Assembly: GCA_949317995.1 (NCBI GenBank)
Contig: OX439042.1
Location: 19,819,174 to 19,883,173, forward strand
DNA: 64,000 bases
Direction: 5' to 3'
Source of the DNA: Acholoe squamosa
Taxonomy: Eukaryota > Annelida > Polychaeta > Phyllodocida > Polynoidae
Part shown: positions 1 through 64,000 of the stretch, in pieces
How the letters are laid out: every line of letters begins with the position of its first letter
Numbering within the stretch: position 1 is the stretch's first letter
Notes under the pieces: generated by a model
Told to the model about the DNA's origin: nothing
Databases searched by the model: none
The model's input: the letters and a program-made list of their open reading frames with translations, nothing else
Position numbers and translations under genes: made by a program

Positions 1-2100
1 AATGGCCAGCACTGATGCCCTTTGACCAAGACATCAACGACCTTTCCTTCACATAGGTCGAAAATATGTCAGCAGATCATTTGGTCAGATTAGTGTGTGA
101 GGGGTGGGTAGTGAGGTTGAAGGACATAGGGTGTGGAGGGGTGTGGTAGGTGCCCTGGAGTGAGGGGTACCAGGGACTATAGAGATAGGGTTACCGTCAA
201 TGGTCATGGCCGTACCCCCAGGGTGGCCTCAGAGGGACTGTTTTTAAATTTGTAGTTGGCTGACCGCCGATAACACGTTTTACTCAGGGAGGAGAGCTGG
301 AGACTGACCAGAACAATAGCTGAGGTGCAGGTAGTGTCAGCTATTTCTGTGCCGTTAACTTTCCATCTCTGTACACACAACTCCCACAAACTATTGTCAC
401 GGGTGGTCTGCAGAAAGCATAAATGACCCCACCGTGTCCTTCCCCCGACCCCTCTGACCTTGAAAGCTCCAGGCTAGGAGATAGGTGATGGTCAGCCGTG
501 GGAATTAAGTAGTTATGCCGATTTCACGGCCTCCAGCTCATCTTTAATATCCAGGCATCCTATAAAGTAAGGGGAGTAGGGGAGTGAAAGGCAAAAGGGA
601 GATTGCTCTGTGACCAGTGGAAAGTACTATATTTTGACATCAGCGTCCGTTGACAGGCACCACAAGTCCTACTGATTCCAGGGGTGCTTTTAATATCCCA
701 ACGTTGGGGAAAATGGTTGGAATCCAGCTAAACAGATCATTAGGAAAATTTCAACATTTAATTACTGCATTTTGTGTCCCATATATATTTAGCTATTCAT
801 ATCTGAATACCAGATTGGACAAATAGTCAGACCGACCCACCCCACGCTCCCACACCACGCTCACACATTTTTATTTATTGATTCGAAAATTAATAAATAA
901 GTTTTAAAAAATGAAAGTAGAAAAAGAATTCACGTTATTAATCATAGAAGTGAATCAAATTCTATTCGTATCTACTACTAGTATGTTGGCAGATCAAATC
1001 CCACTCTGCCATCTACAATGTTAATGGAATAGATGTACACGTATTAAGCATGTATAGATTACACCGACTCTGATATGTAATTATTCCAAAAGTAGTGGAT
1101 CATTGTGATCTTCCAGAGCTGTTGATCCATTTTGATCAGCTAGAGCTGTCACTGATCTCACTGATAAAAAGATACAGTATATTCTGTGAAGGAATTTGTC
1201 AGGCAACATATACAGTGTACTCTAAAGAAAGGGGGAAATGTTGATGAACATGAGATATGGGATAAAATGTTGATGTAACTGCCTGATTTTGCACATTTCT
1301 CACATATTTTCTATAAAGCACAATTACAATGGTAATTCAAACTCCAAATGATGAATTGAGTGTTAATTGCTATCACAAGTAGAAAACAATGGATGGGGAC
1401 AGGGGGTTAATGAATATTTTGTAAAATTGCACACCTGGAGGAGGTAAGAGAACAGGACTGATTAGTTCCCGTGGAGTCAAGGTGTCAAGATAGTGAGTAT
1501 GGTGTGATTGGGTGTGGTTGGTTGGGTGTGAGTTTTGGGGCTGGGTTGGTGTGATAATAGAGGGGTGTGGGACGTGAGTTGGGGTGTGAGAAAGTGGGCG
1601 TAGACATGCATGCATGTATGACTGTATCAGTACAATCCGATGATGCATGCCCCACCTGTAATCAATGTGACACTGGACCTCAATTCATGCCTGCATGCCT
1701 TAATCATGTAATTATACAGGTAGACACCAAACCCACTTTCTCTTCTCCAGAATATGCTTAAAACATGCCATATGAAAACTGTACTATTTTCTTTAAATGT
1801 TTAGAGTTATTGAGTATTTTCATTTTGATACAGTATATTTTCAATATGTTATCATGAAGGCACACAATATCAAACTATTTTCCTTGAATAAAGATTATTC
1901 AATACAAAGATTTATACTCTGCTGCTCTACTGAGTGCAGTCTTCCTTTCTGTCCCTGTATTCAGTTGCATATTATCAATTGCACATTCCCTCTAAGAAAA
2001 CATTGCCTAGGGAAATTATATAGTTTCTTGATGTAATTTTATATGGTAAATTATTTACTTCCTCCACTATTAAACAAATTCTTTGTCTAAACCATTAGCA
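1..2100. other. No assignable gene; one coding-like island at 60-490
   Basis: I find no gene that I can defend here. Between about 60 and 490 the sequence is richer in G+C and is open for 20-60 codons on both strands, with possible splice sites. One example is a minus-strand acceptor-like pyrimidine tract ending in AG near 491. No exon chain could be fixed. Around 1088-1172 there is a cluster of GATC words with an inverted AGAGCT/GATC arrangement, probably a fragment of the repeat at 2101-2784. An AT-rich hairpin (TTATTTATT...AATAAATAA) lies near 870-900. Confidence 0.4.
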
Positions 2101-2784
2101 CTACACAGAAAATATATATTTGAAAAAAGTGATCAGTAGTGATCACTTTAGGGTGATCAAACTGACGAGGACTGGGGGAGCACCCTTGTCATCTTTGGGT
2201 GATCATATGTGATCACTTTAGGTCATCAAATTGATTAGTTTTTTTGTTTTTTTTTCACATAACTGAGCAAAACACAGTCATCAAAATGATGACATGGGGG
2301 ATCATTTTGATTACTTTTCCTTTTATTTTACTGCTAGTTGGCTTAAACAATAGAGTTTCAGTTTTATTCGTGAGTTCCCCCCTCCATCCATGCAGGAATG
2401 TCATTGGAGTATATCCATGCTTTTGAAATTGACCCCATGTGGTATAGTTTTGCATTTTACTAATCGGTGGCTATTCTCATATTTATGAATGAAACTTTTG
2501 AAACAGAAAAGGTGTCTAAGCTCTTAATGTATCTGTCTCACATTCAAGGTCTTTTAACAAAATATTTGTTGTCTGTTTGTTCAATTATCAATACTCCAGT
2601 ATAGCTTTAAATCAATACATGTCCTTGGGCATTAATCATATAATTATAACATAATTGAATAGCAGGGGCCCCTGGTGGCAGAAATAAGGTAATCAAAATG
2701 ATGACCTTTTGTCATCTATCATGAAAGATCACCTAAACTCATCTGCGCTGATCACTTTTCTACTAGTCCATATTTTCAGTGTAG
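2101..2784. mobile_element. Inverted-repeat element rich in TGATCA words
   Basis: The left end (CTACACAGAAAATAT, then AAAAAGTGATCAG and TTTAGGGTGATC) is matched on the opposite strand at the right end (CTACACTGAAAATAT, then GAAAAGTGATCAG and GTTTAGGTGATC). This gives imperfect terminal inverted repeats of roughly 55 bp around a 684-bp body. GATC-centred palindromes recur inside. No open reading frame of note is present, so this looks like a non-autonomous DNA transposon. I could not identify a target-site duplication, so the superfamily is left open. Confidence 0.55.
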
Positions 2785-4219
2785 GAGCATACCATCTGTT
2801 CGTGATACCCTTCATTGGGTTCTGTCATTATAGAATAAGATTTATTATATCACAAATTGATGATAAATAAAACTCTATATAGTGGTGTGTGTTATACACA
2901 CAACAACAGTCAATATACATGCATATATATGCATGTTTAATTGCACATTCTCATGTACCTGCAAAACATATATACACCCCGCGTAGATACCCCTAATCAG
3001 TACACGATGTACAAAAAAGGGGAAAGAGACAATAAGACAACGACACAACCAAAGCCAAACTCCGTGATTATTGGCAATAAAGAAGATTTTGATAATACTG
3101 TAAGTTGTCATGTTCTTTCACAAGTTATTCTAATGCACATCGTGATTTCGGATTTATATTTCAACGAGACCGCCATATACCATGCAATGTCTGAATAAAC
3201 ACATATTCAATGATCACGTGTACTACAATGCGAATGTCCACATATTTTTTCGCCCCTGGATGTTTTCTTATTGGCTACCAGATATTCCCTCTCACACGAT
3301 AACCAAGTAACATGCATCTGTTTGCATTCTATAAGTCTGACCAAACACCTTCTCAATACAACTGTCTATATTGTAATATTTTTGCTGGGAGCTATTCCCT
3401 TTCAAATACCAAAGTTTGTCACGAAACGTATTTTCAGTCAGATAAACATATGTGAAATGTAAAGTACTGCACATGTACCTACCTTATTTTTCATAAAGAC
3501 TGCATTACTATATTAGTTTAGCTGCAGGATATATGTTTTCACTTCCATGGTTCATTCCATTTTAATATCAGGTTTCCCTTTGTTGAATATACAACGATCC
3601 TGTCTTATTGGGACATTTATGTACAATTTCCCCATACATGTATCCATATACGTGTATTCCTTATCCAGTGTAAGTGTATTCCTATGCCACTGTGTAGCCT
3701 TATTGTTCATATACATTTGACTACATACATGTCCACGTCACGATGTCAGAAAGTAGCTAAGATCTTTATCAGTTTTATTTCCTTTCACCATTTGCCAGAC
3801 GCGGCAGGATAAACCTCTTGATTATTCATAACTTGACTGACGTCACCAAAATCCATATAGATTTAACTCGGTAGATCTGTATATGACCGTAAATCGCATA
3901 CACTTTTACCACATGTGTTATAGTGAATAGGCAAAGTGAAATGTCCTTCAAGCTAATATGTCTTATGTTGAATCTAAACTGTTTTCACTACAAGAATTGA
4001 AAGCATAATTTCCTTTTTAATAATGACACATCTTGACAGCAAATAAAAATATTTACAAGAGGAAGCCTTTATTGCAAGTCTATCAGACTTAGGCATTAGA
4101 CTTATCTGGTAGATCTTGAGACGTCTCAGACCTAAGTAAATCCCAAAGTAGCCTGTTCAGTTGTGTATGTAGTTATAGGGACCCACCTGCCCTATACCTG
4201 ATCCCCCACGTGCCCCCAG
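2785..4219. other. No gene seen
   Basis: AT-rich sequence without a credible exon or complete repeat. A single CRE-like TGACGTCA word occurs near 3838. Short open frames are at chance length. Confidence 0.5.
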
Positions 4220-5587
4220 ACCCCCCACCAAGGGCCCCCCAGATCGACCCCTGCAGACACAACGTGTGGTGCCCTCTGATGTACGCCCACGACCTTATGT
4301 CCGTATATGGTTATGACTTTATATGGAAACATATATGAATAATTATGGGATCAGACAGGATGGGGATTTTGGATCTTATATTAAGTAAACCATACATGTC
4401 CCCCTTCTCCATGGATCAGAAACTTAAATATCCTACAATTCGTCTTCAAATATATGACCTACACGAGAGACATATTAAGGGCCGTCCATAAATGACACCA
4501 TGTGAAATCTGACCTTTTTTGATCCAACCCTCGTCAAGCCAAAAGAGAGAAGAAGATTTTAGAATAACTCATCTGAAGATAAAGGGACCACTTTTCACCA
4601 ACTACATGTAGAGTGCATTGCATTACAATTGGGAGTGAAAGATGTGTTCTGAAATTCCGATTGTTAAATCCTGCACATCAAAAATCACTACCCCCCCCCC
4701 ACCCCCAGGATAAAAATCAATGAACAGAGTGTGTTGAGTTTGATTCAAAGTAATAATAATTATCATTTACAACTCTGCATCATTCATATTTGTCACAAGG
4801 GAGTGATGTTTGGCATTAGAGAGTGACCATGGGTCTTGAGAAAAGGGGAGAGGGAACTGCGACCACCTTACATGCATGACCCCATGTGGGAGTGGTTCGA
4901 CTGGTGGAGGTGCAAAACTAATTCCTGCCGTCTCCTATCGTCAAGAGAAAAAAAAAAACACTTATAAATGCACACTTGAACCTAAAGATGAATATGCACA
5001 CACAGGGAACTATGAACGTGTTGTAGTAAAGTCGTCTGCAGGAGGTCGGTTTACTCTAGGTGTTACAAGGTAGGGATCTCACTGCAGGTGCCCAGGTCTA
5101 AGCTGAAGGCGTCCACAGCTGAGGTGAGGTCCTCAAGGCCCCAGGTGTCTCCCCCTGGAGGCCAGGTGAGTGGCGATCCAGCCCCCTGCATAGACTTATA
5201 AGGGAGTGGTCATTATTTATTAAAAGGGGGGTAGGTTTGAGGGGAGGGCGTAAAAATTTCAGACCCCTCCCGAGGGGGGGGGGCTAACAAAATTTACCCT
5301 CTTTTTAGCCAAAAAGCTAGCACGCTACTATAGATCAAAGAGGGGTGTGAAAATTCTCCATGCCTCTGGGGGGGCCCATAAAATTTTGACCACCGTCAAG
5401 GGGGGGCGCAAAAAAAAAGGTTGCGCGTTTGCGCGAAAACCAACCCCCATCCCCCTGTTGATAAATAATGACCACTCCCTAATGTAATACCACATCACAT
5501 GGCTCTATAAACACATTACATGTAGTTTGTAATACCGGTAGTTTGAATATGCTCAATGAATCACATTTTGTATTGCACATGGGGGGG

Positions 5588-5639
<52 letters not shown>

Positions 5640-8600
5640 GGAGAGCGGGAGGGAAGGACAGGGACAGAACAAGAAAGAATGAGTGAGTAATAGATGTTTA
5701 ACGCCATTTTGACAGCTAGGGTCATATTCATGGCGAGAACTACAATACACAATTTAACAGAGAAATGTGGCAGTGCCCGCGCATATGTGCACCACACACA
5801 TCCTGAGGGGATAGGAAAGAGGAGATATAGACCCTTTTAAGTGGGCTAGGGAAGCCCGAGAAAGAATGAGAAGGTGGGCAACCACTGATCCATGTAAAAG
5901 ACAAACAAACTAGTATACGTAGTGTATATCCTAGGTCCACGTGGGATATGGCAACAACACCCCAGCTGTCATCTCACATAGGATGTCTTTGTGAATTAGC
6001 TCTATACTACACTCAATTATCTTTGAACAATGGTGTAATATGTATCAAAATATATTTCTGCTTTGTACATCACAATTCGGAGCCTGTTTGCACTTCATCA
6101 TTTCGAATAAATTCATGGCATATGTGTCAAGGCAAACAATTCACAATACATGTATCATGTGTCGATATTCATTTAAAAGGTGTGTCGCATGGCGCTGATG
6201 TAACACAGGTAACACATTTTTCAGTAGTACCTTTCTCTGTTTTTCCACTCGCTTATCTGGGGTTTGATTTCCCGATCTGTTATAATCTGGTGTGGTCCGT
6301 TCCCATTGCCAAATTGTCGCCCTCTACATAATCTTATCCTTGCAGGTTGTAATTTCACCATCTTATTGAATTAACTTCCTGTATAAACTCGAGAACAAAA
6401 GATTTCCCCAAATTACCCCACTGGCAGTTGCTCTCACCTTAGTGCCCACACCTACTTTCTCCACCCTGATACAAACATCATATAGGAGCCCCTATACCTA
6501 AACCTAAAACATCAGCACCATTATAGAATATCACTTAGACAATTAGGAGTGTGTACTCTTGTCTCACCTGGGCACAAATTGGATCATTAGTGTATGTAAA
6601 GGATGGGGTGTTACCTGTAAGACCTAACACCTTTACTTGTACCTTTACCTGCACACACAGGTAGTCGACTGCCTCTATGGAGTCCCCCACTTTGTGTGGA
6701 TCCACAAAGACCGACGCCGCCCCATTTCACGTAACACCAGCCTTATTTACTCTACTCCCTAATTAACCCTACCACAGAATCTGCATAATTATTCTACATC
6801 TAACGAACTTTGCATTCTTCTCTGTCCTTAGGGCTATGAATAATACGATCAATTTGGTAGTGTCCCTTTGCGCAAACCTGCATTTGGAAGTCCTTTAGAT
6901 CTTTATGAAGGCAAGCATATGCTGCTATTAGAAATTTTGGGTTATTTTGTCATTGCTATATCTCGCTAAAGACTGGTACCTACAACATCATGAGTTTTGA
7001 TTAAATAGCCAAGCTACTGTGCTTTGTTTACATTGTTTTATAATCTTTGAAGAGATATAGATCGAGATTTTTGTATTCGGAATTAAACTTCAATATATAT
7101 ACTGTTTTGAAATGGAGATAAGCTTGTTATTTGGGCTGCACAAGTCAGTCAAAGAACTAAGTCATCAAAAGGAGTAGAAACGTCCTATTATATTGTCATC
7201 TATGATTACTTGACGATTACCTTTATCCTTGCGGTCTAAGTGCCCTTATTCTGGTGAGAACTGGGTGGGGATAGGGGCGGAACAACTGGAGGATGGGGAA
7301 GGGATAGCAGTTGAATATGTACTGGTCAGTAAGGGCGTGGTGACACTGGGGTAGGGCGTGGCCGTCACCCTACCTTAAAAACTGCACACATAGAAAGACA
7401 TAGGGCCATAGCCTGTGATTAGGGATCTGATTGTGTCATCATAAGTAGCTGAGTCAATTAGTCACTTCCTTAATTGAAAGGTGTGAAGACAGTTCGCTGA
7501 CTCAAATCTGTAGCAAACGATCGGTTGAAAGAATCACCCAAAAGACCTAGCATACCAAGGTCCCCCCCCCCCTTTTTAAATATTTCTGAGGAAAGAAAGA
7601 AGTTTTAGGAAGTGTATATTTCAATCATTTTCGATGAGATATTTCACTTTGATACGTGAATAAGAATAAGGAGGGTGCAATATCATATATGCTGGTACGT
7701 ATACTTGCCTCAATATGTAGGCACCACTATCTTGTCCTGTCTCTATGTTTCGGTAATGTAATACGATTAGAACCTTGCCTTAGGGAAAGAAACAAAAGAA
7801 TAAATGAAATGAGAGACAAGCACTAAAAAGTGACGCAGAAGGATACTGCTCTCCTATCTCTAACAAGAAAATTCGGTCAGCAATTTAACCTTTCGCCTAG
7901 GTTGTGAAAAATCCTCTCCATATCGTCAGTCAGTGTCAGCTAATCTTCTCTGTAGCAGCATTCCTAGAGGTTTCCGGCTTGTCCTCTGACACTGTGTCAC
8001 GTTCTCCCTGTGTCCTAGATGTATAGACGTGCTCACTGACATAGGATCAAGCCACACTATATGCAATCAAATCATTATTTTATTCCATTTTACTTTCATT
8101 TTTATCGTGTGTTGTTTTCTTTCCATTTTTTACTCAAATAACTATACCCATAGGTACATAAAATTGGTGATTTATTTTCTTCGACTTTTAGGTCACATGA
8201 CAACTGACGTGCTGTGAGCTGCTCATCTGCCCTCAGGTTCACTGGTTGTCATGACAACGCCGCCATATGACCCAGGGGGTGCGGTGACCACTGGTCACCA
8301 AGGTAGTCATGGTGACATGTTTTTGGCACATCACACTGGAGGAGGGTTTGCAGGGGAAGGGGGGGGGCATCATAAACATACAGCCCTCTTTTCAATTTAA
8401 CCTGGAAAGGATGATACCAAGAGAGATTGACCAGATATCTACTTTTACAACACGTCAAGAATCCAAAGCTAATTTGAAAAATCTCCTATATTATGTGAAA
8501 TACTTCTGATATCCACATGAACAGCTCAGAGGAAGTTGACATGTATATCTGTGGTCTGCTTCCTTCAGTGGCTAATTAGAAGCCTTGGTGGTGAAACTTG

Positions 8601-9320
8601 ACCCGCTCACTAGACCCTCCTGGTGGGTGCAGGGTGGGTGGTGGTGGGTGTGGGTCGTTTCTGAAGAGGTCATCCTCCGATAGCCATGTCTTAATCTGCC
8701 TGGTCCCCGGGACCTGGTCCTTGTCAAATATCAATGATACTCAATTTTTCCTTCCCTTTTCTTTTTCATGAATCAGTTTGTCTGTGTGTGTTATATGATG
8801 AAGGAAAAGGGTTGAAAATAGTTGTACATATAGTTCAGTTATACTAGCCATCTGCTGGTCTTCATTTTAGCTCGTAATATCCCCCCGTAATGTGTTTTCG
8901 AGAATAAAATCATTATAATATCATCTTTGCATGCAATGTCCAACTTTGGCCACTCAAATAAAACTGGTTTCTCATCACCAACCCCTAAAAACATTTTAGT
9001 TTGGGCATAGATCTCTATCGAGACATAACATGTACCGTCTCCCAGTTATTTGAGACCAGAATTAAGTTTTGATTTTAGTACTTAAGAGTTTACTGATTAT
9101 AGGGAATTGTGAAAAAATATTCAAAACACTATTTTAAGATGCGCGCGGTGATGAGAAACCTTTCTTTTTTTGAATGGCCTTAAGCAACAGACAATGTCCA
9201 ACACATGGATATTTGCATATCCGACCAATCGCCCCATTCCTTTCCTGTCCATGTGCTTTCCCCATTGTCACCCTAGATGTCTACACCAAGAGCCCCCTAC
9301 CCGAGCTGCTCCCTATGTGA
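4220..9320 (+). CDS. Candidate chain of five short exons (weak)
   Basis: Five plus-strand segments can be joined in phase: 4220-4280, 5088-5165, 6661-6730, 8237-8302 and 9277-9320, the last ending in TGA. Each internal segment is preceded by AG and followed by GT. The best donor is CCAG|GTGAGT at 5165, and the acceptors at 5087, 6660 and 8236 have pyrimidine-rich or CA-rich leads. The joined peptide contains stretches such as VVDCLYGVPHFVWIHKD and DVYTKSPLPELLPM. I recognise no domain. Against it, the antisense of the same islands reads at least as naturally: at 5191-5063 on the minus strand GLEDLTSAVDAFSLDLG, and at about 6724-6650 VFVDPHKVGDSIEAVDY followed by a good donor. The signal may therefore belong to minus-strand exons, or only reflect local G+C. 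Confidence 0.2.
5202..5479 (-). mobile_element. PIF/Harbinger-like MITE, copy 1
   Basis: A 278-bp element runs from GGGAGTGGTCATTATTTAT to its inverse ATAAATAATGACCACTCCC and is flanked by TAA on both sides. Three-base TWA duplications with G-rich ends are the hallmark of the PIF/Harbinger superfamily. The interior has alternating poly-G and poly-C runs and a conserved core with ACTATAGATCAAAGAGGGG. It encodes no transposase. Orientation is arbitrary, taken as opposite to copies 3 and 4. Confidence 0.75.
5581..5636. repeat. Poly-G tract followed by (GA)n microsatellite
   Basis: Ten G residues are followed by about 22 uninterrupted AG dinucleotides. They lie immediately upstream of a SINE-like repeat. 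Confidence 0.95.
5680..5862 (+). repeat. SINE-like dispersed repeat, family A, copy 1
   Basis: The copy starts with GAGTGAGTAATAGATG and TTTAACGCC. It continues through CATATTCATGGCGAGAAC and GTGCCCGCGCATATGTGC and ends near GGGCTAGGGAAGCCCG. Related copies are at 29444-29564, 31556-31935, 46217-46495 and 51975-52172. The head resembles SINE-type repeats common in mollusc genomes. Short open frames inside are not genes. Confidence 0.7.
5863..6660. other. No gene supported
   Basis: A 127-codon open frame from 5948 to 6331 on the plus strand is present. Its residue mix is irregular, it has no splice or promoter context and matches no family that I recognise, so I do not call it. Confidence 0.45.
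6731..8236. other. No gene seen
   Basis: Mostly AT-rich spacer with a G-rich patch at 7255-7370. No complete repeat boundaries were found. Confidence 0.45.
8966..9160. mobile_element. Small inverted-repeat element (195 bp)
   Basis: GGTTTCTCATCACC at the left end is perfectly inverted at the right end (GGTGATGAGAAACC), 14 of 14 bases. The interior is AT-rich and non-coding. A possibly related sequence with TTTTCTCATCCCC lies near 13280. This is a MITE candidate whose superfamily is unresolved. Confidence 0.45.
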
Positions 9321-9888
9321 CCCACTACCTGAGACATCCTCCAGGGGGCGCCTTATTAATGACGTCATTAATCACATGGCTGAGGAGAGGAGGGGTGGGT
9401 GGTTGGGGTACAAATATAGTGTACAAAAGGACCGCATGTAGAGGCGGCGCTGGGGTGAGTCCCCTACTCCTTCTATGTGATTATCAGCTTGATTTAAGTC
9501 CGATTGGTCGCGGAAAAAGTACCCTAGCCGGCTTGTTACTTTGACCCAGTTCTTCATTGGCCATCAAAAGCTTCCGACTACCTGAAAATAATTGGTCTTT
9601 AAAGTGATGACCATTCAAGTGTAAAATCACAGCTGATTTATTAAGTAGGGTGGGCTGAGTGAACGATGTAAAGGGGACAACAGTCCGAACAGGTGTGGCC
9701 AACATGTATCATTTTTGGGTGCGTGTTATTGTGACATTGGGGTCTGAACAATTTCATTAGGAAAGAGACGTAGTATAGAGCTGGTAAAAGGAGGAATGCT
9801 CATTGAGGAGTCATTCCCTTTCTATGCATTTTTGCATGTTCCATAGTTCCCGGGATGGGGGCTACTGACTCTTCTTTGAGTGTAGTTA
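9321..9888. other. No gene supported
   Basis: An island at 9340-9440 is open in several frames but has no convincing exon boundaries. It also contains ATTAATGACGTCATTAAT, an 18-base palindrome centred on a CRE core at about 9353-9371. Confidence 0.45.
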
Positions 9889-10210
9889 GGGAGTGATCAT
9901 TTCTTAACAACAGGGGGGCTGGTGGGTTTGAGAGGGGGGGGTCAGAATTTTTTCAACCCCTTGACCAGGGGGGTAAGAATTTTTTTGGCCCCTTGACTAG
10001 GGGGGTCAAAATAATTTCACCTGTTTTCAGTGAAAAAGCCTGCGTGTTACTATAGGTTAAAAGGGCGCATTCGCACACGATTTTCGCCTCCCGAGGGGGG
10101 GTCGAAAAGATTTTGACCCATCGAGAGGGGGGGGGGCTGGAATCTTTTTGGCGCATCTGCGCGCAAACCCACCACCACCCCCCCCCTGTTGTTAAAAAAT
10201 GATCACTCCC
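9889..10210 (-). mobile_element. PIF/Harbinger-like MITE, copy 2
   Basis: The ends GGGAGTGATCATTTCTTAAC and GTTAAAAAATGATCACTCCC are flanked by TTA duplications at 9886-9888 and 10211-10213. The interior has the same G-run, C-run and TACTATAGGTTAAAAGGG core as copy 1 and lies in the same orientation. It is 322 bp long. Confidence 0.75.
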
Positions 10211-10269
10211 TTACCATCCTACAGCCCAACTTTTCAGCGACTCCGGCCCATGTATATACATGTGAATAA

Positions 10270-10592
10270 GGGAGTGGTCATTATTTATCAACAGGGGGGG
10301 GGGGGTGGTGGGTTTTCGCGCGGACGCGCGAAAATTTTTTATGCCCCCCCCTCAACGGCAGTAAAAAAATTTTGCGCCCCCCCGCGCCGGAGGCACGGAG
10401 AGTTTTCGCACCCCCTCTTTGATCTATAGTAGCGCGCGGGCTTTTTTGCTAAAAAGAGGGTAAATTTTTTTAGCCCCCCCCTCAAGAGGGGTCAAAATTT
10501 TTTTAGCCCCCCCCTCGAGAGGGGTCAGAATTTTTTACGCCCCCCCCTCAAACCCACCACCCCCCCCCTGTTGATAATAAATGACCACTCCC
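10270..10592 (+). mobile_element. PIF/Harbinger-like MITE, copy 3
   Basis: A 323-bp copy lies in the opposite orientation to copy 2, only 59 bp away, with TAA duplications at 10267-10269 and 10593-10595. The two copies form a close inverted pair. The core TTTGATCTATAGTAGCGCGC matches copies 1 and 4. The long G and C homopolymer runs near both ends could fold as quadruplexes. Confidence 0.75.
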
Positions 10593-11426
10593 TAAGTGGT
10601 GTCCACAATCCCTGTTTTTACTGGGTCCACTTGTGAAGCAATGCCTTTTGTTCACATCTGAGGCTCAGGTACAGACTTAACAATGGTAAACTTACCAATT
10701 ACCGCCTCAAACAAGAAGTCATCTTTTAATCTATAGTATGCAGTATAAACTCAAGGAAGTTCCAAGTCACCATTTGTAATTGACATGATTGGGTTACTAC
10801 ATGTAGTAGGTACATGTACTCCTCACTCTCAGCCCCCCAAAGCTTATCAAATCAAGCATGTTTTAACATTTCATTTATTATTCCTTATAAATAGACAATG
10901 GCATGATCATGTTGAAATAGGCCCTACTCCCATCTATAGTTCGTGCATACGCAGGGTTAGTGTACAAATCTCAGAGAAAATCCCTCGCCACTCTCTAAAT
11001 GTTCACTAGTCGAATTGAAGCTTGACGAAGTGAATCTCATTTTTCAGGCTCTTGGTATCAAATTTTGAAAGGAGGAGCTATAGATAAATCGCATAATTAA
11101 AAGATAAACTTTGGAGGTTTTTAATATTTCATTGAAAATCCAACACCTAGTTAAATGGGCATGAAGAAATCATCAGTTACTTTATATACATGCTATCAAA
11201 AACATCATCAATTCCTGGACTCATTAATCCGTATCGAGGATAAACTATGTCAAGCTTGTAATCACTGTGGCTTTGGACTATTAACCCCCTAGGGTGGAGA
11301 TGTAGGTGGTGTAGAAAAAAGATCCTGGTTTATCTTGTCTTTGTTAGGTTTATCTGTGGCAGGTTGTCACAATGGCGGTTGAACCTGGTCTTCTGGTACT
11401 GGGGCTACTGACTCCTACCGCGCAGG
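10593..11426. other. No gene seen
   Basis: AT-rich spacer without recognisable genes or bounded repeats. Confidence 0.5.
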
Positions 11427-11439
11427 GCTCACGTCGTGC

Positions 11440-11560
11440 ACGTCATGATGGTGACGTAGTGCACGTCGCCGTCACGGTAGGTCTCCTCCAGGACGTAAGA
11501 TGACCAGCGTCCTAAAGAGGTACACAGATAATGGCCATTAAGGCCCGTGTCCAGCGTGCT
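11440..11560 (-). CDS. Exon-like island, minus strand (weak)
   Basis: On the minus strand a pyrimidine-led acceptor (CATGTTACTACAG, near 11563) opens a frame of about 44 codons. It contains GLNGHYLCTSLGRWSSYV and EETYRDGDVHYVTIMTC, then either reaches TGA or is cut by a donor, AC|GTGAGC. The codons are mostly G/C-ending. I recognise no domain. The plus strand also offers an AG...GT-bounded open segment (about 11427-11475), so strand and reality are uncertain. An isolated 44-codon frame in G+C-rich DNA is not rare by chance. Confidence 0.25.
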
Positions 11561-11575
11561 GCCTGTAGTAACATG

Positions 11576-14500
11576 AGAGGAAGGTGCCCAGATATTGGGC
11601 AGAGGGTTTTTTTTCCCAGTCATTGGTCCAGAAGTCAGCATTGTTTTATTTTGTGTAAGATTTGCCAATCGATTGAAGAATCCCAGTGGATTTTGTTTGG
11701 GTGTAACAGTGCTTGATATCATCTTGTATTGGGGTCGTCATCCATGCGCACAATTAAATCGGGCCCAAAGTAGAACCAAGGCCACACTAGTTCTGTTCTT
11801 GCCTATTAAATATCATACTCTAGGGCATTGACAAGATAGACCTTACACTGTGAGCCCAGCGACCCAGTTTTACATTGGAAAGGCCTGTTTTTGTGCACTA
11901 CAGGGAAAGTTGATGTAAGTACAAACCCATTGACTTGATTGGGCTTCTACTGTAGCTGCTACGGCGGTATCTACTGCGTATTTACAATTCGGGCTCAGAG
12001 TGTAGGGTAGCCCAATGGTATTGACCAGAGAGTGTCTTGTCAGCAATAAGTAATAATTATAAAAGACGGGTATAATAGGATGTAGCTATGTGTGTATTTA
12101 TTGCATGTGGACAAGAAGACGATGTATGGGTACAGTGGTAAGTTTGTGGAAGTAGATGAGTAACAGCTTTGGAATGCAGTGGGCGCTGGCGAGTCAGGCA
12201 AGACCGATTCAGGTAACTCTGTAATAAAAGAGATACGTGTAAGCTGCATATAGGCCAGCAGAAGGTGTAATGGGTTAGTGTGGAGCAGGTGAGGAGTCAG
12301 TATTGTGGGAGCTCGCGCGGAGGGCACACATGCTCCTGAAGTTGCATTGGGATGAAGCTGTTTAGTATCTAGTATTGCACTTAGCCAGTGTAAGAATGGA
12401 CTAAGCAAGATTTCAATAAGGACACCTATCTCTCTAGGATTGGGAGTTGCTTGGACACAAACACTGTACTCAGGTTAGAATAATTTCGTTGGAACCCGTG
12501 TAAGCTTGATTGGAACATTGGACTATGAATGTAACTGGATTAATACATGTATAATAAACAGTGACCTGTATGAGCGTCTTGGTGTTGGTTCTACGAATGG
12601 GCAAGCCAGCATCATACCACTAGAGTTAGTCTTCCTAAACATGTGATAAACTGGTGAGAACTGTCTAATATAAAGGCACACAACATTACATTAATATGCA
12701 TACAATACAAAACCATACAGCCCAAGAGATTGTAGTCCTCCTTTTAATGACTATACCCAGTCAGTACAGTTCATCTGAATACATTTTTCTTGGTGCAATC
12801 GTGTTGGGTTTCACGTAAGAACCATATATATTAAATGAATTGTGCCAACAGGGTAGTGCAAATGTATTTACTAGTAGATGAAAGATATAGGGGCCACTCT
12901 GGACGCCATTGAACCAAAGAACATTAAAATGACATCACTCTAAAACTGACCCAGGTCAGCGGTCTCTGACGTCATAAACATCTACAGCCTAGTAACAGGT
13001 GTGACGTCGTTTGGCATATAAGTAGCATGACGTGCCGTCTTGAGACGCCAACACAACATCGATGATGACCTTTTGATGACGTGTGTTAGATGAAGTATTG
13101 ACGTGACCAAGATGGCGCCCGTCACGCCTCACCGATCATACCGGCCCCACCCGCTCTTGTTTATATTTCTCTAATTCTGTATAGGACTACCTGGGGGCTT
13201 CCGTGACAGACTCAGTCAATATGAATGATAAATCACGGCCATGCAGACCTAATAAGGTGCTGGATGACCTACTTTGAAAAACGATTTTCTCATCCCCAGA
13301 GGCCTTATATCATACCAGCCAGACCTCTGCGGTGAAAGTTTTGCATTTTTTTTATTTTTTTTTTTTTTAAGAATTTTCCTTTTCAAATTCTTGTAAAAAA
13401 TAAAATTCTCTTTGTGATAATGCTACGTCTATATTCATGATACATATGTGTTTCCCCAGTTTCTTGAGTTCTGAAATGAGGCCATTTTATTCAGATTTGA
13501 TACTTAGATTTACTTGGATTACGGACCTTTCCACCTAATACTTTGGTCGGCCAGAGGTAGATTAATAGAGCACACCCTTCCACTATCTCATACTTTTTTT
13601 ATTACCAAAAAATCTCGCCGGCGGATCCGTAATCCATGTTATCATATTAGAATAAAATGGCTTTAGTAGCTTTTTATTTTCCACCTTAACCAGATTATCT
13701 TGTTCTTGTGCCTCAGGACAACTGCAGCTGGTGATCCTGCAGTCTCAACCAGTTACTGTTGGTCTATGTTTGTTTTGCTTAAACTCTACAAAGGGGCACA
13801 CTTCTTGACAGAAGTTTCCTTGAACTTAATCTATTTTCCTGTAACACTCTCATTTGTCCTCTGTGTGTGCCTTTAGCATTTTGAAGTAAACATGGACGGG
13901 TACAGCGGCTCCTTGGAAGTATCTATAATGTATAGAAATCAAAATAGGGGTGTTTGTTTTGCTATTCAGAACGCAATATTACAGAATATCCTTTACTTTC
14001 AACTCCATCTCCCCAACATCCCAAGGGTCCAGACAAGGACAATGGAACAGTGGCGTCACTATGCGGGAAGTCGGAGAACTGCAGAAACTCTACTTTGATG
14101 AACGCCACTCTCACACTTCTACAATCAAAGGCAGGGGAACATATAGCGGGAATACCTATGAGAGTAGACGGATTATCTGAAAACCTGAAGATATCCAACA
14201 AAGTTATTACATCATTCTACTGAAGCCTATTCTCACTTGGAGTGAGCCCCATATGTTTGAAAGGGGATAGAGGTCAATCGCAAGCTTAAAAACGGTGTAC
14301 CGTTGCCGAGGTACAGGCCTATTCATTATAATGAAGAAATGTTCTCCAGCAATAGAAATATGTTCTGTATTACACTTTAAGAAGATCTGACCTTTTACTC
14401 ATATTTGCCATGAGGGTCGCGAAATAAGCTAATTCTTTCCGAGAATCGAGCTCCAAATTAAATCACACCCAGAAACACACCAAGAAAAAACACGACAACA

Positions 14501-17500
14501 AAACAGAGCATTTTTGTTCGGGGGTGGGGGTTGGGGCGTAAGCTCTTAACTCCGTCACTGACGAGGTCATATGAGGAAATTGCATGTGGTCATTGTCTTT
14601 AACTGATGACCGATGTCGCCACTTCTGCATAGCCTTGTCATTGAACTGATAGGTAATGAATTAGACTGGTATAAAGAGAGCTTTATAGTTAATGTTACCA
14701 ATAGTATCTATAGAGGAAATGTAGCACTCACTGTAGCAGGCCTAACTTATCCACAATCGGTACTTTTGTATCATTCTACAGTAACACAATGACAATATCC
14801 GACGTTTCTTGTTCGCGTACATGTGTGTATTTTAAGGACGATATCCTTACACAGTAACTCATTTTGGTTAACATCGATAAAGCGATTTTATCTGACGTGA
14901 AACCGCATGTAAGAGCGGCACTTGGGGCTCGCAAGCTTTCGTCCCACCCAACATGTATCTACAGTGGAGGTATATGATCAAATCTTATGATGGAATGTAC
15001 ATGTTTATCACAACGTATGCAAACACTTGCACTTGCATTCAACACAATGTTATAAAAAATGCACCAATGACACGATGGGGACAAGCAATAGGACACTTTT
15101 AATAAACTCTCCTCTAGCAAGTAAACTGTAACCCTGCCATCTGTACCCCCAAGGCATAGGGGAGGTAAACAAAAGAGTTGTCAGATAGGTTGTTTATTTC
15201 TCCCACCACATCAACATATGTCACCTCTGTGTCTTCATTGTTTCTGGACCCTGGGCGTTCCCACATTAATAACCCAAGTCACCTCGAGGTGGTGCCACCC
15301 ACTGGCGTCTGATTTTATTTATTAATCCTTTCAGAATTCTTCCCTGATATATTCGACATGGTGCATGAATGCAGCCCTGGTGCATTTCTGTATCCAAAGG
15401 ATAGGCATGATGTGTGAGTGTAGTGCTGGTGAGCATATTAAGTCGCCAGCAATGCATTAATATATATTTGCGCCGAGGTTTAAGGTCCTGGGAGAAATGG
15501 AGACATGTCAAACTTGAAACCAGGATGTCAAGCCATTGTCAAACTACTATTCCGTCCTTTTCGACTAAGAATTAACAATTTACATAAAGATGACGATAGA
15601 TGAAACCATTTCTTCTCTTTTCTACTGTGGGCGTGGTGTGTGTTCAGGTTTATGTGCTGTTACTAACAATAGATACCAAGTTAATCCGTTGGAGACAGTA
15701 CAGCGGCTCAATCTACAATGCCATTTTATCGTCATGATGCATGTGTGAAACCCTAGTAAATAAGTCAGCTGGGCTGCAGACAGATGCTGCCGCCATGACA
15801 TTGATACACTCACTGCACTGGATCATCGTGCTGATATAGGAAAATCAACCTGAAGGCATCATGTGGACCTCAGAAAGTTATGGGTTAACATAAATGCACC
15901 ATGTGGCCCTGAAAGGGTTAAGGTCGGGGACACAGGGAGGGGACAGTGCCTAAGGGTGAAATCTACACCACCCAGGCTATCCCTAAATTAGGCCTTACAG
16001 GCCCAATCCCGCCTATCTATATGTGCCATCAGTGTGGGGCATGATTTTTTACTCCTTGGTTTGTTCATGGTTTGCTCATTAGTCGTTGTAGGTTTAGAAA
16101 ATGCAATGTTGGGTTCCTTCGCATGCGTTACCTCAGATAACCCCCGGGGATGGTTCCAGGACTCGTGTTTTGCACCATCAATTTGTGTATTTTAGGAGAT
16201 AAAGATAATGGGCCCATTATTCAAATTCGTCAATTATCTGTAACATACCAAAGTAGCATAGAAATAACTCACACCCACCCCATCCCCTCAAAAAATGAAT
16301 GAATCCCAAACATGGAATAAGGTGTGGGAAATAGGCCTTGTTCCATATGCAAAAGGGGCAGATACGGCTTGTGCCTATCTACCTATATCAGAATACATAG
16401 GGAGATTTCTCAAATGTGTCCCTAAATTAATGAGCGATTTATGTTAATATGTTGGGAGTCAAGCCTTATCAGGATATTATCTGAACCCTTTATGAGGCTG
16501 CAGGTAGAAGAAGGAATGCTGATCATCAGACGCTGGCATGAGTCATGCAGGGGTGGCGCCTCCAAGTGGGAATACTCCGCCTTATTCTATGGACCCACAG
16601 AGTAGTGGAATGTCATTATCTACAAGCAGGCAGGCGTAGATTCCAAAAGGAAACCTCTGAAAACATGGGTTTGAAACACGTCTAATATTGATGTGATAAT
16701 TTCACTGACATAAGTTAGATTAAAACCACCTAGTGAGCATTAAACATTAAACCAATGTTGATCAGTGGAAAATAAAAGATAATTGTGTACATTGTATTGT
16801 CCAATACACATCCAACAACCCCACCCCCTCCCGTATTTCTAAATTCTGTCTCTGTGACTGGTAGTATGTCACTTATTAGATATTAGATTCTAGACATCTT
16901 TGAATGTAAACATGCATATGTAAACATACATACATGCATATGCCCAATATGCTACTATTATGGAATTTATGATTTTATATATTCCATTTAATCTTATGTG
17001 GGAAAAAGAGAGAAGATTTTACCACCTGACACGTTACAGCAACTGATTGATGGTACCTACATTGTTAGATTAGTTACATGATTAGGCTGATGACCACAAA
17101 ATATTTGGCAATCTCCCAGTAACATTTGGTAGCCCTGAGATATGCTTTAATCAGCTAGGTATCCTAATATCAAAGGGTCATATGTGGCTGAATATCGGTG
17201 GTGAACATAACAACCCACTAATTGATTGATTGATATGGAGGGTGGATAATTATGAGTTATAGGTCTCCCTCATAACCGTCATAGCATCTGTCCTGGGACA
17301 GAACTCGAAGTGAAGTAGGCCCCTATGTGCAGTGATTTACAGAGTTCTCACTATGTGGGGCATCAATGACAAGATACGTGTTTTTTGTTGTTGTTTTTTC
17401 AATCAAAATAAAATTCAATTTAAATGATATTAACCTGACAAATTCGTGAAGTTAACTGGTACATTAAGGTGACAAATCTTTCTATCGCCATATGATTCAT

Positions 17501-20189
17501 AAATTCTAAAAACCAGCTGATTAACATTAATTTTGTGATACCATGGTAAGCCAAGAAATTGCATAGACTTAGTGGAAATCCATCCAAACCGTAGGTCTAT
17601 ATCGATCATATAAGATAATCCCCCCTCGCCCCCTTGGAAAGGATTATCCGATGCAATGCATTAAATATCATTTTCCATGAAGGGGTGTAGATGAACAGTT
17701 TGGAGTTATTAATATAAAGGCCAGGGCACTGGTAACGGTCAATATGATATATGGCCAGTAAACATACAGTCACAGACCCAAAGGTTTACTAATACACGAT
17801 ACCATATATTATGCCTACATCAAAGGGTTTTGCCAAACCCTTTACACAGGGCCCTACTATCGATTAGACCCTTCCGGTTTAGGATGAAAAACGATTCCAA
17901 TAGAGAGCCCAGATAAAAGATGGGGTCGTGTTGCCATCACCAGTCATCATCCCGTTATCCCAGCGCCTGTCCTTATCCAGGTATTGTCTCAAAACCTAAT
18001 GACCTGTCCCTCCCTGGAGCCACCGATTATCGCCCATCCCCACCCCCTGACGTCACAGTTTACGTCACCGTCCAATGAGGTCTTTGTGTTTATATTGGAG
18101 AAGGTTTTCCCAGCTCGGTTTGGTCATTAGCAATGTAATTAATCCATGTCCGGCTGATCTATCCATGTCTGGCGCCATCAGCAAGGTAAGGCAGAGATCA
18201 CAGACGTTACATCAATCTTATTACGTTATGCTTACGTGGCTTTTACGTATACACGCTGAAAACTGTAGCCGTACTCCCCACGAGGCCCATCAGCCCCCTG
18301 TAGAGCAGTAAAAGACTGGGAAATTGGTGCAACAGTACAGGCTTTGCCGCTGATAAAAAGTTTACCTTGGCAAGAATGCCTCTCCAAGATGAAAGCTCTC
18401 TGCATGCCGCAAATTGTTAGACCGGTTTCGTCTTTGAGTGAATTGATAATGGGCTGAGCGATTAAGGAATTGTCTGCTTAAAGACATGGCTTGCTTTTAT
18501 AAATTCCAATTAGGACCACTCCGTACAAAAGTGGAAAATTTTTCACCTGAAACTGATGGCAGTAGTGGTGTGTCATGTTGTTATAAATGTCAAATATGTG
18601 GGGATAATTTAAGAAGTTTCTATTATTGAAAATGTCACTTCCCTCTCAGTTATATCCTTTACTTGAGCTGGTATGGAGGCCATTGTATTACAGACATTGT
18701 CATCCAAATGCCAAGAGGGATGGGGTCTACTTAATGTCTTTAACACCGGACACTCTCATTTCCCTAAAATAGGGGCATGGGAAAATCAGAGTGGATACTC
18801 TCAATACGACCGTTTGAGGCATTGTGGGGGTAAAACTCTAATCACAGGGACACCTCCTCTCACTACACTCAGAAAAATATTGACTGTAAATGAAAGCCTC
18901 TGCTCCCCAGGGACCGTGCACAAAACAAACCTTTTAATCCTTTCAACCCTTGGAATATGCCCCATTGTGTGTTCTGTTTTATAAATGAATTCATCCATGC
19001 ACTGAGCCGGCTTTAAGATGACACGCTGAAATTTCCAACATTGTATTTGTAACGTCAGGACTAAAAAGGGAATTGGATTAGAGGTTTTGGGAGAGGGTTA
19101 GAAATCTCATACAAAAAGGACACTTTAGCCATACAAAAAGTATCCTTTTTAGAATTGTCTATGTGCCATTATAGGTTAGTAATAGCAAAGTGAATATTGT
19201 AGGATTAATAGTAGTATATTGAAATGGAAACAGGTGAATACATGTTCATAGAATCTATTCTTCCAAGCTTGTTATTAGATGTCCACGAAGTGCAATTCTG
19301 CGAGAACATTTATCCTGTAATTGAGGGCAATTATCGATATCAGTCCACTATAGCGAGACAAGGTTTTGTCCTGTATGCATAGAAAGTAAGCTTGTTATAA
19401 GGTATCTTCTCCTCCTGTAGAAACAATGCCCTTGCCAAAGAAGAAAAAAAAGTTCGGTAACATGCTCCAGAGGCTTGCAATATAGTCAGGTTGGATTTCC
19501 TTTTATAGTCCTCTTTTTATGATTATGTATTGAATTGACTTTTATTGTATCCAGGCATACGAAACATGTGAATTCTGCACACACACAAAAAAAAGTTGAA
19601 AATGAAACCATATTCACTAAAGTTTCCTATCTTTGTGTGGAAAGTTCAGTACATTCAGTTATTCCCATCTATAGAGTAGGACAAATGACGCCTTGGACTT
19701 CTATCCAAAATTAAGGGTTGCATAAATTGTATTCTGGTATCATCAATTAAGATAACAGGTGCCACTCACAAAATAAGAATTATACACAATCAGTAATCCT
19801 TTTTGCAGTAATTCTGATTTCTCTGCCAATCTCACGCACCATTTCTACCACAACTGGGAAAACCCGTATCTGCATCTCTATGGGATTAGAGTTAGGTAAC
19901 AAGTGCATAGAACCATAGACACTGAACGATATTACAAACTTTGATGCTGACTACCCCCCCCCCCTCCTGTACACCCTCAAGGCAGACCCCTATGACTCAG
20001 CCATCTTTGAATTAAACACCGTTGATTGGGGATTAAGTTACAAGTCTGCTGAGGACTGCATAACATCAATTCTTCCTATTCCCTTGATTTCCTCAACACT
20101 TGAAGAGCAGTTTGCATCATGAGGAGACGAAATGACAATTGGTCACATCATGGGGAGACACACCCTGGGGTGGGAGGGGACCTCCCCAG
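11576..20189. other. Long stretch without an assignable gene
   Basis: Nothing here can be joined into a gene. Features noticed are CRE-like TGACGTCA words around 12968 and 18049, and poly-T at 13346-13368. GGTTAACATAAATG and CCCTGAAAGGGTTAAG near 15880-15922 resemble decayed ends of the piggyBac-like family. A G+C-richer patch at 17930-18320 has a 78-codon open frame (18075-18311) that I do not recognise. The inverted pair GGATTACGGACC / GGATCCGTAATCC lies at about 13517-13636. Confidence 0.4.
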
Positions 20190-20371
20190 TGGCCTTGTCC
20201 AGGGCGTTAATCCCTTGTATATCAACAAGCAGCATGACCTTTCGCTGGTCCATGGCGTGTGTGAAGGGTAGGGTTTCAGCTTGAAGTGTATCTCATGAGA
20301 GGGGCTTAGGACCCAGGACCTCTGAGAGTCAACAGTACAAGAGGCAGGGGTTCCAGTGCCTCATCCTTTGA
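20190..20371 (+). CDS. Two phase-compatible exon-like segments (weak)
   Basis: Segment 20190-20267 follows ACCTCCCCAG and precedes GG|GTAGGG, and encodes GLVQGVNPLYINKQHDLS. Segment 20317-20371 follows ACCCAG, restores the split glycine codon and ends in TGA after QQYKRQGFQCLIL. The spacer would be only 49 bp. The antisense of the first segment is also open and natural-looking (VMLLVDIQGINALDKATG), so the strand is unsure. A further open segment follows at about 20434-20480. I recognise no family. Confidence 0.2.
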
Positions 20372-22421
20372 TGTGGCCAGGTACAGGTGGGGTAACTGGA
20401 CAGGTAGGTTAAGATACCTGGGTGATGTAACACACCTCCAGGGGGGTGGTGGACAATGGTGACTACCTGTAGAGGAGATGTCCTTAACAGGGTAGGAGGA
20501 CACCCCACGGAACGACCCAACCGTCAAAATACTGATGGTATTCAAGATGAGTATTGTTGAAGTAGTTTAATATCAAAAAGTCTGTGATCAGAGAACAAAA
20601 TAAATGCATAGCCAAGAATCACAAATAAAGCAATATAACCTTACTGAACAGGTCATTCATTCATCGATAGTGCTGGAACCCATTTTGTTCATACTACTTA
20701 GTCTACTATCAGCTTCACCGTTCCCTTATTTATACAACTCATATTTGTCCTTCAACCCTAAATCCACCCACTCCACACCTCTGCTGATTTATCAATCCGC
20801 CTGCGTTTGAAGTCCGACCAAATTTCTTCCTACATATATCATGAGCATGATCTGCAGATATAGCGTTAGGGGATATACAGTCCCCACAAGTTTGTGAAGC
20901 CAGCTCATGTGTTGTACCTGTGCTGATTACAGGTAGATAACGGTAGGCAGGTAGAGGTGCCCAGGGGAGTGCTAACTGGACAGGTGTGTAGTACATGATA
21001 GCGGTGGGTCATAATGAGAGGTTGTGGGGTCTCTCACCTTCAGGCTATATCTACCTGGGGGGAAAAGCTGTTCCTAAACATGTGTACAACAGGTGTGGTA
21101 ATGATGTGATTTGTATCTTTAAGTGGTCTCATGAAATTTTACTGACAAAAATCAAAGTGTTCTATGGAATAATCGAAAATTGGATATGATAAACGTTAAT
21201 AAACCGACCACGCAGATGTCCGATACATGTGCGAATTTCTGAACAGAAAATCTGGACAGAAATCGCCAGGGTCCAACATTGGGGGAGCCTTGCATGTGGA
21301 CCGCGAAAAATCGCTCAGCATCTGACGTGTATTGGACAACACAATCGTGTATTAGGCAATAAACATCTAATAAAAACAACAATACCCCCTGTGCATTTCA
21401 TGAAGTTTTAATCAATTCTCTTGGCGACGTAGCCAAGAAGAAAACATTTAATTAATAAGAAGATTTCTGATTATGAAATGCTAATGTGAAATATTGTGCT
21501 CACCAATTCATCTACTGGTCAGATTTCGCAATGAACTCACACATTTTACATGAAAATCAATCATAGCTGAAGTGAATGCGCAATACTTCCGCCCATCCAC
21601 AATGTTGTGTATAATTATTCCCCCTGTAATTACACTTGTGTTTAGGATTTCTATAGAAACTGGACAGGTGGTTAATCATTAAACTAAACCCACCAGTGTT
21701 ATCCCTCTGTGTCCAGTCTTTAATTATAAACTCCAGGTATAGTATGTCACAGAACAGGGACATTATTGGTATATATCACCTGTGTAATCTTATTTAGCCA
21801 TCGGCAGATGCTCTTTTATCATGATGACAACTTGATGACGTTGCTTTCCAAGGTTTAGTACAACACAGTCCAAACATTTTGAGAACTGTAAGAATTCCAG
21901 CTCGTGTCTACACAAAGGAACCATTGTTTCTGAAATGTGACAAAGTTGGAACAGTATTTTGTTCTTAGTGATGCAATTATGCTGCCAGAGATGGGGATGT
22001 AAAAACGTGATACAAACAAAGGATGCGTGTGTGTGGAGCTGTGCAGAAGCCAGTTATGGCTGCCCAAGGTGTGGTAATTGATTAATTAGTACCTCTACAC
22101 ATGACATTAACAGTTTAAAGCTGCTGGAGCATGGACAATAGATTTAGACTTAACCTGCTGGTGATACATTGATTTTACAAGAGCTGGGCATGAAAGGCGT
22201 TTCCACAGATTGAATGCCGTTCAGATCACTATCATTTTCGTGGTGGATCCATGGTTGGGAAAATGAAGAGGTGCGGCTCTCCACTATATGTAAAAGGAAG
22301 GGGTGAAATGCCTACTGTTGGCTATAAAATCTTGGGACTGAAAGAGGCAAAAAATCGTTATACTTCAGACAAAAGGGCATTGCGCGCCCGCGTTCCCCAG
22401 CAAAAAAGTATTGCCACCGTT
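20372..22421. other. No gene supported
   Basis: Short open frames only. Several ACCTGTCC / GGACAGGT words recur around 20400-20990. The region is otherwise ordinary AT-rich spacer. Confidence 0.45.
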
Positions 22422-23613
22422 TTAGGGTAGATTAACCTAAAGACGACCACATACCAAGAGTCGACCACCTGTCAGATAGATTTTCTCACTCTCACATGTA
22501 CTGCATTGGTCTTGAACCCTAATATTATTGAAATAGAGGTGTTATAGTACCCCATAGAATGATGTACTGGAATATATGAAGTAATTGTCATTGCATGATA
22601 ATACACTAAAGTTCCTACATTTGAATGGTTTTTAGCATGACCAGCTGGCCATTTCATCAGAATTCTCCAACTTTGGTTCTATAATTTGAAGATGACAAGT
22701 GCTCACATATACAACATGTTGACTCTAGGAATTGATAAATATCTTTGCTAAATGATAGAATAAGGAAAAGTGTAGAAATGTTAAGTACTTTCTGTATAGG
22801 ACTTATTTCCTAGAACATACCGATTTCACCTAGAGATGACCACCATTTCACCTTAAGTTGACTACTCCTTATACACCTATTTGTACATTTAATTGAATAG
22901 AAACCAATGATTATGTAGGATTACATCACAAGATTCATGGCCAGAATAGGTTGGGATAGAAATCTTCACTGGATTATGCTCTGATGCATACATTTCGATC
23001 TTTACTGTAATGCTATGGTTATTACTGTGTAGAGGAAGTATTTGATACTGAGATTGTGATGATAAAGTTAAAGAATGGATTATTATAAATTAGTCTATAT
23101 TGAAGGTCTATAAAAGAACATTAAAAAAAGCCTCTATAATGCAGGGTTGCAAATACCACTTCTATTTTGATGAGATTTACAATATCCATGACCATAGAAT
23201 TGCCTCCAATTTCCATTCTAATTGAGTCACTGTAAAAATATACATTTTCTTATGATGCAATAATTTTTATTATGCCATTTTACAGCATATTTATAGAAGA
23301 CACTTATTCTATTTTCAAATAATAGTTTAATGATCATAGCGCCATTTAAAGGGTAATTATCAAGTGGTCCACTCAAGGTGCAAGGTGGTCATCTCAAGGT
23401 GAAAATAGATGATCTTAGATATGATGAAAAACAATAGATAAACTTTACACATGGATTTGAGAAAGGTAAGTGTTCAAAAAGCCCAAAAAAATGTCTTTCA
23501 CTTAGTACCTTGGGGAACCCTACGGACCTATTAGACTCAAATATATTAGCTACTGGATTTCCCTTATTGAAAACCTGCACAGGAACGGTCATCTTTAGGT
23601 TAATCTACCCTAA
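22422..23613. mobile_element. Inverted-repeat DNA transposon remnant (1.19 kb)
   Basis: The left end, TTAGGGTAGATTAACCTAAA then GACGACC, is inverted at the right end with one mismatch in 27 bases. Inside, short modules with GACCACC and CACCTTAAG / CTCAAGGTG repeat in both orientations near each end. No transposase-like frame survives. No clear target-site duplication lies directly outside the repeats, so the family is unassigned. Confidence 0.6.
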
Positions 23614-23903
23614 GTACTGTGCTTCTTTTAGAACTACGTTCATTGCTTAAAGTGGTGCTTGGCACCTCGCCCTCTATCGCATAAAGACGTGGACATCGAG
23701 GTTGATGTCAGTCCAAGAAAACAAGAGCTAATTATTGTTCCCGAACACACCAGGTACCGCTATCCACGATCTTGGTATTCACCTTCTCTGGCGTAACCAT
23801 GTCATGGTCTGTCAGTGCACGCGTAGGACGTCAAAGACGGCCATTAGTCACCTTACTGTTCTTTCAAAATAGAAAAAAAGACTGCCTGAAAGTTGTCAAA
23901 GTT

Positions 23904-24272
23904 TCAAATTGAAGCAGATCTTTTTTTTGTCTCGTCATGAAATACTTCTTTAAAAGGTGTCCTTTTCACAGTGTTCTGAGGACAGTCGATGCAATAAAGC
24001 CATTTCTGTAGGGCTCTAACGGACTCGAACATGTAATTAGCTTTCATTTTCAGCACTGTCTTATTCCTTTGCTCTAAAAGTGAGAAACCGGGTGTAAAAC
24101 AGACTTCGTCGTTATACTGTAAAAGCTTTTGAGCGCCCAGTGCATGATCTTTAAAAAAAACTATAAAAAAAGGCCGAATGGTCTGGACACCATTGAGGTT
24201 TCGGAGATGGAATGGACATCTGTAGGTCAATACTGGCAACAGTGGATTTAATTTACCTCCAACCTTGATCAT
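23904..24272 (-). CDS. Hypothetical 122-residue open frame (weak)
   Basis: An ATG at 24272 opens 122 codons without introns, ending at 23904. The product starts MIKVGGKLNPLLPVLTYRC, is basic with scattered cysteines, and shows no domain I can name and no obvious signal peptide. Upstream, at about 24361, lies GCGCATGCGTC, close to an NRF1 binding site, in a CpG-richer patch, which is the kind of context expected of a promoter. No AATAAA is seen shortly downstream. A frame of this length can arise by chance in 64 kb, so this is a weak call. Confidence 0.2.
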   Translation of the reverse strand: MIKVGGKLNPLLPVLTYRCPFHLRNLNGVQTIRPFFIVFFKDHALGAQKLLQYNDEVCFTPGFSLLEQRNKTVLKMKANYMFESVRALQKWLYCIDCPQNTVKRTPFKEVFHDETKKRSASI

Positions 24273-24965
24273 TTAACAACTTTTTCTCTGACAAAATGGA
24301 CGAGTAGGAATGAAGCACCCGTGGGCTAATTATCCGAGTACATAGAGAACACTGTTAAAGAGCGCATGCGTCATTTGTTCGGGCTTGGCCACGTGCATCC
24401 GGTCATATGGTCCTCTAGCGGCACGCTCTGCTGGTACCCTCAGGTAAACCAATGCCCACAGGACAGAATGGGGCGTGGTGTCGGACCTGCGGTAACCAGC
24501 GACACTGCACCCCGGAGGACACGGCAGACGACATTTCCCTTTGGTTTAGTCTTGGCGGGAAAGTCCAAAGGCCTGGGCAATACAGGGTGTTTTCGGTTGG
24601 TAAAACAGACATAGAGAGAGAGTCGAAATCACGCACAAAACTAATCAATCGATACGCGCCGGTAGGCCAATCACGTAGGACTCGTAGGACTCTATTATGT
24701 TGTAGGCCTAATGCCAGGTCTAATGACTATACTTACCACCCTAAAGTTCCCCTAAAAAAGAGGACAGAAATGCAAGAGAAAAATATCAACAATCATCATT
24801 AGAAAAGATCGCTTCCTGTATGAAATGAGGGGAAATATATATGGTAAAACTTGTGTATATATATTTCGAATAAAGACCTTGAGATAAGAATTTGGACAAT
24901 CTTGAAAAAATCTTGAGAAAAATCTTCAAAAAATCTACAAAAAACTCTGAGGTTGGTCCCTTTTA

Positions 24966-25225
24966 GAGAGTGGTCATTATTTATCAACAGTGGGCCCGGG
25001 GGGAATTTTAACGCCCCTCCTCGACGACAGTCTAAATATTTTACGCCCACCCCGCGCCAGAGGCGCGGAAAATTGTTGCGCCCCTCTTTGAGCTATAGTA
25101 ACGCATGTTTTTTTTTTGCTAAAAAGAGGGTAAATTTTTTTAGCCCCCCCCTCAAGAGGAGTCAAATTCTTTAGCCCCCCCCCTCAAACCCACCAGCCCC
25201 CCCCCCCTGTTGAATAACCACTCCC
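24966..25225 (+). mobile_element. PIF/Harbinger-like MITE, copy 4
   Basis: The copy starts GAGAGTGGTCATTATTTAT and ends in CCACTCCC, with TTA at 24963-24965 and 25226-25228. It has the same core as copy 3 (TTGAGCTATAGTAACGC, GCTAAAAAGAGGG). The right inverted repeat is eroded, and internal deletions shorten it to about 260 bp. Confidence 0.7.
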
Positions 25226-25440
25226 TTAGCTGAGGTCGGTCGGATGACCGGAAAACTTTTTTTTTCTTTACCAAATCCTTAGGTTCTGTGGAAAGAAACG
25301 TTGACTGTATTTAACAATTTAGTTTTCGTATTTAATGTGTGAAATCAAATTGAAAGGGAATGGTGAAAGGTGTTGAGTCGCAACATAATACGGTCCCGGG
25401 ATGGATAACCCCTGCAGCGCCAGGCAATGATTATAGAAAA

Positions 25441-25498
25441 GTGCGGGAAAAGCACACGACTTTCGACGTCGGCAAGCACTCTAATACCAGCGCCACAT
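25441..25498 (-). repeat. Degenerate tRNA-derived SINE head
   Basis: Read on the minus strand, the segment follows a tRNA layout. It has GTGGCGCTGGTATTAGAG in the A-box/D-arm position, CTTGCCGACGTCGAAAGTCG in the anticodon/variable region, and a damaged B box before CCCGCAC. This pattern is typical of animal tRNA-derived SINE heads. It is too damaged to be a working tRNA. The CpG-rich flanks (25370-25700) carry overlapping open frames that are probably by-products. Confidence 0.4.
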
Positions 25499-26487
25499 TA
25501 CAAATAATGCGCACTGCAGGAGAGGGTGGCGCTGTAAACAGTACGGTCGGCAAGAACTGTCACGTGCGGCTGTACTTGAAGGGGAGCGACGCCTGGTGGG
25601 AATGTCTGCAAAGAGATATGCCTCAAAATGCCTACCTGAGGCCCATTAGAACCACATGGGGGCTGGCGGCGTTTGGCGGCCAGAGAAAGGGCATCGCTTA
25701 GGGACGCTGGAAGAGTGCACAGGGACGGAACGTGGCGTTCATGTGAAGGGCATCAGGGTATTGAACAGAAGACTGATAGCGGCACACGATAAGCGCGCGC
25801 CTGTGTCATGTGGGGTGATCAATTGGTCATTTGTAAAACTGACAACGGGACTGTGGCGGCATATGGCCCTTTTGAAGGTGGGAACCAGCGAGGCAAACAT
25901 AATGTTTGAGATCGTTAGCTGCTGCTTCTGCCGCTGTAACCGTTTAATAAGTCCTCAATCAAAAAATCCCAAGAGATATGGATTGTTAAAGCCGACGAGC
26001 TTCAGCGATTACTGCCCCCACGATAGTGTATGATGGTCACCTCCAGTATACGTCACTCGACCAATGCAGGACACTTCATTCCCACACACCCCATTAAAAG
26101 GTCACCACGAACTTAAAGACCTGGCCATGGCCTGTGCTGACCGTTGGGGACAGTTTCCTACAGTCTTTTTGATAATCATAATCACCATCAGCCCCATCAA
26201 AGTAACAAAGAGGGGTATAATCAAAGGTCATAGTCATCTTTGAAATAAGAAGGTTCCAAATATTTTTGTCCAACCCCAGAAACCCTAGAAATATGCATGA
26301 GCTCTAAGAATTTTGGACCCTCTTCCTATTAAAGCGGTAGGTGCACAAGTTTACTTTAAAGCCTGCCCATTCACTTTTGTTTTCAAATCCTCAGGAGGGT
26401 GTTGCTCCTATAGTAAAAGGAAGAGCTGGCTAAAAATTCCCTCGATTCCAGTCCTTTCTTTTCATGTACCTATAACTTGTCCCTTTT
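25499..26487. other. CpG-richer stretch with overlapping open frames
   Basis: Two overlapping plus-strand frames (25360-25701 and 25656-26033) reach 113 and 125 codons. Neither shows a motif I recognise. They overlap a SINE remnant and are more likely chance frames in locally G+C-rich DNA than a gene. Beyond 26040 the sequence is AT-rich and empty. Confidence 0.3.
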
Positions 26488-26820
26488 CAGAGGCATAGGA
26501 AGCAAATCTTCATTGGGGGGGGGCCTAGCGGGGTCCCAATTTGAACACCTTGAATTATCCGCTCGAGCGCGATGATGCCTTTACATACCCATAATAGAAT
26601 TTAATAGAAAAGTATTTTTGGTGAATTTTAGATCTGATTTGAGGCTCAGGGCTCCATCTTCCCTATCCCTTTAACATATTAATCTAATTTTGGATGGAAT
26701 GTTTTAGGTGCTTTTCCATTTCATTATGACTTCTTGGTAAATGTTTTGGGGGGCCCAGACATAATCAGGCCCCCCTCCTTTATGATTGGGGGGCAAGCCC
26801 CCCCTTTTCCTACGCCCCCG
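26488..26820. mobile_element. hAT-like MITE with GGCGTAGGAA ends
   Basis: The left end CAGAGGCATAGGAAG corresponds to the inverse of the right end, CTTTTCCTACGCCCCCG. Near the right end are G and C runs (GGGGGGCAAGCCCCCCC). A partial relative occurs at 39481-39555. Ends of the CAGNGGCGTAGGAA type are known from hAT-like elements. An exact 8-bp duplication is not visible, so this assignment is tentative. Confidence 0.4.
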
Positions 26821-27758
26821 CTTTTGTTGCTCACAAGTGGTCATTTAAGTATGGTGCTAAAAAGGGGGATTTGAGTAGGTACCTAGTTGGGAGAAGTCAG
26901 TCAGTATGATATACTATAGAGTGTGTGACATGAGTAGGTACCTGATAGTGCTGCTCTCTCTGTTTTAAACAAGACAGGTGACTTTTCAGACTAATGTGGT
27001 GAGTGCAAGTTGAATGGTGATGCAGAGTGTGACTTCTTTTGAAAAGAGGGTACCTACTGACAGCTCTTTTTACCATAGAAGCAACAAGCTGCTGATAGAA
27101 AGACGTGGAAATTGGGTTTAAAAAATATTGTGCGTTTTCAGTTACATGACTCAATTATCTAGGGTCGGTAGGTTGGATCTTTCTCTTATTTATTTATTTT
27201 TTACATAGGGTAGATATAAATGAATTCATCAAACGCTTTGATTTCATTGCAAGACAATAAAGGAAAAAATGTGGAAAATGTGAAAGACATGAGGAATATG
27301 AATGAGACATGTAAAATGGATGTAAAAAAGGACAAAATCCTAAAGGTATTGTAAAATCAAAAACATTATGAAAAAATAAAATTCTAAAAAAGAAAAAAAT
27401 CTGGTTTAAAATAAATCTCAAAGGATCTAATCTTGGTCGTGTTCAGTAGATGCAAGGACTATAAAACATACATGTACATGAAATATGAAGGACACGTTTC
27501 GATCCTACGCTATATTCTAATCCCCTAGAATGCTCCATTCCCCAATGGACAAATCCAGTCTACTCCAAATAAATAGATTCTGACAGATGGGCCAGTTGAT
27601 AGAATAGTTTATGTTATGTGTACTGTCTGAAGGCGGCATTCCTGCGTCAGGGACTCCACACTAGACACATTAATCAGCCTTCTCTACGTAGCAACCGTTC
27701 TAACCACCATCTTATACAAACAGGGTTGCACAAGTGCTGACTGCATCTTTTGGTGAGA
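26821..27758. other. No gene seen
   Basis: AT-rich spacer with A-rich stretches at 27240-27410. GTACCT / AGGTAC words recur at 26878-27055. Confidence 0.5.
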
Positions 27759-28026
27759 TTAACCCTTTATGGACTGCATGCTACCTGCAAGTTCATAAGG
27801 CCAAAATGAATAAGGGATACAGCTGAGTCATATGAGTAGGCTCATATGATTATTATGTCTAATACTGTACTCAGAAGAACCCAGTTTAGGTAAATTCATT
27901 TTGCGTCGGTTTTGCCTGTATGATGCAAGTTTGAGCGATAGGCCCCCGGGAACAGATCTTCAATGGCTACATATATGGAACCTGACGACCTATAGACATG
28001 ATGCACATGTAGGCATAAAGGGTTAA
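27759..28026. mobile_element. piggyBac-like MITE, copy 1
   Basis: TTAA (27759-27762) is followed by CCCTTTATGGACTGCATG. The right end is ATGTAGGCATAAAGGG followed by TTAA (28023-28026). Exact TTAA duplication next to CCC...GGG ends is diagnostic of piggyBac-type transposition. The 260-bp interior is non-coding. Confidence 0.65.
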
Positions 28027-29105
28027 TTAGCCCCTGGTTCAGTACCACCTGTTGAGAAGTTGATCACGTAACTGCTGTTTGTCTTGTGAAGATTTTGTCT
28101 GAGAGACAGCAGGGTAGTGGACACCTGAACATCCATCAAAAGAGACGCTGTAGCTGCGTCCACTTCAACAGCACAGCATGTCCTCTGCCGAGACGCTGCA
28201 GAATTAACTGCCTCATTAGAAGCATATCAAATAATGTGAAGTGGTCTGCACTGAGGAGGAAGGATGGGATTTACGACTCTGTCCGACTGCTGCCGAATAT
28301 TTCCGAATGATTGCGTCCTGACTGGATCCAGACAAGATTACAAAAAGAGGGATAAAAAAGGGGACCGTTAGGACTAGCCTAGTGGACGAGATTACGAGTA
28401 AAAGTTACGTTTTAAGCTGCCTGAAGGCCCCTGCCTTGTGGAGTGTGCAGCGAAATAATCTCTATTTGACGATTGTTACCACTTGACCTTCAAATAGTCA
28501 ACCCACCATACTTCCGTTATGTATTCAAGAGACACTTTAGATTGCAAATAACTAACTAAGATAAGATTAATGAAAGCAAGTGCCCCTTTCTACTTTTAAA
28601 ACAACATTACACCTTACTTGGAATAGATCTTGAGTGAAGTCATTGGAGATATAAGAGAGTTTGCGGCAACAGATGCTGCTAAATCTCTTACTGAATTTGT
28701 TTCTCAATCTTACATTCAAAGCCACCTTATGACAAATCCATAGCAATAAACTGTTATGGGGTTAAAATATACTTACAAGTATTAGCTATGATAGGTTTAG
28801 CTTAAGCTTATATCTTGTGTGACTATTCTTACAGAAAAAAATGATATACAGCATATTTAAGCTATCCCTCGAAACAAGACACGGGAAAATCCCGTGAACG
28901 ACTGGTGAATCTGTGAGCATATATTCTCGGGAAGATCCTGGGAATAGTACCTACAATCCCGTGAATTACCCTGATATTCCCCAGTTTTTAACAGGGCCCT
29001 CTAGTGAGATTTATACACATAAGTCTGATTCTTCAGCATAAAGTGAAGATGCCAGAGTCCACCAGGGGCCTCTGTGTGAGCATGGAATCCTGGTTTGGTC
29101 CAAAG
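28027..29105. other. No gene supported
   Basis: A 74-codon open frame at 28086-28310 has no recognised motif. At about 28875-28985 three CCCGTGAA-type words resemble the CACGTGAATT cluster at 41647-41792. Confidence 0.4.
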
Positions 29106-29341
29106 AACAGAGAGAGGGAGTGAGATGGAAAGAAATGAGAGGGCAAGAGAGGAACAGAGAGAGCAAGAGAGATAGATATAAAGAGAGAAAGAGAGAGAGA
29201 GAGAGAGATGGAGAGGGAAAGGAGAGAAAGAGAGAAAGGGAGAGGGAAACGGGAGAAAGAGAGGAAGGCAATAGAGGGAGGGAAGAGAGAGAAAGAGAGC
29301 AAAATAGAAAGAGAGCGAGGCAGAAAAAAAAGAGGGAGAGC
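29106..29341. repeat. Purine-rich (GA/GAAA) tract
   Basis: About 235 bp with almost only A and G on the plus strand, built from AGAGAG and GAAAGAGA words. The apparent open frames in it (Arg/Glu-rich on plus, Ser/Leu-rich on minus) are by-products of the repeat. Confidence 0.9.
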
Positions 29342-29443
29342 CTTGCCCCCCCAATAAAAAAGGAAAATTGATTGACTTAAGCTACTGACAAAATTGATAC
29401 ATAAAGTTGATTGAATCATAATATTATGTGTCCCATTCTAATA

Positions 29444-29564
29444 TGTGTGTGGTGCACATATGCATGGGCACTGACACATTCATCTGTGAAGATGTGTAAT
29501 GTAGTTCTCACCATGAATATCACCTCAGTTGTCGAAATGGCGTTAAACATTTATTACTCACTCT
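29444..29564 (-). repeat. SINE-like repeat, family A, copy 2 (partial)
   Basis: Minus-strand partial copy. It reads from TGTGGTGCACATATGC through CTCACCATGAATAT to GGCGTTAAACATTTATTA on the plus strand, and so lacks the GGGCTAGGGAAGCCC tail. Confidence 0.65.
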
Positions 29565-29655
29565 CCCGTCTAATAATTATGATTGATATCTCACTAAATG
29601 TGCATATTGATATCTCACTAAATGTGCATGTTTGCTAGACATGTCTTGAACAGAG

Positions 29656-29877
29656 TTAAACCCTTTAAGGGCTAACCCTAATGCATTAATGCATTTTGGT
29701 TGTCATGATGCATTAATGCAGGCAGGGCTTCATTCAAGCATCATGCTTACGCTTTGGGAAGATCAGCATGATGCCCCAATAAAGTGCTGGCAAGCAGACT
29801 CCCCAAGTCTTCATCGGTAAAACATGCCAGCCAATGGGCATGTTACACTACTGCATCAGCAGACCTTAAAGAGTTAG
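29656..29877. mobile_element. piggyBac-like MITE, copy 2 (eroded)
   Basis: The copy starts TTAAACCCTTTAAGGGC, with AATGCATTAATGCA following. The right end, ACCTTAAAGAGTTAGG, is a decayed inverse of the left. It shares AATGCATTAATGCAT and the CCAATGGGCATG module with copy 3 at 37076-37773. Confidence 0.5.
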
Positions 29878-31369
29878 GTAGCATTTAGAGGCCTGGCAAA
29901 TAGGCACTCAATGATTATAGGGCATGCTAAGTTGTTTACGGGCACTAAGTAAAGAGTCAGCTAAATTTAGACTGTCAAGGTTGTAGGGTGCAGGCAAACC
30001 ACCTGTGGTACACGCTTACAGAACAGGTCATTTTAGTCAGATGGGGAGGGGGATTTCTGGGGCATAAATGGGTGAATGTAAAAGCATCATTTAACACAGT
30101 CTGTACTGTCTACTTAACCGTGTAAAAGCACCCAAAATCTCACTGTGCCTTATTCACTGTACTAAATAAATACTCAGACATTTTGTTTGGTCTTTACCCC
30201 TGGTCCATATCGAAGACAGGTACTTATGAAATTTTAGTGCTGAAGAGTTATTTTAACACCTCCCCACTAACCACTGGTACTTATATGAGACCAGCAATCA
30301 TTGCTGAGTGTCAAGAATTAATCTTCTCAAAAATGAGCATCAAGATACTCACATGGAAAACTTTTCTGACTCTCTTTTGTGTCATTTTTGGGGGAAAATA
30401 TTTGGGGAAATCTCAAATTTACACCAGACTTCCTTCATATGGGATGCATGCCATAGTTCCATCCATTAAAAATACACTGTAACAGGTTTATGCCTAGGTC
30501 CATCACACCTCATGTATAGACTCACTATGAACTATGTGATATTTAATGGACTATTAACACATAAATACCATGTTATGACATGTGTCCGTCGAGAACATAT
30601 TTGAGTATGATTTGAAAAATGAACGTGACATATCAGATGGAAATAGAACCACCCCTGTGCCCCCTCACCCCCTGCTGATACCTACTGAGCACTCCCAAAC
30701 ACCAACAGGACCAACCAGTTTGGGCTACACTGCCCCACCTCAGCTGTCATTTCCACCTGGCTCACCTACACACAAGACCTGTCTCCAAAAACTGAGGGTA
30801 ACAGTGGGTAAGCATAAATTTGCCATTTTTCACCATTTTCTATTCATTATGACATGCAAAGGTCACCATTTTCTTGCTGCTCTATTCATAAGGGCACTTA
30901 CAATCCTAAATAGGAAATGGCACTAGTATCTCAATATTACCAATGGCATTGTACCTTGATGTGTGCAATATTCATGAATGCTAATTCAAGCACTTTACCA
31001 GCATTTGCAGTGATCCATAAAAGAAATCCTAAGTACTTGACTGGATATTTATTTGCAATAATATGTGATATTGTACATCTGAAGGCATGATTGCAAACCC
31101 ATACATGTACTTGTGTGGCCACTGGCTGTGTTCAGAAATAGCCCTCCTTATTGCAGCTGCATACTACTACTATACAACTAAGTGTGAGAGGCAGTCAGAC
31201 CCTTTCCCAATCCAGGTCATAGTGGGCCCACCTTGTGTACTGATTACCTTACCTCTTATACAGTGTACCCATTCCCAGCCAGCCTAATTTGGGTAACTCA
31301 CACAAGCACCTAGCAGAAGGTGACTTTACTTGTATGCAGGGTTGTTGTAGATTGCAACACTCATGGTCA
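29878..31369. other. No gene supported
   Basis: Open frames up to 114 codons (30582-30926) show no motif that I recognise. No bounded repeats were seen. Confidence 0.4.
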
Positions 31370-31555
31370 GATTCCCCTTCTGTCCCAGTATATTTACATG
31401 TCTGTATATGTGTCCACACTCACATCCATCTATGTACATACATTCCCTTTTATCCACATACACTCACATGCCTCATATCCACATGCACCCCCTCACACAT
31501 CCACATCCTCTCTATGTCCACATCCCCTCTAAGTGCACACATACCTCCCTCTATC
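31370..31555 (+). repeat. Degenerate outlier of the 22-bp minisatellite
   Basis: Loose repeats of TGTCCACACTCACATCC and CCACATCCTCTCTATG show the same building blocks as the array at 31936-36118 but with more divergence and spacing changes. Confidence 0.6.
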
Positions 31556-31935
31556 AGGCTTCCCTAGCCCACTTAAAAGGGTCTATTTCTCCTCTTTCCT
31601 ATCCCCTTTGGATGTGTGTGGTTGATTGATTGATTGATTGGTTTGTGTTTTACAGCACTTTAGCGGCACTAAGTGGCTATCCCGTGCTTCACAGGTTGAT
31701 AATTTATGAGAGGAATGTGTCAGTGCCCGCGCATATGTGCACCACACACATCCTGAGGGGATAGGAAAGAGGAGATATAGACCCTTTTAAGTGGGCTAGG
31801 GAAGCCCGGGGATGTGTGTGGTGCACATATGCGCGGGCACTGACACATTCCCCTGTGAAATTGTGTAATGTAGTTCTCGCCATGAATATGACCTTAGCTG
31901 TCGAAATGGCGTTAAACATCTATTACTCACTCACT
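31556..31935. repeat. Composite of family A repeats in both orientations
   Basis: A minus-strand tail fragment (31556-31620) is followed by (GATT)n and a head-like block. Then comes a plus-strand fragment (about 31716-31808) ending in GGGCTAGGGAAGCCCG and a minus-strand copy (31810-31935) ending at the (ACTC)n edge of the minisatellite. The two tails can pair with each other, as can GTGCCCGCGCATATGTGC with its inverse. This suggests repeated insertion or template switching at one site. Confidence 0.6.
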
Positions 31936-32159
31936 CACCTCCCTCTATATACACACCCACCTCCCTCTGTGTCCACACCCACCTCCCTCTATGTCCACAC
32001 CCCCCTCTCTCTGTGTCCACACTTAACTCCCTATATGTCCACACCCATCTACCTCTGTGTCCACACACACCTCCCTCTGTGTCCACACCCACCGCTCTCT
32101 ATGTCAACACCCAGTTCCCTCTGTGGTCACACTCACTTCCCTCTGCGTTTACACCCACC
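31936..32159 (+). repeat. 22-bp minisatellite, left block
   Basis: About ten copies of a 22-bp unit close to CCCACCTCCCTCTGTGTCCA plus two bases. The block ends abruptly at the TA where the foldback element begins, and the same array resumes at 35142. Confidence 0.9.
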
Positions 32160-32394
32160 TACAGTGGCCCACAAGGGTCAAATTGAAGTTGAAGTAAAGA
32201 ATTGACTTTCACAAAAAAGGTTAGAGTCCAAAACCAATATTAATGTTCAAAGTCAATTTCATTTCATTGCTGTCAAACTGTCAAGGTGTCAACTCATGAA
32301 AACCAACTTGTGACAGGTATCTTTTAGCATTGCATGGTGCACTCTATGTCTTTCTATATGAACAAAGCTTATACCAGCAACTACTGGGTAGCTA

Positions 32395-32825
32395 TCGGTT
32401 CCCTCACACCATAACTGATGGTTCCACACCAAGTAGTTGGTGGTTCCAGCATCCTGTAACTGGTGGTTCCCACCCACTGTAACTGCGGTTCCACACCTAT
32501 CCGCTACTGGCACTGGATCCCATACCAAATAGCTGCTGGTTCCCACACCCAGCACTTGGTGGTTCCCATGCACATTAGTTGCTGTTTCCTGTACCCAGTA
32601 CAATGCTGGTTCCCACATCCAGTAGCTGCTGGTTCCCATATAAAATGATTCCTAACCCAAGTAGCTGCTGGATCCCACACCCTTGCTGGTTCTTGCACCC
32701 AGTACCTGCTCGCTTCCACATAGAGTAGCTGGTAGTGGTTCCCACATCCATTAGGTGCTGGTTCCTGCACCCACTTCCTGCTGGTTCCCAAATAGTGCCT
32801 GCTGGTTCCTACATCAGGTAATTGC
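32395..32825 (+). repeat. Foldback left-arm subarray, GGTTCCCAC/CAGTAGCTGCTG units
   Basis: Roughly fifteen degenerate copies of a unit of about 25-30 bp. The mirror array on the right arm lies at about 34360-34925 as GGAACCAGCAGCTACTGG. Confidence 0.85.
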
Positions 32826-32849
32826 GAGTTCTTAAAAGAGTAGCTGTCA

Positions 32850-34330
32850 AAATAAGTCAATTGGGTCAGGATAGGTCAAATTAGGTCAAATATGTTGAAA
32901 ATAGGTCATATTGGTCAAAAGTATGTCTATTCGGGTAGCATAGGTCAAATTATGTCAAACATGGTGAAAATAGGCCAAATTAGTCAAAAGCAGGTCAATT
33001 AGGGTAGGATAGGACAAATTAGAGTAAATATGGTGAAAATAGGTCAAATTGGTCAAAAGTAGGTCAAAGAGGTCAGGATAGGTGAAATTAAGTCAAATAG
33101 GGTGAAATTAGGTCTAATTGATAAAAAGTAGGTCAATAAGGGTACCATAGGTCAAATATGCTAAAAAATATGTCAAATTGGTGAAAAGCAGGTCAAATAG
33201 GGTAGGATAGGACAAATTAGAGTAAATATGGTGAAATTAGGTCAAATTGGTCAAAAAAAGATAAATAATGTCAGGATAGTTCAAATTAAGTCAAATTGGG
33301 TGAAAATAGGTCTAATTGGTAAAAAGTAGGTCAATAAGGGTACGTTAGGTCAAATTAGGTCAAATATGGTGAAAACCAGTCAAATTGGTCAGAAATAGGT
33401 TGATAAGGTCAAAGTAAATCAAATTAGGTCAAACATGGTGAAAATAGGTCGAGTTGGTCAGAAGTAGGTCAATTAGGTCAGGATGGGTCACTTAAGGTGA
33501 TATATAGTGAAAACAGGTCATATTGATCAAAAGTAGGTCAATTAGGTCCAATAAGGTCAGGATAGATCAAATATGGTTGAAATAGATCAAATTTGTCAAA
33601 AGTAGGTCAACTTTGTCAAAATGTAGGGTATGATAGGTGAAGTAAGGTCAAATATGCTGGAAATAGGTAAAAGTAGGTCATTTAGGTTAAATTATGTCAA
33701 AATTTGTCAAAATAAGGTCGACTATGACTATTTTTGACCAATCTGACCTACTTTGACTATATTTGACCTAATATGACCCATTCTAACCTACTTTGACCTA
33801 ATCATGCTACTTTTGACTGATTTGACCTATTTTAAGATATTTGACCTAATTTGAACTATCCTTACCTAATTGACCTTCTTTTGAACAATTTTCCTATTTT
33901 CACCATTATTTGACCTAATTTGACCTATCTTAGCCTGATTTGACCTACTGACCTACCTTTGACCAATTTGACCTACTTTTACCATATTTGACCTGATTTA
34001 ACCTCCTTGACACACCTTTAACCAAATTGACTTATTTTCGCCATATTTGACCTACCTTAGCCTACTTTGACCAACTGGACCTAATTTTGACCAATGTGAT
34101 CTATTCTTACCACCATTGACCTAATTTGATAGAATTTGACCTGATTGACCCATTTTCAACCAATTTGACATAATTTATCCTAGTGTGACCTAATTTCATT
34201 CAATTTTACCTACTTGGAACCAATTTGACCTATTTTGACAATTTTTAACTATGTTGACTGCTTATAACCTTGTTTCACGCAACTTTCCCAATTTGCCCAT
34301 TTTTGACTTATATGACCTTTTTCATCCAGA
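32850..34330. repeat. AGGTCA/TGACCT tandem array spanning the foldback centre
   Basis: On the left arm (32850-33720), AGGTCA and close variants occur every 10-16 bases. On the right arm (33725-34330) the same words occur as TGACCT. Exact paired words include 33347-33362 (spacer 4, AATT) and 33466-33480 (spacer 3, ATT). Confidence 0.85.
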
Positions 34331-35141
34331 ATTTATCCAGATCACTCTTTTGCTACTAGGTATGGGAACCGGTAGCTACTCTATATCGGAACCAGCAGCT
34401 ACTGGATATGGGAACAAGTAGCTACTGTATGGGAACCAACAGCTACTGTTTTCAGAACTAGCAGCTACCTGATGTTGGAACCAGCAGGCACTCTATTTGG
34501 GAACCAGCAGGTAGTGAGTGCAGGAACCAGCACCTAATGGATGTGGGAACCACTACCAGTTACTCTATGTGAAAGCCAGCAGGTATTGGGTACAAGAACC
34601 AGCAAGGGTGTGGGATCCAGCAACTACTTGGGTTAGGAACCAGTTTATATGGGAACCAGCAGCTACCTGATGTGGGAAGCAGTAGCTACTGTATGTGGGA
34701 ACCAGCATGTACTGGGTACAGGAAACAGCAACTAATGTGTATGGGACTACCAAGTGCTGGGTGTGGGAACCAGCAGCTACTTGGTATGGGATCCAGTATC
34801 AGTAGCTGATTGGTGTGGAAACACCAGTTACAGTGGGTGGGAACCACCAGTTATGGGGTGCTGGAACCAGCAGCTACTTGGTATGGAACCATCAGTTATT
34901 GTGTGAGGGAACCAATAGCTACCCATTAGTTGCTGGTATAGACATATAGAAAGACATAGAGTGTACCATGCAAAGCCAAAAGATACCTGTTACAAGTGGG
35001 TTTGCATTCATGAGTTGACACCTTGACAGCTTGACAGCAATGAAATGAAATTGACTTTGAACATTGATTTTGCTTTTGGACTTTTTTTGTGAAAGTCAAC
35101 TCTTTGCTTCAACTTCAATTTGACCTTTGTGGGCCACTGTA

Positions 35142-36118
35142 CCCACCTCCTTCTGTGTCCACACCCACCTCCCTCTATGTCCACACCAATTTTCCTCTGT
35201 GTCTACACCCACCTCCCTCTGTATCCACACCCATCTCCCTCTGTGTCCACACCTGCCCTCCCTCTTTCTTCCTACCCATCCCCACTATGTCCACACCCAA
35301 AGCTCTCTGTGTCCACACCCACCTCCTTCTGTGTCCACTCTCATGTCCCTCTATGTTCACACCCACCTCCCTCTATGTTCACACCCACCTCCCTCTATGT
35401 CCACACCCACCTCCTTCTATGTCCACACCCACTTACCTCTTTGTCCACACCCACTTACCTTTTTGTCCACACCCACTCACCTCTATGTCCACACCCACCT
35501 CCCTCCATTTCCACACCCACCTCCCTCTGTGTCCACACCACCTCACTCTTTCTCCACTCTCACCTCCCTCTATGCCCAACCTCACATCCCTCTGTGTTCA
35601 CACTCACATCCCTTTGTGTCCACTCTCATCTCCCTCTATGTCTACATCCATTTGCCTCTTTGTCCACACCCACCTCCCTCTGTGTCCACATCCACCTTCC
35701 TCTATGTCAGCACCCACCTCACTCTGTGTTCACACCCACCTCCCCTATGTCCACGGCCACCTCCCTCATTATCCACACCCACCTCCCTCTATGTCAACAC
35801 TCAATTCCCTCTTTGTTCACACCCACCTCCCTCTGTGTTTACACCCACCTCCCTCTGGGTCCACACCCACCTCCCTCTATGTCCACACCCGCCCTCCCTT
35901 TGGGTCTACCCAAATCCCTCTATGTCCACATCCAAATCCCTCTCTATCCACACCCACCTCCCTCCGTGTCCACACCCACCTCCCTCTATCTTCCAACACA
36001 TCCCCATTATGTCCACAACCACCTCCCTCAGTGTCCACACCCACCTCCCCCTGTGTCCACTCTCACCTCCCTCTATGTCCACACCCAGCTCCCTCTATGT
36101 CCACACCTACCTCCTTCT
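35142..36118 (+). repeat. 22-bp minisatellite, right block
   Basis: About 44 copies of the CCACACCCACCTCCCTCTATG-type unit. Because 22 is not a multiple of 3 and the unit has no stop, all three plus frames stay open for over 330 codons. They read the same 22-residue period in shifted phase (LPLCPHPPPS, SMSTPTSLYV). I consider this an artefact of the repeat, not a gene. Confidence 0.9.
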
Positions 36119-37075
36119 GTTTGGTTTGGCATAACCTAGTGAGTAATGGATATACCATTTGTCTTTATAGGTGCATGAAGTTGGACCAATGAAGACCTGG
36201 AGGCAACATCCTACTAAGTGGTTCAAGAGGACAACACGTTCTACTCCATATGATTTTTTCAAAATTTTCAAAGGTTCTCTAAAATTGTTATTTGACATGT
36301 ATGCACATATTTGCCAATGATTTTTTCTGATATCCCAAGCAGGAAATGAACATTTCTAACACCCACCAGTGAAAACCCAGCAAAGAATAATTGCTTTTCA
36401 GTGACCATGATCACTGAATGGTTGATAGTATGGAGAAACAATGAATTTCTACAACATGCTTGGCAAAGTCCTAGATTTCTTTTTTGGTTTTTGTGGCCCA
36501 TAGCCTTTAACCATTACAGCTATGTAATAATGCTATCCGTAGTATCAAGCACATCTAACAAGCTGTGAACAGGTCAGCTTGACTCGTACACCTGGCCTCC
36601 AGAACTGGTCATGTGACCATAGCACTGAGACACACACAGAGGACCTGCCCTCCCCCCACTTGGCCCTTCATAGGATGTGTTACAGTTACTGATTGTTATT
36701 ATTTATGGGTCTTTTTAGGCAAACAAACCAATGCATTAAGTTGACCTTTGGGTAAGATGACTAGGATGCACTTACCTGAAAACTATACACACATTGCAAT
36801 TAGATCTTAATCTCTTGTTGTACATGTTAAATCATGTAATTTACATACCAATCATAGGAGCATTCCATATAGTCATCTAACAATATCCTATCTAATATAT
36901 TCTAATATATTGAGGAGCTTCTACTCATGGTGTAGTCACCTAACCATGTGTTGCCAATGTCTGCCTGCAGCTAACCACCCTGTGACATCACAGAGGCCTA
37001 ACTGTAACACACCCGAATGGTCACGACTTTGACAGCTCTCATACCCCCTCCTCCACATAGGGCCGCACACACCTC
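36119..37075. other. No gene seen
   Basis: Spacer. Nothing beyond chance-length open frames. Confidence 0.5.
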
Positions 37076-37773
37076 TTAACCCTTCAAGGGCCTCTAATGC
37101 ATTAATGCATCATGTCCATTGGACATCATGATGCACCAATGTATGAAGTGCATATTAGGAGTACAAAGTGACATGTCATTGGTTAATTGGAGTCTTAGAA
37201 TGGAAAACAAGCAAGTCATTCCCATATTAGGAGCCCAGTCACATAGTATTGTTATATTTGGAGCAGTTACTGCTACAAATACACATGTTGCAGACTGGTA
37301 ATACCTACACAGCCGTTGTTCTGTTTACTGGTGTCTATTTTTACACATCCCAGGTCACTTCAGGTACATACAGAGTGATTGGTGGTTTTGGGTTTTAGGT
37401 ATTTAACACAAAGCGATCCTGGATAGTCATTGGTAGGTGTCACACACTGCTATTTTACAGGCTGGGTTTATATGTATACATGTTTATTTTAGTAATTGTT
37501 AATGTGGGTTAGAGTTTTAGCACAAGGTGATCCTGGACAGTCAGCAGTACCGGGGTAGGCATCGCACACTGCTATGTACAGGCTGGTTCTATATTTTAGT
37601 GGTTGGTAAGGTGGGATTATTAGAGTCTGCATGCTCTCCAACACTTAATTGGAGCATTATGCCGACCCTTTTGCAGTGTGTGTATCAACTCATATGGTCG
37701 TCATGATGCATGAATGTAGCATCATGATGACCGATGGGCATGATGCATTAATGCATTAGTGGTCCTTCAAGGG
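37076..37773. mobile_element. piggyBac-like element, copy 3 (long inverted repeats)
   Basis: TTAA at 37076-37079 precedes CCCTTCAAGGGCC. The right end ...GGTCCTTCAAGGG mirrors it, and similarity extends about 55 bp through TAATGCATTAATGCATCATG. TTAA is not preserved on the right (ATGTAA). Inside, a module with TGATCCTGGA and CACACTGCTAT is duplicated (about 37412-37470 and 37525-37590). There is no transposase frame. Confidence 0.6.
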
Positions 37774-39475
37774 ATGTAATGGTTGGTGAGTTGGGATGTA
37801 GTGGTTCAGGTTGGTGAGTTGATGCATTTGATGCATGGCCATCAAAAATTATATGATGCCAAACTATAGTCCATCCCTGATTACTTGTCACTTGTACATA
37901 TAATAACTGCAACCTATAGTCCAAACTTAACACATGTAAACAGATTCTTTTCACTTGGACTATGGGCAGAAGGAGGGGTCAGCTAGTGCTGGAGGAATGG
38001 ATAGGCTTGTAGCTTACTGCCGGTGGGGGACCCATTCATATTTTTGAGATACAGAACCTTTAATATTATATAGGATTATGCAGTAATTTGTCACATTATT
38101 CCCCATATTCATATCCAAAAGTTGACAGATTTTTTCATAACTTCCTGAGCACTTAGATTATAAACATATCTTTGTAATGAATGAAGTATCAACATATAGT
38201 CCAAGTGGTAACACATTTGACTCTATATCAAGAGATCTTGGGTTCTATTTTATGCCAGGGAATGTAAGAACATCTGTGAGCCAGCAAGCAGAAATGAGGG
38301 TTCCTGCAGGATTTAGTACCTGTTTTAGCCACCAGGGGGCACTACTATGGGCTAGAATAGGAAAAATATGCCTAAAACTGCTATAGGCTACTTTTTTATG
38401 GACAATCCAATGATTTTTTTATAAAACATTCTATTTTGGGGGGAAAGGGTCCATATTTGGCATTAAAAAGAATGTTTTTGGGCCAAAATAGGCATTTTTG
38501 TTGATTTCTGTTGCCATAGAAACATTATTTTCATTCTAAATAAGAAAATCGATGATCCCATTTGAAGGAACATTTCATAAGGTCCACTATGGTGTAAACA
38601 GAATGAAAATACCATTTCTACATTGAAAGTTATGGGCAAAAGAATGAAAATTTATGCTTATTTAGCTAATTAGCATAAATTATGCTAATTACAGATGTAC
38701 CTCATGACCAATGGGACTTATGGCTTATTGACATTCACAAAATGGTCATACCTACCCATATTTAGCAAGTCATTCCTCCAAAATCTTCTCATGCAATATA
38801 TCACTGTAAAGCTAGTGATCTGAATTTTAAAGTTGACTTCTAGCATGGAGCACCCTTTCTCCTTGCCTCTACACATCTATACAAATATTTTCGGAACATT
38901 TCGATTTTCTTTTTTTTAATTTGGCTACCATAAAACGTTTTTTAATGTTTGTCAACATTTTTTCATCATCCAATTGATGTTTCTGGGACAAACCCCCTAT
39001 CTATCAAACGGTTTTTACTAACCCTGTTATTAAGCTATACTATCATAGAATGTGTTTGTCTGAAATATAGACAGATTGCAACCCCTCTCTTCCCTCTCCT
39101 GCAAAACTTGAAATATGCAGATACAACCTTGTTGCACTGAGGCAACGACATATGGATGAAAATCAATATGAAAAGCAAATGCTGTCATTCACTGTTAGTA
39201 TCAATGACACACAAAAACAATCTATTATCCAATAATTTGTAATACACTAATGAGGTTTATTATATAGAAGTCATTCTACCCAATTTACAAATTGATATTC
39301 ATGTAGTAGATTAATTTGTTATCATTCCATAATAAAACTGATTTAAACTAAAACTTTACTAAAAATATTATTTAGATGACTTGTTTTAAGATAAGTGGAA
39401 TTTTTATCAGTGGTCTCATGCATTGGTCATTTGAATTTGTGTAGAAAAGTAATTTTTGTTTAATTTAAATTTATT
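37774..39475. other. No gene; SINE remnant inside
   Basis: Apart from the tRNA-like segment at 38194-38260, the region is AT-rich with no supported gene. Confidence 0.45.
38194..38260 (+). repeat. tRNA-derived SINE head
   Basis: TAGTCCAAGTGGTAACACA fits an A box and D arm. AAGAGATCTTGGGTTCTATT fits the anticodon 3' side and B box, but the B box is damaged relative to GGTTCRANNCC. The following 120 bp may be the SINE body. Confidence 0.45.
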
Positions 39476-39480
39476 TTGAA

Positions 39481-39555
39481 TACTTTGCAAATTTTGAGGG
39501 GCCCAGATAAACTTCCTTTATAATTGAGGCTGGTGCCCCTTTTCCTATGCCCCTG
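39481..39555. repeat. Fragment related to the hAT-like MITE at 26488-26820
   Basis: Shares GAGGGGCCCAGA, CCTTTATAATTGAGG and CCCCTTTTCCTATGCCCC with the right half of the 26.5-kb copy, in the same order. Confidence 0.5.
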
Positions 39556-39943
39556 ATTCATGTTCCACTTGAAATAACTACTACCCACACATTCACTTTA
39601 ACTCACGGGCATGTAATTTTGTTTTCTTTATGCAGGTAGTCAATTGCAACACAGGAGCTTGATGAAATCTGCTAGATAGCACATATTAAGAGAGGTACTC
39701 CAGAGAAGAGGGCTGGCTGAAAAACAGCACAGTGGTGCCACCCATATGATATTTTTATTGCTGTCATAGATTTTCTGTCAGAAATAAGATACATTAAGTA
39801 TGGCTATTTAGGGAAACCAAACTTTGAGAGGCTTGCATTGTTGATTCCTGGATTCATCATGCCTTTTTTGGTAGATTTGAATAAAAAGATTCAGACATGC
39901 AGTCTTGAATTCTAAACAAAAGAAAATGTAGTTACAATGCCCT

Positions 39944-40245
39944 GTCTATAAGGTGCACCCCACATTTAAGGCACACCCAGACCTTTCTAATATGATAAAA
40001 GGATATGTAAATGTTGTATATTTTATTCTAATCAATGGATCTTCAAAATTCAAGAACCAATAGCCATCCCAGTGCTTCCTTCACCCACCTTTACCACTGA
40101 ATGTGGATGGGGGAATATTGCAGAGACTTTGGGGGAAAATTTACTCCCAGAGAGAAAATGTACTCCCAGTTTTGCTGCATCTAGAAGATGCACCAAAGGG
40201 CAATTCTTGCATATAAGACATGCCATATACATGGTGTATTACAGT
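39944..40245. mobile_element. Decayed relative of the TATAAGGCGC element
   Basis: TCTATAAGGTGCACCCCAC and TTAAGGCACACCCAGACC at the left, and AGATGCACC...GCATATAAGACATGCC at the right, form a weak inverted pair. CAGACCTTTCTAATAT matches the interior of the intact element at 57158-57449. Confidence 0.4.
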
Positions 40246-40921
40246 ATAATATTGCAAAGGCATTTTATGCTATGTTCCTGCCCCCTGGTGGCCAAGACTA
40301 GAACTTCAAATCCTCTATGTAAAATGTATGGTAGTAATAGCAGTGTAGATGTAAGGGTAAATGGTTTTCCATGTTAAAAATCAATTATCAAATTGAGATC
40401 ACACCTTTCAGTGTTATATTGCATAAGAAAATACTCCTTATAGTTTGAGAGAAATAGCTTGCTAGATATGAACTCATGAGTATTTATAACCATATCCCCA
40501 ATCTCAATATGTTCTAGCTCTATTTGGCCTTGAAATACATCCATTTATTTCATTATAACTTCTGATGTAAGAATGGTATGTTCTTTCTGCCTTCACCATA
40601 CTAAACCATGGAACTTTCCCTCAAATGGGTTCCTTGATTTTCTTTTGCTCCTTTGTGCTCCCTTGTGCTCCCTTGTGGCAAAATTAGGAAATAAATCTAG
40701 CACGGGCTAGGTACCAATCCTGTTTACCTGAGACTATATGTGTGATGAAAAACCTGAATATTTTCATTGCGGTGGAGCTTACTCTATTCAATATGCTGAT
40801 GCTGTCTTTTTTAAGGTAGATGGCTCTAATGCCAATCATGTTCTCTGTGCAGGTTTCTGCACATGTGTACTTCTCTTTGGCTAGTGAACGACTATACAAA
40901 ATCATAGCAGGCCCATGAAGC

Positions 40922-40985
40922 TGAGGTGAACTCTCAACCTTCTGTGTCTACACCAGGCACACTAACTAGTTAGGCCACAAAGCCA
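40922..40985 (-). repeat. tRNA-derived SINE head, minus strand
   Basis: Minus-strand reading gives TTTGTGGCCTAACTAGTTAG as an A-box/D-arm and GAAGGTTGAGAGTTCACCTC as a B-box/T-arm, about 35 bases apart. The layout is tRNA-like, but the stems are imperfect. Confidence 0.45.
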
Positions 40986-41646
40986 GCTGGCTGTGTGGGG
41001 GTTTATGAGCAGTATTTAGCCTGCATGATGTAATTCTATTATTTTCAGGAGATTTTCAATGTGGAAAAACAATTCAAAAGTGCGTGGGACCACATGATGG
41101 TAATATATTTTCTGGGTGCAGAAAGTTGATGAAAATATTCTGGAATGTAAGCCAAAAAATTAGCTACTCTTTAATGAGATTCCATGCAAATTATGGCAAA
41201 ACACTGTATAACCCTATGGTAGATTCATAGATAAATATCTCATAAACTAGCATGGGACCCTGTGCTAGTTTATAAGACTGCTTTCTTTGTACTATTGGAA
41301 AGAGAAAGTAATTACCAACATGGTAAAAATCTGGCGAAAATTTAGCTACTTTTAGCCTATGGGCGCCATCCACCTTCCCCATTTATTGCCCCCATTCTAG
41401 ATGTATTTATTACCCAAATAAAGGCTCAAATCAAAATATAAGTCAATGTGTCTAGTTTTGTGTGAATCTCAATATTGCTCAGAATCTATCAATCAAAATG
41501 ATGGCATATCAAGGCTAGATCTACATCAAAGACAAATACAATGAGGAAATTCTCATCATAGGAATACAAACTATCGATTTCAAATCTTAAATTGAGGTTA
41601 GAAGTGGGGGTTATTTGCAAAAGTATTTTCAATATTCCCGTGATAT

Positions 41647-41792
41647 CACGTGAATTTACTGTCATTTCACGTGATCCCGTGATATCACGTGAATTTCTGC
41701 TCACAGAATCCCGTGAATTCACGTGTAAAATTTACGGGAATTCACGGGAACGACACCAGTTCAACATGTGATTTTACTGGTGAATTCACGTG
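41647..41792. promoter_or_regulatory. Cluster of five CACGTG palindromes
   Basis: CACGTG occurs at 41647, 41668, 41686, 41720 and 41787, mostly within TCACGTGAATT or TATCACGTGA. CCCGTGAA and GGGAATTCACGGGA half-forms lie between. CACGTG is the core of E-box sites for bHLH-zip factors. The cluster may equally be a palindromic repeat, so function is inferred only. Confidence 0.35.
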
Positions 41793-42895
41793 AATTTGTT
41801 TCAAGGGATAACTTATAGTACACATATATTTCCTGATCATACAGTCTATATGCCGACATGTATCTATACTCATTGATGTGACACACGAGACTCATCAGCG
41901 ACCATTCAATCAACTCGGTGGTCACGCTTCTACAGGGTAATCTCCCCGCCCATGTCCCATCCACCAGGGTCATGGCTTATGTCAAGGCACTATATAGATC
42001 ATATAAGTTTTCTAACCCACGTGGCAGCTATTTACTTTAATACTCTAAACTGCTTGTGTCAAGCCACCATAGAGCTGTATAGACTTATTTCTATAGAGAT
42101 TTATTTAGTTTTATTTGATAGAATCATAACATTGTCAGTCTTACTCTATCTTCATATTTTCAAGTAGCACGTGTGAAACTAAAAAAACATCCATTGATAA
42201 ATTGTGCGATAAATCTTGATCGATGGAACGCATCGACGATGTCGTGTCTTTACGTCATGGCATCATATATATCAACACTTACGGCTCAACTTTGTCGGTT
42301 CTGGCCAAAATAAAAGTTATTTATCATTTCATGTCAGATTTATCATAAATTTACCATCACCTAGCCCTACTCACTCCATCTTGTGCCTAACCAGACGTCC
42401 ACACACATGTAGACTGGGGTCCGCCCCTCCCCGCCTTATGGACAGACAGGGGACACGGTCTGATAACCTTAATGGTGCCATCCTTCCATGTCTACAGGTT
42501 TTCATACTTGTCAAGTTACTGAAGGAGCTCCTCAGCTCAGGAGCAGCATGCAAAAGAAGGAGGGGGTGGGTGGGAAGGCCCACTATATGAACCTATATAT
42601 AAAAGTATATTTATGCCTCTTTATATGTATGCCTGAACAGGAAGTATATTAACATATTCGAACTGATATCAACATAGACAAGGACTACCAATATGATTAA
42701 TTTAATTAATGTATCATACATGACGGGGGACTCAAATCTCGTGGAGTAAACGTGCCCATTCTGCCAATTTGCTTCAATCCCAATGTGTATAAATGGTGAA
42801 ACGCATTTGGTGCACTATAAAAAATAACTGTTGAATCTACCAAGGATCCTTGTAAATCTGAAGATGGCAGTACAATGGTACATGTACAAGACCTT

Positions 42896-43608
42896 GATGG
42901 GGGGTCCCCATGTCACATGTCGATTTTAAGAAATGCCCATGTCCCATGTCACTAAGCAAAAACCCATGTCACTAGTGTCACTAACAGAGCTAATCTTATT
43001 ATTATTAAAGTACAAACAAATGATTCGAGGACTGGGTTGGGGTAGCTTATTAAACTTTGAAATTGGCGAAAATAATACAATCAAAGTGCAGACATGCGAA
43101 ATGACATGTTGAAAGAAAATGTATTTTATTGGAACAAGACAGTGGTCTATGAATTCGAAGATATGGGGTCGGGGGTGCATTCTGAAGCTTTCTGAGTATA
43201 ACTGACACCTTCTCTAGGCCCTATTTTTCATGTCACTAAGCCCTATGTCATGTCAAATTTAAGAAATGGCCCTGTCACATGTCACTAGCATGGCCATGTC
43301 CCATGTCGATTTTAAGAAAATGGCCATGTCACCATGTCGATTTTAAGAAATGGCCAGTCACTGTGTCGATTTTAGAGGTCTAGGGCCACTAAATTCGACA
43401 TGGTGACTTGGCCATTTCTTAAAATCGACATGTGACATGGGCCTTAGTGACATGAGGCAAAACAATTAGTGACATGACATAGGTGCTTTCTTAAATTCGA
43501 CATGGGACATGATAGGCTCTTAGAGGTGACATGGGATGTGGGGATTAAACTGACAAGTGCCATGGCCATTTTTTAAAATTGACATGTGACATGGGGGACC
43601 CCCCATCC
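42896..43608. mobile_element. Inverted-repeat element with CATGTCGATTTTAAG modules
   Basis: The left end GATGGGGGGTCCCC, then ATGTCACATGTC and TTTTAAGAAATG, is inverted at the right end (...TTTTTTAAAATTGACATG, GGGGGGACCCCCCATC). Modules of CATGTCGATTTTAAGAAATG and CACTAAGC are repeated directly in the left half and inverted in the right half. A 38-bp direct duplication ending in CATATCTCGAAGGAAT follows at 43600-43670. A related fragment is at 53820-54065. Confidence 0.6.
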
Positions 43609-43833
43609 ACACCCCCATATCTCGAAGGAATGGGGGACCCCCATCCACACCCCCATATCTCGAAGGAATTTCTGTGAAAATAACCCAGGGAAAATAATGA
43701 CGGAACTTTGGGACGAGAATGCGCCGTTATTTTGATATTTTATTTACAGTGTGAATCATGTATTTCTACAAGACACTACTGTTCCTCAATGTTTCTTATG
43801 ATAAATAAATCATATTTCCTTTCTTTGTCTATA

Positions 43834-43989
<156 letters not shown>

Positions 43990-44037
43990 ACCAATGCCTG
44001 GGCCATGGGAAAAGTACTTATGTCTGGATCGTTTAGG

Positions 44038-44330
44038 GACTAGCCCTGTCGGATCTGGTCAAAACATTACCCCCTGACCACTCCTCCTGGGTCTACCTTG
44101 GGCTCTCCAGGGACCAGACTTGTCCCCATCTCACCATCACCAAGCTTACTACCACCTGTCGCCGCCATGCTAAATCATCATGACACGACCCCACGTGTGA
44201 CCCCTGTCATGACCTCTGACCCTTCTGACCCCTGACCACCACGTGGCCGGCGCCGCCCAGCTCCACAAGAAGTGACAAGTTATGACGGCGGAATGTCTTT
44301 TGCCCGAGTACTGAATTCCACACAGGAGGG
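44038..44330 (+). other. G+C-richer island with a short open segment
   Basis: After a TTTAG acceptor-like end, one plus frame reads LSDLVKTLPPDHSSWVYLGL and continues to TGA near 44180. The family is not recognised and no partner exon was found. It may be non-coding. Confidence 0.15.
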
Positions 44331-44514
44331 GTGGTAATCAGGCAGTGTCTTCTAATCTATCTACCTGACGTGGTAGAGGTGGGCGGGGCTGTAGTGCTAC
44401 AGAGGTATGGAGACAAGGTGATGAGCACTGCTTTGATAAGCAGCAGAAAAGCACCAGGCTGCGTTCCATATCGCTGATCATAATGCAGCGGTTTGACGTA
44501 GCTATGTCATATAA

Positions 44515-44552
44515 TGACGTCACGACGTATCAGCCCTTAGGTAGTGACGTCA
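44515..44552. promoter_or_regulatory. Two perfect CRE palindromes 30 bp apart
   Basis: TGACGTCA at 44515-44522 and 44545-44552. The 30-bp spacing is close to three helical turns. CREs bind CREB/ATF bZIP factors. No gene start is evident next to them. Confidence 0.3.
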
Positions 44553-44700
44553 CAAACGTCCTGAACAAACATGACTGTAGGGAGGAAAGGTGTGTCCGTA
44601 AGTAGGCCGGGGGTTAATGGGGGAGATTGGGAAGACGTCGCCTCTTCTGCATGTAAAGCAATGGTAGTGCGAGCATGTGAACTTTTGCTCTTCCGACCTA

Positions 44701-44706
<6 letters not shown>

Positions 44707-44760
<54 letters not shown>
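44707..44760. repeat. (AT)n microsatellite
   Basis: About 26 AT dinucleotides without interruption. Confidence 0.95.
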
Positions 44761-44762
<2 letters not shown>

Positions 44763-44939
44763 GGCATGCTTACAACCCATTCAATCAATCCGATTATATC
44801 AAGCATACAGGATTTAATTTTGTTACATTTAATCTTGTAATTATATATGATCTAATCATTAGATCATACATAGCAAGATTTCTCTTGCAATACAGGATTG
44901 GGATAGATTGATTTGGGGAACACTGGACAATTTGCATCT

Positions 44940-45021
44940 ACCTCGTATGTAAGGCGCACCCCTGGGCGCACCCTAAGTTCATGCCAAATTTTCGTAATCT
45001 TAGTACTGTTCGTCACCATTA
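44940..45021. mobile_element. Left part of a TATAAGGCGC-type element split by a retroelement
   Basis: CGTATGTAAGGCGCACCCC and GGGCGCACCCTAAG here pair with AGTGCGCCCTCATGTATAAG at about 46160-46190, on the far side of the LTR element. The host repeat was apparently interrupted by that insertion. Confidence 0.4.
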
Positions 45022-45025
45022 GCTA

Positions 45026-46128
45026 TGTAGAGGTACGTTATGATAAACCATAGTAAGGGGTACCGTCTGGCGTGGCGGGTGAGTCCAGTCGTTGGGTGTT
45101 TCTCAGGTTCTGGATAGGTGGCAGCACTGATCCGGGCCTGTGGGGACATCTGACGACGAACACCTAGGTCCGTATATAAGGGCCGGGACTCAGCCGCTAC
45201 GTCAGAGGCCCTCCTGGCCTCTGATCATGTAATATCTTCATCCATTAGCTGCCCTTGTACCATCTTCCGGGTAGCCGTGAGTGTTTCATGTAATAAATCA
45301 TCCGTTGGCATACACTTGAATTACCGCCTTACTCCTTCTTTCCTGATCAGTAAGGCCCGAACCACCAAATTCGTAAGACTAAACCATTACATTGGTGTCG
45401 TGACCGTGATTAGATAGTATGGTTACATTGAAAGTCTTTCTCAAGACTATATAATCACTATGATAATAATAATTACAAACTCATTAGGATGTTATTATGT
45501 GGTTTAATTCATTACTTAACAGTTCCGTTACACATAACTGTTATTTTTCCACATATTCGAACAATATTGATTATCCTATTTGTTCATCCGTAACTATTAA
45601 TACTATCGGGTATATCAAAATATCTTTCAAATGATACTGTACATGATGTTAATGTTATATCTATGGTTATACCTCTATTATTAGGGTAAAGACATATCGT
45701 AATGTTATCCCTATATAATAACATAATAGTTATAACTCCTTCCTAAATGTCTGGGGGAGTAGTGTAGAGGTACGTTATTATAAACCATAGTAAGGGGTAC
45801 CGTCTGGCGTGGCGGGTGAGTCCAGTCGTTGGGTGTTCCTCAGGTTCCGGATAGGTGGCAGCACCGATCCGGGCCTGTGGGGACATCTGACGACGAACAC
45901 CTAGGTCCGTATATAAGGGCCAGGGCTCAGCCGCTACGTCAGAGGCCCTCCTGGCCTCTGATCATGTAATATCTTCATCCATTAGCTGCCCTTGTACCAT
46001 CTTCCGGGTAGCCGTGAGTGTTTCATGTAATAAATCATCCGTTGGCATACACTTGAATTACCGCTTTACTCCTTCTTTCCTGATCAGTAAGGCCCGAACC
46101 ACCGAATTCGTAAGACTAAACCATTACA
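45026..46128 (+). mobile_element. TRIM-like LTR retroelement, 1.1 kb, complete ends
   Basis: Two LTRs of exactly 366 bp (45026-45391 and 45763-46128) begin TGTAGAGG and end CCATTACA. The 4-bp duplication GCTA lies outside both (45022-45025 and 46129-46132). Directly after the left LTR is TTGGTGTCGTGACCG, a typical tRNA primer site starting TGG. Directly before the right LTR is CTGGGGGAGTAG, a polypurine tract. The interior is only 371 bp, AT-rich and non-coding, so the element depends on proteins from another element. I count about 8 differences between the LTRs, near 2 percent, so the insertion is not very recent. Confidence 0.9.
45173..45180 (+). promoter_or_regulatory. TATA box in left LTR
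   Basis: TATATAAG within the LTR, about 120 bp before the AATAAA at 45292-45297. The right LTR has the same box at about 45910. This is the usual U3/R arrangement. Confidence 0.6.
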
Positions 46129-46216
46129 GCTACAATCATTTATACTTAAACGTCCGCATGTCACAAGCTTAGTGCGCCCTCATGTATAAGGCTTATAATA
46201 AACCACGATATACATG

Positions 46217-46495
46217 TATGAGTGAGTAATGGTTGTTTAACGCCAAGCCGACAGCTAAGGTCATATTCATGGCAGAAAAAGTACATTAGACATCACGTCA
46301 CAAAGGAATACATGTGCCTGTGCCCGTGCATATGGACACCAGACATATGTAAGAAAGAGGGGACAGGAAAGAGGAGATTCAAGGAACGAATATGTGCCAG
46401 TGCCCGCGCATATGGACACCACCCACACTCAGAGAGGATAGAAAAGCAAGACATAGACCCCTTTTAAAGATGGCCTGGGGCTGGGGAGGCCCGGA
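46217..46495 (+). repeat. SINE-like repeat, family A, copy 4 (divergent)
   Basis: Starts GAGTGAGTAATGGTTG and TTTAACGCC, then CATATTCATGGCAGAAAA. It has two GTGCCCGNGCATATGGACAC blocks, so the middle module is duplicated, and ends GGGGCTGGGGAGGCCCGG. Confidence 0.6.
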
Positions 46496-46568
46496 TATAC
46501 ATGTATATATACATGAGGGACTATACTGTAGTTTACTCTGACATATTCAGTCACTACCAGGTGCCGTG

Positions 46569-46573
<5 letters not shown>

Positions 46574-46648
<75 letters not shown>
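46574..46648. repeat. (AT)n microsatellite
   Basis: About 37 AT dinucleotides without interruption. Confidence 0.95.
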
Positions 46649-46650
<2 letters not shown>

Positions 46651-48100
46651 TAGTCTGCGAATGTGATGCGTTGATAGACATCTCGGGAGTGTGGGGATTG
46701 TCCTGGTCAAGATCTCTGAGTGACCTCTGCCACCACCTTGCAGGAATTATTCATTAATATGATTATTAATCATATTTCTCCAAAATTGCAATAAAGCTGT
46801 CCGTGGATCTGTTGGGGGTCTGTGAGGGGTATGTGTGTGGTGTGGTGAGGTGACCATTCCGTGGTCAGTAGAGGCTGGCTCGGTGTCTACAGTAAGCTAT
46901 GGGTCACTCCTGGTCACAGCTGTGAGATGTTTTAATGTCACCAGGTCGTCACAAGGGCCCTTGTCATACAAAGCTCTAAGACAAACCATGTGTCCATCCC
47001 ATACCTGGCGTCCCCTGTTGTTGGACGTCTTGTGAGGGTGGCGTGACAAGGTATGACACACCCAGGAAGTCGTCACCACAGGGGCCTGTGACAAAGGTGG
47101 ACGTAATGACCTGTATGGTCAGTGTACGTGCAGGAGGAAAGAATAATCTGGTGCTGTATATGTGTGATCAGTGGTGCAGGAATACCCAAATACACCCAAA
47201 GACCATACACAGACTCGCACATAGGGTTTGGTAATCATAGTGGGCTATCACAGGTGGAGAGGATAAGAGGGGCTTTAGGTTCTAAAGTTGGGGTTTTCGT
47301 GTTTTGGGGATTCTCTAAAGGAAGCTCTAATACAATCCAACTCGGGTTTCCACCAGTTATGTTTTACCTCAATCCCATCTCCACTCGCTGTCCAACTATA
47401 TTAAACGAGGCAAGGGCTTTTGACACCACCTTTCTGACCTCTTGTCTGCTAGCCCTTAGCCGAGTTTCTTATGATTACCAAGTTTCAATTGCTATTTTGG
47501 CCTCTAGCAGATTACATGCACCACCAAAAAACTATTCCATTACACAGCATATGCCCTATCACACCCTTCAAAGACCCCATGAGTCATATTTCTATTTACA
47601 TGAAAATCTTTTGATAAATGATGAAGAAAACATTTCATGGGGAATGCTTTTCTTATATTTAGATTCCAAGAATTTGCATAGACCATCAAAACCTGTCATT
47701 TAGCCCTATTTCTGTTACAACTGAACCCCCAAAAATAAGTCATATAGTGAGACAAAAAGTAAGACAAAGCTATCCATGTAATAGAATTTACATTTAAGGT
47801 GTACTTTGATGGCTGTGACATGGTAATTACTGTTGGTTTTTTCCCTATGGAGAAATGCATGGGATTTAGGGCTCTTTTTACCCTAAATAAAAGGGTAATC
47901 AAACTGTCTTTAACCCCACTTATAGACAGATTTCAGATTTTTTAGAAGAGGAGGGCATAGAGTAGGTATTGGGGCAGTGCGTGCCATGTTTATCTGGGCA
48001 AATATCTTTTGATATAGTTGATTTTTAATTGTAATAAGGTCACATCACCTTGGCTACACTGTCTGTGATGTTAATTGTAGGATCAACAATGACTGTCTAT
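46649..48100. other. No gene supported
   Basis: The longest non-repeat open frame of the window (193 codons, 47122-47703, plus) begins with GTG, not ATG, and shows no motif I recognise. A G+C-richer patch at 46800-47060 is open on both strands. Confidence 0.35.
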
Positions 48101-48222
48101 GGATGGATGGATGGATGGTTGGTTGGATGGATGGATGGATGGATGGATGGGACTATGGTCGGGACTATGGTCGAGACTATGGTCGGGACTATGGTCGGGA
48201 CTATGGTCTGGACTATGGTCGG
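48101..48222 (+). repeat. (GGAT)n tract plus 12-bp minisatellite
   Basis: GGAT/TGGT tetramers to 48150, then six tandem copies of GGGACTATGGTC with single-base variants. Confidence 0.9.
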
Positions 48223-50235
48223 GAGGGGGTACTCAGGCATGCCTCAATACTCAGAGCTGTGCTGGTAGTTGTGTTGGGAGGGGGAGGAAGACAATCAAGC
48301 AGCTAAATGTGTCCTTAATGACATAGTGGGAAAGTCATGGTCAAGTCATCTAGCCTAGGCTCTGTACCCTTGCCTCATTTCCTTTCTGTCTCTCCAAGAC
48401 ATACTCTCGACTCAACTGTCTTAAAATAAATGCTCTCTTGTTTGGGGAATGTTCTCAAGCTAGCTTCAAGTAGTAGAGCCGTGTTTAAATCCCAAAGCCC
48501 ATTTGGAAAGAAAACACAATTGGGTAATTCATCTCCAAGGGTTTTTATTGAATATGTATGTATGCCAATCCAATGTCGAATACAAGACAGACTCCACATT
48601 TCAATTTGGTACTCATAATCACACACCTTAAACAGGAAGAATTTCAATAATTTAGATCCAATCAATTTTCAAAGTCAATGGTGCCAATATCCATAAATCA
48701 CAAATAATAATGCCACCACATTTCATCGATAACATCATATAACCAATCGCGGGCATGAGTAATTTCCATCGTTGTTGAATGTACTTAAATCCACACAATT
48801 ATAAAACCTTTACAAATTTCATCATCATTAAAGATTTCATGAATAAACTCCATTATGGGGGGTATCTCCAAACCACAGATTCACAAATTTCATAACAAAA
48901 TCATGAATGGCTATCACAATACACAATCACAAACTGTGGGCGTCTTCAAATTCCATCATGGCATAACTCCAAGTTAAATCAATAACTCCATATTGAGATG
49001 TTCAAGCGAGCACTGAGAATATAATAATGGGTAGTGAGACCAAGTGAAAGCTAATCAAATCTAAGTCCTTCTGATGTGTGGTTCCTCTATGTAATAATCA
49101 GATCCTTTAGAGTGTGTCTAGGCTTCCAATTGAATGAATTTAAGACTTCAGAAAGCACTCTAGACAGTGACCAAAGCTCCAGTAAATACTATTCAGAATT
49201 TCAATTGATTCCTACTTGTGGGCTGCCGAATATAAATCTCTTCCCCTTTAATTCCAGGACGAACTGTGGATCCCTGAAGTTCTGAGCACAATCCACACCC
49301 AGTCCCTTCGGTTCTAGCCTTATATACCCCCAGACTGCCGGTGGTTTTGATCTTTTGCCATCCGACACCTTTTGGACTTTAAACCTGGTGGTATTCTAAC
49401 AGATCATCTATAGAGGACACACCCATCCACTCATAAGGACATAATCTCCACTGTTGCCACCGGGACCCCCAAGACCTACATGGGCAATGTCCAATACACT
49501 GACTCAGCCTTTACAGCTACGCCTGGCATCCTATAGGACCATAACATGCTGCGCCCACACTAGGCTTCATCGTGTCTAAGAACTTATAGTGACATTCTTT
49601 AACTGTTCCCGGTGACATATCGCATTCAAAAGTTTTCTTTCTTTATAACATAATATGTACTTTATAACAAACATTCATGCATTCTACTAGGATATACCCA
49701 CAGACACTTAGTATGGAGGAACCCAGCGTCTTTATATTATTCCCAGGATTACTATTGTAAATCCTCAAACAATAGCGACCGAATTGTCGCCCTTCTTAAT
49801 TCCCTATAACTCAATAGCATGCACTGCAGAAACTAATGTGGGCCAGTATGCAGAAGTATTGGTGGTTTTTTATCGCGATTAATTTAGATGGGGTACCTGT
49901 AATTTCATGTTGAAATAGAGATCAGATTTGTACAAAGGATCCGAGGAAAAATATAGTGTCATGATTGTCAAATCAATCTCATCTTAATAGCCTTTAGATG
50001 TAGCATGTATATTGGCATGCTTCCCTGAAAATTTGCATGACTTTATTGACTGTCGCACATAATGCTTTCATTTTAGAAAATAAAAAGGGTCTCACATTAT
50101 CAAATGTTATTTCTTAAGGCGGAGTATTATGCATGCACATATCAAACTAAACAGTGAATAGTTGGTGGAAATATTTCTTTATATTTCTTTATTGATATTT
50201 TGAGTGAAAGGGCTTTAGAATGATGTAGGTCCTAC
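48223..50235. other. No gene seen
   Basis: AT-rich. Many CATCATT/AATCACAAAT-like words at 48660-48960. No bounded element could be drawn. Confidence 0.4.
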
Positions 50236-50303
50236 CTTTGTTGTTGTTGTTGAGTTCCAATCCCCTGTTCCATCGTCAGTGAACTGGATATGGAGATTCC
50301 GAT
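50236..50303 (-). CDS. Single exon-like segment, minus strand (weak)
   Basis: A strong acceptor (TTTCATTTCTGGCCTCAG) precedes 68 bp that read LHIQFTDDGTGDWNSTTTTK and end at AAG|GTAGGA. It starts with two bases completing a codon and ends in phase 0. A second possible minus exon with DLPSFSVSVNLTLTPQ lies at about 50640-50720. No chain to a start or stop was established and no family was recognised. Confidence 0.25.
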
Positions 50304-51299
50304 CTGAGGCCAGAAATGAAATGAAATCTATATTATAACTGGTATAAAATGTACAATTTTATGGTCCAGCACCAAAATTGCTAGAATAAAATATAGGGGT
50401 GAAGTTATAAGTTTGGTGTAAAGTATTTATTGCATAACACCGTCAATAGTTCTGATTTTACAACAGGTGCGCCTTTGTAAGGATAAGCCATCAAAACTAC
50501 ACTCCTCTCAAGACGAATGTCTTATTGAACAGGGATGATTATATAAACCAAACAATTGAAGTGCAGAACTTGGCATTTATTGGAATTCTTCTGGCATCTC
50601 CATGGAAATGGATAGCCTACCAATAAAACAAACTGTGGGGTGAGAGTTAAGTTTACAGAGACAGAGAAGCTGGGCAGATCACCAATAGATGACAGGCAGG
50701 TGTGAATGAAGACGTGGACCTGAAACATCAAACTACCGACCCACCTGCTATCCATTCAAGTACAATATACAAATGTATTATAACAATACACTCTGAAGGT
50801 ATCCACGTGTAATTGTGTGGCCTTAGGGCAACCAACGTATTTTGGTTTCTGAGTTAGCTCTACATGTACATGACATTTTTCGTGGCTTGGCATACAAGCC
50901 ATGGATGTGGAGACCCTCAAAATAATTGTAATGGATAAGGCATTAAATGTAAATCTCTCATCGTATTAGACTGGCATCGGTGTGAAAAAGCCTACACCTG
51001 GAGGAGTACATGTATGTCTACTATTATCACTATTAGGTATATGGACATAACTCATGGCAACAATTCGGGAGGAGGGTGGAAATATTATATCAATGCTCCC
51101 TTCCCGTCTTTTTCTTCACTATATAATCCATACACATTCACTTGCCAAGTTGGTAACCATTCTAACATTGTTATCTTTACAGGTCAACCACGTAACAATA
51201 ATCCTTTCTTCTTTACAAGTGCACGCCAACCCCTTTATAATAATCGTTTTTAACTTAGTGGCCACATTCCTTTTTGACGACTATTTCAGTGGAAATAAT

Positions 51300-51720
51300 T
51301 TCCCAGGGGTCAGGGTGCAGTGGCCCCAGACCTCAACACTACAACATGCCCAGTGTGGATTTGCATGCTGGGACCGTAGGAGGAGGGGGTGGGGCACGGA
51401 GTAATGGTAGAGTATGGTCACCATTAACAACTTCTACTAAACTTCAAAAAAGGCCTTTTCTATGCTCAAGCCTTCCTCGGTTGAGTGGTCAACCCTTGTA
51501 TTGACCAGTGCTCAACAGAACTGTGTCTGTGATTGTGACCAGTTGACGGATTCTGACCCACTGCGCAAGCTTAATGTCGGCCCACCCTCTCGCGGCAGCG
51601 TCCGGCATAGCTGGGGGTCTCCTTTGAAGGTCACCGCAGTGCCCTTGCCGCTCACTGCAGCTCTTGTAGGGCCGCCGGGCGGGGTGCCTGCCCTAAAGGC
51701 CCACCTGTCGTGCACAACCG
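51300..51720. other. G+C- and CpG-rich island
   Basis: 51520-51720 is markedly CpG-rich for this region (CTCGCGGCAGCGTCCGG, GCCGCCGGGCGGGGTG) and open in several frames on both strands. On the minus strand one frame reads GKGTAVTFKGDPQLC. It could be a small CpG island, an exon or a structured RNA. I cannot decide. Confidence 0.3.
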
Positions 51721-51974
51721 ATATTATTACTATTTTTTTCCTTTAACAAAATAGCCATTTCAATAGTTCACTAGTTAGTGACAATTGTGCCCAGAGCCCG
51801 AATATGGTCCTGGAGATGCAGTCCTAAATTTATTCCGATGTGATGCAGATAAGGTCGATACCTGAACAGCGGTCAAGAGGTGACCATCGGTCACCTCTGC
51901 TAATGTCACATTACTAATATGGTTAAGCCTTAATGTTTATTGGTTGTTAGCCACTCTAGTTAGCACCTGAATAT

Positions 51975-52172
51975 GAGTGAATCAGTAATAGATGTTTAAC
52001 GCCATTTTGACAGCTAAGGTCATATTCATGGCGAGAACTATATTACACAAATTCACAGAGGAATATGTCGGTGCCCACGCATATGTGCACCACACACATC
52101 CTGAGGGGATAGGAAAGAGGCCCGGGGAAAGAGGAGAAATAGACCCTTTTAAGTGGGCTAGGGAGGCCCGAG
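51975..52172 (+). repeat. SINE-like repeat, family A, copy 5
   Basis: Begins GAGTGAATCAGTAATAGATG, then TTTAACGCCATTTTGACAGC. It has an inserted GGCCCGGGGAAA near 52117 and ends GGGCTAGGGAGGCCCGAG. Confidence 0.7.
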
Positions 52173-53819
52173 CACCTGGATATAAGGTCTTAATCAATGA
52201 TGTTGTGGTATACCTTTGGGTATGAGCTCAGAGGTGAAATAAAGCAGAAATGGTTGAGGCGATGTAAAACGTCTTTCAGACATAATTCTCATCTGACACC
52301 ATGGATGGTACCTGTACAACTGGTGAATCCAAAGGGAGGGCAGGTAATGTTGGTGTGGCTAATTAGCCGTTGAGATTATTTGACTTTAAAAGTTTAGCTA
52401 TAATCGAGGTTATACTGAGAAACCTTGCCACTCAGGGATTATATCGGACATATAAGCAATATGGACAATTAGGGAATGAATATTTACCATTTGATTACTT
52501 TTAAAATGAATCAAGATTCAAAAACAAGTGACAAGAAGTGTGTAGGTCATAGATATTCATTTTTATAACTTCAGCTGAGGGGAATAAATCATGTTGATAA
52601 ACGATCAGACAATTAGACGTCTTATATGGGCAGTAGGGGTTGTCGATCTACCTGGTGACTTTGTTTTCTGTTTTTCTTGTCCTGAGTAAGATTTATAACG
52701 CTATAAAGATTAAAATCGGTCTCCCATATCAAAGACGACGGCTTTACGTAATGCTATAGAAAGATGCAGACCCGTCAAATAAATCGCATCTAACTAGGAC
52801 CAGAATTGGCGAGGGATTGGGCCTATCTTCTTTCTGGCAGATTGATTTTTGATATGTGGTCCACTATCTCTAACAGCAGTCAGTTCAATCTAGTTAGGAT
52901 AAGCAGAAAACGATCAATCCTAATTGTATTTTTCTTTTCACATCTGAATCGCCTGAAAGAAGCTGACAATGCACTTTTTCTTCCAATCAGACTGGAACGT
53001 ACGCAGCTGTCAATTGTGGATCCTAAGTTTGAAAGCTGTGGGGGGGGGGGGGGGGTATTGCTCCAGACTAGTACCAGTGTTTACCCATTAACTGTTGCTC
53101 AGAACGGGCCTTTATAATAGTGTATGGCCGGGCAGTTGGTCTGGCTTTATACCTGGGAAACAGATATAGATCCAAAAATTCTATCAATGGAGTGGGTCTA
53201 GTCAGGGGTCTAGCCACTTTGATTCCCATCTCTGTTCTATTGCGTGGTACCTCAGTATACCCTCAGAGCACAATGGCTTTATGACTGGTGAAGGATCCAT
53301 TACCTAGGGTCAGCCCCAGGCCCAGGGGTTATTTCTTTGGACAGTCTGAAGACCCATCTTCTTTTAGCCCAAGTCATTGTGACCTGTTCACGCAGGGGTG
53401 TATGGACTAGCAGTGCAGGCCATGCCAAGCACGTTTTTGCATTAGATAAGCCTAAAAAGATCCACCCTGGAAGGTTAAGCCGAAAGAGGTGGAAACTCCA
53501 TGTCCCCATACACTTTGAGTGCTTCCCATCCTCCTAGCGATAGGTCTTTTGATGGCATAGCCTATTGTAACAATATGACAACATGGGAGTTTCAATCCCT
53601 AAGATATACACGACCTGTACAGGGATGTAAGTCAGGGTCCCGGGGTCAGGGTGTATGACAAATTCTGGGGATAAACATGGAAGTCCTGAATCCATTGCAA
53701 AAAAAAACACATTTTAACTTCAATCTAGAGCAGGAAATTTAGGTAAATCTATAGGAATTTTGGACTCGGAAAACTCTAAAATCAAACAGCAATTCTAAAG
53801 TTACATAGGGGTCTAGATG
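52173..53819. other. No gene supported
   Basis: Poly-G at 53041-53056 and short open frames of chance length. Confidence 0.45.
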
Positions 53820-54065
53820 GGGAGGGGGGCATGTCGAATGTCAATATTAAGAAATTTCAATATTACATGTCATTAAATTTGTATTTCCCATGTCCTTATC
53901 ACTAAGCTCTATGTCATATGTCGATTTTAAGATAAGGCCATGTCTCATATCATTAACATTTTACTCCTCCATGTCCTTGTCACTAAGCTCCATGTCACAT
54001 GTCAAATTAAAGAAATGGCTATATCATCCTGTCGAATTTAAGGGTCCAGACCCATTTACATCCCT
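53820..54065 (+). repeat. Fragment of the CATGTCGATTTTAAG family
   Basis: Repeats ATGTCGATTTTAAGATAAGG, TCACTAAGCTCCATGTCACA and AAAGAAATGGC in the same order as the left half of 42896-43608. Confidence 0.55.
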
Positions 54066-54193
54066 GGATATAGACAGACAACAGCTTCAGTATCATATAC
54101 TGTAGCAAGGCCCAGGGCACCGATATACAGCATGCAGTCCTTGACATCAATTTAAATTGATATTCCCCAATTTTACCCAAAAGAAGATTTAAC

Positions 54194-54976
54194 GTGTGAT
54201 ATATATCACTTATGGCCCAGGGTCTACTACCCCCCCCCCCCCCCGAATATAAAAATTGGGCCTTGTGCGTTGAAGCACAGAAGGCTCAGGGTAGGTACCA
54301 TAAAACCCTCTATCAAAAACCCTGTAGGGTCACAGGAATCAGCACTTGCGAAATACTGACTAATTACTTACAAATAGAGACTATTATCTATACATGTACT
54401 GACACCAGTCTGGCATAATCTTCTCTTACTAAACCCCTTGGACCGCTGGCCCCCTGGTGTGCTGGCTCCCCGGACACCTGGCCCCTGGACCCTTGACACC
54501 TGGCCCCCTGGAAACCTGGCCCCCTGGACACCTAGCCCCCACAGAAAACTTTATCCTTAGCATGCTTAGTTTATCGCTCAGTCCCCAATGTGTTATGTGT
54601 ATACCTTGGACACTGTAAACATTGCCTGCTGAAAAAAAGTGTCTCATTTGGTGATTACCCATAGGACTCCATGTGCTAATTTCATCGCCAAAATCTATCT
54701 GACCCATAGACCCAATAGTTAAAGAACTTGTAGTCAGTATAGCTCCCAAAAACATGACGTAAGTACAGCAGCTTTTTTCGTAGAGAAAGACATCACTTAC
54801 CATAAAGGACAAAATGTTGTCTGATAGATGAGATTTGAAACTTTCCTTTGGCTTTTGAAAAATGTGTAAACTAACAGTATATCACTGAATGATTACACCC
54901 TAAAGTTGGTGATTACAAATTTGTGGATCTGACTGAAAACCCGGCTCCAATAACCCAGGGGATACCCTGGGCCAAT
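54194..54976. mobile_element. 0.8-kb dispersed repeat, copy 1
   Basis: Starts with the palindrome GTGATATATATCAC and TATGGCCCAGGGTCTAC, and ends GGGGATACCCTGGGCCA, so GGCCCAGGGT is inverted at both ends. Next to the left end is poly-C. An inner CCCCTGG/ACACCTGG minisatellite (about 54440-54540) follows. A long conserved right part includes, on the minus strand, a 90-codon open frame starting MSFMVSDVFLYEKSCC. A second copy is at 62159-62996. The superfamily is unknown. Confidence 0.75.
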
Positions 54977-56368
54977 AATGTTATACTCGTGATGATGTGA
55001 AAATTGCCTCTGACATAGGATATATGTTATCAGAATACAATGGAATAAATACAGGATTCACAGCAAATGACGATTTTATTTCAAAACGAATCTTGCCTTT
55101 TGGAGGTAGCACATGACGCCACCTCGTGAGTAAACTCGAGTTATTAAGTTCAGCCGTCCAGCTGCAGAAGGCAGCACCGCACACCCAGCTTTTCGGTTTA
55201 TGTACAGTTCTTGATAGGAATAAGAGATAAAACTGTTGGGATTGTGTAAATACGTTTTAACATGTTGGCATTAACATCTATCTTATTGAGGTGATCTTTA
55301 CATAGAGATGTATATATGGTAAGTTGAAAATGTGAGCCTTCTGTCTTTTTATAGCTTCTGTACTTCACAAAGAATATCTATCATACTTTTACTTGTTTAT
55401 CTACTCCACCTGTACTGACATCTTGATGGTTACTAAACCTAATAGATACTAGAAAATTCACAACGGTATGGCAGCTCTATTGACGAGGTACTGTGGTTAG
55501 TCCCTTTTCAAATCAAGATCCTCACAGGGCCGTGCAAAAAAAAAAGGGAAAAAAAAATTCCTGTAGTATAGAAATCGAGACCCAGATCTTTTTATTTTTT
55601 AAAATTCAGTTTCCTGTCTCATGACACAGAATAGCCTGAGAAATGTGGATAACCAGTTCAATTAAGGACTGATTCTAGAAGTGTAACTCCAGGGTACAGT
55701 TTTGTAGCAACCTACCACCTTAATCAATCTCCAATTGACATGTGGATTCATTTCTTACCCATTTTTATTTTTTAATTAGGTCTTAAATGCTGAAATTGAT
55801 TCCAGACAAAGTTATATGTGTAGACTGTTTGTATCATCATAATCCCACATTGATAATGAAGTTAATCTAAAGAAATACAGCACCAGTTTTCACTTGGTTA
55901 GTCATTTGATTAATGATACTGCACTTAGAAAATAGGTTGAAACCGTTTCGCAACTCAATATACATGTATCTACATTAAAAACTAAACCTAATCTTTGGCA
56001 GTATCATTATCATTAAACCTCTCAGAACAGTTCCCATTAAAACACAGCTTTTGATAAAATGCAAGTGAAAATATCACACACCTTAAAAAAAATGTCGGTG
56101 AATTTACAGTGCTTATTTACTTTGTCATGTCTGTGTTGCTTCTGTTAGTTAAGATGCTGCCTACAAAAGGGGTTAACAGAATTATACAAAAAATATACAC
56201 AAGTCCAAACCTGTCACACAGTTAAAGAATTATACATCACGATGCCAACAAATACACGTTAATATAACACAGTGTGACGATCCCCACAGGGACAAGAAAC
56301 AAAGACATGCCTTGGCGGGTTGACAATTTGTACATAACAGTTTACTACACAGCACACAGGCGCTCGCT
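54977..56368. other. 3' flank and likely 3' UTR of the minus-strand gene
   Basis: No other gene seen. An AATAAA signal on the minus strand at 55764-55769 would give a 3' UTR of about 600 nt for the gene ending at 56369. Other A-rich signals exist, so the site is not certain. Confidence 0.35.
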
Positions 56369-56583
56369 CTATTGGTTCTTGGAGCGTTTTTTCTTTTTGT
56401 GTGACTTCTGTTGCTGCTGTTGTTGTTGCTGTTGTTGCTGCTGTTGTTGTTGGAGCTGGAGGAGCTGTTGTTGTTGTTGTTGCTGTTGTTTGATGGCGAG
56501 AACCTGGGGGGAGGAGAGCTGTAGCAGTTGTTGTGACGTCACCATGGTGCCAGGACGCAGGTTGAGCTGAGTTGGTAGGATAC
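56369..56583 (-). CDS. Last coding exon with poly-Gln and basic tail
   Basis: Acceptor GACTTTACAG. It encodes ILPTQLNLRPGTMVTSQQ, LLQLSSPQVLAIK, Gln8, LLQL, Gln15 and KSHKKKKRSKNQ, then TAG. The Gln codons alternate CAA and CAG, which limits slippage. Confidence 0.9.
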
Positions 56584-59500
56584 CTGTAAAGTCATATGCA
56601 TAGGGCTTAATTATTACTGATTAATAAAAAAATCTGGGCATTACTGTGGTCGGAGATATTTTTGCTGATATCAATTTTTTGCGGAAATGGTTTGAAATAT
56701 GATTTCGCTTGTACTTAAATTCACAAACAAATCCCAATAAATGCCCATAGTAATAGCCATTGTATTGTCTGCCAAAGTTTTCACACTTACTGTATTGGGC
56801 ATCTAACAACCAAGGTGTTAAATGCATTCAGCCCCTGCAGCTCCTTACACACTCTTTAAAGAGCCTTTTAAATTTGTGGATTTTGTGCATGCCATATAAT
56901 ATTCAACCTTCCCACTCAGAGTCCCCACACAAGGATGTTATCTATAGTTGAGAAATATTCTCTGAAGACTTGAATTCGCGAACTTTTTGTTTCCGCGAAA
57001 ATATATACACCGCGAAATAAACTATGACCACAGTATGTAGTTAGGTACTTACCTAGTTTTCAAGACTTTGTCCCATGCATTTTATCTATTAAGCAATGTA
57101 TAGATCTCATAAAAAAAAAGTGGATTTGCTCTTTAAAGGAAGTCTTTATGCCAAGTACCGTAATCTCCCGCGTATAAGGCGCGTCTTATACGAGGGGTTT
57201 TAGTTCTCATTGGATCCACAAGGGGGACACCAAGACCTTTCTTTTAATATCTTACATGCCCCCTTGGTCAAAAAAGGACAAAATGGGGCCCAGGAGGGCG
57301 CAAGGTGGCCCAAGCTACCCATAGGTTTTTGAATTTTGAAAATTCATTCAGTAGAACCAAAGTTATGAATTTTTCATTTTTTTGAGAATTTTCCAAAACT
57401 CTAGGTACGCCTTATACGCGGGCTGCGCCTTATACGCGGGAGATTACGGTATAAGGGAAGTTATGACTGATCAAAGACCCCAAATCGAACCCAAAATTCT
57501 GCCAGTGTTAAGAGTTTAAATAGGGTCCAGATTTGTGATCAAGTATATCGGATACAGGAGTGGCTACATCTCTCAAATCATTATTTTGGACTATTTTCTT
57601 TTTGTGTATGGAAGAGTTCCCCATAAAAGGTTGAGAATCAATGTATCATATCAAAATTTGACAATTCAAAGGGGTTTTATCTTGACCTAATATCATCTGC
57701 GATTTAGCGATCTGACAGAATTGGTGGCAAAATTATGGAGTTGACATGAGATCTTTAATTGGTCAGGATTTCCCTTTAAATTGATATAAAGACTTCATTT
57801 AAAAACGAAATCCACTTCTTTTTATCAGCTCTATTCATTGCTATATAAATAATATACATAGGATTGAATTCTGGCAAACAGACAAGGACCTAACATGGAG
57901 AAGCTGGCAGAAGGGTGATAGCGGATGGCACACTAAAACTTTTGTGGGGTCTGAGCCCATGTTTGTTAAGATCCTCCAATAAATAGCTACACAATGGGCT
58001 GTCAAAGAAAGGAGAGTTTAACACTCCCCAGTTTCAGCTTTATCACAGTTTCACACCTCCACTGCAGCAGAATCATGCACTGGGGGTAGGTAAGTGCCTA
58101 ATGTAGTGAATTCCTCTGTATAAGCCGGCTTATATGTGAACCAGAGACTATGGCTCATAGATTGTGCCCCAAGTAATGGTGCAGATTATTTGTGGTTACT
58201 TAGCACTATAGCATAGTATAAATATATTGATAAATAAATAACAGGAGCATTTTCAATATCACCAATTAGTGATGCACAAAATGTTAGTACGTAAGGTAGG
58301 CATTGAAATACCTCCACTGTGTGAGTCTGCTGCAGTAGAGGTGTGAAACTGTGATAAAGTTGAAACTGGGTAGTGTTAAACTCTCCTTTCTTTGCTAGCT
58401 CATTCTGAAGCTATTTACTGGAGGATCTTTACAAACAAGGGCTCATTTTAACAAGCTTGGCTAGACCTTTAAAATCAATATTTTTTGTACAAGAATTAAT
58501 GCAGGGAATTTCGCCTTTGAGCCCATTGAAGTTCAACCAAAAGTTTAGAACCATTTTATGATGAGAAGCTCACTAAGCAAATAAATGGTTCCCACCTGTT
58601 CTATGGTTAAAAATGATCTAGAAAATGTATAGCTTTTCTTTTTATAAGGGGCTGCAGTATGTTTGACAGACCCTGCAAACTTTTTGGGCGAGATTATTTC
58701 TGGACATTTGTCCCAACCTCCCCCATGTTGGGCACTTACTTTTCAATTAAGACCTTATTGTATCTGCATTTTATATGGTCAGGATTTGATAGCTGTGATA
58801 AAAATAAGTGGTTTTGCTTTTTAAATGAAGTTTTTAAGACAATTTAAATGGAAGTTATGATCATTCAAAAATCCTGAGTCAAAGACGACATTCTGCAGTG
58901 GTTCTGTCAGAGCACGCAGTTCAAGGGAAAAGGTGACCTCAAAAATTTGCTTTTACATTGTTTGATTATGATAAAATGTATCATTATTTACATTCTTGGG
59001 GTATATCTTACTTATCTGAAAAGAAAATTGCCCAAAAAATTAATTTCAGTGATATAGTCTACCTTGGATTCATCTTGCTGATCACAAAATTAAACTCTTA
59101 ACTATGGCAGAATTCTGGGTCTGATTTGGTACCTTTGGCTGGTCATAATTCCACTTTAAATTGACATAGAGACTTCATTTAAAAAGCAAATCCATTTCTC
59201 TTCTCAAGATCTATCCATTGCTCATTAGATAAGTTTAATGGGATAAAGTCTTGAAAAATTAGGTAAGTGCCTAAGTAAGGCAATAAAACATACCGGCGCT
59301 AACAGAGGTGCCATCCTTAGGTGTGGCCTGAGAGCCCTGTGTGGTGAGCTGGGTGCGTGCCCCAGTTAAACCCGTACTGACCAACTGTACTGGCTGCTGC
59401 CCCGGGATCTGAATTAACAAACAGTATTTCTATTCGTAAATTCTGTATAAAAACAATAAAGCACAACTCTGAGAATAGAGCTTACGGTTATTTCATTTTG

Positions 59501-62500
59501 GAGGATTTCTTAGTGAGGTCTTGTACATTTCAGTGTGAACTCTGTTGTAGTGGTTCCTCTGTAGCCTCAAAAATATTAAGGACGTTTTGAAACTTTACAT
59601 CAGTGTGTGTATGGCCATGCATATACAAAGATCCAAGTTAATAGGAATTCAAAGAAATATGCATATTAGACCTAAACACTGAAACCTCAGCAGTGAAGGT
59701 CACGTGGAAGTAAATGCTGCACTCTCGTGAGTCATATGGTATTCAGGCCTGCACTGAAGGGTGTTCTGGCTGTGGATTGGTTTAGAATTAGAAGAAATAT
59801 TGGTAAAATTATGAAAAAAATCACAGGTGTTCCCAAATAGTTGATAAATGGAATAGTAGGTGTGTTTTTATATTATGCCAGGGCTTGGGGATTTTATGAG
59901 GCATGCAAAAGTTAATCTGGCCAATGGAGATTTTTAGGCCCAAAATAGGGTAGAATGGCACTCACTGCACATATCATTCCCTTATTTAAGATTTTTAGGG
60001 TTAAGCCTATCCAACATTCTGTCACATTGTGTATGAGGGATGAGTTATTCGTGCTATGGTTGAAACTTTTACCAACGATCATTTTAGGCAGCTGTTTTTG
60101 TGTGTTTCACTATATAGAAACATAGAGGAAATGGATTTAGTTCCCCGTGACCTATAGTCTGATGATAAGTGGTGCCACCTAGTGGTACAGCTGAAGTACA
60201 TACCTGAAGTAAGGACAGTGGTGCTCCCTGACGGATGTTGCCTGAATTTTTAAGAAGCTGTGTGATACTTCCAATTGGCAAACTGAAGATGTTGGAAGAG
60301 GTGGTCATAGCTGAAAAAATAGGCATGAGAGGTTGAAACAAGTCATTGAGAAGAAAATGTACAAGAAATCACTGGTAGGAATACATCGCTCTAACCTAAA
60401 ACACTATTCAATGCAATATTTCATGCTAGTCAGGACAATACTCACGATGACCTCGTGTTGGCCAATTTACACAATAACCTTAAAACAGATTTGACATAGA
60501 GCAGATATATACCTGCAATTGTTCATAAGATCGCTTACCTGATCCGGTGGGTGCAGCAGCAGTAGACGGCGTAGTCGTAGTCTGTGCTACTGATACCATT
60601 GTAACAAGTGCTGGTGGTGACGCTAACCCTGCAGTCTGTGGACATAAATAACGTAGATATATTCACTGATAAAAATATCTGAATCAATCTGTAAATATGC
60701 ATTTCACAGATAATGATTAAATGCCAGTGCAGCTAGAACCAGAAATGTCACTCCCTTGTCGACAAAAGCAGGGAAACCTGGTGATGATGTTGGTCAACTT
60801 TTGCAGCCGACCAATATAACAAATTTAGATAAATTCTTCAACAGTAAAACAAAAAAAGTGACATTTCTGGAGAGAAATAGACTACCCTTTACCATATTAA
60901 CATACAATCTTACAGTGGTGGTTGAAGGTGTGGTGTTGGTGGCGGTGCGGGCTGTCACCGTGCCAGGCAGTGAGTTAAGGAGGATGCCGGTTGGTGATGT
61001 CAATGTAGACGTACTGTTAATGAGACCCAGTGGGACTGGTACCGTAATGCCTCCTGCCATGGTCACATTAGCGAGTGAAACCTGTACAAGGTAGAGGGAA
61101 GTGATTCAAACGTGAACATTCTTATAATAACAACGTAATGTTGAAGTTTTTCATAACCTCTCAAATCTAATGAGATGCACGAATGTCAAATCAGTTGTCT
61201 ATTCCGATCACTTATGACCCATTTAATCTTAAACACTGCACATGGGGAAATTTTTGAAAGGGAATCAGATGATGTGATGAAACACTCCTCCCCCTGTTCA
61301 TGTTGAGCATTTTATGTACATGTGCCTATGTATATAATCTAAGTACCTGGAGGCCTGGTATGTTGTGCAGGTTCTGCAGGCTAATTCCCTGTGGCAGGCC
61401 TAGGTTGGCCAGACTTAGACCGGTCACATTGTGTGGTAGGCCAGCCGCCATGGTCGTTGGTGTCGTACCAGCAGCACCCTCTGAAGTGAAAAAATGCTTT
61501 AAAATTAATCGGGGGTCACCAAATTGGCATATCACAGCCTCAATCCTAAAATACTACATACCGGCAAATTAAATGCAATTAAACATATGAAGGTAAAATA
61601 AACACGATAAAACACAAAAATATCAGTATTTAATGCAGGTATTCGTTTGTCGCAGCTTGTCTGAAGACTAGAGTGATTCAGAAAAAAGGTACATGGGGAT
61701 TATTGACAAAGCAGTACATATGCAGATGGACAAGAACAAAAAGCATATGTTTAATTGATGTTGATTTCATGATATGAGGATCTTACCTTGTTGGTTTGGT
61801 GCAGCGGTGGGAGTGGTACTCTGAATTTGACCTAAAGGTGAACAAAACACAACTCAACCAAATGGCCAAACGCCCAACATGAAAGTGGTTAATAAAACAA
61901 ATTACGTGTAATACTAACTATATTAGAGTGTCTCACAATAAATAGACCTGAAAAATCCAAACATGTGTCGCATGATTACAAAGTCAAAGTTATATAAACC
62001 ACAGACCCCATATGAATAAGCCGCATTCAAACAGTTGTGAGCTTAAAATACAAGAATAAAAAGTGCCCCAACAATTTAGTATACATGCAGCAATCATAAA
62101 AAAATACTATGATCACAATATGATTTTCATAATTTCTACCATTATTCAAAAATTCAATGTGTGATATATATCACATATGGCCCAGGGTCTACAACCCCCC
62201 CCCCCAATATAAAAATTGGGCGTTGTGCGTTGAAGCACAGAAGGCTCAGGGTAGGTACCATAAAACCCACAGGAATCAGCACTTGCAAAATATTGACTAA
62301 TTACTCACAAATAGAGACTATTATCTATACATGTACTGACACCAGTCTGGCATAATCTTCTCTTACTAAACCCCTTGGACCGCTGGCCCCCTGGTGTGCT
62401 GGCCCCCTGGACACCTGGCCCCATGGAGACCTAGCCCCTGGAAACCTGGCCCCCTGGAAACCTGGCCCCCTAGCCCCCTCGCTCCCAAATCCCTCCCTCA

Positions 62501-63897
62501 TAAATCTATTCACTTGAGCAAGTCAAATGTCAATTCACCAGGAGTGAGGCGTTGTACAGAAAACTTTATCCTTTGCATGCTTAGTTTATTGCTCAGTCCC
62601 CAATGTGTTATGTGTATAGCTTGGACACTGTAAACATTGCCTGCTGAAAAAAAGTGTCTCACTTGGTGATTACTCATAGGACTCCATGTGCTAATTTCAT
62701 CGCCAAAATCTATCTGACCCATAGACCCAATGGTTAAAGGACTTGTAGTCAGTATAGCTCCCAGAAACATGACGTAAGTACAGCAGCTTTTTTCGTAGAG
62801 AAAGACATCACTCACCATAAAGGACAAAATGTTGTCTGATAGATGAGATTTGAAACTTTCCTTTGGCTTTTGAAAAAAAATATGTGTAAACTACCAGTAT
62901 ATCACTGAATGATTACACCCTAAAGTTGGTGATTACAAATTTGTGGATCTGGCTGAAAACCCGGCTCCAATAGCCCAGGGGATACCCTGGGCCAATTAAG
63001 TGGTTAAATGGAGGAAAGCTTAGATATTATTACACATTAGATTAGGTATAATCTCCATACTACTGTACCTTGAGTGATGGTGACTGTGGTACCATGAGGT
63101 AGCGCCTTCCCGATTGCCTCCCCGGGCTGTGAGATTCTGCGTGACTTTGCGACAGACGGGGAGGAGGCCGTCGTTCCTCCTGGTGTCACCTGGGATGCTA
63201 CCATGGCTGTAGCCTGACTGTATGTTGGTAGTTGAGCTGCAAAGATTATATGACATTTACTTCATATCCCATAATATCAAATTTCGCAATATTTGTTAAA
63301 GATAGAAGAAAATAAATTTCTAGGAATAAGGATCTTGTTTAGACAAGCGTCTAACAATATATTAACAGACAGTTAAAACATTGAATAAAGTGTTCAAAGA
63401 TGAAAACCATAAGTAATTATCAGCTAAAGTTTCCTCCCAGTGTAAGTTTATATCAAAAAGGACTGCATTTCTATCAGATTAACAAAGTAACTTACACTTC
63501 CCAGTAGGAGTTGTAGCCGGACTGGTCACTGTTGTAGTTGTTCTGCAGAATGAACAAAACGTCATAATATTATATAGCATGGAATAACTACAGAAAGCGC
63601 AACTTATACAAAACAATATTTTAGGAATACACATGTATGACGAAAGTATTCATTTAGCTCTCAATATAACCATATCAATGCCCCCTAATTACTTTAGATT
63701 TCCATTGTAATGCAAAGATGAGTAACAAAAGATAGATTTTCTTTGTTTGATAGTTTTATTATTATTAACCCTTCCTTACCTGCCGGTGGTGTAGAGACGT
63801 GCACGCTGCTGCAGCAGGAACTGGGCTGTGGAGGTGGTCGGTGTGGGGCTGGTTACAGCCACCGATGCTGCCGCTGCTGCTGCTGCCGCCGCCGCAC
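56369..63897 (-). CDS. C-terminal part of a Q/T/A-rich nuclear regulator (SPT20/SUPT20H-like candidate)
   Basis: Ten exons join without a phase conflict: 63897-63780, 63542-63496, 63236-63069, 61831-61787, 61480-61347, 61081-60914, 60635-60539, 60310-60204, 59408-59294 and 56583-56369. They encode 403 residues and end in TAG. The first codon is split with an exon beyond the window, so the N terminus is missing. The protein is low-complexity: Ala10, then Ser/Thr/Pro-rich segments, a basic patch (AKSRRISQPGE), and hydrophobic motifs (GLSLANLGLPQGISLQNL, VSLANVTMAGGITVPVPL, FSLPIGSITQLL). Gln8 and Gln15 flank LLQL, and the end is KSHKKKKRSKNQ. Such C-terminal halves occur in chromatin coactivator subunits. 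The order of hydrophobic LP/LN motifs, poly-Gln and basic tail is most like SPT20 of the SAGA complex, but without the conserved N-terminal domain the name is only a proposal. There are no membrane segments. Confidence 0.85.
56644..57033. mobile_element. Tc1/mariner-like MITE in the last intron
   Basis: CTGTGGTC at the left and GACCACAG at the right are flanked by TA. GCGGAAA words and AT-rich stretches recur in inverted order inside. The end type resembles the TACTGTGG... MITEs common in bivalves. Confidence 0.6.
57041..59274. mobile_element. Old foldback element in the last intron (2.2 kb)
   Basis: TTAGGTACTTACCTAGTTTT then CAAGACTTTGTCCCAT at 57041 is inverted at 59274 (TTAGGCACTTACCTAATTTT, CAAGACTTTATCCCAT). 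Matching pairs continue inward. GGATTTGCTCTTTAAAGGAA is at 57122 with its inverse at 59160-59200, and AATTCTGCCAGTGTTAAGAG is at 57496 with its inverse at 59090-59115. CAGTTTCAGCTTTATCACAG is at 58029 with its inverse at about 58350. The centre is near 58200. The arms are moderately diverged and non-coding. Confidence 0.7.
57158..57449. mobile_element. MITE with CCGTAATCTCCCGCGTATAAG ends
   Basis: The first 25 bases, beginning CCGTAATCTCCCGCG and ending TATAAGGCGC, are perfectly inverted at the right end, with TA on both sides. It interrupts the left arm of the 57041-59274 foldback, whose right arm is continuous at the matching point. It is therefore the younger insertion. Confidence 0.8.
59294..59408 (-). 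CDS. Exon 9 of the visible chain
   Basis: Acceptor TTAATTCAG and donor GCCG|GTATGT. It encodes IPGQQPVQLVSTGLTGAR and a Gln/Thr/Ser-rich end. It leaves one base of a split glycine codon. Confidence 0.9.
60204..60310 (-). CDS. Exon 8 of the visible chain
   Basis: Acceptor TTTTTTCAG and donor CAG|GTATGT. It encodes MTTSSNIFSLPIGSITQLL and GNIRQGAPLSLLQ. The ATG inside is not taken as a start, because the frame continues from exon 7. Confidence 0.9.
60539..60635 (-). CDS. Exon 7 of the visible chain
   Basis: Acceptor TGTCCACAG and donor CAG|GTAAGC. It encodes TAGLASPPALVTMVSVAQ and a Thr/Ala-rich segment. Confidence 0.9.
60914..61081 (-). CDS. Exon 6 of the visible chain
   Basis: Acceptor CCTTGTACAG and donor ACT|GTAAGA. 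It encodes VSLANVTMAGGITVPVPLG, then LTSPTGILLNSLPGTV. It is phase 0 on both sides. Confidence 0.9.
61347..61480 (-). CDS. Exon 5 of the visible chain
   Basis: Acceptor TCACTTCAG and donor CCAG|GTACTT. It encodes GLPHNVTGLSLANLG and LPQGISLQNLHNIPGLQ, a hydrophobic Leu/Asn-rich motif. Confidence 0.9.
61787..61831 (-). CDS. Exon 4 of the visible chain
   Basis: The acceptor CACCTTTAG was chosen over the AG 11 bases further in, because only it keeps the frame. The exon reads QIQSTTPTAAPNQQ. Donor CAAG|GTAAGA. Confidence 0.8.
62159..62996. mobile_element. 0.8-kb dispersed repeat, copy 2, in intron 3 of the visible chain
   Basis: Same orientation and layout as 54194-54976, with a few substitutions in the right half. 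It adds about 80 bp after the CCCCTGG minisatellite and lacks about 20 bp near 62267. The right end has the hairpin GCCCAGGGGATACCCTGGGC. Confidence 0.75.
63069..63236 (-). CDS. Exon 3 of the visible chain
   Basis: Acceptor ATCTTTGCAG and donor CAAG|GTACAG. It encodes LPTYSQATAMVASQV through the basic patch AKSRRISQPGEAIGK to GTTVTITQ. Confidence 0.9.
63496..63542 (-). CDS. Exon 2 of the visible chain
   Basis: Acceptor TTCTGCAG and donor AAGT|GTAAGT. It encodes TTTVTSPATTPTGK. The 47 bp restore phase on both sides. Confidence 0.85.
63780..63897 (-). CDS. Exon 1 of the visible chain
   Basis: Acceptor ATATTCTAG and donor CAG|GTAAGG. It encodes Ala10, then SVAVTSPTPTTSTAQ and FLLQQRARLYTTG. 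It enters with two bases of a split codon and leaves with two. Confidence 0.85.
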
Positions 63898-64000
63898 CTA
63901 GAATATCAAAGACATATATACATTGTGTTTGATTAAGCCTTAATTTAAGGAGAGACTGTGGAAATCTTTTTGCCTAATGCATACACCACCACAAGGCCAG

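Follow-up and report, generated by a model that had tools for sequence, protein, structure and literature searches.

A foldback transposon with tandem-array arms and 6-bp target duplications in Acholoe squamosa, nested in a 12.9-kb host transposon

The window, i.e., the whole stretch of 64 kb analyzed from the genome of the annelid Acholoe squamosa, hosts a foldback element with fixed ends (TACAGTGGCCCACAA...TTGTGGGCCACTGTA), which generates 6-bp target duplications and is also found elsewhere in the genome as whole copies carrying both mirrored arrays and being inserted at unrelated sites. The insertion in the window took place in the hexamer CCCACC of a 22-bp minisatellite, itself part of a transposon of 12.9 kb. 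We consider the element to be, with good probability, a non-autonomous cut-and-paste transposon, which would be mobilized in trans by a transposase of the IS3EU/GingerRoot superfamily, with an insertion multiplied by its host transposon and arms derived from tandem expansion.

Architecture of the element and its copies in the genome

The element represents a near-complete inverted repeat, each arm of which starts at the tip with a terminal domain of 200-225 bp, continues with a 23-bp array, and ends towards the centre with an AT-rich 10-bp array (Table 1). The earlier note had described a near-complete foldback with matching ends, a small loop, and arms built from two kinds of mirror-ordered tandem array. 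This architecture was confirmed. The ends are identical, and the plateau of best palindrome centre scores is compatible with a loop of ~14 bp. Word counts, summed over the six segments, are strictly one-sided: GGTTCC appears 13 times in the left and never in the right arm, GGTCA 33 times and never, while the complementary words GGAACC and TGACC are restricted to the right arm with 16 and 25 occurrences, respectively. The 13-base end is located at 32162-32174 (plus strand) and 35127-35139 (minus strand), without a third match in the 64-kb window at up to two mismatches. The outer arms (end and 23-bp array) share ~92-93% identity, gaps excluded: when the outer 700 bp were aligned locally, the best result had 621 identical and 49 mismatched positions, plus 45 gap positions. 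Between the inner 10-bp arrays, the longest ungapped matches are just 70-74% complementary. The single-strand fold of the left 301 bases was better than those of 100 out of 100 shuffles (z -2.71), from which no conclusion is drawn. Comparison of ten open reading frames of the window with Pfam revealed no family, and neither Rfam families nor tRNAs were detected in the window. As a side observation, AGGTCA words within the 10-bp array (32846-34345) are spaced four bases apart, resembling a nuclear-receptor DR4 site, probably by coincidence.

Table 1. Coordinates of the foldback element, its parts, and its surroundings in the window
Feature	Position	Strand	Remarks
Host transposon	28866-41807		12942 bp; TIR CCCTYGAAACAA; AT/AT flanks
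Host 22-bp minisatellite, left of foldback	31932-32159		
Left 6-bp target duplication	32154-32159		CCCACC
Foldback element	32160-35141		2982 bp with the two TA dinucleotides counted; TACAGTGGCCCACAA...TTGTGGGCCACTGTA
Left terminal domain	32160-32384	+	array-free; word GGTCAAATTG near tip
Left 23-bp array	32385-32845	+	GGTTCCCACACCCAGTAGCTGCT-like units
Left 10-bp array	32846-33697	+	AGGTCAAATT-like units, plus 69-bp higher order
Palindrome centre/loop	33698-33712		plateau of best centre scores
Right 10-bp array	33713-34345	-	inverted
Right 23-bp array	34346-34940	-	inverted
Right terminal domain	34941-35141	-	inverted
Right 6-bp target duplication	35142-35147		CCCACC
Host 22-bp minisatellite, right of foldback	35142-36118		

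The foldback is a real repeat family. Searching the species' own assembly (1.48 Gb, 63 contigs) for the exact 13-mer end retrieved 326 + 318 matches, compared with 3 + 4 for the reversed-pattern control. The extended end, comprising TA and a longer motif with one base free, was matched 515 times (266 and 249) and its reversed control not at all, giving a positive answer to the search for further copies with the same ends that the earlier note had suggested. The 129 of 644 13-mer ends outside the extended TA pattern may represent changed ends, chance matches, or other repeats. Inspection by eye of loci that carry an exact 13-mer but diverge from the foldback revealed a short copy of ~600 bp (L002), an apparent remnant of ~85 bp with both ends (L004), a locus whose likeness to the foldback stops after ~133 bp (L003), a match without TA inside a long coding frame (L007), and an end adjoining frames of retroelement look (L008/L085). 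The latter locus, L085 (G000:C1:33704500-33713400), contains frames of 385, 466, 209, and 221 aa and appears by eye as retroelement-like with reverse transcriptase and recombinase. Scans with the extended end yielded 0 matches in each of the sets viral_contigs and genome_contigs and none in plasmids.

Among 100 of the 644 end places that were listed, 30 pairs with a distance of up to 25 kb were counted by eye, one of which (24 kb apart) was left out. The remaining 29 plus-then-minus pairs, together with the window copy, L041, and L042, constitute a set of 32 copies, each bounded on either side by an exact 13-mer. Twenty of the pairs were read over their full length, which ranges from 603 to 4192 bp (TAs excluded); adding L042 and the window copy gave 22 mapped copies. 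In 20 of these, a single switch point separates GGTCA words on its left from TGACC words on its right, no more than two words per copy being misplaced. One side of L010 retains just 4 array words, and L026 and L027 are short copies that have lost their arrays. Among the 20 are the solo copies L012, L022, and L042, which combine mirrored arrays with perfect duplications. The two terminal domains within a copy are 92-96% identical in 17 out of 21 cases and lower in L009, L010, L014, and L023. When the corresponding arm of another nested copy is compared with that of the window, identity is mostly 97-100%. From this difference between arms within a copy and the same arm between nested copies, we infer that the palindrome arose before it was amplified, and the arms would have drifted apart after palindrome formation. 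An assembly artefact, named in the earlier note as a possible origin of the inversion, is ruled out, as judged from the assembly, by the many copies of the same architecture and by solo copies with duplications of their own.

Target duplication and nesting in a host transposon

In the window, CCCACC flanks the element outside the TA on either side, and removal of the element together with one CCCACC restores the rhythm of the 22-bp minisatellite. Nineteen of the 32 copies, the window copy among them, are nested between 22-bp minisatellite units, and 12 are solo copies at unrelated sites. The number of nested copies includes L092, which was classified as one-sided by the script and counted as nested on account of its right flank, an array by eye. 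Similar units flank the other nested copies, mostly of the same variants, with L014, L016, and L102 joining a different unit on one side. The one remaining copy, L017 (G000:C1:121563899-121567824), has host minisatellite at only one of its ends and different DNA at the opposite one, which can be read as a recombinant or a one-ended event.

Perfect 6-bp duplications were found in seven of the 12 solo copies, all with different hexamers (GTTATC, AATGAT, TGCAAG, CCTAAC, GAAAGT, ATATAA, and GCAGAT), and in 0 of 132 mispaired flanks serving as control. Imperfect flanks characterize the other five, with matches at 5 of 6 bases in L018 and at 2-4 of 6 in L009, L010, L026, and L028. Within the nested copies (L092 included) 13 out of 19 show a perfect duplication and six do not, nor does the one-sided L017. 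In the seven perfect solos exact duplication extends to 6 bp at most, and nowhere in the entire set of 32 does it go further. Where the hexamers do not match, the copy may be a chimera of the sort described for Galileo (PMC3573991).

The empty site predicted by a 6-bp duplication was found 17 times exactly in the genome and 54 times with up to two mismatches (control 0), the latter number not being a count of empty hosts, since matches with two mismatches can be ordinary array units (e.g., five in one array of C6). For the TA model, the predicted empty site had 0 genome matches at up to two mismatches. Two empty sites, L108 and L109, align through the junction with the joined flanks of the window, each ~2.9-3.0 kb away from a host left end. 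In the empty sites the TA is lost together with the element, defining TA..TA termini, and 40 of 42 aligned ends read TA, the exceptions being L010_a (TG) and L027_a (TC). The target duplication is 6 bp, and the TA lies inside the terminal repeat; the TA target duplication assumed in the earlier note had to be abandoned. The duplications show insertion at new sites by 6-bp staggered joining.

A separate observation concerns the trinucleotide TAC, which adjoins the outer side of one tip (TACTACAGTGG) in 8 of 64 ends. The respective copies (L009, L014, L015, L016, L019, L026, L028, and L102) are each without a perfect 6-bp duplication. Three of them (L014, L016, and L102) probably share descent, and in L015 and L019 the TAC replaces, by eye, host bases at the nested site with the length unchanged.

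The 12.9-kb host transposon around the window copy was absent from the earlier note. Its termini form a 12-bp TIR in inverted orientation, and a 2-bp duplication of varying letters accompanies 10 of 11 copies. The left end, CCCTCGAAACAAGACACGGGAA, gave 191 exact genome matches (97 and 94; control 0), and the 40 bases preceding it are unrelated by eye in 20 loci and the window. The right end, TTGTTTCAAGGG, is located at 41807 in the window; 21 other copies among 36 scored candidates match up to approximately this position and then stop. Apart from arrays and simple repeats, the longest frame measures 128 aa, so that the host copy in the window seems non-autonomous; longer frames overlap either an AG-rich simple repeat (134 aa) or the 22-bp array (146-374 aa). 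Host copies exist both with and without the foldback, and L041 is 99.6% identical to the window over 7531 bp spanning host and foldback. Foldback ends with an outer hexamer fitting SSYRSS were counted 109 and 113 times, and among 100 listed, 99 read CCCACC/GGTGGG and one CCCACG. According to these counts, the nested type accounts for a large share of the family. The host transposon appears to have amplified the foldback, probably starting from one insertion, and with empty as well as loaded sites present, this nested case clearly documents how one element multiplies another.

Further repeats were noticed in the window. A AGTAATAGATGTTTAACGCC-like short interspersed repeat is present at 5677-5822, 29443-29563, 31810-31936, 46214-46273, and 51973-52120, one copy adjoining position 31932, where the 22-bp minisatellite begins. 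Positions 54235-54981 and 62195-63001 represent a direct duplication of ~0.75 kb in four pieces of 95-97% identity, 8 kb apart, and positions 45026-45325 and 45763-46062 a direct repeat of at least 300 bp (98% identity, 737 bp apart).

Superfamily placement and origin of the arms

According to PMC10045372, TA..TA termini are found in all complete IS3EU families, the duplications of which usually measure 6 bp; GingerRoot elements have 6-bp duplications and mostly TA..TA termini. The foldback resembles both in these two properties, making IS3EU/GingerRoot the probable best fit, a placement for which the termini and the length of the duplication are the only grounds. The TA ends would be cut in trans by an integrase-like DDE transposase of this superfamily. 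The genome was searched for the protein family PF24764, which we take to cover the IS3EU/GingerRoot transposases, resulting in 16 matches. In the three regions that were read (L087-L089), an integrase frame is present and TACAGTGG is missing, with L089 showing one CCACTGTA on one side of the frame only. With regard to the DDE partner envisaged in the earlier note, this search with one protein family delivered no autonomous element with foldback ends in the three regions. The frames of L088 and L089 matching PF24764 (integrase core) measure 304 and 405 aa, foldback ends being absent. A further PF24764 match at C7:17422786 has nearly the score and frame length of L088, and the matches at C1:61.687-61.692 Mb and C4:6.066-6.073 Mb appear to form a pair.

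An assignment to another or an undescribed superfamily with 6-bp duplications, e.g., a Dada-like or a new integrase-like group, seems unlikely, even if it gains some room from the fact that no transposase has been tied to the ends so far. Dada elements generate duplications of 6-7 bp, but they target small RNA genes, and their U6 and U1 families are described as lacking terminal inverted repeats (PMC3706591). Here, the inverted ends are long, the flanks of the solo copies are mutually different, and the window is devoid of Rfam families and tRNAs. We regard it as quite unlikely that the element belongs to the hAT type or to Mutator, the group to which foldbacks are usually assigned (PMC4079207). 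The architecture is indeed similar to Tetris (PMC4079207) and Tm1 (PMC3169594), both of which are placed in or near Mutator there, but their duplications comprise 8-10 bp (mostly 9 in Tm1), compared with an exact maximum of 6 bp here. Extending the reading to 8 bp by inclusion of the TA does not produce a direct repeat, as exemplified by L012 with GTTATCTA versus TAGTTATC, and no target duplication of 8-10 bp was observed. A foldback of the Tc1/mariner type with a TA target duplication, in line with the mariner-like ends claimed in the earlier note, is hardly credible any more: TA is present at both junctions and the CAGT-like tips resemble Tc1, but the empty-site counts (0 for the TA model versus 17 exact and 54 loose matches for the 6-bp model) and the six bases beyond the TA, matching perfectly in seven of 12 solos, refute it. 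TA at both junctions is not proof of a mariner element. Practically no weight is left for a palindromic repeat that is no transposon itself and spread solely via the 12.9-kb host or segmental duplication, since 19 of 32 copies are nested in host-type minisatellite but the 12 solo copies at unrelated sites, seven with their own perfect 6-bp duplication, refute it, and foldback-free sites exist in the same array.

For the preferred IS3EU/GingerRoot-type foldback, a possible origin of the arms is indicated by the word GGTCAAATTG, located near the tip and recurring in the inner array. A shared word of equal length appeared in 18 of 2000 shuffles and in 12 of 1854 random 60-mers of the window, a suggestive significance of ~1%. 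Because the inner array repeats this 10-base word, the arms may have grown via tandem expansion of subterminal DNA. The recurrence of the tip word, together with the relation between terminal domain and array in Tetris (PMC4079207) and the binding sites reported for Galileo arrays (PMC3573991), makes it most likely, at modest confidence, that the inner arrays are multiplied putative transposase binding sites. Going one step further, we tentatively propose that the element could be the first array-armed foldback of the IS3EU/GingerRoot superfamily, its inner arrays being multiplied copies of the transposase's subterminal binding word, convergent with Galileo of the P superfamily, and with a second route of propagation as passenger of the 12.9-kb transposon.

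Comparison with known foldbacks

Near-perfect palindromes with short loops are known from Tc4 and Tc6 of C. elegans, which are of the Tc1/pogo type and have short duplications. A partial literature search for foldbacks in combination with Tc1/mariner or molluscs returned Tm1, Galileo, Tetris, satellite-DNA papers, and reviews. For foldbacks in combination with IS3EU, one equally partial search returned a single paper, a survey of oyster satellite DNA, a table of which places two satellites under DNA/IS3EU (PMC8268682). An IS3EU-type foldback with array-built arms may be a novelty, as a variation on elements of known kinds. If this holds true, a foldback with TA..TA termini and 6-bp duplications would suggest an independent rise of array-built palindromic arms in a further group of integrase-like transposases, with a shared cause behind it, for instance the multiplication of transposase binding sites.

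Tm1 of root-knot nematodes likewise carries arrays of short motifs (~14 bp) in its arms, with a mean arm identity of 93%, but is assigned to Mutator/Foldback by its authors and differs by mostly 9-bp duplications and asymmetric 7-bp terminal motifs (PMC3169594). Galileo of Drosophila shares the long, variable, and internally repetitive arms as well as copies without matching duplications, chimeric in its case, while belonging to the P superfamily with 7-bp duplications (PMC3573991). Tetris of Drosophila virilis is also non-autonomous, with tandem arrays inside the arms and an autonomous copy that was not found; its arrays share a stretch with the terminal domain, as is the case here, whereas its units of 220 bp, its 8-10-bp duplications, and the affiliation to Mutator suggested by the authors set it apart from the Acholoe element (PMC4079207).
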